A stretch of 64,000 nt of DNA from Gautieria morchelliformis (lineage: Eukaryota > Basidiomycota > Agaricomycetes > Gomphales > Gomphaceae): positions 124,001 to 188,000 of the forward strand of contig WHVA01000075.1 in NCBI GenBank assembly GCA_015179125.1, written 5' to 3'. The position numbers and the translations under genes are program-made. The notes beneath the pieces were generated by a model. The model saw only the letters and a program-made list of their open reading frames with translations, was not told the origin of the DNA and did not search any database. Positions 1 through 64,000 of the stretch are shown here, one piece after another (the first letter of the stretch is position 1; the number at the start of each line of letters is the position of its first letter).

Positions 1-264
1 TATGATGAATCTGCCACCACGGTAAGTATTTATTGACCATTTGGGCCATCCGTTGTGTGCCATCTGATCAGCTGTCCACAGGTGTCTGTTCAGTGTGCGT
101 CCTGCAATCTTGCATCATGTAATAAAGCAATATCGCCAATGCTTAATAATTACCTTTGACCTGGTCCGTCAATGTACTGGGTGTTCCAAATACAAACTTG
201 TCGGGACGGGACTTGAGGTACTAAGGTTGTTCCGATATGATGAAGAGTTGCGATGGGCCATTAG
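1..264 (+). repeat. Left arm of a long-range inverted repeat (receptor-gene 3' flank)
   Basis: This stretch is the reverse complement of 49250-49514 with roughly 11 differences and one small indel over about 264 bp (about 4%, by eye). The right-hand partner lies just downstream of the receptor-like gene at 49539-51035, so the left copy probably continues leftward, outside the window, into a second copy of that gene's 3' end. It contains an intron-like pair (GTAAGTATTTATTGAC ... CTGTCCACAG) but I cannot assign it to a protein. Homology stops sharply after the shared GGGCCATTAG. Confidence 0.85.
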
Positions 265-741
265 GGCTCATCACAGTAGAGGATTTGGCTAGGATTTGAT
301 GAGGATTTGACGGAGGATTTCGATTTTTTTAGAACACCCGACAATGCCCCGACATCGCGATTTAACAGTGACTAGCCTGTTTTGAAACTGGATTTGAGAG
401 GATTTGAGAACGCTGGTGCCGGACACGGCAGGGTGGCTCTCTCGCCGGTCTGTCAGCCGAAGGTAGGTTCTGCACTATAATGTATCCCTAAAAAATACCA
501 AGTAACATATGTGAAAGCATTAATTTACCTTCAGGTGTTCTCTTAAAATAACAAATAACATAGGTCAAGAGAAACTCAAAATTACATAAAAAATATAGAA
601 GAGAAACACTGAAGAATTAAAAAACAAGATGGAAGTATGTATTTTTTAGAGTTTTCACTGAATTGACCAGATTCAAAGGCTTGCACAGGTGTCATTGTTA
701 CTGCAGCAGTGACACAGTACGTCACGTGATCGTCACTGATA
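265..741. other. Unassigned stretch, possibly the 5' LTR of the copia fossil
   Basis: I see no gene here. The first part repeats a short AGGATTTGA-like motif several times (about 281-320 and again near 388-405). The segment ends right before a copia-type primer-binding-like site, so part of it may be the copia 5' LTR, but I could not fix an LTR start. Confidence 0.3.
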
Positions 742-770
742 TGGTATCTGAGTTCAAAGTAGGAACTATA

Positions 771-858
771 CATTTCCTCCTTTGAACTCAGGTGAGGGTC
801 TTGTAGATCGGCTTGTATCCAGAACTAATATATATACATTTCCTCCTTTGAACTCAGT
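771..858 (+). repeat. Repeated leader motif in the copia fossil
   Basis: The string TATACATTTCCTCCTTTGAA, followed by CTCAG, occurs twice about 65 bp apart between the primer-binding-like site and the gag start. It is a leader duplication with no visible coding role. Confidence 0.6.
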
Positions 859-915
859 ACTGCGTTTAACAGGTTATGGGCCCCGCGCTCTGAATGAAGG
901 AGAAGTATTCACATC

Positions 916-1353
916 ATGTCAGACTCAGAATCCGAAAATTGTGTGAAAAGCATAAAGCTCACTAGCTCGAACTACAATGTTTGGGCAGTAGCGCTCCAGG
1001 GCAAGCTCATGATGGTAAACGCATGGTGTATAGTCACCGAGGACCTCAAAAAGCCAACAGATGCTGGTGAAGAGGCAAAATGGTCACTGAAGCGTGAGGA
1101 AGCCGTGGGCATCATATTAAAATCCCTAGCTCCCACGCAGTACGTCCAGATCGAAGGAGTCATGGATGACCCGGTTGAGATGTGGAAGAGGTTGAAAGCT
1201 ACACACCGGTTGCAGATCGTGAACAGCCATTTCCACGCCATGCAGAAACTACTGAGCATACGCAAGGAAGATGAAGAATCTCTTACAGATTACATTACTC
1301 GCATAAACACAGCAACCAACGATCTCATCGCGCTCGCACCGAGTACACTCACC
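916..1353 (+). pseudogene. copia gag, N-terminal part
   Basis: The frame opens at an ATG and gives a copia Gag of the UBN2/DUF4219 type: KLTSSNYNVWAVALQ near residue 14, then a helical region with EMWKRLKATHRLQ and ESLTDYITRINT. In copia elements this protein forms the particle shell. It stops where the LTR at 1354 was inserted and resumes after 2389. Fossil. Confidence 0.85.
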
Positions 1354-2384
1354 TGTCACGACCGGCTTATTTCTCCTACCGCGCTACCTCTATGTTCCCC
1401 CTCGTCACTCCCTAGCATCTTCGCCAGAGTTCGCCGCACCTACCGATCACTTCCCCTCTACGTCCACTCTACCCGCTGTTCGCCCCATTCTCCAAACTGC
1501 TATTCGCTGCTCGCGCATTTCGTCAGCAGGCACGCCATCGAATATGATCGATACCATTCACCTGGCATGATGGCTCATCATTAACCCCATCATCTTCTTA
1601 ATCCAACCCATTGGGTGTTTGTATGGCCAAGGTGTGATCGCAGGACGTCTCTTCCATAGGTCGTGCGGGATCAACCCAGTAAACAAAGAGCCCGTGCAGG
1701 GTAGCATGTATACGGGTCCCAAGACATGGTTTTGTCCATAAATGCCTTCGCTCCCTTTATTCTCCGTCGTTTCATGTTCGCATTCTCCCCTCACTCTATT
1801 GTATGTTTATTCCATCTACCTAGTATCATGACCGCGCACCCCTATCCAACCCTGACTCACAACCGCCTCTTTCCTATTCGCTGATACCTTACGAGCATTC
1901 GATATAAGTAGTTTGCATTCGCATGTATATTCCCCAGTTCAATTATCATACGTCGTTCATCTTGTGCAACTTTGACCTCGCCGTGGTCATCGTCTTAAGC
2001 CTTCCCTTGGATATTTCCATCTTCGACTAGCAGAGGACTTAGGCATCACTGGTGAGTTCTCATACTTCATCTTCGTTACCTTAGCCTTCGAACCATTTTC
2101 TGTGCTGTTGGCGAAGGGCTCCGAAGGAGCACCTTTGCCAGCGAAGGGATTGTCGAGACTTAGACAGCCCTTCCGTGAAACCTTGTACGTTACATCGTCA
2201 AAAGTCACGGGCTATTTCACTACGACTGTAGATAGGGTGAGCCCCGTTTAGGCAAACCCTCTTATCTTGTGAACATTCATTGGTTCACGTATTCGCCGAA
2301 CGGCATACTTATTCGCACAAGTTATTCGGGCATTTGCTGTGTTCACTAATACACGATATTAATGCCTAAAAACCAATCTTGACA
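1354..2384 (+). mobile_element. Solo LTR, gypsy family LTR-1
   Basis: The element begins TGTCACGACC, ends CAATCTTGACA and is flanked by a 5-bp target duplication TCACC (1349-1353 and 2385-2389). It has the features shared by all LTR-1 copies here: a TATAAGTAG box, the AGTTCAATTAT transcript-start motif about 33 nt later, and a hairpin made of GGCGAAGG and CCTTCGCC. It is inserted in the copia gag. Confidence 0.93.
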
Positions 2385-2389
2385 TCACC

Positions 2390-2888
2390 ATCCAAAACAT
2401 CGTCAATGAAATCGGGATACACGCAGCGATCACTGGACTTGATCACGTCGAATACGGCGCTTTCACTTCATCCATACTCCTGCTTGGCATCCTTGACCGC
2501 GCAGCCATTGCCACAGCCTTCCGAAATGAGGACCTAAAGTGCCAAGCCTCCTTGGCCTCATCAGCAGCAGCACTATCAGTGATCTCAAAAAAGAAGAGCA
2601 GCACTACGGCTTGCACTGTTTGCAAGAGGAAGGGCCATACAGCAGACAAATGCTGGGTCGCACACCCGGAACTCTGGCCAGCACACAGGGGTGAAGAGAA
2701 CGGGAGAGGGAACGGTGCGAACCAAGCGAAGGAGCATGTCCAAAACGAGGTTATGCAGGAATTCGCAGGCAACGCAAGTCTATGGCCATCATACCCTTCC
2801 TCCACTGGCGGTGAAGCTGACCTACACTGGAATACAGATAGGGGTGCCACCAGCCACATGACCCCTCCTTCACTGGCTTCAAGATTAT
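2390..2888 (+). pseudogene. copia gag C-terminal part with zinc knuckle, start of protease
   Basis: After the LTR insertion the gag continues and ends in a CCHC zinc knuckle CTVCKRKGHTADKCW (about 2616-2660), the nucleic-acid-binding part of Gag. The aspartic protease region follows (TDRGATSHMTP near 2837-2870). Fossil. Confidence 0.85.
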
Positions 2889-3461
2889 GAAACTTACCGT
2901 GTACCCATCCGATTAGCCACGAAGGAAGTCATATATTCAGCAGGAAGAGGGAAGGTCTTGTTTATCCCCAAAATAAATGGAAAATTAGCACAGAGTGTTG
3001 TTTTCTCCCAAGTCTTACACGTACCAGCGCTCCAAAACAATCTACTCGCAGGTCTCCATTTAACTACCCACCATGGATTCTCAGTCAACATTGTGAGGAA
3101 TCACATTTCATTTGCTCAAGACGGAAAACTGCGATTCCGCGCTACCGTGCAAAATGGAATAGGATTCTTAACTGGGGACACGATACCAAATCCAGCCTGC
3201 ACTCTCAGTGTTTTGTCACCGGTTGTAGATCGCTCATTGCTGCATAAGCGACTCGCACATATCGGTTGGGCATGCCTGGAGAGACTCTTAGCAGATGAGA
3301 TGGTGAGCGGAATATGCGTAAGCCAAGGGGCTGAAATTTTTCCTCAAATCTGCGAACCCTGCATTGCTGCAAAACAACACCATCTCCCTTTTCCAAAAAG
3401 GAGTGAGAACCGTGCCTCTAAACCACTTGATTTAGTTGTCCCTGACGTGCATGGTCCCCTT
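2889..3461 (+). pseudogene. copia protease and GAG-pre-integrase region
   Basis: The ORF holds protease-like sequence (VLHVPALQNNLLAGLHL) followed by the GAG-pre-integrase domain with its zinc-binding spacing (LLHKRLAHIGW ... CEPCIAAKQHHLPF, about 3235-3390) and the first strand of the integrase core. The LTR at 3462 interrupts it. Fossil. Confidence 0.85.
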
Positions 3462-4445
3462 TGTCAAGATTGGTTTTTAGGTGTTAATATCGTGTATTAG
3501 TGAACACAGCGAATGCCCGAATAACTTGTGCGAATAAGTATGCCGTTCGGCGAATAGATGAACCAATGAATGTTCACAAGGTAAGAGGGTTGCCCGAATG
3601 GGGCTCACCCTATCTACAGTCGTAGCGAAATAGCCTGTGGCACTTGATGATGTAACGTGCAAGGTCTCCCGGAAGGGCTGTCTAAGTCTCGACAATCCCT
3701 TCGCAGGCGAAGGGCTCCGAAGGAGCACCTTCGCCAACAGCACAGGAAATGGTTCGAAGGCTAAGGTAATGAAGATGAAGTATGAGAACTCACCAGTGAT
3801 GCCTAAGTCCTCTGCTAGTCGAAGATGGAAATCTCCAAGAGAAGGCTTAAGATGATGACCACAGCGAGGTCAAATTTGCACAAGATGAACGACATATGAT
3901 AATTGAACTGGAGAATATACATGCGAATGTAAACTACTTATATCGAATGCTCACAAGGTATTAGCGAATAGGAAAGAGGCCGTCGTGAGTTAGGGCCGGA
4001 TAGGGGTGCGCAGTCATGATACTAAGTAGATGGAATAAACATACAATAGAGTGAGGGAAGAATGCGAACATGCAACGACGGAGAGTAAAGGGGGCGAAGG
4101 CACTTATGGACAAAACCATGTCTTGGGACCCGCACGACCTATGGAAGGGATGTCCTGCGAACACACTTTGGCCATACGAATGCCCAATGGGGTTGGATTA
4201 AGAAGATGATGGGGTTAATGATGAACCATCATGCCGGGTGACTGGTATCGATCATATTTGATGGCGTGCCTGCTGGCGAAATGCGGGAGGAGCGAATAAT
4301 GGTTCGGAGAATGGGGCGAACAGCGGGCAGAGTGGACATGGAGGGGGAGTGGTCGGTGGGTGTGGCGAACTCTGGCGAAGATGCTAGGGAGTGACGAGGG
4401 GGAACATAGAGGTAGCGTGGTAGGACAAATAGACCGGTCATGACA
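3462..4445 (-). mobile_element. Solo LTR, gypsy family LTR-1
   Basis: This is a minus-strand copy reading TGTCAAGATTGG at 3462 and ending GGTCATGACA at 4445, with target duplication CCCTT at 3457-3461 and 4446-4450. It is inserted in the copia integrase core. Confidence 0.93.
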
Positions 4446-4450
4446 CCCTT

Positions 4451-5626
4451 CCGGTTTGCATGCCATCCGGACACCGATACTGGATTACCTTCACAGATGA
4501 TTGCATGATGTATAGACATGTCTACCTCCTCAAAACAAAGGATGAGGTATTCGACACCTATCGGTCCTATGAGGTATTCGACACCTATCGGTCCTATGAG
4601 GCACTGGTGGAAAGTTAAATGAATTCACGAGTGCGAAGATTTGGGGATGACAAAGGAGGGAAATACATTGGCCGCAAATGGGCAGAACACTTCCAACACT
4701 GAGGCATAACACAGGAACACACAATAAAGGGAATGCCACAACAGAATGGGATTTCAGAATGGACTAACTGAACCCTCACAGAAGGGATAGTTGCGTTACT
4801 GCAGCAGGCCCACTTACCAGCATCTATGTGGGGCGATGCCCTAAAACTACTGGTTAGGATCGTCAATGTGACTCCAACCTCTGCTCTCCCAGACAAGACA
4901 CCCTATCAAGCCTGGTACGGTAGCAAACCAGATCTCGGAATGCTATGCACCTTCGGTTGTGCTGCACATGTCCATATCCAGAAAAGTGAGAGAGACAGCC
5001 TACAACCAAAATCCCGAAAATGCATTTACCTTGGTTTTGAGGACAGATACAAAGGATGGCGCTGCCTGGATCCCCACACGAAACGCACCATCATATCGCA
5101 TGATGTCATTTTTGATGAATCTGATTTCCCAGGCCTCTCTACCACAAATACAAATCATCCTAGCATTCCACCACCTGCCCTCTTGCCCATTGAAGCCGAT
5201 GCCATACCGAATGCACAGCCTCCTCCAGGCCCAGCTCCCCTTGACAATGACCTTGAGATTTCACCTCCTCCTGAACTGGCTCCAAACCCAGACCCCAATC
5301 CAGCCCCTGACCCCCCTCAACTTGATCCCCCTGCCCAACCTGACCCACTGCCTCCACCACGCCGCTCCAGCAGAGCCACTGTCCACCAGGATTACTGCCA
5401 ACTCCATGATCCCTTCCTTAGGCCACACCCCACCCCTGATCACGATGATCCAGGCTTTAATGGCGGTGCAGCAGCTAGCGCCTCAACAATTCAGGCCCTG
5501 GAATTCATTTACAATGACTCAAATGTCTTCAGCACGAACCGAATCTCACCTGATACCATCAAACTAGCGTTAAATGCAACCATCAAGGACAATCGTGTAC
5601 CCAGGACATTTGTGGAGGCGATGTGA
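4451..5626 (+). pseudogene. copia integrase, C-terminal part and linker
   Basis: Between 4451 and about 4820 the integrase core is badly degraded. From about 4826 a clear integrase C-terminal region follows (MWGDALKLLVRIVN, TPYQAWYGSKPDL, GCAAHVHI, KCIYLGFEDRYKGWRCL), then a long Pro-rich linker that joins integrase to reverse transcriptase in copia polyproteins. Fossil. Confidence 0.85.
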
Positions 5627-6921
5627 TGCTCAGACACACCACTGTGGAAGGACTCAATGGATGCAGAGATCCAGGCACTGCTAGAAAATGGAACATGGGT
5701 ATCAGAGCAATTGCCGCCTGGAGAAAAGGCAATCAGCCCCCGCTGCGTATTCCGGATTAAACTCCACTCTGATGGATCTCTTGACAAATACAAGAGCCAC
5801 CTGGTCATGAAAGGTTACACTCAGCGGCCAGGTATCGACTATGATGAAGTGTTTGCCCCCACCACATGATGGGCAGCACTGCGCACAATATTAGCTCAAT
5901 ACAAGGAGCACATATTGAATCTGTGGACATTTCCAACGCGTACCTAAATGGTATCTTAGACAGTGAAACACGCATATATATGCAACAACCAGAAGGCTAC
6001 CATCAAAGGGGTGCAGATTGGGTCTGCAGGCTAAAAAGAGGGCTCTATGGTCTGAAACAGAGTGGAAGACTGTGGTACGAACGGTTGGGAACAGCCCTAG
6101 ATGGCATAGGATTCAGACGCCTCCAATCCAACCCGAGCGTTTACATCTGGATGAATGACACAACCAGAATCGTCATCCCTGTGTTTGTTGATGAACTCAC
6201 CTTAGTGTCGGACTCGAAGCAGGAAATAGATCGAGTAAAGGATGAACTAGGCAAAATCTTCAAATTAAAGCACCTGGGACCAACAATGTCATTGTTAGGT
6301 GTGGAGGTGGAATATAACCGCTCACAAAAGACATTGAGACTATCCCAAAAGCAGTACATTCAGGAGATCTTGGAGCGTTTCCAAATGTCAGATTGCCGAC
6401 CGGTGTTTACGCCAATGACCCCAGGCCTAAATCTAAACTCAAGCATGGGACCTTTGACCCCAGAAGAGATAGAAGAGATGAGGGATGTACCTTATTTGAA
6501 CACAGTCGGCGCACTGAACTACCTAGTGATCGCAATGCGCCCTGATATCTCATACACCGTTGGTCGCCTTGCGCGATTCAACTCGAATCCTGGACCAACG
6601 CATTGGGCAGCAGTGAAGCACCTTTTGCGCTACCTGCAGGGGACCACTGACTTAGCCCTCACCTTTGTGCCTGATCACTCCGCTGAATTGCTCCTGATGT
6701 GGACGGATGCTGACCATGGAGGAAATTCCGATGATGGCCGATCGACCTCGGGATTCCTTACCAAGATCAGGACTGGAGCAGTCAGTTGGGCCAGCAAGCT
6801 ACAGAATTTCATTACCTTATCCACCAGGAGGCCAAGTTTGTAGCCTCAGTCTTGGCAGGAATGGAAATTGTTTGGCTGTGGAGTCTTTTCAGCGAACTTG
6901 GCTCAAAATTCGAGAAACCAT
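5627..6921 (+). pseudogene. copia reverse transcriptase and RNase H
   Basis: The region holds RVT_2-type reverse transcriptase (WVSEQLPPGEKAI, VFRIKLHSDGSLDKYKSHLV, GIDYDEVFAPT, ESVDISNAYLNG, LKRGLYGLKQS, and VFVDELTL where the family has the YVDD box) and RNase H (MWTDADHGGNSDDGRSTSG, WASKLQNFITLST). It is broken, and the element is cut at 6921 by an LTR-1 copy. Fossil. Confidence 0.9.
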
Positions 6922-7419
6922 TGTCATGACCTGTCTATTTCTCTTACCCCACTGTCTCTATGTTCCCCCTCGTCACTCCCTAGCATCTTCGCCAGAGTTC
7001 GCCGCACCCTCCGACCACTCCACCTCTACGTCCACTCTACCCGCTGTTCACCCCATTCTCCAAACCGCTATTCGCTGCTCGCGCATTTCGCCAGCAGGCA
7101 CGCCATCAAATATGATCAATACCATTCACCCGGCATGATGGTTCATCATTAACCCCATCAACTTCTTAATCCAACCCCTTTCGGTGTTCGTATGGCCAAA
7201 GTGTGTTCGCAGGACATCCTTTCCATAGGTCATGTGGGATCAACCCAGTAGACGAAGAGTCCATGCAGGGTAGCATGTATGCGGGTCCCAGGACATAGTT
7301 TTGTCCATAAGTGCCTTTGCCACCTTTATTCTCCGTCGTTTCATGTTCGCATTCTTCCCTCACTCTATTGTATGTTTATTCCATCTACTTAGTATCATGA
7401 CTGCGCACCCCTATCCGAC
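6922..7419 (+). mobile_element. Truncated LTR-1 copy
   Basis: It starts TGTCATGACC at 6922 and matches the first ~500 bp of LTR-1 up to CCCCTATCCGAC. The rest is missing where the LTR-2 unit begins at 7420. With the 3' end gone, no target duplication can be scored. Confidence 0.85.
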
Positions 7420-8957
7420 TGTAGGGGAACGGCTGTTCAACCAGCCAAGGAAGGCTGCTCAACCAGCCCTAGTCTTTTCCTTTTTGTCTTGACAAATATG
7501 TAAAAACACATTTGAAGAATTAACAGTATCTGTGTGCTGTTAATATAACTGGGGAAAGGCTTTTCAAACATTCCTCTAGTTATCTTATATTTTTCCTTAT
7601 TTTTCCAAAGTCTCCATGGCTCAAACTACCATTTTTCAGTCATTACAGAGTTGTGGAACCTCTAGCACCCACAACTCTGTTCCGGGCGCTTTATTTCAAA
7701 CTCCGTCGGGCACCTCGGCGGTGGCCGCATTTTCGGACTTATGGTCACCCAAGCACCCCACAAGTCCGGCAGGATGGCTCTCTCAGTATTTCCAGCTGAG
7801 TCCCAAACAGTTGCTATATGCAGCCATAGCAACTGTGCAGCCTGTTTGGCTTCACCAAACCATGGGGATCATGGTCAGTCATGACAACTAGGCTGTACCA
7901 GGCTATGCTCAGCTGTGCTAAGCAGTGCTCTTAGTAATTATGGCTACAGAGCCCTAATTGGCTCAGAACTGCTTACTCAGCTTCTGACTGCCAAATACAT
8001 GGTTATCTGGAGATACAGCCTCAATGGTTCAACCAATCCAGGCACACCTTTGTGAGTCAGGAGTACATGACTCAGCCAAGCTGTGCTATGGCACATGACC
8101 CCTTTCAGTGAGTCATTCCTGACAAATCAAGCTCTGATTGGTAGGAAGCATGGTAGAGTCCCCTGGAAACAGCCAGTTTCTTCCAACCCTTTCTTCCATC
8201 TTCCACAAGCTTCTTCCCCCATTCCATTAATAGATAGAAGGTTCTACCTGCTTACTAAGCTCTTGTACATTACAATATAAAAGGAGGCCCTTTGCCTGCC
8301 CTTTGAGCAATCAATATACCCATCTTCTATCTTACACAGCTTGTGTGACTTGCACATCTTACCTAAGTTCCTAACCCGAACTAGAATACTACTCTTGCTT
8401 AGAGTAACTATTCTTAGCTAAGTAGTTGCTTTACTGCTTAGCCACTTAGCCTAACACGCTGGGTGAAACTCTACAGAGTGAGGTTGGCAATCAATTTTCT
8501 TGTCAATTAGCACTCCAATACCCGAGACGAGCTGTTCAGTTGATTTTCCTGTTCAGTGACTTTCACAAGTCAAGTCAAGTTGTGCGTGAAAGCCACTTCA
8601 CATTACTCTCTCGTTATTGCAGTGCATTGACGTTGGTCGACCCAATCCACTTACAAACTCTCCTGCGGAGCCTATTCCCTCTTTATTAAAAGGAATACTC
8701 TTGGACCCTGATAGTGTCCTTGAACCTACACACTCTTTTAGTTTATTGTTCAGTGCAGCTAAGAAATGCATTGCCTTCCAGCTGTAATAACTTGGACTAG
8801 TTATTACACAGATTGCAACCAAGGTACAAATATTAAATTATTTCCGGAGTTGTGCTGCTGCATTGAACTGGTATTCTAGTAGTCGTGTAAACGACACGTT
8901 CTGATAGACAGAGGCGTTAGCAATAACACCAAAGTCTTGAAGGGTTCCAAAACACTC
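7420..8957 (+). mobile_element. LTR of a second family (LTR-2)
   Basis: It begins TGTAGGGGAACGGCTG and ends AAGGGTTCCAAAACA, the same end as the LTRs at 14726-16098 and 16639-18093. It contains a TATAAAAGGAGGCC promoter box near 8276. Gag-like sequence follows immediately, so this was probably a 5' LTR. ORFs inside it are LTR shadows. Confidence 0.8.
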
Positions 8958-9585
8958 ACACACTTCTCCACTCACATCACCCACATCTACCCGAGCCCAC
9001 ACACATCCGCACGACACACCACAATGTTTCCATTGCCCTGTCGACTCAACCCTGGCCCAGTACCCCCGGATCCACCCCAACCTGAGACGAAGCCCTAGCC
9101 TGAGGTACATTGATCCATGGAGGAGCTAGAGGTCGAGCCGCATGCTTACATACCTTCCACACGTCTTTCTTTCCTAACCACAATCGATGTTTCTGATACA
9201 GATGACTACCTACATCCCTCCCCATTCAATAGACTAGTATCTTAGCCACCGCTGCCTCCGGACCACCGTACCCCCGAATCCAGACACCTCAGTCGACCCA
9301 CACGCCCCACTTCCGCTCTTCGTGCTGCAGCACACCCCATAGCTAGATAAATAGTTCAACATGTACATCCAAATTCCCCAGTCAATCAGAACTCACTTCG
9401 AACCACATTGGTATTTTGCGACACACAGAACTGCGTAGTTATTGCTGAAGAGGATACACACATTGTGTTTCCTCTGTATCTTTGTTTCTACAAACCCACT
9501 CGATTCAACTTCAAGTAGAAGTCTGAATCTAAATCACTATCCAACCTATTATCAGCTACTCTTGGTCTTTCACATTATTAACAGC
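8958..9585 (+). pseudogene. Start of the LTR-2 element interior (gag fragment)
   Basis: After the LTR comes a short CA-rich leader and an ATG near 9023 opening a Pro-rich frame (MFPLPCRLNPGPVPPDP). The frame is broken and no later retroelement domain follows. It is most likely the N-terminus of the LTR-2 gag. Fossil fragment. Confidence 0.5.
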
Positions 9586-9699
9586 ATACAGCGACTGTTA
9601 ATTCTTCAAAGGTGTTTTTACATGTTGTCAAGACAAATAGAAAGGACTAGGGCTGGTTGAGCAGCCTTCCTTGGCTGGTTGAACAGCCATTCCCCTACA
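9586..9699 (-). repeat. Inverted copy of the first ~115 bp of LTR-2
   Basis: The sequence ends GGAATGGGGATGT-like in reverse, and its reverse complement starts TGTAGGGGAATGGCTG and matches 7420-7534 closely. The LTR-2 unit 7420-9699 therefore has inverted termini. The flanks CCGAC and ATAAC do not match, so no target duplication is visible. Confidence 0.8.
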
Positions 9700-9810
9700 A
9701 TAACAATACATACATGATAATAAAATATTGCGAGGAGAACAAAGCCAGCTGCTCGATGCACCTCCTGATGCTCGCTGCTCGCTGCTCCTCCCGATGCTCA
9801 CTGCCCGATG
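9700..9810. other. Low-complexity stretch left of the plus-strand gypsy fossil
   Basis: It is rich in GATGCTCGCTGCTC-like repeats. Read on the minus strand it appears to continue the 3' end of the gene fragment at 42429-43856, which would make it the other side of the gypsy insertion site. Confidence 0.5.
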
Positions 9811-11067
9811 TGTCATGACCAGTCTAATTTGTATACCCAGTAACGTTGACACCCCACTTTTACGTTCTCCCTGTTTGCTCCTCGCCGAATGTGCCGAATG
9901 TTTATTTGCTTTCGCATCATTCTCATGTAGCAGCGCTACCTGTACCCAATCAACGCCTTCTCCCCGGCTCGATGGTCCATCGCGGGTCTCCTCACCTCCC
10001 TGGCTCAAACCCCGTCGGGTGCTCCTCTGATCGGATGGCACAACTCATTTATTTCCTGTACCCAGTTAGTCCTATTACCCATTTCCCCAGTCCTCCTCTA
10101 TATTCACTTGGCTTCACCCTCCCCTTGGGCCAAGGCTCTTTGATGATCATTCTATTTCGCCCTTTGCCGCATTTCGCCGAACAACCATTCGCTGCTCACA
10201 TCATTCGCCAGCAGGCACACCATCAAACATGATTGACATCCCCTACCCGGCATGATGGCTCGTCACTGGCTCCATCAGCTTCTCGATCCAACCCCTTTGG
10301 GTGTTCATATGGCCAGGATGCATTCGCAGGATGTCCTACCCATAGGTCATGTGGGATCAACCCAGTAGACGAAGAGTCTGTGCAGGGTAGCATATATGCG
10401 GGTCCCAAGACATGGTTTCGTACATAGGTGCTTTCACCACCTTTACTCTCCATCGTTTCATATTCACACTCCTCCCTCACTCTATTGTATGTTTATCTCA
10501 TCTATTTTGTATCATGACTACGCACCCCTATCCAACCCTGACAAATGATGGCCTCTTTCCTATTCGCTGATACCATATGTGCATTCGATATAAGTAGTTT
10601 ACATTCGCATGTATATTCCCCAGTTCAATTATCATATGTCTATCTTGTGCAAACTTGACCTCGCTGTGACTATCGTCTTTAGCCTTCTCCTGTAGATTTC
10701 TATCTTCGACCAGAAGAGGACTTAGGCATCACTGGTGAGTTCTCATACTTCATCTTTGTTACCTTAGCCTTCAAACTATTTGCTGTGCTGTCGGCGAAGG
10801 GCTCCAAAGGAGCGCCTTCGCCGGCGAAGGGATTGTCGCAACTTAGACAACTCTTCCGTGACACCTTGCACATTACATTGTCAAGTGCCACGGGCTATTT
10901 CGCTATGACTGTAGATAGGGTGAGCTCCGTTCGGGCCACCCTCTCATCTTGTGAACATTTATTGGTTTACCCTCTTTGCCGAATGGCATGCTTATTCGCA
11001 CAAGTTATTCGGGCATTCCCTGTGTTCACTAATACACAATATTAACACCTAAAAACCAATCTTGACA
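9811..11067 (+). mobile_element. 5' LTR-1 of the plus-strand gypsy fossil
   Basis: It starts TGTCATGACC and ends AATCTTGACA. It belongs to a longer LTR-1 subfamily with an extra ~250 bp near its start, shared with 41182-42426. It has TATAAGTA at 10589-10596 and the AGTTCAATTAT motif at 10622-10632, which is complementary to the putative primer site at 11070-11080. Confidence 0.9.
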
Positions 11068-11069
11068 GT

Positions 11070-11080
11070 ATAATTGAACT
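11070..11080 (+). promoter_or_regulatory. Putative self-primer binding site (ATAATTGAACT)
   Basis: It lies two bases after the LTR end, where the primer-binding site belongs. It does not look like a tRNA 3' end; instead it is the exact complement of AGTTCAATTAT inside the LTR at 10622-10632, about 33 nt after the TATA box. This matches the self-priming layout known for Tf1/sushi gypsy elements, in which the first 11 nt of the transcript prime reverse transcription. Confidence 0.75.
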
Positions 11081-12577
11081 AACAAACTACAGTCAAAGCA
11101 TTCTCTTATTTTCCATGTCGTCTACACAACAATAACAACCTGTTGTCCACAGAACTCGCTCGACAGGCCCAGTTCCTACTCCAGCACCACTCCAGAGGCA
11201 AACAGCTTCCGCCTCATTCCCTTCGCAAGACCCCACTGGAGACCTCATCCCTTTCTCCCACTTAGTCGCCATGTCTGCATCTCGGCCTACACCGCACCAC
11301 CCGGTCCCCGAACACGCATCACCACCTCACTTCGACGTTCAATGGCAGCTGACTCCAGGTGAACAGCACTTCTCTCCTCAGCGCCCACTTTCGGCCAGTA
11401 CTCACATATCCAGCCACAGGCCCAGTGCCGATTCTTTAATCCACCTATTGGCCCCTAATTCACCCAGCGGTTGTCCCCAGAACCCTAGCACTTTTCAAGA
11501 ACCTTATCCTTGTAGGCTCCCTTGGATTGTCGGTGCTTCAGGACCCCGATTACAATCGGCCTTCGCACGACCCCACTTGCCACCTGCTTCACCTAGTCAC
11601 ACTCCAAATCCATTCCTCGACGTGCACTATGCCCAGCGCCCTCCTAATCCCCTGCCTACACCTCCTCCCAATTCTAGGCACACCACCCCTGTACAAGTGG
11701 AATCTCGGACTCACACACCTGCTTCGCACAATTCTTCATCTCACTCGCATCACTCACATGCTTCTTCGCACTATTCGCAGGCTCTTCGCAGTCCTCGCCA
11801 TTCGGTACATAGTGACCAGACCTGAGTCGGTTCCCAACAAAATCTCCCTCGCCAGGCATCTTTGGTGGACCAGGGACATCACGCTGATCCTGCACCCGAA
11901 CAAAACCTTGGCTATCCTGTCGATGGCATGCCCTATTATGATCCGAATGCTGCACCATTCGGGGGTGCCCCGCCTCCATTCGCAGGGCAACCTCACCCCT
12001 TTGCGGGACAACCTCCCCTGTACCAACCTCCAGCCCAGATTCCTGCCCCACCTGGCGGGCCTGCACCTTTTACATTCACGGGACAACTTCACCCCTTCGT
12101 GGGACAACTTCCCCTGCAACAGCCTCCAGCCCAGATTCCTGCCCCACCTGGCGGGCCTGCACCTCTTCCATTCGCGGGACAACTTCACCCCTTCGCAGGA
12201 CAACCTCCCCTGCAGCAGCCTCTGGCACAGATTCCTGCCTCACCTGGTTGGCCTGTACCTTCTCCTCCACCGCCTTTCAGGCCACCATTTCCACATTTCG
12301 GAGTACCTCCGATTGGGCCTCCCGGGCCTCCTGGGCCCCCCGGACCTCCTGGCCCACCTCCACCTCCTGGTGGAGGGCCTTGGCCGCAACCAGGATTCCA
12401 CTGAAACCCCTATTATCCTTTTCCTTTCGCCTACCCTCAGGCCACCCCTGATGGTGATTCCGATGCTGCAAAACCTGACAAATTCACAGGAAAGGAACCT
12501 CACCTTCTCCGAACATTCATCGCTAGTTGTATTATGATCTTCGACAACAAGCACTGGAGCGACAGCGAGTCTCCTAT
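11081..12577 (+). pseudogene. gypsy gag, Pro/Gln-rich N-terminal part
   Basis: The leader is followed by a proline-rich, low-complexity gag region. About three tandem units of ~27 codons (core FAGQLHPFAGQPPLQQP, then AQIPAPPGG) lie around 11960-12250, followed by a collagen-like GPPGPPGPPGPP stretch near 12325. The capsid domain starts just before 12577, where the minus-strand gypsy is inserted, and resumes at 34399. Fossil. Confidence 0.75.
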
Positions 12578-13074
12578 GTGTCAATATTGGTTTTCAGGCG
12601 TTAATATCATGTATTAGTGAACACAGCGAATGCCCGGATAACTTGTGCGAATAAGTATGCCGTTCAGCGAATAGGTGAACCAACAAATGTTCACAAGATA
12701 AGAGGGTTGCCCGAATGGAGCTTGCCCTATCTACAGTCATAGCGAAATAGCCCGTGGCACTTGACGGTATAATGTGCAAGGTGTCACGGAAGGGCTGTCT
12801 AAGTAGTGACAATCCCTTCGCCGGCGAAGGTACTCCTTCGGAGTGCTTCGCCGACAGCACAGAAAATGGTTCGAAGGCTAAGGTAACGAAGATGAAGTAT
12901 GAGAACTCACCAGTGATGCCTAAGTCCTCTTCTGGTTGAAGATAGGAATCTCCAGGAGAAGGCTCAAGACGATGATCACAGCGAGGTCAAGTTTGCACAA
13001 GATGGATGACGTACGATAATTGAACTGAGGAATGTACATGCGAATGCAAACTACTTATATCGAATGCTCGTAAG

Positions 13075-14430
13075 TGTCATGATTCATTTATTCTGCGAAT
13101 CATCCCCCAGCACACAGCGAATGACCTCCTGAACCAGTGAATGGCTTCCTGAACCAGCAAATATCTTGCCAAAATATTCGTCGCCATACTGCTTTCGCAT
13201 TCGCTATTCGCATCATTCCTGCCAGGACGCCAGATGTTGGGGCCCTCATCCATCATAGAACCCATCATCTGTTAAACTCCCACTCCATGACAGACCCACA
13301 TGCTCAGGATGCATTCGGATAGTGTCAGTTGCAGCCTCCATGCAGGTTGGACTCAATGGGACTTGTACCACTGCAGGGCAGGACGAATTAGCTTCGCTGT
13401 AGTTTTCACTACACAGTTGTCATGACCCATTCATTTCTTGTATCCAGCTATCCCTGTTTTCCCTTTCACCACTCTGCCATGTTCGCTCGTCTTCGCTCCA
13501 TTCACTCCTTGCTCCATTCACTATTCGCCACATTCGCCATATGACCATTCGCTACTTGTATCATTCGCCAGCAGGCACACCATCAAACACGATCGACATC
13601 CTTTACCTGGATTGATGGTTCATCACTGGTCCCATCATCTTCTCAACTCAACCCCCTTTAGGTGTTCCTATGGCCAGAATGCATTCGCGGGGCATCCTAC
13701 CCGTAGGTCATGTGGGATCAACCCAGCAGACGAAGAGTCCGTGCAGGGTGGGGTATATGCAGGTCCGAAGGCGTGTTTTCGTACATAGGGGCCTTTGCCC
13801 TCTTTCCTCTCTGTCGTTTCATGTTCGCACCCCTCTTCCATTCTATTGTATGTCTATTTCATCTATTATGTATCCTGACCGCGCACCCCTATCCAACCCT
13901 GACTCCAGACGGCCTCTTTCCTATTCGCTAGCACCATATGAGCATTCAGTATAAGTAGTCTACATTCGCATGTATATTCTCCAGTTTAATTATCATACGT
14001 CGTCCATCTTGTGCAAACTTGACCTCGCTGTGATCATCATCTTAAGCCTTCTCTTGGAGATTCCTATCTTCGACCAGCAGAGGACTTAGGCATCACTGGT
14101 GAGTTCTCATACTTCATCTTCGTTACCTTAGCCTTTGAAGTATTTTCTGTGCTGTCGGCGAAGGGCTCCGAAGGAGCACCTTCGCCGGTGAAGGGATTGT
14201 CGCTACTTAGACAGCCCTTCCGTGACACCTTGCACGTTGTATCGTCAAGTGCCACAGGCCATTTCGCTATGACTGTAGATAGGGTGAGCCCCGTTCGGGC
14301 AACCCTCCTATCTTGTGAACACTCATTGGTTCACGTATTCGCCAAAAGGCATACTTATTCGCACAAGTCATTCGGGCATTCGCTGTGTTCACTAATACAT
14401 GATATTAACGCCTAAAAACCAATCTTGACA
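13075..14430 (+). mobile_element. Solo LTR, long LTR-1 subfamily
   Basis: It begins TGTCATGATTC and ends AATCTTGACA, with target duplication GTAAG (13070-13074 and 14431-14435). About 340 bp at its start are unlike the other copies, and a second TGTCATGACCC occurs at about 13418 inside it, so it is either a longer subfamily or a fusion of two LTR starts. Confidence 0.88.
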
Positions 14431-14725
14431 GTAAGGTATCAGCGAATAGGAAAGAGGCCGTCGTGAGTCAGGGTTGGATAGGGGTGCGCAGTCATGATAC
14501 TAAGTAGATGGAATAAACATACAATAGAGTGAGGGAGGAGTGCGAACATGAAACGACAGAGAGTAAAGGTGGCGAAGGCACTTATGTACAAAACCATGTC
14601 TTGGGACCCGCATACATGCTACCCTGCACGGACTCTTCATCTACTGGGTTGATCCCACACGACCTACGGAAGGGATATCCCGCGAACACACTTTGGCCAT
14701 ATGAACACCCAAAGGGGTTGGATTA

Positions 14726-16098
14726 TGTTGGGGAATCAGCTGTTCAACCAGCTACAAAGGGCTCGTACTGGTGTGTTTTCGCTTTTTCACGAGTTATAGC
14801 GTATACACGAAGCTGTAAGAAATTGTGGGAGTATTTCAAACATCCCTCCATCGTTCCCCTATTTCTCCATATTTTTCCGCAATTTATTTGGCCCAAACTG
14901 CCTTATTTCTGCTATTGCAGAGTTGTGTGTCCATTTGCACCCACAACTCTGTCACGGACTTTCCATTTCAAACTCCGCCAGCCACCTCGGCGGTACCTTA
15001 ATTTTGGACTTCCGGTCACTCAAGCACCCACAAGTCCGGCAGGACGGCTCTCCCAGTAATTCCAGCTGAGCCTCAATCTGTTGCTATATGCAGCCATAGC
15101 AACTATGCAGCCTGTTTGGCTGAACCAAACAGTGGGGATCTTGGTCAGTCATGACAACAAGGCTGTATCAGGCTGTGCCAGGCAGTCCTAAGCAGTGCCC
15201 TTGGTTATTGTGGCTACAGAGCACTAATTGGCTCAGGTTTGCTTACTAAGCCTCTGAGTGCCAAAGTCATAACTGAAGGTACAGCCTCAGTGACTCAACC
15301 AATCCAGGCACATCTTGGAGAGTCAGGAGTACATAACTCAACCAAGCTGTGCCAAGTCACATGACTCTGATCAGTGAGTCATTCCTGACAAATCAAGCTG
15401 TGATTGGTAGGAAACACTGTGAGTCATCTGGAACCACCCAGAACCTTCCTATACTTTCTTCCAGCTTCCACAAGCTGCTCCCCCCATTCCATTAATAGAC
15501 AGAAGGTTCTACCTGCTTACTAAGCTCATGTACAATATAAAAGGAGGCCCTTTTGCCTGCCTTTTCATCAGCCAATCTACCATCTTCTATCCAACGCACC
15601 TTGTGTGACTTGCCAAGCTTGCACAGCTTACCAGGCTGCTAACCCCAGCTAGGGTTTTTACACTTGCTTAGTGTATTAATTCTCAGTTAAGTAGTTGCTT
15701 TTCTACTTAGCCACCCAGACTAACCCTCTAGGTGAAATTCTGCAGAGTGAGGTTGTCAATCGATTTTCTTGCCAATTAGCACTCCAATACCCGAGACGAT
15801 CTGATCAGTCGATTTTCCTGTTCAGAGACTTTCACAAGTCACTACCCAAAAACCAGTCACTCGTTTATTGCAGTGCGTTAACGTTAATCAGGTCAGCCCA
15901 CTTACAAACTCTCCTGCGAAAGCCATTCCTCTCTTTTTGGAATACTTGGACCCCGATAGTCGTCCTCGAACCTACAAACTAATAGTTTGTTATTCATTAC
16001 GCCAGTAGTGTCTAATATTCTTGCAGTTTCATATACAACATGTTCTGATAGACCAAGGCGTTAGCTCTAACACCAAAGTCTTGAAGGGTTCCAAAACA
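14726..16098 (+). mobile_element. Solo LTR, family LTR-2
   Basis: It begins TGTTGGGGAATCAGCTG and ends GGGTTCCAAAACA, with target duplication GATTA (14721-14725 and 16099-16103). It has a TATAAAAGGAGGCC promoter box near 15536. It is inserted into the 3' LTR-1. Confidence 0.92.
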
Positions 16099-16560
16099 GA
16101 TTAAGAAGATGATGGGGTTAGTGATGAACCATCACGCCGGGTAAATTGTATCGATCGTATTTGATGGCATGCCTGCTGGCGAAATGTGGGAGCAGTGAAT
16201 AGCGGTTTGGAGAATGGGGCGAATAGCGAATAGAGTGGACGTCGAGGAGGAGTGGTCGGAGGGTGAGGCACACTCTGGCGAAGATGCTAGGGAGTAACGA
16301 GGGGGCATGTAGAGGCAGCGGGGTAAGAGAAATAGACAGGTCATGACAGTACCCCCCTCCTAGCTTCGGAGTCCAACGATGCTGCATCCTATGGTGGGGC
16401 GGAACCGTTAAAGACGTAATGGGTCCCCCGATGGGATCTCTGAAGTCTGGGCCCTGCGTAGCTGCGTGGCCCATGCATGACTTCTTTTTCTGTTTAAAAA
16501 CGCGGCGCTGAACGGGGCGATGGGACCCATCTAAGCACCCAAGCCAAGCATACTGCCCCT

Positions 16561-18765
16561 ATGACGACGCCTGGGTACTCAGTTCTCCTCGATCGATCAC
16601 AAACCGTGTCGAAGGTTAGGCTGGAGCTTCGGGGAGAGTGTGTGGGAACTGTTGCTAATGAAAAGCCTCGCGAAAAAAGGATTAAAATCGCTTTAAAACC
16701 CTGTTTTCCCAGCTGATAGTAGCTAATATATGTGGCTATTGTTGGAGAACTCTATTCAAATATTCCTTGAATTTCCTCTTATTTTTTCGCCATTTAACTT
16801 GACTTGGCTTCCCTGGCTCAAAAACACCTTATTCTGTCAGGCAGAGTTATGAACCCATGTACGTCCACAACTCTGCCACAGCCGCTCAGTTTCAAACTCC
16901 GACCGGAGCTTCCCACAAACTGTAAACTTGGAGTTGCAGGCACTCAAACACCTACAACTCCGGTACCTTGGCTCACTCAAACTCAGCCACTGAGACTGAA
17001 TGTGTCCTCTACCGCTTACACAAGCCTGTGCAATTCAAACCCAGCTGGCACATGACTTGCATCATAGCAACCATGGCTGTGCAAGGCTGCGTACAAAGTC
17101 ACACAAAGATATACAAAGCCAAAACTAGGGTGCAGGTTTGATAAAGCCTATTGGATGAATGGATCCTCCAAACGCAACGCTACGACACCAAATAGGCCCC
17201 TTGATGTCATAGCGGCTGTGTAGGGCTGTGCAGGGCTGTGCAAGGCTGTGAAAGGCTGTGTAAGGCTGTGCAAACCAGGGAAGGTGATTGGCTATCTATT
17301 TCCAATTTCTTTGCACAAACACACCGCAATAGTTACGAGGGTGTGTTTCAGCAGCGCAAATATTTACTTATGACATCACTCACCTAATAGATAGAAGAAC
17401 CCCATTTTACATAATCCTGTGTATTTTACAATATAAAAGGAGGCCATTCTGACCTCCTTGAATCATCATTCTAGCAATCTAACATCTTCTATCCACGTGA
17501 CCTCATGTGACTTGCATCTTACTAAGCTGCTAATCCCAGCTAGGGTTATTCACTTACTTTAGTGTCTAATTCCTTGTTAAGTAGATACTTTTCTGCTTAG
17601 CCACCTAGACTAATCCTCCGGGTGTAATTCTACAGAGTGAGTCTGTCAATTGATAGTCTTGCCATTCGCACTCCAATACCCGAGACGATCTGATCAGTCG
17701 ATTTTCCTGATTAGAGACTTTCACAAGTCACTTCTAAAAACTCGTTCATCCCTCGTTTTATTGCTGTGCGCTGGTAGATTATCAGGGCAGTCCATTTATA
17801 AACTCGCCTGCTAAGTACATTCCTTGATATTTTGGAATATGCTTGGACCCCGATAGTGTCCTTGAACCTACAGTCTTTTAGTTTATTGTTCAGTGCTGCT
17901 AAGAAACGCATTGCCTTCCATCCGTATTAACTTGGACTAGTTTTTACGCGGATTGCAACCAAGGTATAAATATTAAATTATTTCCGGAGTTGTGCTACAG
18001 CATTGTTTAATATTCTTTGAGTCTCGTAAACGACACGTTCTGATAGATTGAAGTGTTAGCAATAACACCAAAGTCTTGAAGGGTTCCAAAACAGAGAGTC
18101 GCATGGGGATGTGGAGCAGTGGTTGGTCGATGCGGCAGGAGTTCAAGTGAGTACCGCTCTGTCTTCTATTAGTTTTCGTTCGCTCAATGATGAGGTCTAG
18201 GAGGAGCTTCGGAAAATGCTGCAGGTCGAGGAGGTGGTTGACCAAATGTTTGAAAGACCATCCGAAGTAGACGAGTTGGCGAAGGAGATCCAGGAAGCAA
18301 GGGTGTGGTTGGAGAGTTCGGCATCGCTATTGGAACCGGTACCTGCAGAAGTTGATATCGATTCGACTCCGGCTCCGATCTTTACGCTGACCTCAAAGGG
18401 GTGCGAAGGAAAGGAGGTGACTAGGAAGGACCCGGAAGGTATAGTTTTCTCATGTATTCTTGTGATGACTATGCTAACTCGGTGATGCATTTGGCAAAGT
18501 CCCTTACTCTGATTCACAGTTGGCCGGGGTTATGCCTGGGTTGGCGAAAGCTGCAGAGCCTGTCACAGTGAGGCGACTGCACATCTGCTTCGCTCCTGAT
18601 GGGGGAGGTAAGAGGGCACGGATAGCAAGGGGTATGGTCAGGACAATGGCCAAGCATGATGCACAACCCTTGGGTACCCTTACTAGCCATCGAGGGGGGA
18701 GCGAAGAGGTTGATGGGGAGCTCGGAGCATCTGACGAGGCGTCGGTTGCAGGCGTAGAATGAGTC
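16561..18765 (+). pseudogene. Antisense coiled-coil gene in the minus-strand gypsy, interrupted
   Basis: This gene runs opposite to the element's pol, between the chromodomain end and the 3' LTR. It starts at an ATG (MTTPGYSVLLDRSQ) about 210 bp from the LTR. An LTR-2 copy (16639-18093, duplication GAGAG) splits the first exon. It then shows DVEQWLVDAAGVQ, an intron-like GTGAGTAC..TTAG, and a helical part (EVDELAKEIQEARVWLESS). It is a relative of the gene at 37330-38860: VEQW, DELA(K/R)E and VWLE-like blocks align. Function unknown; it probably belongs to the retroelement family and is treated as a fossil. Confidence 0.6.
16639..18093 (+). mobile_element. Solo LTR, divergent LTR-2 subfamily
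   Basis: It begins TGTGTGGGAACTG and ends AAGGGTTCCAAAACA, with target duplication GAGAG (16634-16638 and 18094-18098). A second LTR-like start (TGTTGGAGAACTC) occurs at 16740. It has TATAAAAGGAGGCC near 17430 and several tandem GGGCTGTGCA-like units near 17215-17275. Confidence 0.85.
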
Positions 18766-18854
18766 GAAGGGAGTTGGGTGAGGATTGAGAGGAGATTGAT
18801 TAAGGGAGTTGAATCTATAGGTAGAATGTGAACAGAGTGTCGTTTTCTTGGGGT

Positions 18855-19848
18855 TTGGTAAACGTCTAAGCCTTGGGTTTCTGGGGGTACTTCGCGTGAA
18901 ATTTGGCAAGTCTGTGAGCAGAATTAGTAACATTCGAAGAGGGTTCCCAAGACGTAGCGTCGGGGGTGTGTTCGTATCCCTTCCACTCCACTAGGTATTC
19001 AATCGCTTCCGGCGAATGCGACTATCGAGGATCTTCATGATCTCGTACTCGTCCGCGGAGTGAATTTCGATAGGAGGTTGGGGATCTGCATATCGACCTG
19101 GGATGGTAGATGTCGTGGTGGGTTCGAGAAGGGATACATGAAACACAGGGTGGATCTGGCGAAGGTCCAGTGGTAAGCCTAAGCGAAATGCATGAGAAGA
19201 TATTTTAGCCGTGATAGGATATGGGCCAAGTCTTCAGTGGTCGAGTTTCTTTGAAGGTCATTTTGTGCGAATATTTCGTGAGTCGAGCCATACTCTGTTG
19301 CTGACCTGAAACCCAGGGATCGGAATGCGGCGACTGGTTGTGGCCGAAGTGTACTGGATAATTGATTTCTTGATTTGATCTCGAAGGTATTGGTGAAAGT
19401 CCTTGAGGTCTGCCGACTGGCGATAAGCATCCTCGAAAGCGACCGAAGTGAGCGATACTTCGAGCTTTGGATGGAAACCCTTGTTGGCGAAGAAGAGTGT
19501 GACCTGGGTCGCCGAATGGGCTGTGTTGTTGTAGGCAAATTCGGCGAGAGGCAAAAGGTCGACCCAATCGTCCTGCTGGTAGTTGATATAGACTCGGAGA
19601 TACTGCTCTAGGATCTGGTTTACTTGTTCGGTCTGTCCATCGGTTTGGGGGTGGTAGGCTGTAGAAAGATTACCCCTGATGCCGAGGATTTCACAGAGAG
19701 AGGTCCAAAATCGGGATGTGAAGTGCTTCCCTCGATCGGAGATGATGTCGCTGGGGCTACCGTGTTTAGCAAATACGTGGCGAAGGAAGAGCATCATATC
19801 GTGTCCATCCGACGGTGGGAGTCCCTCGATGAAGTCCATGGAGATCGA
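18855..19848 (-). pseudogene. gypsy integrase core and chromodomain (minus element)
   Basis: Minus-strand integrase core: DFIEGLPPSDGHD, SDRGKHFTSRFW, GNLSTAYHPQTDGQTE, LAEFAYNN. A C-terminal chromodomain follows (YLVEWKGYEHTPDATSWEP, near 18890-19000), typical of fungal chromoviruses, which target chromatin with this domain. The N-terminal zinc-finger part lies at 21006-21412 beyond an inserted LTR. Fossil. Confidence 0.88.
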
Positions 19849-21005
19849 TGTCAAGATTGGTTTTCAAGTGTTAATATCGTGTATTAGTGAACACAGCGAA
19901 TGCCCAAATAACTTGTGCGAATAAGTATGCCGTTCGGCGAATAGGTGAACCAATGAATGTTCACAAGGTAAGAGGGTTTGCCTAAACGGGGCTCGCCCTA
20001 TCTACAGTCGTAGCGAAATAGCCCGTGGCTCTTGACGATGCGGAAGGGCTGTCTAAGTCTCGACAATCCCTTCGCTGGCAAAGGTGCCCCTTCGGAGCCC
20101 TTCGCCAACAGCACAGAAAATGGTTCGAAGGCTAAGGTAACGAAGATGAAGTATGAGAACTCACCAGTGATGCCTAAGTCCTTTGCTGGTCGAAGATAGA
20201 AATCTCCAAGAGAAGGCTTAAGACGATGATCACAGAGAGGTCAAGTTTGCACAAGATGGATGACGTATGATAATTGAACTGGGGAATATACATGCGAATG
20301 TAAACTACTTATATCGAATGCTCGTACGGTATCAGCGAATAGGAAAGAGGCCGTCACGAGTCAGGGTTGGATAGGGGTGCGCAGTCATGATACTAAGTAG
20401 ATGGAATAAACATACAATAGAGTGAGGGAAGAATGCGAACGTGGAACGACGGAGAGTAAAAGGGGGCGAAGGCACTTTATGGACAAAACCATGTCTTGGG
20501 ACCCGCATACATGCTACCCTGCACGGACTCTTGGTCTACTGGGTTGATCCCGCACGATCTATGGAAAGGACGTCCTGCGAACATACTTTGACCATACGAA
20601 TGCCCAATGGGGTTGGATTTAAGAAGACGATGGGGTTAATGATGAACCATCACGCCGGGTGAATGGTATCGATCGTTTTTGACGGTGTGCCTGCTGGCGA
20701 ATGATGCGAGCGGCGAATAGCCGTTCGGCGAAATGCAAGGAAGGGCGAACAGAAGTGACATAGAGGAGGAGAGGTCGAGGTGGAGGGCGAAGCTGAGCGA
20801 ACACTGAGGAGGTGGTAGGCCTGGTGATGACTGTCAAGTCAGCCCCAAGACGTCGATCGTGCGTTTGACGGCACGGCTGTAGTAGTTGGCGCGAACAGCG
20901 AGTTGGTTGCCGAACATGACAATGGTGATCGGAACGAACACGAAGGTGGTGTGAGAAAATGGGAAAACTGAGCTTCTGAGTATGGGAAATAAATGTGTCA
21001 TGACA
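19849..21005 (-). mobile_element. Solo LTR, family LTR-1
   Basis: It reads TGTCAAGATTGG at 19849 and ends GTGTCATGACA at 21005 on the plus strand, with target duplication ATCGA (19844-19848 and 21006-21010). Inserted in the integrase of the minus gypsy. Confidence 0.92.
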
Positions 21006-21412
21006 ATCGAATCCCAAGATCGTTGGCTGATGGGCAGAAAGCGAAGTGGACCAAAGGGTTTGTGATGAATCGATTTAGCGTGGCGACACTTGGAACAGGA
21101 GCGGATGTAGTTGGTGATGAAGGTGGACATTTTCAGCCAATGATACTGTTTCCGAATGTTCTTCATCGTTTTGCTGATCCCTGGGTGTCCTGCTAACTGA
21201 TGATCATGCAGTGAGAAAAGGATGTCCAAGCGAATATCATTATGATCGGGGACATACATTCGCTGTTTGTATAACAGCGTTTTGTCATCCTCTCCAAGTG
21301 ACCAGGGGTCTGGTTTCACATTCGAAGGGGTGATTGCCAAAGACTGAGACTGAAGACGAGTGATGTGGGCTGAGGACAAGGGATCGGTCAACTGGCCCTG
21401 TTGGATGGATGT
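21006..21412 (-). pseudogene. gypsy integrase N-terminal zinc-binding domain (minus element)
   Basis: Integrase HHCC domain: HDHQLAGHPGISKTMKNI ... CSKCRHAKS. It is cut on one side by the LTR at 19849-21005 and on the other by the AT-rich transposon. Fossil. Confidence 0.85.
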
Positions 21413-21418
21413 CAACAG

Positions 21419-21987
21419 AGGATATTCACATTGACAACAATGTATATTCTTCTAGGATATATTAGATATCTTTTAAAATATCAGCCCTAACCAAATTCAT
21501 AATCCATCATTTTGTGCAACTTGTATATTGTGGACATCCTAAATTTTTTTGAATGTTCTGATATTTTAAAAATATGGTTGTATGTGCTAAAGTATGGTGT
21601 GTATTGATATAACAGAGCAATTTCAGAGAGGATGTGGATGACTATATATTAAAAGTATACATGAAACATGTTAGATGTACAATCACAGAATATAGAAGCA
21701 AGTATGGACAATACCTGTACTATATTATTATATATGGTTGAGAGATCTGATTAGAAGGTATGTTTAAAATAATATGCATGTATAGTACAAAGATATATAA
21801 CTATTGATGTTTAGACAATGGGGTATACACCCTTTCCTGGGGGAGCAGCAGACTGTGAGAAAGAACTTTGGGGCTAGGATTAAGCATGCCTTACAATTGC
21901 TGGCAACTGCCTCAATTTTAATATATTTTATGAAATATAGATGAGCTAAGCTATATATACATATATATGACATTTATAAACATCCTC
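21419..21987 (+). repeat. Left terminal direct repeat of the AT-rich transposon
   Basis: About 569 bp, repeated in the same orientation at 29236-29782. It has one 22-bp segment (near 21433-21454) that the right copy lacks, and otherwise only a few differences. A 69-codon frame inside it (21764-21973, minus) is identical in both copies but has no recognisable features, so I take it as a repeat shadow. Confidence 0.9.
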
Positions 21988-22406
21988 CTAGGAAAACATT
22001 TTAAAAACTATCAATGATATATTCTAAGGCTCTCCTAAAAAGAATTGAGGTTCTCCTTTTATTCCAAGATCTCTTTTTATTCTTTCAAATATTTCAGGAA
22101 ATCTGCTTAGTATCTTATTCACATCTATTTCTCCTTCTCTTTTGGGACCTTCATATATTGTCAATATAAAAGGGATATCTTTACCTTTTTCCTTTCTGTC
22201 TTCTTGTCTTTCTAAAGGGAATCTTACTATAGGACAGTCAAGACCTTTTATGACTCCAACTAGCTTACTGAGCTAATTGGAATCATTTTCAACATTTTTC
22301 ATTCCTAATCTAGTACATTGTTCCATCATTTTTTCTTCTGTTACTTTCCATCCTACTAGAGTTCTGAAGTACATATCCAATATCCTTTTAAAGAATTGTA
22401 GGTATA
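21988..22406 (-). other. AT-rich transposon interior, degraded coding sequence
   Basis: No intact ORF. Read on the minus strand it looks like the decayed 3' continuation of the nuclease-like gene to its right. Confidence 0.3.
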
Positions 22407-23024
22407 TCAATTTGTTTCTAAGCTCATAACCAATCTTTTCAACTTATCAAGATCCTCCTTATATGTACACCTGTAAATATCAAATGATCCATATACTTGT
22501 ACTATTTTTACTACCTCCACCTTTTTACCATAACTCTCACTATCCCAAGAACTTCTAGGTTTTTGGGGTTTCTGCTTATGATTTAAATTCTTATATTTAA
22601 TAAGTCTCCAATATCCCCTATAGCAGCTATATACACTTTCATAATTGGTATCTAGGAATAGTACTGTCACCTGATTTATCAGTTGCTCCTGAGTATCCTT
22701 GAAGATCTTTTCAAGTTCTTCTGTAGTTTTAACACTTCTTTTTATTTCTACTATTAAAAATGTAGTACTATTTATAGTGTTATTATTCTAAGTATATTTA
22801 GTAACAGTAAAATCAGGGATTAAATGTCTTACATTATCCTCTCCATCTCTATTTTCAACAGCATAAAAAAATGCATGTTGAGGAGTTATTATCATAGTAT
22901 TGGCAAAGTAACCCATGAGAATTATGGTCCAAGGAGCATACCAGTAACACTCCAAGTTATTGGAATTAGTATACTGGTCTATAGCAACTTCAATAGAGGT
23001 TCTCAGAAGAGCCCTTATATCCAT
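22407..23024 (-). pseudogene. PD-(D/E)XK nuclease-like gene of the AT-rich transposon
   Basis: Two neighbouring minus-strand frames (22788-23024 and 22407-22670) read like consecutive parts of one protein. The first ends with RHLIPDFTVTKY; the sequence between them encodes TTFLIVEIKRS. An I-P-D-F strand followed by a hydrophobic strand ending E-x-K is the signature of the PD-(D/E)XK nuclease fold (catalytic D, E and K). The rest (YGSFDIYRCTYKEDL) is not diagnostic. The reading frame is not continuous. An enzyme that cuts DNA would fit a transposon, as YqaJ-type nucleases do in ISL2EU elements, but assignment rests only on motif spacing. Confidence 0.5.
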
Positions 23025-23149
23025 CTCTATCTTCTACAAAACACTCTACTCTTATCATTCAATATATTGAAAAATGATACATATTGTGATAACATTTTAT
23101 ATAGATTATCACCTTACAAAAATATAGTTGTATAAAGAGGTTTTTCAAA

Positions 23150-24150
23150 GCTCACCAACCTGAAAATTTTATTCTTTTCTAGTATATAAACAGGGTTAGT
23201 CTAGTCAATTATTTGTTTTAGTGCTTCAAAATTTTGGTTTATTGGTATTCTATGCATTAACTGATAAGGTCCCGCTCTCCGCCCCTTTTTATCATAAAGA
23301 ATAGTTGCTGTCCTCCCTGGAATATCTACTACTGTAACAACACCCTTCATCTCCTGCTGTAGGGATATATGTCATTGTCAATCCAGCTTGTATATTATAT
23401 TAAACTCAGTTTGTATTCATTTTTTGTTTTGACAGGATTCAGCTCCTACCCTCTATTAGTCATTGAATCATATGATTATTATCTACAGTCGCAGAATAGA
23501 CTTGACTCTTTTTTGTATGCCTTTTGCTATATATTTCAGCTTGTAAGTAGCTAATTATGAGATCACTCAGCATCAAGGACCTAAAGTTTCAGACTGACAT
23601 TTCTTATAAATCGTGGTAGTCCTCTTTTCATGAGGTGGAGGAATACGTGACCCAACGGCAATAATATCAAACAGTAAGATGCTGTCATGTTCAGTTACTG
23701 TATATGTGTTGGTGCCTGCTGATATGTGTAAGGGTTTCTTTCTTATCTATAGTTCATTAACATACCTTTTTGCATGGCCTTGTTTGATAGTAAAGAGTAT
23801 CTTAGCGCTGTAGATAATATTTGTTCAGTGCCTATTATCACAGAATGACATAATATTATACACTAAGCAACTATGGGCATGTAGATAAATGCATTTCTAT
23901 CAGGTTTGATGATATAATACCATGACATACTACATAAAAACTGATTTCACAAAGTTGTCAATTCATATGGATGAACCATGGTTATCAAAAGCATTGTTCG
24001 TAAGATATCTACCTTTTTTGGTAGTACCTGTTAGCAACTCAGGGTTATGGCAGGGAAGGTTCGGTAGAGTTATTAGAAAGCTAGAATCAAATTCACTCTC
24101 TCAGTGAATTTATTGTCACTGTTATATTAATACAATACCTAGAATCAAAT
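23150..24150. other. AT-rich transposon interior, no clear gene
   Basis: A short minus-strand frame around 23180-23350 (KGVVTVVDIPGRTATILYD) looks coding but is unrecognised. The rest holds only short frames. Confidence 0.3.
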
Positions 24151-24206
24151 TCACTACATGATTTTCAGTCAACATGCTATGAAAATACAAAGAATACTAC
24201 TCGCCT

Positions 24207-24243
24207 CTCTCAGTGAATTTATTGTCACTGAGAGAGGAGTACT
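24207..24243. repeat. Hairpin (CTCTCTCAGTGA / TCACTGAGAGAG)
   Basis: A 12-bp perfect stem with an 8-nt loop. A partial copy of the same sequence lies about 110 bp upstream next to a repeated AGAATCAAATTCACT motif. A similar hairpin exists in the solo LTR at 30666-31208. Confidence 0.7.
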
Positions 24244-24509
24244 ATCCTGTCTCAGAAGGCATATACGTGCACCCGGCCCTTTAGCGCTCAAGAGCTCGCG
24301 CGTCGAAGTCATTTCAAACTCCGCTGGGTGCAGCCGCTTGTGAAAGTAGAGATAACAAAATGAAATGGAGAGGTAGGGAGTGACTGGAAAATTTCGAAAA
24401 TAATCAGAGGAGTGAGTGCATGGTACAAGGACAATGTGAGAAGAGATTGAAACACCATACAATAAATCGAACATATTATGCTTGATTTTGGTGCAGGAGC
24501 ATAAATGCA

Positions 24510-25139
24510 CCCAACAGTACCAAGACAACCGGAGACAGGTCTGTTGTTAAAATAGGAGATCTGATAATAAATATAGAAGTCTCCTTCTGTAATGACAAAA
24601 AGGTTTTCTTTGAACAATGGTCAGTTTCTAGTGCACAATGGCTTACCCTTCCAACTCACTACGGTTCTGATGAGCTGTATAATTTAATAATAGGCAGCAT
24701 CTCAGGTTTTAGGGTTTTGGAATGGGTGTTAAGTCCCGATTCCCATTGTATAATTGTTGCAAAGGTTATATTGGATGGTAAAACAAAGTATCCTTTAGTT
24801 GTAGGATATGATAAATGTAATGAATGCTGTATATATGATAGTCTGATAAAAGGCATGATGATTGCCTTATATTCTAACTCTCAACCACAAGAGACAATTA
24901 CTGTCTATGGCATACTTTTACTACAAGATGGAAGGATGAAGGTCTACAAAACAAATAATGAAAGGAGACATCGAACTCCTATTATTTTATATAGACCATT
25001 AAAAATCATAGAAGATTCAAAGGAGGTCTGTGACATTGTCAAATATATGCTTAAGCATATACTCAGAAGTACTACAAACCCCTCTAAATATCTGATTAAC
25101 CAGACCAGGGTTCGAACCTGGGACCCCGTTAGTATATAG
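24510..25139 (+). CDS. Unknown protein of the AT-rich transposon
   Basis: An open plus-strand frame runs from about 24510 to 25139 without an early ATG; it may be a downstream exon, since GGTGCAG just before it could be a 3' splice site. Visible stretches include VKIGDLIINIEVSF, VFFEQWSVSSAQW, KYPLVVGYDKCNECC and ITVYGILLLQDGRMKVYK, alternating hydrophobic strands and charged turns as in a mixed alpha/beta fold. I do not recognise the family. The last ~30 codons run into the tRNA-like sequence at 25095-25170 and may not be part of the protein. Confidence 0.45.
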   Translation, partial: PNSTKTTGDRSVVKIGDLIINIEVSFCNDKKVFFEQWSVSSAQWLTLPTHYGSDELYNLIIGSISGFRVLEWVLSPDSHCIIVAKVILDGKTKYPLVVGYDKCNECCIYDSLIKGMMIALYSNSQPQETITVYGILLLQDGRMKVYKTNNERRHRTPIILYRPLKIIEDSKEVCDIVKYMLKHILRSTTNPSKYLINQTRVRTWDPVSI

Positions 25140-25168
25140 GGTGCTTTACCAACTAAGCTATTTGGTCT
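25095..25168 (-). tRNA. tRNA-like sequence (probably a tRNA relic or tRNA-derived repeat)
   Basis: On the minus strand it shows a tRNA layout: GACCAAA acceptor start, D-arm GCTTAGTTGGTAAAGC, a CCC/GGG anticodon stem, T-arm CCAGGTTCGAACCCTGG and a TCTGGTT acceptor end. A-box and B-box are both good. The anticodon stem is weak and the loop too long to give one anticodon, so I do not think it is a working tRNA. It may be a pol III-type repeat head carried by the AT-rich transposon. Confidence 0.5.
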
Positions 25169-25179
25169 ATTATGTTTTA

Positions 25180-25690
25180 CAACTTGGTGAGGTAATATAT
25201 GAGTCATAAGATAGTGTACAAGCTTTGTTTCTACATTTTGATATTTATCATCAAGAATCTTAATAGTAACATTGCTAAATATTATGGTTTTGACTCTTCA
25301 TATAGAATGACTTATATAACCAATGCATTCACTTTCATGGGTAGTAATTATACTTTATTCTATCTCTAACATCATAAGATCTGATTTTGGTGGAAATACA
25401 TTCATATATCAGTTACCATGGAAGATGATGATAATTCCAGTACTTGAATTAATATTTAGAAACAAACATGTATGATACATAATTCATCAATCTAATAGGA
25501 TTTAAATTCAACTTCCTGGTTAAAGAGGAGAGTGGACTCAGATTCCATGATAATAATACCATCTTATGTCTTTATACTCTATGGGTCATTTGGAAATTCA
25601 GCTTATATGCTGTCCCAACATTTTATCAATGGATGGACAAGGTTCTATGACTCACAAATGTAGAGGTCACAATACCTCATCTTCTAGGAT
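25180..25690. other. AT-rich transposon interior, nothing recognised
   Basis: Only short frames; no motif, repeat or RNA structure that I can support. Confidence 0.3.
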
Positions 25691-27385
25691 TATTGGTGGG
25701 CACCTATCCTGAAGAATATTTAACATTGATCTCTCATCTACCTTTGATCTATCCTTTTTTTCCTTGGCCATATCTAACATTGATCTCTCATTATTGGAAT
25801 CTAATCTATTCTGCTTGCGTATCTCATCATCAATCTCAAATATCGATCGAGTATCGATATTTCCTTTCTCATCAAGAGTATCAAATGTTCAGATCTCAGC
25901 TAGTTTTGATTGCTTATCTGGTTTTGATCTAGTTTTACTCATTTGAAGAGACTTATTTACCAAACTATCCTTTGTACTATTCTTATCTTGTTGTTTTGTT
26001 AGGAGGTTTATTTGATTCTTATCATTGATCATGTAAGGGCAACCCTGGCTGGTTGTGGAGATCACACTACCACACAACTGACAAGGGGAAATCCAAAGTA
26101 TGTATAAATGAATAGAGCATACAAGAGAGGGGATTCTCACCTGACAAGGGGAAATCCAAAGAGAAAAGTCTAAGGACCCCCAATGTCAGCGAGCCCGTAT
26201 TATACTATGCTGCGCAGCCAGGGACAACACTTGGCACCTGCCATCAACCCTGCATCTCCCTGACCACCCTGGCCCTTGATCGACCCTTGATGCCACCTAT
26301 TACGCGAGTCGCTTGATTTCTGACACTGTTCCGAGAGTGGAAGTCGGAAATTGGAGTGGAACTGGCAAGGCAAACAGAACTGGTGGAAGTTCTCCCAGAA
26401 GCGGAATCATTTCCGAAAGCGGAGGCGGAGATGGAATCGGAACCGGAACCGGAGTCGGAACCGGAACCGGAGTCGGAACCGGAACCGGAGTCGGAACCGG
26501 AACCGGAGTCGGAAATGGAGTCGGAACTGGGTGTGGTGTCGGAACTGGAAATGGAAAACAGGGTGTCCCCTGACAGATCACCTGATATGATACTAGATAA
26601 TTACGTCTAAGATATGCTGTTAAAATGGATACTTCTTTTCCATCTATATATACATCCATATCTGCCAACTCATAGTAACTATCTTCCGAATCATGTATTC
26701 TACAACTTGCTGAGATTCTTTTGATATCTCTAGCATGATGTGATTTATCTGGTTGTTCTGTCAGCAGATTTATTTGATTATTATCATTGACCTCATATGA
26801 TACTAGATCATCCTCTTCATCATATGCTGTTAAAGGGGATATTTCTTCTCCATCCATAAATACATCCATGTCTGCTAACTCAAAGTAATTATCTGCTGAA
26901 TTATATACCCTACAATTTTCTGTGATACTATTGATATCAAATTTAATGTTTCTACCGCTTATTTCTTCTTGAGAAAGCTGAGATTCCTTTTGAGCATGAA
27001 CCATTGGTTCTGGTTTGTGGTGTTGTTTTGTCATAAAATTGATTCGATTATCTATGCTATCATATGATACCAGGTCTTTCTTTTTACAGTACACTGTAGA
27101 CAACTTGCGAGGTTTTTCATCTATAAAGACATGCATATCCTCTAGATTATAGCAATTATCTTGTGAATAATAAAATATAAAACATCCAGCCATCTTTCTA
27201 ATTCGCAATCCTACATGCTTATTATTTTTAATCTGCTCTCTTAATTCTATAATCTCTCTATGTTGTTCCTTAGATATCTGTTTGAGATTTGATATTATCT
27301 CATCTTTTTCTTCTATCCATTCTGTGATTCTGTCAATCCTTTTAGAGAGCTTGACAATCTGGGCTTCCATGGCTACTAGACCCAA
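25690..27385 (-). CDS. Coiled-coil protein with internal ~80-residue repeats, AT-rich transposon
   Basis: The intact frame 26300-27385 (361 codons) starts with a coiled coil (IVKLSKRIDRITEWIEEKDEI, about residues 10-55), followed by three tandem ~80-residue repeats, each with a core like YYELADMDVYIDGKEVS and a tail LVSYEVNDNNQINLL. The Pro/Val/Thr-rich end (from about residue 270) is encoded by the 544-bp insertion 26032-26575, not by the original gene. Beyond the insertion the minus strand continues the repeat (NDKNQINLLTKQQDK, near 25990-26025) and a charged tail down to about 25690. The fold and function are unknown; it may be an accessory DNA-binding or assembly factor of the transposon. 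Confidence 0.6.
26032..26575. mobile_element. 544-bp insertion with TGT...ACA ends (solo LTR or MITE-like)
   Basis: It begins TGTAAGGGCAACCCTG and ends GTGTCCCCTGACA; the ends form an imperfect ~16-bp inverted repeat. The flanking GATCA (26027-26031 and 26576-26580) is a 5-bp target duplication. It is GC-rich inside an AT-rich host and contains a GGAACCGGAGTC minisatellite (about 26435-26520) and a duplicated ACAAGGGGAAATCCAAAG motif (26080-26100 and 26144-26162). 5-bp duplication with TG..CA ends favours a small LTR; the inverted ends also allow a MITE. Confidence 0.75.
26435..26530. repeat. Minisatellite GGAACCGGAGTC
   Basis: A hexamer/dodecamer array of GGAACCGGAGTC units, about five to six copies with degenerate flanks. 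Read on the minus strand it encodes the VPVPTP repeat at the end of the adjacent ORF. Confidence 0.85.
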
Positions 27386-27799
27386 TTTACAATTTCACAG
27401 AATCAATTTTCAATACTGACTCATCTAATCTGGTTTTATAATTAAATTGTCAACTAGGTCCTTGTCATTGCTAGCACTGTTGTTTAAATTACATATCATC
27501 ACAAAGACTGTTATTATAATCATGCTTGCTAACTACAAAGTTTGGTTTGATTGATTTATCTCCATCTGTTAGTGTATATGTCATCACTTATTGTGGAAGG
27601 TAATCTAGACCAGTAGTTGAGAATATAATTCCAGTAAAATTCTATATTCCCTTTATGTTGTTTATGGTTTTATTTAGAGAGTTGAATAGTGAATGCAATA
27701 TAAAATCGAAATATATAAAGTCGTCATCTTATCAACAAACTCAACTATACAACACTCCTTTTTCCGACTCATAGTTGTAGCTGAGAACTTTCCTTTATA

Positions 27800-29135
27800 A
27801 TGAATGAGTCACTCCTTGAAGAATATCAAATGTTGATGAATGAACATTGGGGGTTTCATGATGAAAAATGGCCTTTGTTGAAGCCAACTAAATTTCATAG
27901 ATCAGGACTAAAACCTGTTTCTGAAATAGATCTCATCAAGAAAAGAGTATTAGAGAAGCTTGGACCAATACCAGTGTTTTTCTTCCTAGTAGTGTTGTTT
28001 CCATTCAAGCACCATCCAGGTCCATATCGAAATGTAGAGAAGGGACTATTAATACTCTATCATCTGCTTGAAGGTTGTACATTTGATGATATGAACAGAT
28101 TTATACTTGGGAGTGATCCATCAGAGTTTTTTTGGACATGAAAAGGACCTTAATAATGACTTAAATGACAAAATCATTGATTTGTTGGCTCATATGTTTT
28201 CCAACATAAGGATTAGAATATTATCTGCAAAGGATAATAATAAGGAAGAATTATTCAACACAATAACCTTATTCATTGATGGTCATGACACAAGAGGAAC
28301 AGAAATAGGAAGATCATCTAAAGTAAAATGGTCACATAAACACAGAAATTCTGGAATGAGAACTCAAGTAATTATGGATTTTCATGAGATGGCTTTGTTT
28401 GTTTCTGATTCATTGCCATGTAGCCACTCTGATGGAGTAATGTTCACAGAAATGGACTTAAGAGATAAGATGGATAAGGCAGATCGTATGGCTCTTGATG
28501 GAGGCTATACACTATTTGTGAAACAAGTAGTAAAGCAAGGTAGATTGAAAGAAATGAATTTCTGCCATCCAATTCAGAAGCAGAAGAATGCTGAACTATC
28601 AGATATGAAGAAGCGCTACAATGAAAGATTTGGTAGTTTCAGATCAAAGATAGAAAGCTTATTTGGAGAGTTAGGAATGACATTTAAGAAGTTAAATAAT
28701 CAGAAGCCTGTCCAAACATCAAATCCTAAGATATTCTCTTTGCAGTTTAGATTAGCATGCTTGCTGCTTAATATCAAACGGTTTGTTAAATTAGGAGAGC
28801 TCCAAGCACAACCTAATCATATGTCATGGATGGAGAGCCATTTTGACTATCCATCAACTGATACCCTCGACTTTGAGTCACTGAGAATCTCAACTTTAAA
28901 GGATATTACAGAGGATGCAAAGAAAATGTCTAAGTATCAAGCACAATTATTAGCAGGTACAGATACAAATGAATCTGACCAAGATATTGAAGATACATAT
29001 GAAGTGAACAAAATAGTAGATCATAGGACAAAAGGAAAGAGAAAAGAATACTTAGTTCAATGGAAAAACTATGAAGATCACACTTGGGTAAGGGAGGAAG
29101 ATTTTGATACAACGAGAAAATTCAATGTTTCCTGA
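27800..29135 (+). CDS. DDE transposase with C-terminal chromodomain
   Basis: Two overlapping frames (27800-28141 and 28107-29135) meet at a run of seven T (28127-28133). The first has a helical N-terminal part (KHHPGPYRNVEKGLLILYHL). The second carries a DDE_Tnp_4-like (IS5/Harbinger-type) core: D in TLFIDGHD (residue 58), D in ALDGGYTL (131) and E in KIESLFGELG (183), a normal second-D-to-E spacing. A chromodomain follows at 298-339 (YEVNKIVDHR ... EYLVQWKNYEDHTWV), which in other proteins binds methylated histone H3. It would be the DNA-cutting/joining enzyme of the AT-rich transposon. The frame change could be a mutation, a sequencing slip or slippage at the T run. Confidence 0.8.
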
Positions 29136-29235
29136 GCATTTCTTGAATATTTGTTGGTGCTACTTTTGCAATTTCTGCAGGAGTGTATACAGGACTACAT
29201 TAGACGTCAAAAAAAGAAGGGTAGACACTACTAGG

Positions 29236-29782
29236 AGGATATTCACATAGGATATATTAGATATCTTTTAAAATATCAACCCTAACCAAATTCATAATCC
29301 ATCATTTTGAGCAACTTGTATATTGTGGACATCCTAAATTTTTTTGAATGTTCTGATATTTTAAAAATATGGTTGTATGTGCTAAAGTATGGTGTGTATT
29401 GATATAACAGAGCAATTTCAGAGAGGATGTGGATGACTATATATTAAAAGTATACATGAAACATGTTAGATGTACAATCACAGAATATAGAAGCAAGTAT
29501 GGACAATACCTGTACTATATTATTATATATGGTTGAGAGATCTGATTAGAAGGTATGTTTAAAATAATATGCATGTATAGTACAAAGATATATAACTATT
29601 GATGTTTAGACAATGGGGTATACACCCTTTCCTGGGGGAGCAGCAGACTGTGAGAAAGAACTTTGGGGCTAGGATTAAGCATGCCTTACAATTGCTGGCA
29701 ACTGCCTCAATTTTAATATATTTTATGAAATATAGATGAGCTAAGCTATATATACATATATATGACATTTATAAACATCCTC
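29236..29782 (+). repeat. Right terminal direct repeat of the AT-rich transposon
   Basis: Same orientation as the left repeat at 21419-21987 and nearly identical except for the 22-bp segment absent here. It ends ...CATCCTC next to CAACAG. Confidence 0.9.
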
Positions 29783-30665
29783 CAACAGTGATGCAGAGTC
29801 AAGGATGATGGAGCGAATGAGTTGCCCGGTTTTAAACATTGACTCGAAGTTGTGGGGATTCGCCAATGCGTAAGCACCATCCCCCCTTTAGGGTACATGT
29901 CGCCCCGACAGGTCAATGCATCTGGCTTTGTGCCAAGTTGCCCAGCTCGGTAGCGAATGATGTAGTTGAACCCTGACAGGTGTTCGGACCAACGGACCTG
30001 TCGTCGGGTCAGCTGTTTTGTAGTTGCGAAGTACTCAAGGTTCTTGTGGTCGGAGAGGACGAGGATGACGTGGGATGCCCCTTCGAGGTAGTTTCGCCAT
30101 TGCTTGAAGGCACAAAAGATGGCGAGTAGCTCCTTGTCATAGATCTCATAGTTCATTTAGGCAGGTGCCATTCCTCGCAAATAGAAGGCGATCGGGTGGA
30201 TATCACCATCGGAGGGGGTGATCTGGGAGATGATGGCAGCGATGGCGTAGTCGGAGGCGTCTGTTTCGATGATGATCGGGTTACTCGGGTCGAAGTGGAT
30301 GAGGACTGGGGCCTGTAAGAACGCGGCTTTGAGTGCTTTGAAAGCCTCCTGCTGCTTTGCATCCCAGGCGAACGGAGTATCCTTTCTGGTCAGGCGAGTG
30401 AGTGGCAGGACAATGTCTGAGAATGAAATGATGAATCTTCTATAGAAGTTCGCAAAGCCCAGGAATGGTTGGACTTCGCGAATGTTCGTCGGTACAGGCC
30501 ACTTTGTGATTGCAGCTGTTTTTTCGATGTCCATGGAGACCCCAGCAGGGGAGATGATGAATCCGAGAAACTCAACCCAGTTCAAATGGAAGAGGCACTT
30601 CTCGGGCTTTATGAAGAGGTTGTGCTTCCGAAGACGGGCGAGGACCATTCGGACATGTTCTAAGT
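29783..30665 (-). pseudogene. gypsy reverse transcriptase C-terminal part and RNase H (minus element)
   Basis: RT thumb/connection (VLARLRKHNLFIKPEKC, VEFLGFIISPAGVSMD) leads into RNase H ([53 protein letters not shown]). The AT-rich transposon and the solo LTR at 30666-31208 bound it. Fossil. Confidence 0.88.
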
Positions 30666-31208
30666 TGTTGGGTGCATATGCGCACCAGGCTCCAAACCTA
30701 ACATTTCTGTTGTTATTTCTTTCTATTTTGACCTGAAACTATGCTGACATTCATTCTATGCCTTTCACAATTTTCTTTGATTTTTTCGAGGCTGTATTAC
30801 TACTCCTTTTCATGTTCTGTCCAACCGACCCTTTGTGGGTGCTTGTGGACAAGTTTCCTTTTTGAGCTGCGGCTGTTCACTAACGTGTTACGTTCTATGG
30901 GCGCTTAGCACGGCACACCAGTGCCTCAAGGGTGCTTAAGTGCCGGAACTTCGTATATGCGAGTGAAACAAGCCCATGCGCAGCCTCCCCTCCTCAGTGT
31001 TGACTATCACTGAGGAGGTGAGTTTAATAGTGTACTTTCATAGTATGAAACTGAAAAAACATGTAGAACATTAAATAGGTAGCATTCCTTTATATTACCA
31101 GTGTTGACTATCACTGAGGAGAACATTAAATAGTTTACTAATCTCCTGCAAGTCCCACCGTTCATATCTGGCATATAACTTCCTACTTGCCCAAACCGAG
31201 TTACTACA
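30666..31208. mobile_element. Solo LTR of a fourth family (LTR-4)
   Basis: It begins TGTTGGGTGCATATG and ends GAGTTACTACA, with target duplication TAAGT (30661-30665 and 31209-31213). It includes a hairpin CTCCTCAGTG..CACTGAGGAG near 30991-31018 and a partial repeat of that motif near 31101-31122. Orientation undetermined. Inserted in the gypsy RT. Confidence 0.85.
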
Positions 31209-32089
31209 TAAGTGATCCTTCCTGTTCTTGGAGAAGATAAGGATGTCGTCGAGGTAGACTACAATGAAGATGTCAGCCATGTCTTGGAAGATATCATTCA
31301 TGAAGTGCTGGAACGTCGCTGGAGCATTCATTAACCCGAATGGCATGACAAGATATTTGAAGGACCCATATCAAGTTCGGAAGGCTGTCCTCCATTCTTG
31401 GCCAGAGGCGATCCGAACATTATTGAACCCGGCGTGAAGGTTGAACTTGGTATAGACGTTTGTGCTTTTGAGTTGGTCAATAAGGCTCGGAATTAGTGGG
31501 ATAGGGTACTTGTTCTTTACATGATATGATTCAACCCCTGATAGTCCACACACATTCGCAGTGTACCATCCTTCTTCTTCGCGAACACAACAGGGGCGCC
31601 ACCAGGTGATTGAGAGAAGCGGATAAATCCCTTGCCAAGCATGTCTTCGAGATATTCGCGGAGCACTTCTAATTCACTGTTCAAGAGTGGGTATATGGGA
31701 CCATGAGGTGGTGTGCCATCGTTCTCGATCTCGATGGTGTGGTCATAAGGGCGATGTGGGGGCAAGTCTTTGGCTTTAGCACGCGAGAAGATATCGAAGA
31801 AGTCATGGTACTCCTCTGGTACCACAGCCCTGAACATCTCTAATTCGTCTTTAGGTAGGGGTTTTTCATGGAGGAGTGTAGTCGGGGCTGGTGCGTTGCC
31901 TACAGTGCGAAACGAAGTGGGTTCAGGGATGGTAGGGTGCATGTTTAACATGAAGGTTTCTTCTTCACCGAGTTTCACGATTAGCTTGAAGGCGGACGCA
32001 CTGATTAGGCTTATATGCGGTGTTGTCCTCTTTGTCGGAGGTGGGTCAGGAGGCGAAGAATAGAATGGGAGGTGGTCATCGATCAGCAA
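31209..32089 (-). pseudogene. gypsy reverse transcriptase palm/fingers (minus element)
   Basis: RT sequence in order: [64 protein letters not shown] and the catalytic [12 protein letters not shown] (YLDD). The upstream linker SRAKAKDLPPHRPYDHTIE joins it to the protease. Broken in several places; fossil. Confidence 0.9.
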
Positions 32090-32225
32090 TTCTGTACATG
32101 GTGTACAGGGGCGAGAATGACTCAGAATGGGCTCTGTTTTTGGTCAAATAGGTTCAGATTCTATTATGCGTTCTTTCGTAACTGAAAATGGACGGATGAG
32201 ATTGTTAGGAAGCGATATAGAGGAC

Positions 32226-33209
32226 TCAGAGGAGTGATTCTCGATCGGCTTGGTTGATAGAAGTAAGGGTTCGCCATCCACGTCGAACGTCTGTTCGTAA
32301 CCAGAAAGATTCGGAATAGGAGTGGGCGAGAAAGGAGGGACCGGGATGTAGGAGAGTGGTCCAATCACCCTGTTCGGGACGTAACCCAAGGATGGCGGGG
32401 ACGAATGCGAACCAGGAACTGGCGGTGGCAAAGTCATCGACACAGTGTGGAGTTCGGGGATACTGTCGAAGATAGCCAGCAGGGAAATCATCGTACAGGC
32501 CATGGCGACCGTCATACATACGTGGGAGCATGGAATTGGTGCCAGAAGGAAAGGTGATTGAGAGGGAGCCCCAATCGATAGTGGGTTTCGTAGAGCGAAG
32601 CCACGGAAGCCCAAGAACGATTGCGGCCGAAGGGTGTAACTTTGTGACAAGTAGCGAAATGTCCTGCGAAGAGGAGTTGCTGAAAGTGAGACTAGTATCT
32701 AGATATTCGTGAATGAAACCAGCAGTGGCTGGCTTCCCGTCGAAAAGGGAGAGAGCGATCAGTGAATGGAGCGATGTACATACGAAACCAGGACGAGAGG
32801 AAAAAGAGCTATCAATGAAATTGGAAGTAGCACCAGAGTCAATGAGAGTAGGGATTGAGTTAGAGAGACCGGGAAGGTGTACATGGATGATGAAGGATGA
32901 ATCGGAATGGGAGCTAATAGAGGCGAATAAACGCGCTGGTGGTACAGAGTCGATAGGGTTGTTATTTGGGGGAACAAAACAGGTATGGGTAAGAGCCGTG
33001 GAAAATGAGTTAGAGTCTAGTGGGAGAGAAGGTCCAGGTCCGCCAAGTAGGCTGTGCGAAGGATTGGTATGGGGAAGGGCGACCCATGAAGGGGTAAGGC
33101 TGTCCCACGAATAAACAAGGCTCAGGCCCGCCAGGTGAGGCAGGAATCTGTAGAGAGGGGTGTTGAAAGGGGGGTTGTCCCACGAAGGGGAATAGGGCAG
33201 GCCTGCCAA
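32226..33209 (-). pseudogene. gypsy aspartic protease region and linker (minus element)
   Basis: The frame holds the retropepsin active site LIDSGATSNFIDSSF (D-S-G) and a matching IVLGLPWLRSTKPTIDW segment, then a linker with FVPAILGLRPEQGDW, the ancestor of the tandem units at 36473-37110. Fossil. Confidence 0.85.
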
Positions 33210-33368
33210 GTGGGGCAGGAGTCTGAGAAAATGTTTGGTGTGGGGGGAGGCGACCTTTGAAACGGTGAGGCTGTCCCACGAATAGATGTGGTGTAGAGTG
33301 CATGTGAAAAAAGGGTGATGAATGGATGAAATAAATGCTTTGACTGTAGTTTGTTAGTTCAATTATAC
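33010..33368 (-). pseudogene. gypsy gag N-terminal remnant (minus element)
   Basis: Short Pro-rich gag start with FVGQP-type repeats, related to the repeats in the outer element's gag. No capsid or zinc knuckle follows before the protease, so gag is internally shortened. The self-primer site (AGTTCAATTAT on the plus strand, 33356-33366) lies two bases from the LTR. Fossil. Confidence 0.75.
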
Positions 33369-34398
33369 TGTCAAGATTGGTTTTCAGGCATTAATATCAT
33401 GTATTAGTGAACACAGCGAATGCCCGGATAACTTGTGTGAATAAGTATGCCCTTCGGCGAATAGGTGAACCAACAAATGTTCACAAGATAAGAGGGTTGC
33501 CCGAACGGAGCTTGCCCTATCTACAGTCATAGCGAAATAGCCCATGGCACTTGATGGTATAACGTGCAATGTGTCACGGAAGGGCTGTCTAAGTAGCGAC
33601 AATCCCTTCACCAGCGAAGGTACTCCTTCGGAGTTTTTCGCCGACAGTGCAGAAAATAGTTCGAAGGCTAAGGTAACGAAGATGAAGTATGAGAACTCAC
33701 CAGTGATGCCTAAGTCCTCTTCTGGTTGAAGATAGGAATCTCCAGGAGAAGGCTCAAGACGATGATCACAGCGAGGTCAATTTTGCACAAGATGGATGAC
33801 GTATGATAATTGAACTGAGGAATGCACATGCGAATGCAAACTACTTATATCAAATGCTCGTAAGGTATCAGCGAATAGGAAAGAGGCCGTCGTGAGTCAG
33901 GGTTGGATAGGGGTGCGCAGTCATGATACTAAGTAGATGGAATAAACATACAATAGAGTGAGGGAAGAGTGTGAACATGAAATGATGGAGAGTAAAGGTG
34001 GCGAAGGCACTTATGTACAAAACCATGTCTTGGGACCCACATACATGCTACCCTGCACGGACTCTTCGTCTACTGGGTTGATCCCACACAACCTACGGAA
34101 GGGACCTCCCGCGAACACACTTTGGCCATATGAACACCCAAAGGGGTTGGATTAAGAAGATGATGGGGTTAGTGATGAACCATCACGCCGGGTAAATTGT
34201 ATCGATCGTATTTGATGGCGTGCCTGCTGGCAAAATGTGGGAGCAGCGCATAGCGGTTCGAAGAATGGGGCGAATAGCGAATAGAGTGGACGTCGAGGAG
34301 GAGTGGTCGGAGGGTGAGGCGAACTCTGGTGAAGATGCTAGGGAGTGATGAGGGGGCACGTAGAGGCAGCGGGGTAAGAGAAATAGACAGGTCATGAC
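33369..34398 (-). mobile_element. 5' LTR-1 of the minus-strand gypsy
   Basis: Plus strand reads TGTCAAGATTGG at 33369 and GGTCATGACA at 34398. The outer flank CTATG (34399-34403) repeats 12573-12577. The internal AGTTCAATTAT motif (as ATAATTGAACT at 33806-33816) pairs with the primer site. Confidence 0.92.
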
Positions 34399-35160
34399 AC
34401 TATGCAGCATCCTACCTCAGCGACATTGCCTTGATCTGGTGGCAACCCTTTCTCATTCAGGTCCCAGAACCTGCCATTTGGAGCAACTGGCTTATCTTTG
34501 TTGACGAACTTAACCGTCTTTTCGGTCAGGCCAACATCATTCAGGTTTCCAAGCGAGCTATTCGCAGGCTCAAGATGCTTGACACCCATCGCGTCAATCG
34601 CCACATGACCACATTCGCTGAATTGTCCTCTTACGCCAAGTGGAACGATGCCGCCCTTTACAACGCTTTCAATGACAGCCTTGCCAAGTGCATCAAAGAC
34701 CACATGCTCTCCTATGAACTTCCCGAAGCCTCCTCGATCTGAAGCGTCAGGCTCTTCACATCGACAATCGCTATTGGGAGCGCCAAGGCGAAAAGCAGAT
34801 TACAACCTCTATTCATCCCCCTTCCTCTTCCAAACCATCTTCCACACCACATGCTAACGCTCGACCCAGACCCTCTGCCGCAGCCAAGCCCGATGAACAG
34901 AAAGACCTTTCTGGTATCCTCGATGCTACTGGAGGTCTTACTGAAGCCGAGAAAGAGTGACGAAAAACCAAAGGCCTTTGCCCTTATTGCGGCGAACCCC
35001 CCACACATCACACGAAGGGGTGCTGCTTTCAGGAGCCTGCCTCAACCACTGGCAGGGCTATCTTCACCCTCAAAGATGACCCTCAGGTCGCTATTCTCGA
35101 AGAGGTTCCCGAAGATAGCGAAAGCTCCCCTGCGGAAGATTAGCTCGCGATCCCTCTGTG
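34399..35160 (+). pseudogene. gypsy gag capsid and zinc knuckle (plus element, resumed)
   Basis: This is the second part of the outer element's gag, picking up at the CTATG duplication. It has capsid sequence (ALIWWQPFLIQVPEPAIW, FVDELNRLFGQANIIQ, MTTFAELSSYAKWNDAA) and one CCHC knuckle (CPYCGEPPTHHTKGCCF, near 34980-35030). Broken; fossil. Confidence 0.85.
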
Positions 35161-35530
35161 GTGTTAACAATGGATCGCTTTATTCCTTTGAACAACGACC
35201 CTCCCCACTCTGTGCAATACGTGTATCTTTTCGCTTCCACTAGTTCCTATCCTGTCCTGATTCATCTCTCCTCATCCATGTACACCTTCTTGGTCTCTCT
35301 AATTCCTCCCTACACTCATCGACTCTGGTGCCACTCTGAATTTCATTGATAACTCATTCCCCTCTCATCCTGGTTTCTTAAATTACATCACCCCGATTAC
35401 CGAACGATGCCTCCCTTTCCCTGTCTTTGATAGTACACTAGCTACTACTTGTCTCATTCGCAGAACACGTATATATTAGTCTCATTCAGCGACTCCTCTT
35501 CGCAGAACATTTTCGCTACTTGGAACAATG
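35161..35530 (+). pseudogene. gypsy protease start (plus element)
   Basis: Protease-like sequence homologous to 32500-33000 of the minus copy, degraded and cut by the LTR at 35531. Fossil. Confidence 0.6.
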
Positions 35531-36429
35531 TGTCATGACGCATTTATTTCCTTCCTCGCATTTCGCCGAACAGCCACTCGCTGCTCGCATCATTCGCCAG
35601 CAGGCACACCATCAAATCACGATCGATATCCCTACCCGGCATGATGGCTCATCAGTAGCTCCATCAGCTTCTCGGTCCAACCCCCTTTTGGTGTTCATAT
35701 GAGCAGGGTGCGCTCGCGGGACGTCCTACCCATAGGTCGTGTGGGATCAACCCAGCAGATGAAGAACCCATGCAGGGCGGTGTATATGCAGGCCCCAAGA
35801 CATGATTTCATACATAGGTGCCTTCGCCACCTTTACTCTCCGTTGTTTCATGTTCGCACTCTTCTCTCACTCTATTGTATATTTATTCCATCTACTTAGT
35901 ATCATGACTGCGCACCCCTATCCAACCCTGACTCACGACGGCCTCTTTCCCATTCGCTGATACCTTACGAGTATTCGATATAAGTAGTTTACATTCGCAT
36001 GTATATTCCCCAGTTCAATTATCATACGTCATCCATCTTGTGCAAACTTGACCTCTCTGTGATCATCATCTTAAGCCTTCTCTTGGAGATTTCTATCCTC
36101 GACCAGCAGAGGACTTAGGCATCACTGGTGAGTTCTCATACTTCATCTTTGTTACCTTAGCCTTCGAACTATTTTCTGTGCTGTTGGCGAAGGGATTGTC
36201 ACTACTTAGACAGCCCTTCCGTGACACCTTGCACGTTGTATCGTCAAGTGCCACGGACCATTTTGCTACGACTGTAGATAGGGTGAGCCCCATTCGGGCA
36301 ACCCTCCTATCTTGTGAACATTCATTGGTTCACGTATTCGCCGAACAGCATACTTATTCGCACAAGTCATTCGGGCATTCGCTGTGTTCACTAATACACG
36401 ATATTAACACCTAAAAACCAACCTTGACA
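35531..36429 (+). mobile_element. Solo LTR, family LTR-1
   Basis: Begins TGTCATGACGC, ends CAACCTTGACA, target duplication CAATG (35526-35530 and 36430-36434). Slightly shorter than other copies (the hairpin region is reduced). Confidence 0.92.
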
Positions 36430-36472
36430 CAATGTTACACTCTTCGGCTACCTTCAACACACATTCCAAATC

Positions 36473-37110
36473 CTCGTCCCCGCTATCCTCGGGCTACTTC
36501 CTGGACACGGTGATTGTACTCCTCTCCAACATCTCGGTCCTTCCACCAGGTGTCACTTCTTTGCCTATTCCTATCCCGAATCCTTCTGTTTTTGCACAGA
36601 CGTTCGATGTGGACGGCGAACTATTTCCTCCCCCAGTAAAGCCTATTGAGAATCACTCTGCCGAGTCCTCCATATTGCTGCTCAATACTCGTCCCCGCTA
36701 TCCTTGGGCAACCTCCCGAACACGGCGATTGGACTCCTCTCTAACATCTCGGTCCTTCCACCAGGTGTCACCCCTTCGCCCACTCCTATCCCGAATCTTT
36801 CTGTTTTCACACAGACGTTTGACGTGGACGGTGAACTATTCTCTCCCTCATTCAGGCCTATTGAGAGTCATTCTTCCGAGTCTTCCCTATCCCCACTAAA
36901 AAACCTCGTCCCCACAATCCTTGGGTTATGCCCCGAACACAGCGATTGGACCACTCTATTACATCTCGGTCCTTTGACCAGGTGTCGTTTCTTTTCTTCG
37001 CTCACTCCTATTCTGAGTCATTCTGGCTACGAACAGACGTTCGACGTGGATAGCAAACCATTCCACCTGCCACCTGCGTCCCAAACCACCCCCACGCATT
37101 TTACCCATTG
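36473..37110 (+). repeat. Three ~216-bp tandem units in the gypsy protease linker
   Basis: Units start at 36473, 36688 and 36905 with CTCGTCCCC(G/A)C(T/A)ATCCT, and each contains ACAGACGTT(C/T)GA(T/C)GTGGA. The minus-strand gypsy has one unit at the corresponding place (near 32270-32420), so the array is a local amplification in this copy. Confidence 0.85.
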
Positions 37111-37330
37111 GGGCGATGTGTACCATAAAGGGGGGGATGGTGCTTAGGCATTAGAAAAACCCCCACAACCCTTACATTCGGAGGACCTGATGATACCTTC
37201 AGCATCCTTTGCATGGCCTCACTTCCCATTCACCATCACCAATAACCACATTCGCTGAAGAAAACAGGAACTTGCCTAATTTCACTCGAAGTCCCCGAAG
37301 AAACTTAGGGCACCATCTAAAGCATCAAGA
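37111..37330 (+). other. Deletion junction in the plus-strand gypsy
   Basis: The protease linker runs into a stretch resembling the RNase H end of the minus copy (GDMYPKGG-like, near 37110-37140). The reverse transcriptase between them is absent. Confidence 0.5.
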
Positions 37331-38860
37331 AAACACTTCTATGTTCACATTACTTATAGAAAGAACCCTACTCTACTTCATTAATTTCCTGATGGTCACC
37401 TGGACTCCCTCTAGTTCTAAAACAGCCCCATTCAATGGGTTCAGTTTCACCGATAATTTGTTTAGTTTCACGGACACATTCCTCATCAGCTCCTCTGACC
37501 TCTCCACCAGCTCCTCCACCCTCTCCTCACCGGCCAGCATAGACGTTCGGGTGCCTTCGGGGGTATCTGAGAATCAGCCAAAGATACTCGGGAGGAGGAT
37601 ACAACAAGCTTACCAAGGACACCCTTCGACGAAATCAAGGACGAACCCGTCGTCGATCCCTTATCCTTCGCTTTCCCTCTAACCTTACCCTTCGACCCTC
37701 ACTCCTTCGCCTCTGGCTCTCGACCATCCTTCTCGTCCTTCACCACGTACTCTAAAAGAGGAACAAGGACTCCACATGAGTTCGGATTGTGTAGGAGGAG
37801 TCGAATAGGCAGAGACTTACCCTCTGCCACGACACAGCCCTGGCGATCACGAATGCACCGCCCACACATCTTTCCCGCCTCGCCGCTGCAGGTATGACCA
37901 TAGCGAAGGCATCGCCCGCACTTCGCAGGCCTCGTCAGTACCTCATGCTATGGAGAAGTACATAGTCAGCCTGCGAATCGCTTCAACAAATTGGGCTGCT
38001 TACCCCGACATAAATGTTCCACCCAAGCAGATACGCATGCTCAGGATAACCATGCTTCGCCACCAATTGCGGGATCTTATCCAACTCGGCAACCTGCACA
38101 TTCGCCCAGCCCTTGCGACGTTGGGTAGGAGTCGGCTCGACTGCGATGATCTCTACTGAAGGGGTTTCAGCGTGTTCCTTGCGAGGCTTCTTCGGTGTCG
38201 GGGCATCTTCGCCTTCATCTTCGGACGAAAGGAACATCGCTCGCCATTTCGTGCTCACAGGCGGCACTGTAGCCAAGGGTTGAGGCGATTCAGGTGGTAC
38301 AGCGATGGGCTCAACTACAGGAGCGGAATCTTCGACAAAGCTCCGAATTAGACTGGCTAGCGGGCGAATATGTGTCACATACTTTCGGGCTCCCTCACAC
38401 TGTCCTTCCCCTCCTCGGGCTCCTTCGCAACAAGCCCCACCACCTCAGGCTCCTTCGATGGGCCTCGTGATGCTGTCGGCCCAGGCACCGCATTCATCTC
38501 GACATCAAGGAACTCAGGGCTAACTACGAAATCCACACTTCCCAGCCACTCTTTCGTTTCCTTCACCTCTCTCGCCAGGTCATCCACATCCTATGGACAC
38601 TCCAACTCGGGGTCGACGATTGCCTCGACTCGCAATGTGGTTCGAAGCTCGGTCTGCAATAGGGTGGTCAGCGAGACACTTGATAGCGAAGTTCTCTTAC
38701 CTGGAGTCCCTCAGCCTCGGCGACCCACTGCTCCACCTCTTCACGCAGAACTCCCCGAAGGTCAGGACGAACCTTCAGCTTGATCTGCGTTCACTCAATG
38801 AGTCCAGGGAGAGAGGAAGCCACGCTAGAGGTCATGAGGGGTCGAATGGAGAAAATGAAC
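37330..38860 (-). pseudogene. Antisense coiled-coil/Cys-cluster gene in the plus-strand gypsy
   Basis: A multi-exon gene opposite to the retroelement. From its start near 38850 it shows MTSSVASSLPGLIE, EEVEQWVAEAEGLQ before an intron-like GTAAGAG..TTGCAG, DDLAREVKETKEWLGS, an acidic and basic part (SSEDEGEDAPTPKKPRKEH, a possible nuclear signal), a double Cys cluster (CGRCLRYGHTC, then CGRCIRDRQGC, near 37810-37900), and a C-terminal coiled coil (EERVEELVERSEELMR). The CxxC-x5-C pairs suggest zinc binding. It is related to the antisense gene of the minus copy (16561-18765). Function unknown. Broken; treated as part of the fossil. Confidence 0.6.
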
Positions 38861-38894
38861 CCGTTGCTTCACGCCGCAACGCCTTTTAAAGCCC

Positions 38895-39343
38895 AGGGCT
38901 GAGCCGTGACTTCTGAACAACTTGGCCTACCAAGAAGCTCGCCGAGAAGTTCTTGGGTCCTTTTGAGATCATTTCCCGAGCGGGTACTCACTCCTTCACC
39001 CTTCGACTCCCAGAACACATGCATTCAGTCCATCCAGTATTCCACGTATCTATGCTCGAACCAGCCTCGCCCAACACCATCCCGAACTGAGTTCAGCCGC
39101 CTCCGCCCCCAGTCGTTATCGACAGCGAACCCGAGTTCGAGGTTTCCGAAATCCTCGACTCGAAGATCGATAATAGACGCAAGAGCTGCAAATTACTCTA
39201 TCTTGTTAGGTGGACTGGTTACGAAGGTACCGACGAAGAAACCTCGTGGATCCTCGCTTCCGAGCTTGATCACGCCTCGGAGCTGGTCACTGACTTCCAC
39301 GAATCTTACCCGGCCAAGCCAGGACCTTTGACTTCTCTATGAT
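38895..39343 (+). pseudogene. gypsy integrase C-terminus with chromodomain (LTR-3 family)
   Basis: GPFEIISRAGTHSFTLRLP, HPVFHVSMLEP, then a chromodomain: EFEVSEILDSKIDNR, LYLVRWTGYEGTDEETSWI, ending HESYPAKPGP. This is a chromovirus integrase tail. Broken at its start; fossil. Confidence 0.85.
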
Positions 39344-39459
39344 CGTTCCTTGTTTAACCCCCATGACCCAGTAGTTAGATAACAAAACCCCCTCGCAATC
39401 GAACAAAACAAAAAAAAATCAATAAAATCCAAGAAAATTCCATTATTCCATTTACTAGT

Positions 39460-40690
39460 TTATTCCACCATCCTCATATCCTCTCCCTCGCTCCCCTCGC
39501 TACCCTCACCTGACTCCTCCTCATTACTACTGCTACTTCGCTCCACCAGACCCCCATGTCCCCCATAATCTGCCAAATCCCTCGCCCCCTGCATCCGTTT
39601 CAAGTAGTTCCGCCTCCTCCTTATCCTCATGAACTCCACATCCGCCCGATTCATCCTATCATTCGCCGCCCTAAACTCCCCCAACAACTCGCACACCCTT
39701 TCTCCAACCTCGCCAACCTTCTGTCCCACACCCCTTACCGCCGCTATCAATTCCCTCATCTCTGCACTTCGCTCCGACCTTTTCGTCTTCTTGTCCTTCT
39801 TCGCCCTCTGACCTCCCACCTCGGTTTCCTTCCCCTCACTCTGCCTCGCTTCCCCTACCTTCTCCTCACTCTGCCTGGCTCCCCCAGTCTCCTTACTCTT
39901 CTCCTCGCTCGACCTCGCTTCCATCCGCTCCACCCTCGTCTTGAGGTTCCTCTCGACCCAATCGCTCGAGTCGTCGTCCTCAGCAACTTCGTCCCGAACC
40001 TTGGCCTCTTTCCTCGGCCTCGGTCCATCCTCGGCATCCTCGCTCCTCGCTCGCTTCTTGCCCACGGCTCTCGCCTGACCCTTTCCTGGGGTCGCCTTGC
40101 TGCGACGACCTTGGGCGATGCTACAGCCCAAGGAACGGGCCTGCACCACACGCAGGCACCCTGGTCGGCGAGGCCGAAGTCGAGACTAACGGCCCGAAGG
40201 CACATATAGTCGCGCTCTTCGCAGCGCGCGCACCTCGCCTCGGCCTGGGTCACGAGCTGCCACTCGCGAGGTCCCCCGTCGGCGAGCTTGTACCCGTATA
40301 GGGACAAGTCGGTCGGGTGGTAGGAAAATAACATGCGCTTATACTAGACAAATCAGCCGCGCCCATGACCGGACAACTGCGGTACTCACCTTCTTTCCAC
40401 TCGGCCCCTCCTGCCACGGTCGCCGCATGTCAATGGCCCCCGTCTCATCAATTGGCAGCACGCCAACCTCGGGTCGATCCTCGGGCATAACCTCGCCCGA
40501 GGCTCCGTTCTCCTCAGACAACAACGTCTGGTCAAACGCGTTTGTCGCGCTGTTCTCGTCGACGGCTGAGTTGAAGAGGGGTTGCCGGCGCACCATATTC
40601 GTTGGCACTTGGGTTCGCTGCCTCCTACCCACCCTTTTATCTAACCTCGGCTACGATTTAAGCTTCGCCTTTCCGGCTACTTAACATCGG
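39460..40690 (-). pseudogene. Antisense Cys-cluster/coiled-coil gene of the LTR-3 gypsy
   Basis: From its start near 40600 (MVRRQPLFNSAVDENSA) it has an intron-like GTGAGTACCG..TGTCTAG, then HPTDLSLYGYKLADGG, a Cys cluster (CARCEERDYMC ... CVWC, near 40180-40225), a basic part (KKRARSEDAEDGPRPRKEAK), a long charged region and a helical C-terminal part (MRELIAAVRGVGQKVGEVGE) with a Ser/Glu-rich tail. The plan resembles the antisense gene of the LTR-1 gypsy, but the sequences are not obviously alike. It sits between chromodomain and 3' LTR. Broken; fossil. Confidence 0.55.
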
Positions 40691-40768
40691 GCCGGGATCT
40701 AGATTTGAGGATAGGTGAACCTTGCTCACATTACGGCCTCGAGGGTCTCGGCCATAAGGGGGGGATAC

Positions 40769-41152
40769 TGTAAGGACCCGGCCTTTGGCCGGTTACTTAC
40801 CGGTAAAACCTTCTTCCGAGCCCGAGCCTTGTGATATTCGTGCCGAGTATACATGATCCTTATCCGCGCCCGAGCCCGAGCCCAAGTTTGAACTCATATC
40901 CGACCTTGATCCCATGCACGTATCCCCTTAGTTACTGATTCCGCTCCATCACGCATCATTCGTATATTACCTCGCCCTGACCTCGCCCTGACCTCCACTA
41001 ATATGTTCACCCCTGACTCGTACCCTCGCTCGTATATAACCCCCTTGTATGCATTACTACTCCTCAGTCTGAAAATCAACTATGGTATCCCTTCAATCCC
41101 TAGCTAGTTTCTAAGCCTCGCCTCTTAAGCCAAAACTCGAGAACACCACATT
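40769..41152 (+). mobile_element. LTR-3 (about 384 bp)
   Basis: It starts TGTAAGGACCCGGCC directly after a polypurine tract (AAGGGGGGGATAC), ends CTCGAGAACACCACA, and has a TATATAACCCCC promoter box near 41033. As a 3' LTR it fits; its partner is missing. Confidence 0.65.
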
Positions 41153-41162
41153 GTTGGACTCC

Positions 41163-41181
41163 GAAGCTAGGAGGGGGGTAC
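41163..41181 (+). promoter_or_regulatory. Polypurine tract before the 3' LTR-1
   Basis: GAAGCTAGGAGGGGGGTAC immediately precedes the 3' LTR. The same sequence precedes the 3' LTR of the minus copy (16349-16366), where second-strand synthesis would start in such elements. Confidence 0.75.
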
Positions 41182-42426
41182 TGTCATGACCCGTCTATTT
41201 TGTATACCCAGTAACATTGACACCCCACTTTTACGTTCTCCCTGTTCGCTCCTTGCCGAATGCGCCGAACGTTTATTCGCTTTCGTGTCATTCACACGTA
41301 GCAGCGCTACCTGTACCCGATCAACGCCTTCTCCCCGACTCGATTGTCCATCGCGGGTCCCCTTACCTCCCTGGCTCAAACCCCATCAGATGCTCCTCTG
41401 ATCGAATGGCACAACTCATTTATTTCCTGTACCCAGTTAGTCCTATTATCCATTTCCCCAGTCCTCCTCTATGTTCACATGGCTTCGCCCTCCCCTTGGG
41501 CCATGGCTCTTTGATGATCATTATATTTCGCCCTTCGCCGCATTTCACCGAACAACCATTCGTTGCTTGCATCATTCGCCAGCAGGCACACCATCAAACA
41601 TGATTGACATCCCCTACCCGGCATGATGGCTCCTCACTGGCTCCATCAGCTTCTCAATCCAACCCCTTTGGGTGTTCATATGGCCAGGATGCATTCACGG
41701 GACGTCCTACCCGTAAGTCGTGTGGGATCAACCCAGCAGATGAAGAGTCCGTGCAGGGTGGTGTATATGCAGGTCCCAAGACATGGTTTCATACATAGGT
41801 GCCTTCGCCACCTTTACTCTCCGTCGTTTCATGTTCACCCTCCTCTCTCACTCTATTGTATGTTTATTCCATCTATTTTGTATCATGACTGTGCGCCCCT
41901 ATCCAACCCTGACTCATGATGGCCTCTTTCCTATTCGCTGATACCTTACGAGCATTTGATATAAGTAGTTTACATTTGCATGTATATTCCCCATTTCAAT
42001 TATTATACGTCTATATTGTGCAAAATTGACCTCGCTGTGACTATTGTCTTGAGCCTTCTCCTGTAGATTTCTATCTTCGACCAGAAGAGGACTTAGGCAT
42101 CACTGGTGAGTTCTCATACTTCATCTTTGTTACCTTAGCCTTCGAACTATTTTCTGTGCTGTCGGCGAAGGGCTCCAAAGGAGCGCCTTCGCCGGTGAAG
42201 GGATTGTCGCTACTTAGACAACGCTTCCGTGACACCTTGCACGTTACATTGTCAAGTGCCACGGGCTATTTCGATAGGGCGAGCTCCGTTCAGGCCGCCC
42301 TCTCATCTTGTGAACATTTATTGGTTCACCCTCTTTGCCGAACGGCATACTTATTCGCACAAGTTATTCGGGCATTCGCTGTGTTCACTAATACACGATA
42401 TTAATGCCTAAAAACCAATCTTGACA
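41182..42426 (+). mobile_element. 3' LTR-1 of the plus-strand gypsy fossil
   Basis: Same long subfamily as 9811-11067 (TGTCATGACCCGTC start, CAATCTTGACA end). It is followed by TGATG, compared with CGATG before the 5' LTR. Confidence 0.9.
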
Positions 42427-42428
42427 TG

Positions 42429-43856
42429 ATGCTCCTCTCGATGCTTGCTTCTCGAAGCCTGAAGCTCACCCATCAGCTCGGTTTGGCTTTTGCTTTCCTC
42501 GGGAGCCCCTCTGTTCCAGCTTTCCCAGCATGCCGATCACATGCCAGTTGCCATGACTCAAGGTCCTTCGTAGCAATCGTTGGATGAGGCACCAGCTTAT
42601 TAGTTGCTGGGCGCAGATAATCCTCTTGGTCGAGTTGCAGATTGAAGATCATTTGTCTATGGGCATGAAGTTCAGCGTCAATAACATACTATAAATGAGT
42701 GACCACTCACTCGTTTGACAATTCTTTTGTTGGATACTCCTCCTCCCACTGGCGCAGCTTGGAGTCTACCTCCTTCCAGTAATCTTTTGGGTTTTCTTGC
42801 AGCATTGTACGCTATTATAAAATAATGAACTCGAAGATTTGAGAGAAAATTGAACAAGAACACACCAAAAAGGCCATCCTGATTTGCAAAGGCGCAGTCA
42901 TTTAAAGACCACAAGCGGCAGCAGCCAAAATGGCATGGGTGACATCAGAAATGTGGGAATTCACTTTTTTATCGGGGAGGGTAGAGTTCACTAGCTGCAC
43001 AAACAGCATCAATGACATACAACCAACAGACAATGCAACTAACCTTGGCTTTAATGATATTGTGGACCTCAGTGGCAAGGCTACGAATTTCGGTGCCGAC
43101 TATCTTGATTTGGTCTTCATCTTTGGAATCTGGGACATTAGTGAGGTTCAGTTCTCGCATAGTGTTCTAAACAAGTAGGCACATATTAGTAATATTTGTG
43201 CAGCATAGACAACAAAATACCAAAACAGCAGGGATCACGTTCCCTCGGTATGCAGTAAGAATAGGAGAGAGCACAATGCCAAAGGTATATTTCCGTAGGT
43301 TTGTCTGGTTAAAGAAGCACAAGAAGCTAGAGTAAGTTATGCTATAAACACATTACGCTCTTTGAGGCCAGGTGGTATCTTGTATGCTTTGACATGAGAT
43401 GAGTTGTTGAGGATATCAAGCATAGCCCCCAGAAGAACCAGTTCCTGTGCAACGGGCTGGTCCTGCATAATGAGATGAAATAAAGCGAAGTTCCAGACTT
43501 GTGCATATACACACCTCAAATTGCACCCATTCATCGAGGATGGCAGATATGTGAGGTTTGTAGCGCTTGCATTATTTGAGAGTCTGGACAAGCTGTTTAG
43601 TATTACCATTACGAGAAACAGAGCTGGAGATTGAAGGTGGGAGTGATGATCCACTCGAATCATCGTTGTCGCTGTCAGAAGCCAACGGTTTTCCAGAAGA
43701 GGAAGAAGAAGAGAGCAAAGAGGATGTGGAACTGGATACGAGTAATGATGGGTCAATTAGTGAGTCCTCGTCAGCTGCAGCAGCAGCCGCCGCAGCTGCT
43801 TTACGTTTGAGTCGAATTCGGTCTTCAATGGAATTGCAGGGTTTAGATGGTGCCAT
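42429..43856 (-). pseudogene. Intron-rich gene fragment, probably transposon-associated
   Basis: From an ATG at 43856 the minus strand reads MAPSKPCNSIEDRIRLKRK, an alanine run, a Ser/Asp-rich segment, then HISAILDEWVQFE, DQPVAQELVLLGAMLDILNN, TNLRKYTFGIVLSPIL and TEVHNIIKAK ... VTHAILAAAACG, separated by short GT..AG introns. One in-frame stop lies between the low-complexity part and HISAI. The 3' end is cut by the plus-strand gypsy and seems to continue at 9810-9700. It lies next to CACTA-type sequences and may be their companion gene. I do not recognise the family. Confidence 0.5.
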
Positions 43857-44330
43857 GGTTGCATTGGTGTGATAATTGGGAGAGTTCTGTTCAAATGTTG
43901 CATTACTAGAATCAGACCAAGGAAAAGGGACACCATCTGGTGCCACTTGTCCACCAAGGTTCTGGTTCATCTTGGAGAGGGAGTGCATGGCAGGTCAATG
44001 AGTGGCGGTCTGCCAGCGGAACAGGGGGTGAAGAACAAGTTACATGCACTGTCACACTGTGTGACATCATGTCATTATTACTGCATCAATAGTCATTTTG
44101 GTTAATGAAATGTGATTATCATAAAAAGAAAATACAGAAAAATCACATCACAAAGAATGATGAAGATAAGAGAGAGAGAACCAAGGACAGGAAGAAACCA
44201 TGTGTCCTGGGCAAAATATCACGATCATTCGTGATGTTCATTGGGAAGAGTATTGGGTGTTTCGTCCATTAAACTGTTCACCAGATCTATCATTTTGGCA
44301 TGGTGAGCATAAGCATAAGACCATACCATG
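43857..44330. other. Spacer between two minus-strand transposon gene fragments
   Basis: No gene recognised. It contains a CACTGTCACACTGTGTGACA near-palindrome around 44048-44066. Confidence 0.3.
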
Positions 44331-45176
44331 AGATACCTCGTTGTTCAGTGGATTTCAAAGCCTTTTCTTTGGCTTTATTTTGATCCCTGGTCGTTGCAGC
44401 TTTCTCTTGCATTTTCTTGCGTTTGGAAGATTGGGACATGTGAAGTTGGGCAGCAAGGGTATCATGGAACTCCCTGCGGTTCTTTTGGATAGGATATGGC
44501 TGAGTGAGAGGTTGAGGTAATGCCTGCCTGAGTAAGCATGCATTGTGAAAAGCAGCGAGATTGATTATGTAGTGCTTGTCGTCCTTATGAGCGAGTGTGG
44601 GTATTGTTAGGTTTGTGATTTCGCGTTCCTGGAGTACAGCTTTGGTTCCATCGGGGACACATCCCCCAGTTTGGCAGTCATGTTGGACGTTGATTTCAAA
44701 CCTGATGTCCTAGATAATTGGTCGGCATCTCGATTTGGTATAACTTAACTAATAAAAGTAAATGTACTAACCTTTGGCAACACACTTATCAAGTCAGGGG
44801 TTTCACGGGCATTTCTAGGGCTGGGTGGACATTGTGACCCAACATAAATCTGTCAATGATGATAAGGTCTGGGAATGAAGAATCCTATGGCACCAGTATG
44901 TCATGCAGTCGCCCTATAATCAAACCACTCTAATTATTGGCAAGCAAGCATTATTAGTGTGAGTTCCCTCCAATCCATGATGAATCTTACCTTGGGTCCT
45001 GTGGCAACCACCCAGCCTAATTGTGCCCTATCGCCAGAGAGCAGCACAACTGATATCACTTGCACCCATAAGGAAGAGATTGGAGGTGAGGGGTTATGCA
45101 AGCTGTGATACCCCAACGTATTGCTCCATGCCAACGCTACATGTTTGTTCAGGGCTACTTGTTTTATTGTGCCTGG
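44330..45176 (-). pseudogene. C-terminal part of a CACTA/Tnp2-associated protein
   Basis: The minus strand shows TIKQVALNKHVALAWSNTLG, SGLIIGRLHDILVP, DLIIIDRFMLGHNVHPALEM, FEINVQHDCQTGGCVPDGTK and HYIINLAAFHNACLLRQALP, with short introns between blocks. From memory of agaricomycete transposon proteins, a GR-x-EILVP / RF-x-LG / QHDC / N-x-AAFHNA-x-LLR series is a C-terminal region recurrent in CACTA-like element proteins. The N-terminal part is missing where the LTR unit at 45177 starts. Confidence 0.5.
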
Positions 45177-46537
45177 TGTCAAGATTGGTTTTTAGGCGTT
45201 AATATCGTGTATTAGTGAACACAGCGAATGCCCGAATAACTTGTGCGAATACATATGCTGTTCGGCAAATAGGGTGAACCAATAAATGCTCAGAAGATAA
45301 GAGGGCTGCCCAATCGGGGCTCACCCTATCTACAGTCGTAGCGAAATAGCCTGTGGCACTTGACGACATAACATGCAAGGTGTCACGGAAAGGTTGTTTA
45401 AGTAGCAACAATCCTTTCGCCGGCGAAGGCGCTCCTTCGGAGCCCTTTGCCGACAGCACAGATAATAGTTCGAAGGCTAAGGTAACAAAGATGAAGTATG
45501 AAAACTCACCAGTGATGCTTAAGTCTTCCTCTGGTCGAAGATAGAAATCTACAGGAGAGGGCTCAAGACGATAGTCACAGTGAGGTCAAGTTTTGCACAA
45601 GATGGATGTATGATAATTGAACTGGGGAATATACATGCAAATGTAGACTACTTATATCAAATGCTCATACAATATTGGTGAATGGGAAAGAGGCCACCAG
45701 GAGTCAGGGTTGGATAAGGGTGCGCAGTCAGGATACAGAATAGATGAAACACGTATACAATAGAAAGAAGGAGGAGTGCAAATGTGAAATGATGGGGGAA
45801 AAGAGGATGAAGGCACCTATGTATGAAAACACGCCTTGAGACCCGCATATATGTTACCCTGTGACTCTTCATCTGCTGGGCTGATCCCATACAATCTACG
45901 GTTAGGACGTTCTGTGAAAGCATCCCAGCCATATGAACACCTAAAGAGGTTGCATTGGGAAGATGATGGGGTCAGTGTTTTGGAACCCGTTGAACTAAAC
46001 GTAAAACTGTGGTGTTAAACCCAATTCTAAAGTTCAACCAGAGATTTGACTTTACAAGCACACGCAAGCTTTGAAACATTGTTGTCTTTAATTCACTCGA
46101 CCCGCGGTCCTAAGACTCTAGGTAGCTTTCCCCCTTAAAGTATCTGGACCCTTGGACGCCTAATAACATTCTTTGACCTCACAAAGTATTGCACAATCTG
46201 AGAACTACACGTGTTCAGTTAAATCTCTATTGCTACACTTCCTGTACCAATACTGATTCTGATTGTTCACCGGAGTATAATTTCTTAATTGGGTTCTCCA
46301 TTAAAATAGTTTTGAAGCTTGCGTGTGCTTGTAAAGTCAAATCTCTGATTGAACTTTAGAATTGGGTTTAACACCACAGTTTTACGTTTAGTTCAACGGG
46401 TTCCAAAACAGCCCTCTTATCTTCTGAACATTTATTGGTTCACCCTATTCGCCGAAGGGCATACTTATTCGCACAAGTTATTCGGGCATTTGCTGTGTTC
46501 ACTAATACACAATATTAACACCTAACCAATCTTGACA
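45177..46537. mobile_element. Inverted-LTR unit (LTR-1 ends facing outward) with an inner foldback element
   Basis: An LTR-1 piece on the minus strand (45177-45975) and a 127-bp LTR-1 3' end on the plus strand (46411-46537) form inverted termini, both outer ends being the LTR-1 3' end (TGTCAAGATTGG / CCAATCTTGACA). Between them lies a 435-bp foldback (45976-46410). Flanks CCTGG and CCTTG match at 4 of 5 positions. The unit splits transposon genes on both sides. Confidence 0.75.
45976..46410. mobile_element. Foldback/MITE-like element with ~96-bp inverted arms
   Basis: It starts TGTTTTGGAACCCGTTG and ends with its reverse complement; the arms (about 45976-46071 and 46315-46410) differ at only about one position. 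The outer motif GGGTTCCAAAACA is also the 3' end of LTR-2, so it may be built from LTR-2-related ends. No ORF. Confidence 0.85.
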
Positions 46538-48587
46538 CCTTGGATCCTTGAGGTTCTGAATCTAGACCCTGATATCCGAACCCACCTCATACACCTCCTC
46601 CCTATAACCATGGCTCCTGGACCACATGCCCCAAAAGACTCAAACTCTTTCCTATTCCCATTCTATTGTGAAATGCTACTGCTCCACCATGGTGTTCTCT
46701 CATTTCATGCAATCGAGCGTGCACGGACATTACTTCAGGCATTCTTGATCACAAAACTAGCCAATATGCAGGCCCTGAAACTCAATCAGTACATCAGGGG
46801 TCCAAATGCCTTCTCGCCCTGCTGTGCCTGCTGCATCCAAGGCTGTCGTGACCCTGATGGAGGTGGCACTAATTATTATTACCCTCTCATAGCTCCTGAT
46901 GGCACTGTTGGGCTCGACTTCACACCACCTCAAAATTGGGATCCACTCAATCTGCCTATGCATACTGCAGCTAGCTACCGAGAGTCACCCATGTACATTC
47001 TTGCTGGTGACACTAAGGGCAAACAGGAGCAACGTGCAAAGACCCAAGGGCTCAATGGCGAGTCGATCCTTGTTTCCCTGCCTGGATTTGACCGTGAACT
47101 CAGTGTGCCCCATGACTTCATGCATTTGCTGGAAGAGAATGTCAAGCAAAAATTGATTGACCTCTGGACTGGCAAGTTCAAGGGACTGGACACTGGCACC
47201 AGAAACTATGAAATTGCTGCAGAACTGTGGGAAATGGTAGGAACAGAGACATCTGCAGCCACAGCAACTATCCCTTCGTCATTTGTGCGCACTCTCCCCA
47301 ACATCCTAAAGAACGAAGTCTCTATACTGCAGAAGCATGGTCTTTCTGGTTCATGTATCTCTCGCCATACTTGCTTGAAGGCCGTCTTGCACCAAAGTAT
47401 TACAAGCACACAATGCTACTGGTGAAAACTTGTCAGGTCTGTCTCCAGTTTGTGATTACAGATTCCGAAATTGATGCACTCGAGGAGATGGTTGTACAAT
47501 GGGTTCATGAATACAAGGAGTGAGGTTCATTTGTCCTATTGTGCCACACAAACTGAAGCTACTTTTAGGTATTATTACCAATATTCGAAGGAGCGACTAT
47601 CGACATGTACATCCTGTATCCATGCACTACTTCATATCCCAAACGACATCCATCAGAATGGGCTGGTCTGGGTTAACTGGACCTATGCCATGGAACGGTA
47701 CTGCGGGACAATTACCTCTGCAATCAAGTCAAGAGTGAAACCATATGCAACTATGAGTAACCGCATGATACATAGGAGTCAACTCAACTAAAATACAACC
47801 TGTCGCACATCCTAGACTTTTCTGAAGGAACATCTGAAATTAGCACTAAGGAGAAAGTTTATCCAGAGTGTGAGTCCATTTTGTAATTACAACATGACTT
47901 GACCGCAGTTTGTCCCCACTCAGACCCTCTCACCATCCTTCGCTTCCCATGCAAAAAGCACTATGCCATTGACACTTCCCTCAAGCGCAAGATTGCTGCT
48001 CATCTTGGGACCCACTTTTCCATCCCAGCCCATATTCTGCAGCCCCTGGTTCCTGATATCGTTTAAAACTGGGGGAAGGTTCGAATTGCCGAAGGGGGAG
48101 ATTGCATGCAGACGTGCATGACAGGCTCGAACCGGGCAGGACACAATACATCGTTTGTCCACGTAAGTGAGCCAGTTTATTGATTCATCCAATCTAACTA
48201 CTGTCAGTATGACCTTCTTGTGGATATTCACGCTCACAAAGCAAGCCAAAAGCCTGAATTTCGACTCGGTGTTTTTTTGGACAGCTCAACATGGTTCTCG
48301 CGCTCACACTCCCAGCGAACAAAATATTTGGGCCGACTCCAACACGGAGACTACTTGCGGTGGTACAGAACTGTCTTACGGATGGCCAGGATGCGACACT
48401 CAGCCCTGTGACATACACCGAAATGCGGCCCTCGACACATGTCATCGAACTTTCAGCAATCGGCTGTGTCATCGGCCAGATACAGGTTGGGACTGGTAGT
48501 AGGTGGGGAATCATAGACAGAAGCAACAGTTTGGTGAGACCTGCATTCATAGAAGACCCAGAATTCATAGATGAGCTGTCTTTGTAG
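46538..48587 (+). pseudogene. Tnp2-type (CACTA, Plavaka-like) transposase, 5'-truncated
   Basis: In order on the plus strand: ILEVLNLDPDIRTHL, APGPHAPKDSNSFLFPFYCE, RGPNAFSPCCACCIQG, LPGFDRELSVPHDFMHLLEEN, an AEAWSFWFMYLSPYLLEGRL block, YYYQYSKERLSTC, WVNWTYAMERYCGTITSAIKS, RIAEGGDCMQTC and the C-terminal FGPTPTRRLLAVVQNCL / WGIIDRSNSLVRPAF. These are agaricomycete Plavaka/CACTA transposase blocks. Introns are visible at about 47519-47568 and 48163-48206. The N-terminus is missing (cut at the 45177-46537 unit) and frames are broken in places, so it is likely inactive. The DDE enzyme would have moved the element by cut and paste. Confidence 0.75.
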
Positions 48588-49249
48588 TATAGAACAATTT
48601 GCCAATTACCTATGAAAAATGTGGGATTTTCCATTGATATCAACAGGAAATACCACTATCTTCGTGATGGCTCATCCAGCTATATTGACTGGAATTCCAT
48701 GTAAGATAAATGGGGCAGCCATTTATAGTTTTCATAGGTTTCCGACAAAATATATACAGGGTACCACCACGACGATCTCCCAGGACACCCACCGGCACTG
48801 GCACATATATGAATCACCCATGTATTATTCACACAACAGGACGGGGCCCACCTTATCCGAAAGGTATTGTCAAATTTCAAGGGACAAGTACTTTGAAATT
48901 ATAAGCTCAGCAGACACCGGGCCTACCGGACGCTACACTACCAGTATAAGCCAAACAACTTGCTGTACAGGATCGCCTTGGCACAGAGTTGGTTTCAATC
49001 CTTTGACGATACAGCGCTGGTGGGTAGACGGTGGTAGTTAGTACGCAACTTTTCCATCCGGCCAATGCAAAGTGTAGACAAACAATGAAAGAAAATAAAC
49101 ACTCATGTTCCGACGTTGGCACGGCAGTACTGTGCGACATCATGACCTTCAACTCCAGATATCTAAAGCTTTACAGTAACTCTGGATCTCTTCATTACAT
49201 AATGCCCCCTTCCCGAGCAGTTTGATCGCTTGAGCTGAAAGCTAATGCA
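48588..49249. other. Region right of the transposase, unassigned
   Basis: A plus-strand stretch around 48620-48720 (DINRKYHYLRDGSSSYIDW) looks formerly coding, perhaps another transposon ORF; no family recognised. No terminal repeat of the CACTA element was found. Confidence 0.3.
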
Positions 49250-49514
49250 CTAATGGCCCATCGCAACTCTTCATCATATCGGAGCAACCTTAGTACCTCA
49301 ACTCCCGTCCCGACAAGTTTGTATTTGGAACACCCAGTACATTGACGGACCAGGTCAAAGGTAATTATTAAGCATTGGCGACATTGCTTTATTACATGAT
49401 GCAAGATTGCAGGACGCACGCTGAACAGAACACCTGTGGACAGCCGATGAGACGGCACGCAACGGATGGCCCAAGTCGTCAATAAATACTTACCGTGGTG
49501 GCAGATTCATCATA
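49250..49514 (-). repeat. Right arm of the long-range inverted repeat
   Basis: Reverse-complement partner of 1-264. It lies immediately downstream of the receptor-like gene and marks the right edge of the transposon block. Confidence 0.85.
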
Positions 49515-49538
49515 TCTTCGGCACTCGGGCTCTGCTTT

Positions 49539-51035
49539 TCAAACTGGCGTTGCTGGTACGATCTTCCAAGCTTGCAACACAGCCTGAACGACCACTGGTA
49601 ATGCACTGCCGACTATTCCAGAGTTCGAGCAGAACTCACACGTTGCGTCCCAAAGACGAAAAAAACTGCCAATGGATCTATTCAAGTATCTTCTTTGATC
49701 ACACCATCAGGGAAAGATCGTTTTAGAACTTACACACGCTTTCACAATCTGTGTCGCATCCCTCGACATATGTACTGTACTGGTAGGTGTCTTCACAGCG
49801 GTCAGGCTATTTGTACACGGGATCAACAAAGGTTAAAACATGATATTGGGAGCAGGACTCACATTATTGGAAACACTTGCATGACGGTGAAAGTACAGAG
49901 TCGCACATACAGGTGAAGCTTCGTACGATATAAGCTTGAAGCATGTGCGAGACCTCCGGAATTGCAACATCGTCGGTGGGATGCGAACACAAAATACGCA
50001 GTCCAGACTGTATGTAGAGCATGGTATGTCAGGTTATCAAGATCGCGATCCACGTGTCCAGAGACCGTTTCTTTACGCGACAAGGATGCACACCTTCTAG
50101 AACAATGGTGATTGCTAGGCAAGCAACCGCGAAGTAGCCGAGTTGGTTTCGTCTATCACAGGTGTCAGGAGCCGGTCAGTACTGATTTATTGACAACGTA
50201 CATAACGTAGGGGCCAGCGGCATCATTCGTGCAGTAAATAAACGGATTTGGCAATACTTTTGCTGATGGTTGTAACGCAAGCTATATGTAAGATTGATAG
50301 GTAGGGCACGTCAGAACAAATAATGGAATATGGACTATGATGCGGGCAGACCGTTAAGGAAGCCACAAACCAGCACATATACACTATGTACGGTGCAAGC
50401 AGGAGCTGGATGTTAAACGGGCCATTTCATCAGATTTCGACAGTGTTGCCATAACAACTAAACGGTACGTACCGTCCATTGTACCCAGGTAGAGTTCGCC
50501 AAGTTATAATTAGAGGTTGTGAAGTTCTCATCAATCGCTCTTAGCTCTGACCATGTCTTGATCATATTTACAAGCCCAATCTGCGTTAGTTTGTCATCCC
50601 AAAATTTGCTTTACGAATGCACCTGAAAGACGAGAGCAACCAGGCCAACAAAATACCTACTCTCGCGAGGCCGCAACGTGAGTAATCTGTACCCGCCAGG
50701 AAGTTCAGAAAATCCTCACATTGGCGGGATACCGTCTATCAAGGCTGACTGGAGAATACAGATCCATTGTATATGTACTCCCCCTTGCTGACCAGTGAAT
50801 AGCCTTCTCAAATACACACTGATATGAGACGAAGACGATCCAAATCAAGTCACGAGACGTACAGCATCAGTGGAGGTATCGTGGCCAAATACGACATGAA
50901 AATCAGGTTGATCAGGACTGGATTATTCCTCTGCGGTAAAGTTTTCACGGCATAATAGGTGTACAGGAGTAGCAGCAAGCTGCACCCCCCGACTATATTC
51001 AATGTAATACATGCGATTGCGATGGAAGAAATCAT
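49539..51035 (-). CDS. Seven-transmembrane receptor-like protein (agaricomycete GPCR-like family)
   Basis: Start at ATG 51035 (MISSIAIACITLNIVGG). Short introns separate hydrophobic exons: TM1 SLLLLLYTYYAVKTLPQ; TM2 NPVLINLIFMSYLATIPP; FTGQQGGVHIQWICILQ; TM3 SALIDGIPPM, then YFVGLVALVFQ; TM4 LLLAPYIVYMCWFVASLTV; an outer part KVLPNPFIYCTNDAAGPY; TM5 YFAVACLAITIVLE; TM6 LHLYVRLCTFTVMQVFPI; TM7 DPLAVFFVFGTQR; stop at 49539. The NP(V)LINL, DG-PPM and VFGTQR blocks are typical of an uncharacterised 7TM family abundant in mushroom-forming fungi. It is probably a plasma-membrane protein; ligand unknown. One junction (before TM7) did not resolve to a perfect splice site, so a defect is possible. Confidence 0.7.
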
Positions 51036-51415
51036 ATCTGAATTCAACGTGGAGTTGCGGGTGTCGAGCCTGATGTCAAGGGACAGAAACACGCTGAAGA
51101 AGCCTCCAGGGGAGCAAGTGGGGAAGGAAGATGGAGCTTGAAGCAATGTCCTGGGTGGCCAGAACAATGCGGGGACTCCACTGTGTATGGCGTGGAATAA
51201 GAACAGAGCTTGAGGAACAGGATAGATAAAGTACTCAGTTAATGCGAGCAAACACAGTGCTAGCGAATGCCAGATGTCATGTTCCTAACCTGAGCGCTCA
51301 GATGAGAAGCACTGAGGGCTTCGGTTTCCATCGCGACATGCAAATCTTAGTATATATATTTCATTGGAAGCAGGTAGAAGACAGTGTATTGATGGCAGTA
51401 GGCATCACGTACTTT
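51036..51415. other. 5' region of the receptor-like gene
   Basis: No other gene recognised. The minus-strand ORF extends upstream of the chosen ATG, but that part is not hydrophobic and lacks family motifs. Confidence 0.3.
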
Positions 51416-51419
51416 TTCC

Positions 51420-52075
51420 CTGGGGATCAACCGCGAGCCACTGAGCACTCGTCAAGCGCCTCTTCCGCTCGACGATGCGTCCTTCATGTTAAGTACAGGC
51501 CTTCCTAGGAATAACTCTCTTCTTCCTGTTCAAGACAGGGAAAGCGCCAGGAGGTGCCAAAAATCCCAACGTCTTGGGATCCTCCCGAACCTGCCTGGTA
51601 GCATCTGATTTAGAAAGCTGATGCACCTTTGCAGTTTTCTTAGGGCGGCAACCATCTCGGCGTGATAATCTGCGATGGTGGGGATCACGCCAGTGTGACG
51701 GTGCTCGAACTGGACGACGATGGGAATAGAGGCGGCATGGTGAGTACCGTAACGGCCGAGGAATTGTCCTCGGAGAATAGGGACAGTGTGGCTACAGGCC
51801 GTGCCGAACCACCGGGAACCCGGCCTCTCGTCAGTGAGCAAGGCCATACCATGGGATCAACAGCGAGCCACTGAGCACTCGTCAAGTGCCTCTTCCGCTC
51901 GACTATGTGTACTTCGACACTGGGCAGCCATACTTCATTGTGCCTTGCGACACCACGAAGACCACCTGCTTCAAAGCGACAACGGTTTAGGAGAGTTGGA
52001 CCATCATTTTTAAATTTTGTGAACTTCGCGAAAGATGTACGAGAAAGAAGTACTTTGGAAAGCGCTTGGGGGTCA
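51420..52075 (-). repeat. Left arm of an inverted repeat cluster
   Basis: Reverse-oriented copy of sequence found at about 53060-53860: it contains GGCACCTCCTGGCGCTTTCC (as its complement near 51541-51560), a CGAGCGGAAGAGGC block and the CCCCCAAGCGCTTTCC end. A TATAAATAT box in both arms lies at the inner end. Copies are degenerate and frames are short, so I treat them as repeats, not genes. Confidence 0.7.
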
Positions 52076-52720
52076 CAGCCGTGTCTGGACTCCGACGCGC
52101 GTCGTGCTTTGTGCGCAATTTTATAAATATAGACCCTTCTGATTTTTCCACCACAACTGGGTTTCTCAGCTAGCTTCAATAATAAAACTTTCTGAGATTG
52201 TTATTAAGTAAATTTCTGCCAAGAGATTAGCCAGGAAACCAGGCATTCCCTTGCTGTACCAACTGCGGCCTTAGGAGGCCTTGTTTGAGGACCTTCTGCA
52301 CACTTTGAAACCGGCGGTCCTTTTAGAAACTGAAGAGAAAGTCCACTCTGAGATTTTCATGAAGAAGATCTCCACCCATACTCGGTGGACGGTCCATTAA
52401 GTATTGGGAACACATGGATCGTCAGATGCCAGACCATCATGATTTCCTTTGACAAGCATAGCAACGGAGGATACCAGTTGAATGGCGTGTATTCGGACGT
52501 CGGAGATCTGGGTCCCATATCAGCTGAGTCACTTTGACCGAATATTAATGCCACTGAACCCGAGGGGGCAGGCGGCTCATGGTAAGCTTACAGCGAGATG
52601 AATAACGCTACAGTACAGCCTGCAGACCAATATTTTCATAATTCATTGTGTCTAGTCTTCGGTCGATGCGACAGGCTCGGACATTTCTGACTAGATGCCG
52701 CCGTCGATCTTCACCTACTA
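52076..52720. other. Loop of the inverted repeat cluster, no gene
   Basis: No ORF or motif that I can support; some AT-rich and some GC-rich stretches. Confidence 0.3.
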
Positions 52721-53020
52721 TGAAACAGTGAGTCGGGTGTGCTTGGACACATCCGACTCGCGGTTTCGCGGATATTATTGCAGTAGGACGGCTACTAGTC
52801 AGACACATCGCAGCGACCGCTCGCTAGCTGCTCGAGCCGCCGAGCCTCACTGTCTCCCAGCAGGCCGGGGCAACATTCGCGAAACAGTGAGTCGGGTGTT
52901 GGCCACACCCTACTCGCTACCGCAACAATCGCGAAACAGCTACATAGCGTGTCTGGCTTGCGTCAGCACATCCGAGCCTGTCTCGGAATATCTACGCGTT
53001 GCGAAACAGCGTTAGCGCTG
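52721..53020. repeat. Cluster of GCGAAACAG-headed hairpins
   Basis: The motif GAAACAG occurs four times (near 52721, 52879, 52935, 53003). Two copies head a hairpin: GTGAGTCGGGTGT pairs with ACACATCCGACTCGC (about 52729-52767) and with ACACCCTACTCGC (about 52885-52920). A third ends CGTTAGCGCTGC. Confidence 0.65.
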
Positions 53021-53059
53021 CTGGAAAGAATGGTATAAATATTTTTCCTCTATCAAGCT

Positions 53060-54235
53060 AGGACCCCCCAAGCGCTTTCCAAACTACTTCTTTCTCGTAT
53101 ATCCTCCGCGTTCACAAAACTTTAACCATTTAAAAATGTTCCAACTCTCCCAAGCCCTTGTCGCTTTGCAGGTGGTCCTTCGTGGTGTCGCAAGGCACAA
53201 TGAAGTAAGGCTGCCCAGTGTCGAAGTACACATCGTTGAGCGGAAGAGGCATTGACGAGTGCTCAGTGGCTCGCGGTTGATCCCATGGTATGGCCTTGTC
53301 AGCTCACTGACGAGAGGCCGGGTTCCCGGTGGTTCGGCATTCAATGCCGGAGCAGGGCAGTAAGTCCGAGTTCTTGCTGATCAACTGATCAGCAAGAACT
53401 CGGACTTACTGCCCTGCTCCCCCTCCCCCACATACCAGCCACACTGTCCCTATTCTCCGAGGACAATTCCTCGACCGTTACAGTACTCATCATACCGCCC
53501 CCTTCTATTCCCATCGTCGTCCAGTCCGAGCATCATCACACTGGCATGATCCCCACCATCGCAGATTTTGACGCTGAGAAGGCTGGTCGGCGCTCCGACA
53601 AGAAAACCGCAAAGGTGTGTCAGCTTTCTGAATCAGATGCTAACACGCAGGTTCGGGAGGATCCCAAGACGTTGGGTGGCACCCCCTGGCGCTTTCCCTG
53701 TCTTGAATAGGAAGAAAAGAGTTATTCCTTGGAAGACCTGTACTTCACACGAAGGACCCATCGTCGAGCGGAAGAGGCACTTGACGAGTGCTCAGTGGTT
53801 CGCGGTTGTTCCCATGGTATGGTAGCCTTGTCAGCTCACTGAGAGGCAGGTAGTTAGCAGGGCTGCCGGTGATTCGGCATTGATCAGCAAGAGCTCAGCT
53901 CCTCCCCCACCTCATCAGCCACACCCTCCATATTCTCCGAGGCCAATTCCTCGACTGTTACGGCGCTCACGATGCCGCCCCCTTCTATTCCCAACATCAT
54001 CGTCCAGTCCGAGCATCATCACACTGGCGTGATACCCACCATCGCAGATCATGACGCTGAGAAGGCTGGTCGGCGCTCCGACAAGAAAACTGCAAAGGTG
54101 CGTCAGCTTTTTGAATCAGATGCTAACACGCAGGTTCGGGAGGATCCCAAGATGGTGAGTGGCACCCCCTGGCGCTTTCCCTGTCTTGAGAGGAAGAAAA
54201 GAGCTATCCCTGGGCAGACCTGTACTACACGAATG
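53060..54235 (+). repeat. Right arm and tandem copies of the repeat cluster
   Basis: Plus-oriented units recur with a period of about 495 bp: a GCGGAAGAGGCA..GACGAGTGCTCAGTGG block at about 53235 and 53770, and a CACCCCCTGGCGCTTTCCCT block at 53681 and 54163. The first unit pairs with the inverted arm at 51420-52075. Short frames in it (MFQLSQALVALQ near 53134) lack any known domain. Confidence 0.75.
53352..53423. repeat. Near-perfect 72-bp palindrome
   Basis: GGAGCAGGGCAGTAAGTCCG continues for 35 bases to TGATCA, then a two-base centre and the exact reverse complement ending CTGCCCTGCTCC. The corresponding place in the next tandem unit (about 53880) has only one arm, so the palindrome arose by inverted duplication of that arm. 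Confidence 0.85.
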
Positions 54236-54239
54236 GTCA

Positions 54240-55198
54240 CGATACCCTCTTTGGATCTTGTTCCAGTTTCAACTGTATCCTGTCCTGTTCCATAGTCAAT
54301 CTTATTGATAGATAGATTACCGTAATTCCATGATGCATGCAATCTCGCCGTATGCCGGTAAGTCATCATACAATATACGCAGCCAAGGACAAAAGCCACA
54401 TTTTCAGGAGAAGCTGTCGAATCCTAGCATGAGCAAGTCGTGGCGGTACGTCCCAATAGCAAACAAAAAGTGGTGCTGTCCTAGTCAGCGTGGAAGCCAT
54501 AGTTCGAGGAAGTAAGAAGGATGGCTATGACAGTTGCAAGCCGATAAGGTGAAATTATCACTCACGGTACTACTGCTTTGAGTTACTATGCTGCGGTAAA
54601 GATAGTGATGGCCAAGTGAGATGACCTAGCATATAAGAGATATATCAGGCAAAACTTCTCCCAGGGGTAGGTCTCACGGATATGCTACTACAAATGTGTG
54701 TCGGGAGGATGTAGCAATATAGAAGGAAGAGACAGCCACCACAGGCTGACGCGCGAGCACAGGTCATGATTCGGGGGAGAGCCTGGGGGTTGTGGGGTCC
54801 TGAGGCCGGTACTTTGGACTGATTTTGAGCGCATCCAGCGACAGATGGAATCATGCTTTACTAAAGATCGAGGGCCTTCCGCCACCACTGGAATATCTCC
54901 GTTCTCCGTGAGGGAGATGGGGACAGGCGATACCATCAAAGAAGTGATTCAGCGACCTGAGCTAACTTTGGAAGCTGGATCACAATTAAGACAATACAAG
55001 GCAGTGTTACTATACCGTGGTTGATGAATAGGGGCGAATCATTCGACCCAGTCCCGATAAGTTACAACGCTGTGAATATCCACATGTGTACGACAGGCGT
55101 CCACGGCCTCCCTTACCTAATCGTGGCCAGTCCCTTCACACTCGTGTGTTTCATAACTTCGTCAATCTCGTCTCTTTCTTTACGCCAACCCTTGACCA
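54240..55198. other. Upstream region of the Ras gene, no gene recognised
   Basis: Only short overlapping frames without domains. A pyrimidine-rich stretch (TCGTCAATCTCGTCTCTTTC near 55160-55180) just before the Ras start is a typical fungal core-promoter feature. Confidence 0.35.
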
Positions 55199-56128
55199 AT
55201 GTCTCGCGTGAGCCCATATATTTCATATCCATGTTTATCGCAGCTCCTCACTCCCATTGATATCTTGATGGGCTACTTAGGCGCAGTTCCTCCGTGAATA
55301 CAAGCTCGTCGTCGTGGGCGGTGGTGGTGTGGGAAAAAGCGCGTTGACTATCCAGTTCATACAGTCACACTTTGTAGACGAGTATGACCCTACTATCGAA
55401 GGTGCATCTTATAACATCTATTCCTGTCCCAGCTGGCTGATGCGTTGTTTCTCAGACTCGTACCGGAAGCAGTGCGTCATCGACGATGAGGTAGCCTTGC
55501 TTGATGTCCTCGACACAGCCGGTCAGGAAGAGTATGGGTGAGTATTACCAATCACCAGTCTCTCCCACTATCTTCATTCAGACCTCCAGTGCCATGCGGG
55601 AGCAGTACATGCGTACCGGCGAGGGGTTTCTGCTTGTTTATTCCATCACTTCTCGGAATTCTTTCGAAGAAATCAGCACATTCCATCAGCAGATCTTGCG
55701 AGTGAAGGATAGAGACTCATTCCCGGTCATCGTAGTCGCGAATAAGTGTGACTTGGAATATGAGCGACAGGTTGGCATGAATGGTATGTTTCGCTCCTCG
55801 GTCATTCTTTGTCATGCTGAGTTGCATCCAGAGGGCCGTGACTTGGCTAAGCACTTCAACTGCAAGTTTATCGAAACGTCTGCCAAACAACGCATTAACG
55901 TCGATGAGGCGTTCAGCAATCTCGTACGAGAAATCAGGAAATACAACAGGGTGTGCTATATTTCTGACACTATTGAGGTCGCACACTTGCTAAGCAAATT
56001 TCCAGGAGCAACAGACTGGCCGTCCAACCGGCCCAGGTGCTGGCGGCCCCACAGGAAACAATTTCCAGCAGGAAGGAGGCGACACCCATGGCACGGGGTG
56101 CTGCTCTGGCAGCTGCATCGTTGCCTGA
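55199..56128 (+). CDS. RAS: Ras small GTPase
   Basis: Six exons: 55199-55207, 55281-55401, 55456-55537, 55590-55783, 55832-55950 and 56006-56128, giving about 215 residues. All Ras motifs are present: P-loop GGGGVGKS (16-23), effector loop YDPTIEDSY (38-46), DTAGQE (63-68), NKCD (122-125) and ETSAK (150-154). The hypervariable tail (Gly/Pro-rich) ends CCSGSCIVA: a CaaX box for farnesylation preceded by a Cys pair for palmitoylation, so it acts at the plasma membrane, upstream of adenylyl cyclase and mating/morphogenesis MAPK signalling in fungi. The tiny first exon (three codons) is required for the [12 protein letters not shown] start. After DTAGQEEY the chosen splice gives G where S is usual. 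Convergent with CIA30. Confidence 0.93.
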
Positions 56129-56500
56129 TACGCGTATTGCATTCTTCACCATACATGATCTGGTCCAAGTCGCCTATTCATTCTTAAGTGTGCTATTTGT
56201 GAAGCACCCGCTTCCCATTCTTGGACTCCTTTCACACAACTTCTGTAACTTCCTGCTTGGTTATATCCTACATAAGGGTCGGATCGCAGCTGTATGCCTG
56301 CTTTCCCACCGTCACTTATCGAGTTTTCCTGTTCGATCATACAATTCCAAGTCAGTTTATAGTTCCACTGTACCATAAGTATAGACCTCGATACGAACGG
56401 AACATGTCCATTTAAAACGCGTTTCGTCCCCACTTCCCTTGGTCCTGGAGCTTCTCTATTAAAGCAATCACTAGTTGGTCATGCGACTGAAGAGCGCCTA
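56129..56500. other. Intergenic region between convergent Ras and CIA30 genes
   Basis: Shared 3' region of 372 bp; no gene seen. Terminators cannot be placed with confidence. Confidence 0.4.
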
Positions 56501-57445
56501 CTAGCGATACTCACGTCTTGGAATAACGTCTAGGTCATCCTTAAGGGCATCGCACAGAATGTGATGAGCATAAAAGCGATCCTAAGGAGATGTTTCTCAC
56601 CTCATTGACAGCCTTGATCACATCCAGACCGATCTCATACTTTCCTTCCACGCCCGAATTTCCGCCAAGGATAGATATACCAATGGTACGTACTCGGTGG
56701 GTCATCATAGTCATCTCCCGACTTACCAGCTCCCCAGAATTGGTCAGAACAAAAGCATCAAAGGGTATCTGTAGTCAAAGGAAACAATGATGGGTAGAGA
56801 GACCCTCCGCACGGAGAGGGAGGCGGCATACAATAATGTCTTCCCATTCATTAGGTTTGCTGAACCACAGTCGATGTTGGAAGAGATCCGTGGAGATGGA
56901 GGACTCCGTCTGTATGTTGGCAAAGTAGGAATTATGTGTGCGGGGGTCACCACCTATTTTCACTCGGAGTAGGAGATATTCATGCAAAGAAACATCGTCC
57001 ATCAGTTCCCCAAATAAAGTGTTGCGGGTCTTTTAGAACACAGTCAACTACTTTATTTAGTTAGCTATGAGGGCAGACCCACCTTGTTACGGAATCCGGC
57101 ATATCCTCCCCTTACTTTCTGTTCTAAACCTGGCTTGACTGCCAACTTCATATCTCCCCAGAACCTGCCCTTTCCTTCCTCTCCCATGGTCAGATTACAG
57201 GTGCTCGTCCCACCAATATCAGCATCACAGCCCACTGCATACTGACTTAGTTCTTCTTGTGAATGGAATGTCCAGAGTGTCGTGGGCCGGCGGGGTGGGT
57301 TGCCACCCTCCATTTTTATGGCTGTATAAGTGTAACGCACTTTGCTGAAGTGGAAGACACTGAGCATAAACTAACCTTTTGAGGTCCCTTCTCTGACAAG
57401 TTTACCTGTGTTCTGCACAAAGGTAGCCCAGTTGGAAGGTGGCAT
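56501..57445 (-). CDS. CIA30: Complex I intermediate-associated protein 30 (CIA30/NDUFAF1 family)
   Basis: About 235 residues from five exons on the minus strand. It starts MPPSNWATFVQNTG (ATG at 57445) and continues with AIKMEGGNPPRRPTTLWTF, AVGCDADIGGTSTCNL, GRFWGDMKLAVKPG and VRGGYAGFRNK, then TLFGELMDDVSLHEYLLLRV, LWFSKPNEWEDII, IPFDAFVLTNSGELV and RTIGISILGGNSGVEGKYE, ending DDLDVIPRREYR. The CDADIGGTS, GYAGFRNK and IPFD-F-LTNSGE blocks identify the CIA30 domain. The family assists assembly of mitochondrial NADH:ubiquinone oxidoreductase. Introns follow TSK, FRNK, WEDI and KAVNE. It is divergent from LYS4 across about 100 bp. Confidence 0.9.
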
Positions 57446-57546
57446 AAGTAGAATGAATTTACGCGTCCTCTTAGCGCCTTCCTTTCATGGGCGCCTGCCG
57501 GCAAGTTGTGTTCTTTGCAACTACTCCCTACCTGTTTACCGTAAGG
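57446..57546. promoter_or_regulatory. Short divergent promoter between CIA30 and LYS4
   Basis: Only 101 bp separate the two chosen start codons (41 bp if LYS4 uses the in-frame ATG at 57487). Both genes encode mitochondrial proteins, so shared control is possible. No specific site recognised. Confidence 0.55.
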
Positions 57547-59823
57547 ATGTTGCAGCGGCTACACAAGCCCGTGTGGTCTTTTGCGCTGTCAGGGAGGCGA
57601 TGCTTGGCCACCGTTGTGCCAGGGAGACGTCTACCTCAAACCCTCATTGAGAAGGTTGTGCAGAGGTACGCCTTGGATCTCCCTCCGGGGAAGACGGTTA
57701 AAGCGGGAGACTATGTTATGATTCGCCCAGAGCATTGCATGACCCACGACAACACGGCCGCAGTCATGAACAAGTGCGTAGAATTTCATATATTTCCGCC
57801 AACCTCGCACTTTTGACTTTAGTCACGTGACATCGGCAGATTCAAGTCGATTGGCGCGACCCAGGTCAAACAAAGCCGACAGTTGGTTTTCACAATTGAC
57901 CATGACGTCCAGAACAAGTCAGACAAAAATCTGGCCAAATATGCGTCCATTGAGGCGTTTGCCCGGCAGCACAGTGTGGACTTTTACCCCTCAGGTCGCG
58001 GCATCGGTCATCAAGTGTTGATTGAAGAGGGATACGCCTTCCCCTATTGTCTTACCGTGGCCAGTGACAGCCATAGTAACATGTATGGCGGAGTCGGTTG
58101 TGTTGGGACTCCCATTGTACGGACAGATGCTGCATCCATCTGGGCCACGGGCAAGACGTGGTGGCAGATTCCCCGAATGGTCAAGGTCGAGTTCAAGGGA
58201 CGTCTGGCACCTGGTGTCACGGGAAAGGACGTTATAGTTGCTCTTTGTGGATCCTTTAACAGGGATGAAGTGCTTAATGCCGCCATTGAATTCTCGGGCG
58301 AAGGTATTTCTAGCCTGTCAGTGGACGATCGACTGACTATCTCCAACATGACAACCGAGTGGGGTGCTTTAGCGGGTGTTTTTCCAGCTGATAACGTGCT
58401 CTTTCAATGGTACGATAAAGTGCTGTCTAAGCTTGATCTTAGCACTGTCATATCGAGACGGACCCCAGCCTCTGGAGTGCAAGGCATACCATCTTTACCG
58501 GAACACCCGCGGATCAACAAGTCACGATTAAACCACGTTCGCTCTTCCCCCGTCGTTTCCGATCCAGATGCTACCTATGCCTCGCACTTGGTCTTTGATT
58601 TATCCTCCCTCGTCCCACACGTCTCGGGGCCTAACAGTGTCAAAATATCCACTCCACTACCGACCTTGGAATCTTCCAGAATCGCTATACAGAAGGCCTA
58701 CCTTGTCAGTTGTACAAACTCGCGCGCTTCAGATCTTGCTGCAGCCGCTGCGGTATTGAAGGGACATCGTATCGCGCCTGGCGTACAGTTTTATATTGCG
58801 GCCGCCAGCTCAGTCGTTCAGACCGAATCAGAACGCACGGGTGATTGGTACACCTTAATTGCTGCCGGTGCTAAGACTCTTCCTCCTGGCTGTGGGCCCT
58901 GCATTGGGCTCGGGACTGGGCTCTTGGAGGAAGGCGAGACGGGCATCAGTGCGACGAACCGGAACTATAAGGGTCGGATGGGCCACCCGAAGGCTCAGGC
59001 CTACCTTGCCAGTCCAGCCGTCGTCGCTGCGAGCGCAGTGAAAGGTTATATTTGTAGTCCAGAAGCCCTCCACACTGATTCGGACCGCCTATCCGCTGCG
59101 GACAAGGGTCCTATATTTTCCGTTGTTGATGGTGCCATGGCCACCCCGTCTGTTTCCATACCATCAGAAGAACCTTTGGCGCCAGGATTTCCGTCTGTTT
59201 TCACGGGAAGAATTCTGTTCGCACCACAGGACAATCTTAACACTGATGCCATTTATCCGGGAAAGTATACGTATCAGGACGACATCACGCTTGAGCGGCA
59301 AGGCCAAATTGTTATGGAAAACTACGATCCATCCTTTGCCCCTCTAGTTGCCAATATTGTGAAGGCACAAGAACTAACCCCCGCCTCGAGTAACATTCAG
59401 AATGGTGTTGTCCTGGTCTCAGGTTATAACTTCGGCACTGGATCATCTAGAGAGCAGGCTGCCACCGCTATAAAAGCATCCGGCATCCCGCTCGTCATCG
59501 CTGGATCGTTTGGCGACATTTTTAAACGAAATGCGATAAATAACGGGCTTGTTTGCATGGAATCACCGGAGATTGTGGCTGATTTATCGAGAGCATACGC
59601 GCTCGATGGGACACGGGGCCAGGGCGGACAGAAAGGAGAGCTGACGGTAGATCCGGGGTGCTCAGTTGAGGTACAAATGGCTCTCGGCAACGTGATACTG
59701 ACATTGCCGGATGGCACAACAAAAAATTACCAAGTCAGGCCAGTCGGACCCAGTGTCCAGGAGCTATGGACATGCGGCGGCCTGGAAGGATACATTTTGA
59801 AGTCTATACAGGCGCGGGATTGA
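57547..59823 (+). CDS. LYS4: Homoaconitase, mitochondrial (EC 4.2.1.36)
   Basis: Two exons (57547-57773 and 57840-59823), 736 residues, close to the family's ~700-730. It catalyses homocitrate/homoisocitrate interconversion in the alpha-aminoadipate lysine pathway in mitochondria. The N-terminus MLQRLHKPVWSFALSGRRC is a good mitochondrial presequence. Aconitase-fold motifs: MTHDNTAAV, GRGIGHQV, VASDSHSNMYGGVG, and the three 4Fe-4S cysteines in LVSCTNSR and PPGCGPCIG. The swivel domain has ILFAPQDNLNTDAIYPGKY, GYNFGTGSSREQA and AGSFGDIFKRNAINNGL. An in-frame ATG at 57487 would add 20 residues; I prefer 57547 because the sequence after it looks like other LYS4 starts. No defects seen. Confidence 0.96.
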
Positions 59824-60249
59824 GTCTTGGGGACATGTAATATATCTGTCTTCTACGTTGGATTTATGTACTGAACTTGTTTCTTGTGTTACAAAATCTC
59901 GATAACCTTCGATACCATTGAGAAGCTCGATAAATTGAAAAATTCGCACCACTCAAGAGAAACCAGGAATTTTGCAAATGCAAGGACACGCTATACGTAT
60001 ATGGTACAAGTTTCGCGGAACTACAGATACTGACCAAAGTCAGGGAGGGTACAGGGCATAAGCAAGGGATAGATGATAAACATTTGCATTGATGGCGTAG
60101 CTTTGAAGACGCAATGGTTAGAGAAGAAAGAACGGCGACGAACGTCACTGGTTCCCATGTCCACAGGTGGGGCTGTGCATTTGCGCGGAGTGCGGTGGAA
60201 GCACTGCTTTTGAATGAAGTTTGTTTGATGTCGAGAAGGGCGCATCCTG
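59824..60249. other. Intergenic region between convergent LYS4 and dioxygenase genes
   Basis: No gene recognised; shared 3' flanks. Confidence 0.4.
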
Positions 60250-62233
60250 TTAAAGAGTGGGATGCCACACAGTGCCAGGACCGGCGTCTTCATTCGCTGA
60301 CGACAGATCGAAGCTGGACTTGAGGACATTGAGCCGTGAGATATAATCATCCATGCCGATGTACGCGCCACACATTCGCCGTTCGCCTGTGAAAGCGGAG
60401 CGACCATGCAGCACTCGTTGATTGTCAATGACTACAGAGAAGAAACACGGTCAGCTATCTAGCTAGTGTCAGATAATGCCGTGGAATCTTACCAACTGCA
60501 GTGCCTGGAGTAAGCTGAACCCAATACTCTGAATCTGGGCTAGTAAGGGCTTTATTCCATGTGCGCAGGGCGTGATACCAGGGTTCCACGAGATTTGGCT
60601 CCAGGTGGCGCATTACACTTCGATCGTCGTTATTGTATCGCACCTGCGCAAGCTCCCCGGTTGTTTTATCGTGACTGAGAATCGGATATCCAACTTTGGG
60701 GCTGGGATGGTAAAGATACGACATGGCGGAAGGATTTTCCGACGACGCCCCGGCAGAGTGGGCAGGAACGGGTACCTGGGAGAGGAGCGCATAGACGTCG
60801 GGCTCCAGTGTCGACAGTAGGCTTGCGACATAGAACCCATCAACCAGGAGTGTCGAGCCACCAGTACCGTTTGTATGTGACAAGAGATGGAACAGTTGAA
60901 GGCCACAGGGATCCGTCTACCAAGCACTTAATATATAACCAACTGGGCGTATATGGCAACGTACGAAATAGGTGGTGTCGGTATGCGCCTTCAGTGCAAT
61001 GTTGGTGTAGGCTGTGTCACCGTGCTTAAGGTCGGCAGTAAAGTCCCAGAAGGCACCGTCTATGTGTTTAATATATTGATTTCGTTCACATCAGTAAGGA
61101 CCTTGGAGCAAAGCAATAAAAATTTTGCTGACATTGGGTTTCTCTAATGTGAGCAATTCGACGAGATAAACGTTCGGTGTCTTCAGGGTTGGCAGGAACG
61201 CCTGTGACAAAGCAGAAACCAAATCGTTCCTAAAGACCTAACTAAAACCGAGGGACGAGGCAGAAAGTATGACGACGTACAATCTTTTCCAGCCATTTCC
61301 ATACGGCACGTTCGTCAGCCATGACTTCACTGTAAAATACCGTGGGGGGATCCTGCTGTATTCGCGAACCCCAAAGAACTCGCCTGCTCGCACGTGTTTA
61401 ACATACCAATCCAACAGCTTATGAGAAGACCGACGCACTCGTGTTGCGCCACGGTAGGTGTGAGGGACCCTGTGGCTGCTGGTCTAAGAGGTGGGTCGTA
61501 TGAGTTTTGATGGAGCCATGTCCAAGGATATACGGATTTGTGCGGAGTACTACCAAGCCAGGTAACCTCAAGGCCTGACTCTGTGGCAGACACTTGAGAA
61601 GGCTGCAATTCAGGAGAGATCTTCAGTGTATTGAAACGTCAGTGTGGATGATGACGCAGAAGAGCTTCGGGGACGAAGCACCTCAAATGTTTCGACCAGA
61701 CGCTGCTTGGTGATCGGATGGAAGCATTCTTTACAACGGCAATGATCCCGTAGCCAAATATTATGACTTTGATGAGACCAACAATCAGACCTGTATTGAC
61801 AAGTAGTGTAAGGCGTACACACAATCTGGACCAGGTGCTGGCATCCCATCCGACTGCCACTCTTCGTTCGTCGAAACTCGCCTGGGGAAGGGGTGTGCTA
61901 TCCTTGACCTCCACCTCTTCTGAGTTCGCTGCCTTTTCCTGCTCGGCCTTCAACTTTACATGACTAGGCGGGGAGTTCGATGGGATGCCATGAGATGGGT
62001 ATGGGAAAGGACCAAGCGGCTGAAGGGGGGGTGGTGATCTAACTGTCGCGGCCGCAGAAGCAAACCGAGGACGGGCAAACTTGAGGGAGAAAGCACGACA
62101 AGGTGTTTGGTGGCCCTGGGATGAGTATGCAGTCGATATAAGCCCAGTGGACACTGTATTGGCTTGGTGTTACCTGTGAAATCCAAGCCGGGAGAATACG
62201 CGCTGATTTAGAACAAGCTCGCTGTGTCGCCAT
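60250..62233 (-). CDS. Trimethyllysine dioxygenase-like Fe(II)/2-oxoglutarate oxygenase
   Basis: The gene starts at ATG 62233 (MATQRACSKSARILPAWISQ, a possible mitochondrial presequence), and its first intron ends before GHQTPCRAFSLKFARPRF. An N-terminal DUF971-like zinc region follows (WLRDHCRCKECFHPITKQR; GLEVTWLGSTPHKSVYPWTW). The catalytic part has VFYSEVMADERAVWKWLEK, FCFVTGVPANPEDTERL, DTAYTNIALKAHTDTTYF (Fe-binding HxD), GGSTLLVDGFYVASLL, VRYNNDDRSVMRHLEP and VIDNQRVLHGRSAF (distal His and oxoglutarate-binding Arg), ending VWHPTL at 60250. The family includes trimethyllysine and gamma-butyrobetaine hydroxylases of carnitine biosynthesis; the FTGERRMCGAYIGMDDY end favours trimethyllysine dioxygenase. 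About seven short introns. Head-to-head with the polymerase gene. Confidence 0.88.
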
Positions 62234-62750
62234 GCAGAAAAGCGACGGGCTATGTTCAAAAGGATCGAGCCAAATCTGTTCAATCCACCACGTTGGCCTG
62301 GAGGAAACCGTGAAAGAGGGAAGGCCTGCGAGTATAGAAGAACCAATAATCCGGCGGCTCTTACTTATGCTCATATTTATCACCATACTTGTGATCAAAA
62401 CAGCCAACGATTATTAGACTATATATGCAACATAGAGATTCGACCCGAGCATATGCCAACGCCCACGGCAGTGATTCTCAGGCTCAGCAAAGCTAGTAGC
62501 ATGATGGCGTTACAAATTTCCAAGCTAACCACTAGTGAGTAAGAGAGTATAGTATCCCTCAAGCAAGGAAGCAGAAAGGTGGCAATAAATTTGAGCTACG
62601 GGGGCCTCTAAGACAGTGACACTGCTAAACTTGTGGTTGCACTTTTGAATGAGCCTACGAGGGTGGTATAAGCGTCAGGAGGTCACGTGCTCCGGGTCCA
62701 AGAGTCTGTCGCGACTCAGTCTGTAACTTACTGTACACGTAGCTAAACTT
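62234..62750. promoter_or_regulatory. Divergent intergenic region, dioxygenase and RAD30
   Basis: The 517 bp between two divergent starts must hold both promoters. No recognisable box stands out apart from GTCACGTGCTC at about 62683-62693, which contains a CACGTG E-box of the kind bound by bHLH factors. Confidence 0.45.
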
Positions 62751-64000
62751 ATGGCGTCCCCGTGGAAGGGCAAAGCTCGTGCTCAAGAAACGGATGCCGA
62801 AGACCTGAATCCTGTAATAACATACCGACACCTGTTATCCTCTGGTCTCGGCGTGAGGTGAGCCATAAGTGCTCTGTCAAATTGCCTTCATCTGACCGAT
62901 GGCAGAAACCCACTGCGAGTCTGTGGTCTTTCTGATATGGATGCATTCTATGCATCGTGCGAGCAACTCAGACTGGGACTAGATCCGAGTGCGCAGGACC
63001 TCCTGAAGTGCCTTTAAAATGTGGCTGAAATCTACTCACAGGCGTACCTCTCATTGTTCGCCAATGGGACGCCTTGATTGCCGTCAATTACCCCGCTCGA
63101 GAGTACGGGATCTCTCGCATGGATAAAATCGCGTCTGCGCTTCAGCGATGTCCCCATCTTCGGGTGGTCCATGTGGCCACATTTGACCCTAATGTCCCAG
63201 ACGCCAAACCGACATACACAGACAGTCCGAATAGCGTGACCCACAAAGTGTCGTTAGATTACTACCGGAAGGAAAGCAAAAAGATTATGAATGTTTTCAA
63301 GGAAATGCTTCCCGGGGCAGAGGTAGGTAAGGCGTTTAATGGTTACTCGAAGATACTCCTCTTAACGAAAGACCAGAGCGAGCCTCGATAGATGAAGGTG
63401 CGTTGTTGACTTCATACGACCTCGCATACGATGTTTCAGGGCTCATGTTATTATTATGATAGCCTTCATCGACTTCACAGAGCCCGTACGCCGGCAGATC
63501 CTTGCCCACTTCCCCAACCTCGCTACCCCTCCCCCAGAAGGCCTCGATATTCCCTTACCACCCCCTCCTCGCGAAGGGGTGTCTCTCACATACCCCCCGT
63601 CACGCTCAGCTCTGCAGGGGCAAGGAGGGAACATTTGGTCAGGACTGGGTACATTAGTCCCAATCTCTGGAAAACCCCTTTGTAAACCAAAAAGTTCAGA
63701 ATCTGACGCCACAAAGCCCGTCACTCAAAGCGACGAATCAGTCTATCCTGAGATCGTAGACCAAAACGCCAGCGCTAACGGCAACAACCTGTTGACATCA
63801 TATGGACGGTCCCTGTCCGCAGAACTGGAAGATTTCGGCGATGAAGAAAGTAATGAATACCCGCTTTCTGACGAAGATGAATACGTCTCGTCCGCCGATG
63901 CTCCAGATCACGTACAATCTTCTGAGGCATCACTCGACGCAGACCGCCCACTCACATGGCATGACATTGCACTATCCATTGCGGCGTCACTAATGTTGGA
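62751..64000 (+). CDS. RAD30: DNA polymerase eta (Y-family), 5' part
   Basis: Starts MASPWKGKARAQETDAEDL at 62751 and runs off the window. Exon 1 ends at 62857; an intron with GTGAGC..GGCAG follows. Motifs: VCGLSDMDAFYASCEQLRL (first catalytic Asp, steric-gate region), VPLIVRQWDALIAVNYPARE, YGISRMDKI (Pol eta-specific finger), ALQRCPHLRVVHVATFD, and after two further introns ASIDEAFIDFTEP (catalytic D and E). An acidic insert follows (DFGDEESNEYPLSDEDE), then WHDIALSIAAS. Pol eta copies past UV dimers in the nucleus. The thumb, little finger and C-terminal zinc finger lie outside the window. No defects seen. Confidence 0.93.

What the first reader, a model, noticed from the sequence alone, without database searches (positions are those of the whole stretch)
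21419..29782. AT-rich transposon combining direct terminal repeats, a DDE-chromodomain transposase and a nuclease-like gene
The boundaries are exact: CAACAG on both sides, and the gypsy pol resumes directly across it. Terminal repeats of ~550 bp are in direct orientation, as in LTR elements, but the interior encodes a DDE enzyme (D58/D131/E183 in the second frame) fused to a chromodomain, not a reverse transcriptase. A PD-(D/E)XK-like protein and a coiled-coil repeat protein complete the set. Harbinger/ISL2EU-type elements pair an IS5-like transposase with an accessory gene, but I know of none with this end structure. The A+T content differs sharply from the surroundings, hinting at transfer from an AT-rich donor.
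Basis: partly seen in the sequence, partly recalled or inferred. Interest (0 to 1): 0.9.

Follow-up and report, generated by a model that had tools for sequence, protein, structure and literature searches.

The report
Fungal DNA transposon with LTR-like ends
An 8.4-kb AT-rich mobile element sits inside an old retrotransposon of what looks like a fungus; its enzyme is of the DNA-transposon kind, fused to a chromatin-reading domain, yet its ends are long direct repeats like those of a retrotransposon, a build that our literature searches found only for one group of animal transposons.

Summary
Two direct repeats (R1 21418-21987, R2 29235-29782) differ by one 22-bp insertion and 2 of 534 further aligned bases; they flank a 7.2-kb AT-rich interior, and CAACA lies on both outer sides. 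Joining the flanks restores an open gypsy pol frame, so the insertion is exact. Pfam confirms a DDE domain (DDE_Tnp_4, 5e-12) fused to a chromodomain (6e-8). The nuclease call is unproven: no family match above cut-off, low-confidence model, a stop inside. Here the interior begins and ends with CTAG. But this transposase matches PIF/Harbinger-IS5-type profiles, carries a chromodomain and has no CCHC finger. Best reading: a composite-like DNA transposon of the KolobokP kind built on a different transposase, in a fungus. Weakness: a single decayed copy; no genome was held and no relative was found in the (viral, bacterial, archaeal) collections searched, so a chance composite is not excluded.

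The parts
21413..21417 (.). left copy of target site duplication CAACA
   Evidence: equal to 29783-29787; joined flanks keep the gypsy pol frame open
21418..21987 (+). left long terminal direct repeat R1, 570 bp, begins GAGGATATT and ends AACATCCTC
21432..21453 (.). 22 bp present in R1 and absent from R2
21988..29234 (.). interior (INT), 7247 bp, begins CTAG and ends CTAG, GC 35%
21988..21991 (.). CTAG, first four bases of the interior
29231..29234 (.). CTAG, last four bases of the interior
22027..22443 (-). two further open pieces (22276-22443 and 22027-22272) after the nuclease-like frame, in another frame; may be the rest of that gene or a separate one
   Evidence: no Pfam match
22410..23033 (-). 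nuclease-like gene remnant: ...IPDFTV...FLIVEIKRS... resembles PD-(D/E)XK; TAG stop at 22788-22790
   Evidence: by eye; (secondary structure order fits, mean pLDDT 34)
24486..25139 (+). open frame of 217 aa, no relative found
25097..25167 (-). tRNA-like sequence
   Evidence: Rfam tRNA, 42.6 bits
25670..27373 (-). coiled-coil-like (by eye) protein with about three repeats of ~60 aa, interrupted by the insert at 26032-26575
   Evidence: 46-bp, 87% match between the two sides of the insert
26032..26575 (.). 544-bp insert, GC 53%, TGTAAGGG...CCCCTGACA, flanked by GATCA: looks like a solo LTR
27800..29135 (+). transposase gene, in two frames that meet at a run of seven T (28127-28133); not mended here
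28278..28655 (+). DDE catalytic stretch (D62 28278-28280, D135 28497-28499, E187 28653-28655)
28998..29108 (+). chromodomain, presumed cage residues Y302, W323, Y326
29235..29782 (+). right long terminal direct repeat R2, 548 bp, with six AGGAT/ATCCT words
29783..29787 (.). right copy of target site duplication CAACA

Best explanation
A composite-like DNA transposon, LTDR-INT-LTDR, of the kind known from KolobokP but built on a PIF/Harbinger-IS5 type transposase. Shown: the two direct repeats, their own short inverted ends, the exact insertion with a ~5-bp duplication, the DDE-chromodomain fusion, the CTAG at both ends of the interior. Inferred: the transposase binds and cuts the GAGGATRTT ends, which occur at both tips of each repeat, so it can move the whole unit or a repeat alone; the chromodomain steers insertion into H3K9-methylated chromatin such as old retrotransposons; since the interior starts and ends with the same four bases, the repeat itself looks like an insertion into an interior that was once continuous (a circle or a tandem array), so an interior-plus-one-repeat circle that joins a resident repeat by recombination is a likely second route. 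The nuclease-like protein would, as proposed for the KolobokP nuclease, provoke that recombination; this last step is speculation.
For: Direct repeats nearly identical and interior bounded by them; exact empty site in frame; DDE_Tnp_4 5.2e-12 and Chromo 5.9e-8, both above cut-off, IS5 NCBIfam profile 1.3e-5, below its cut-off, chromodomain against PDB chains from 2.9e-7; inverted ends 10 of 13, reached by 0.046% of 200,000 random 13-mer pairs of that composition; AGGAT/ATCCT six times in R2 against a mean of 1.1 in mononucleotide shuffles (2 of 2000 reach it; the interior has 1.8 per 552 bp); CTAG at both interior tips, as TATA in KolobokP-1_MeMe; no reverse transcriptase or gag match in the open frames of the interior that were scanned.
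Against: One copy only; no other stretch like R or INT in the rest of the window, none in viral contigs or genome contigs (viral, bacterial and archaeal, a poor place to look). PHIS elements are mostly reported with 0-3-bp TSDs, not 5; for NuwaII the authors could not decide between TNA (3) and CTNAG (5). The four-base CTAG match alone has a chance of 1 in 256, and, drawn by hand on the sequences, the outer duplication is one base longer than the inner for each of the four ways of placing the repeat's tips. The genes are decayed (stop, frame changes, inserted LTR) while the repeats differ by 2 of 534, which fits mobilisation in trans or recombination as well as a young unit.
Confidence: 0.6

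Rival explanations
1. Chance composite: R is a 550-bp non-autonomous transposon (MITE), and this is one place where two copies bracket a stretch that happens to hold a transposase; or a circle holding INT and one R joined a solo R in the gypsy by homologous recombination, without any lasting LTDR-INT-LTDR lineage.
For: R has what it needs to be a mobile unit of its own (inverted ends at both tips); CTAG at both sides of the interior reads as a target duplication of one R inserted in a continuous INT; no inverted repeat between the two tips of INT was found or is visible by eye; INT looks more decayed than R.
Against: Both outer tips share one duplication and the two repeats differ by 2 of 534 aligned bases plus one 22-bp insertion; the interior is compact, with gene ends about 36 and 99 bp from the repeats, as in a whole transposon.
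Confidence: 0.25
2. A non-autonomous LTR retrotransposon that carries captured transposon genes.
For: Long direct repeats with short inverted tips and a 5-bp duplication are also marks of an LTR element.
Against: Repeats begin GA and end TC, not TG...CA; by eye no TGG-type tRNA primer site at the start of the interior; the purine tract AAAAAAAGAAGGG lies 13 bp from R2, not next to it; genes on both strands; no gag, reverse transcriptase or integrase match in the open frames scanned. The only self-priming match was an all-A+T 9-mer.
Confidence: 0.05
3. A true Kolobok (KolobokP) member in a fungus whose transposase merely scores with the DDE_Tnp_4 profile.
For: Layout, repeat length, TSD length and inner four-base signature agree with KolobokP.
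Against: DDE_Tnp_4 and IS5 profiles match; no CX2C pair in either frame of the gene, hence no CCHC finger; no His-Me finger match in the frames scanned; KolobokP was reported from 7 animal phyla. No Kolobok profile was on hand for a direct test.
Confidence: 0.07

Closest known systems
KolobokP (Kojima and Bao 2022, PMC9587614)
   Same: LTDR-INT-LTDR layout; direct repeats of about 450 or 660 bp (here 548/570, between the two classes); short inverted repeats within each LTDR; RR...YY tips; TSD 3-5 bp; DDE transposase plus an opposite-strand gene (nuclease there, nuclease-like here); interior starting and ending with the same 4 bp in KolobokP-1_MeMe.
   Different: Animal hosts; Kolobok-type transposase, His-Me homing-type nuclease; here DDE_Tnp_4/IS5-type fused to a chromodomain, PD-(D/E)XK-like remnant, extra coiled-coil-like and unknown genes, 8.4 kb instead of 4.0-4.7 kb (autonomous families of Pacific oyster).
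PHIS superfamily (PIF/Harbinger, ISL2EU, Spy, Pangu, Nuwa, PHISTA)
   Same: DDE_Tnp_4-type transposase (that PHIS enzymes belong to this Pfam family is recalled); tips with G/A first; ISL2EU pairs its transposase with a YqaJ exonuclease gene (that YqaJ is a PD-(D/E)XK fold is recalled).
   Different: PHIS groups as read have terminal inverted repeats and mostly 0-3-bp TSDs; no long direct repeats and no chromodomain fusion in the passages read.
Bacterial composite transposons and IS26 pseudo-composites (as discussed in PMC9587614)
   Same: Two mobile end units around an interior, here in direct orientation; possible circular interior-plus-one-end unit.
   Different: There the transposase gene lies in the end units; here it lies in the interior and no gene was found in the ends.
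Chromoviruses (Ty3/gypsy with integrase chromodomain; recalled)
   Same: DDE recombinase with a C-terminal chromodomain, presumed to steer insertion.
   Different: No reverse transcriptase match here; another branch of DDE enzymes.

Membership tests
KolobokP | two long terminal direct repeats of ~450 or ~660 bp around an interior | tested here: met
   570 and 548 bp, direct; the length falls between the two reported classes
KolobokP | short inverted repeats (11-18 bp, perfect or not) at the tips of each LTDR | tested here: met
   10 of 13 positions, GAGGATATTCACA / GAGGATGTTTATA
KolobokP | TSD of 3-5 bp | tested here: met
   CAACA; 4 or 6 bp if the tips are drawn otherwise
KolobokP | solo LTDRs and (LTDR-INT)n multimers in the genome | not testable with these tools
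   no genome held; none in the window
KolobokP | Kolobok-superfamily transposase with CCHC zinc finger | tested here: not met
   DDE_Tnp_4 and IS5 matches, no CX2C pair in either frame; no Kolobok model was on hand
KolobokP | His-Me finger nuclease (reported for most families) | tested here: not met
   no such Pfam match in the open frames scanned
PHIS (Harbinger/ISL2EU/IS5-like) | DDE domain of the DDE_Tnp_4/IS5 type | tested here: met
   PF13359 46.1 bits, cut-off 24.8; IS5 model NF033581 24.7 bits, below its cut-off of 140
PHIS (Harbinger/ISL2EU/IS5-like) | TSD of 0-3 bp (NuwaII: 3 or 5, undecided by its authors) | tested here: not met
   5 bp outside (4 or 6 under other readings), CTAG inside
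PHIS (Harbinger/ISL2EU/IS5-like) | second gene with Myb/SANT (Harbinger, Nuwa) or YqaJ (ISL2EU); Pangu has a second gene without known motif | tested here: not met
   no such match in the frames scanned; the PD-(D/E)XK likeness is by eye only
PD-(D/E)XK nucleases (22410-23033) | core fold with D and ExK on neighbouring strands | tested here: inconclusive
   motif by eye, strand order fits but mean pLDDT 34; no family match above cut-off
LTR retrotransposon | gag and reverse transcriptase, TG...CA ends, primer site and adjacent purine tract | tested here: not met
Chromodomain | fold profile and aromatic cage of three residues | tested here: met
   PF00385 32.9 bits, cut-off 25.1; Y302, W323, Y326 (that these are the cage positions is recalled)

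The most novel reading that the evidence does not exclude
Probability: 0.5. Interest if true: 0.75.

Novelty: new variant of a known kind. Interest (0 to 1): 0.6.

Why it matters
If the unit is a lineage, the composite-like layout is not a quirk of one animal group, and what favours it (recombination between repeats, a nuclease, circular units) becomes a comparative question. The four-base signature at both ends of the interior would be a simple test for how such elements arise, in KolobokP too. A DDE-chromodomain fusion outside retroelements would be another natural case of aiming insertion by histone marks.

Tried and rejected
Relatives: the second transposase frame, a nuclease piece, the 24555-25090 frame and the coiled-coil-like protein against viral contigs (7, 47, 2 and 0 pattern matches, no confirmed relative) and the transposase frame against genome contigs (26 pattern matches, none confirmed); the transposase frame against phages by tblastn: one hit at E 0.9; a 27-mer of R in viral contigs and genome contigs: 0. 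These collections are viral, bacterial and archaeal, so the misses say little about fungi.

Alternative left boundary: MAFFT aligned R1 so that it would begin at about 21440 after a second CAACA. Rejected because the 14 bp GAGGATATTCACAT before it are identical to the start of R2, and because joining at the outer boundary keeps the canonical pol frame open (frame 2); the in-frame reading that the inner boundary seemed to give uses a shifted frame on the right side.

LTR retroelement: rejected (see rivals). RIP as the cause of the AT-richness: TA/AT 0.87 in R, 0.91 and 0.73 in the two parts of INT, 0.68-0.75 in the five large stretches outside; only R and the left part of INT are raised, the genes have low GC3 and remain largely open, so it was not pursued. 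Programmed frameshifting at the run of seven T in the transposase: possible, not testable on one copy. Fold searches were not run: both models had mean pLDDT about 35 (34.1 and 35.5). PHROGs gave only weak hits (best 0.0042, for the coiled-coil-like protein; a transposase family at 0.006 for the transposase). Ten further frames of the interior gave no Pfam match below E 0.1 (made while checking this report). Literature: 10 of 10 searches used; from their listings KolobokP is the only DDE DNA transposon with long terminal direct repeats that I recognised. No supplement was looked at.
Full report
What is there. Two direct repeats bound an AT-rich unit at 21418-29782. R1 (570 bp) and R2 (548 bp) share their first 14 bp, then R1 has 22 bp that R2 lacks, then they differ at 2 of 534 positions. 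GC is 30.5% in each repeat and 35.0% in the interior, 48-49% in the 5 kb on either side. Outside lies CAACA on both sides; because of the neighbouring G and C, duplications of 4, 5 (two ways) or 6 bp can be drawn, and one of the 5-bp readings has symmetric tips (GAGGAT...ATCCTC). Joining the flanks with one CAACA gives an open frame through gypsy pol (frame 2; Integrase_H2C2 on one side and RNase H on the other). The insertion is exact and lies in a gypsy pol that already carries a frame change some 100 bp upstream in the sense of the gene (frames 0 and 2).

Ends. Each repeat begins GAGGATATT and ends AACATCCTC; the two tips match as inverted repeats at 10 of 13 positions (0.046% of 200,000 random 13-mer pairs of the same composition do as well). 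AGGAT or ATCCT occurs six times in R2, against a mean of 1.1 in 2000 mononucleotide shuffles, 2 of which reach six; the interior has 1.8 per 552 bp. Such words may be transposase binding sites (inference). The interior begins CTAGGAAAAC and ends GACACTACTAG: the four bases next to each repeat on the inside are CTAG. Read around a circle, R is thus flanked by CTAG...CTAG, as if R had been inserted into a continuous interior. By chance a given four-base match has odds of 1 in 256.

Genes. The right part encodes a transposase in two frames that meet at a run of seven T at 28127-28133. The second frame has DDE_Tnp_4 (46.1 bits, E 5.2e-12, cut-off 24.8), also DDE_Tnp_1 (24.6, cut-off 23) and Chromo (32.9, E 5.9e-8, cut-off 25.1); the first frame has no match. 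NCBIfam's IS5 model gives 24.7 bits, below its cut-off of 140. D62 and D135 have 72 residues between them, D135 and E187 51. The chromodomain matches PDB chromodomains (best E 2.9e-7, cpSRP43) and has Y302, W323 and Y326 at what I recall as the methyl-lysine cage. For the remaining genes no relative was found: a nuclease-like frame 22410-23033 on the minus strand with one TAG, a 217-aa plus-strand frame at 24486 and a minus-strand coiled-coil-like repeat protein. A tRNA-like stretch lies at 25097-25167. The coiled-coil-like gene is split by a 544-bp TG...CA stretch with GATCA on both sides, most simply a solo LTR of a host retrotransposon; so the interior has been hit by another element, whereas R1 and R2 are almost identical.

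Nuclease call. The motif IPDFTV(...)FLIVEIKRS looks like PD-(D/E)XK, and the model's strand and helix order is compatible, but the mean pLDDT is 34.1 with one sequence in the alignment, and no family or PDB sequence matched meaningfully (PDB for the 22410-22787 piece only). It stays a suggestion.

What it works like. KolobokP (PMC9587614: abstract, Results sections 5 to 9 and the first part of the Discussion read; passages) has an interior with a DDE transposase and, in most families, an opposite-strand nuclease between two direct repeats of about 450 or 660 bp that carry their own short inverted repeats; TSDs are 3-4 or 4-5 bp; solo repeats and multimers are common; and in KolobokP-1_MeMe the interior starts and ends with TATA, of which one copy is left where two interiors abut. 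The unit here agrees in layout, approximate repeat length, tip structure, duplication length and the four-base signature. The authors propose transposition plus recombination between repeats, perhaps through a circle, and I adopt this as the most likely mechanism here. The added chromodomain would aim insertion at methylated chromatin; that this copy sits in a dead gypsy element fits, but one insertion proves nothing.

What it is. It is not KolobokP by the tests made: the transposase matches DDE_Tnp_4/IS5 profiles and has no CX2C pair, hence no CCHC finger; a Kolobok profile was not on hand. It is not a regular PHIS element either: PHIS groups are described with terminal inverted repeats and mostly 0-3-bp duplications, NuwaII being undecided between 3 and 5 (PMC4482050: abstract, first part of Results and the NuwaII section; PMC12730594: passages only). 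So I file it as a new variant of a known kind: a composite-like LTDR transposon with a PHIS-type transposase. The searches in the held library list no other DDE DNA transposon with long terminal direct repeats than KolobokP as far as I can tell from the listings; most subscription journals and Repbase Reports were not searchable, so this is no proof of absence from print.

Limits. No genome was held. The window has no second copy of R or INT (word size 7, E up to 0.1). Searches of viral, bacterial and archaeal contigs found nothing. With one copy, a chance composite or recombination of a circle with a solo repeat remains possible (0.25).

Noticed in passing
1354-2384, 3462-4445, 9811-11067, 12579-13074, 13544-14430, 19849-20791, 33369-34399, 35550-36429, 41182-42426, 45177-45977, 46412-46537: A repeat family of about 1.0-1.3 kb with at least eleven copies or pieces in this window, in both orientations, mostly 80-96% alike (down to 74% between some pieces). 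All 11 looked at share a sharp TGTCA start; 7 of 10 far ends looked at are TGACA. Several lie in the copia and gypsy elements. It looks like solo LTRs or a short non-autonomous element.
   Followed up: partly
26032-26575: Insert of 544 bp, TGTAAGGG...CCCCTGACA with GATCA on both sides and a GGAGTCGGAACCGGAACC repeat inside; likely a solo LTR in the transposon's coiled-coil-like gene; no other copy found in the window outside the transposon.
   Followed up: partly
25097-25167: tRNA-like sequence on the minus strand inside the transposon (Rfam 42.6 bits), with no clear anticodon; a captured tRNA or the head of a SINE.
   Followed up: no
24096-24245: CTCTCTCAGTGAATTTATTGTCACTG occurs twice, 109 bp apart; the second copy is part of a hairpin with 12-bp arms (by eye).
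   Followed up: no
46526-47425: 299-aa open frame reminiscent (recalled) of the large fungal Plavaka/KDZ-type transposases; no Pfam match.
   Followed up: no
36468-36986: Tandem repeat of 215 bp, 2.4 copies.
   Followed up: no
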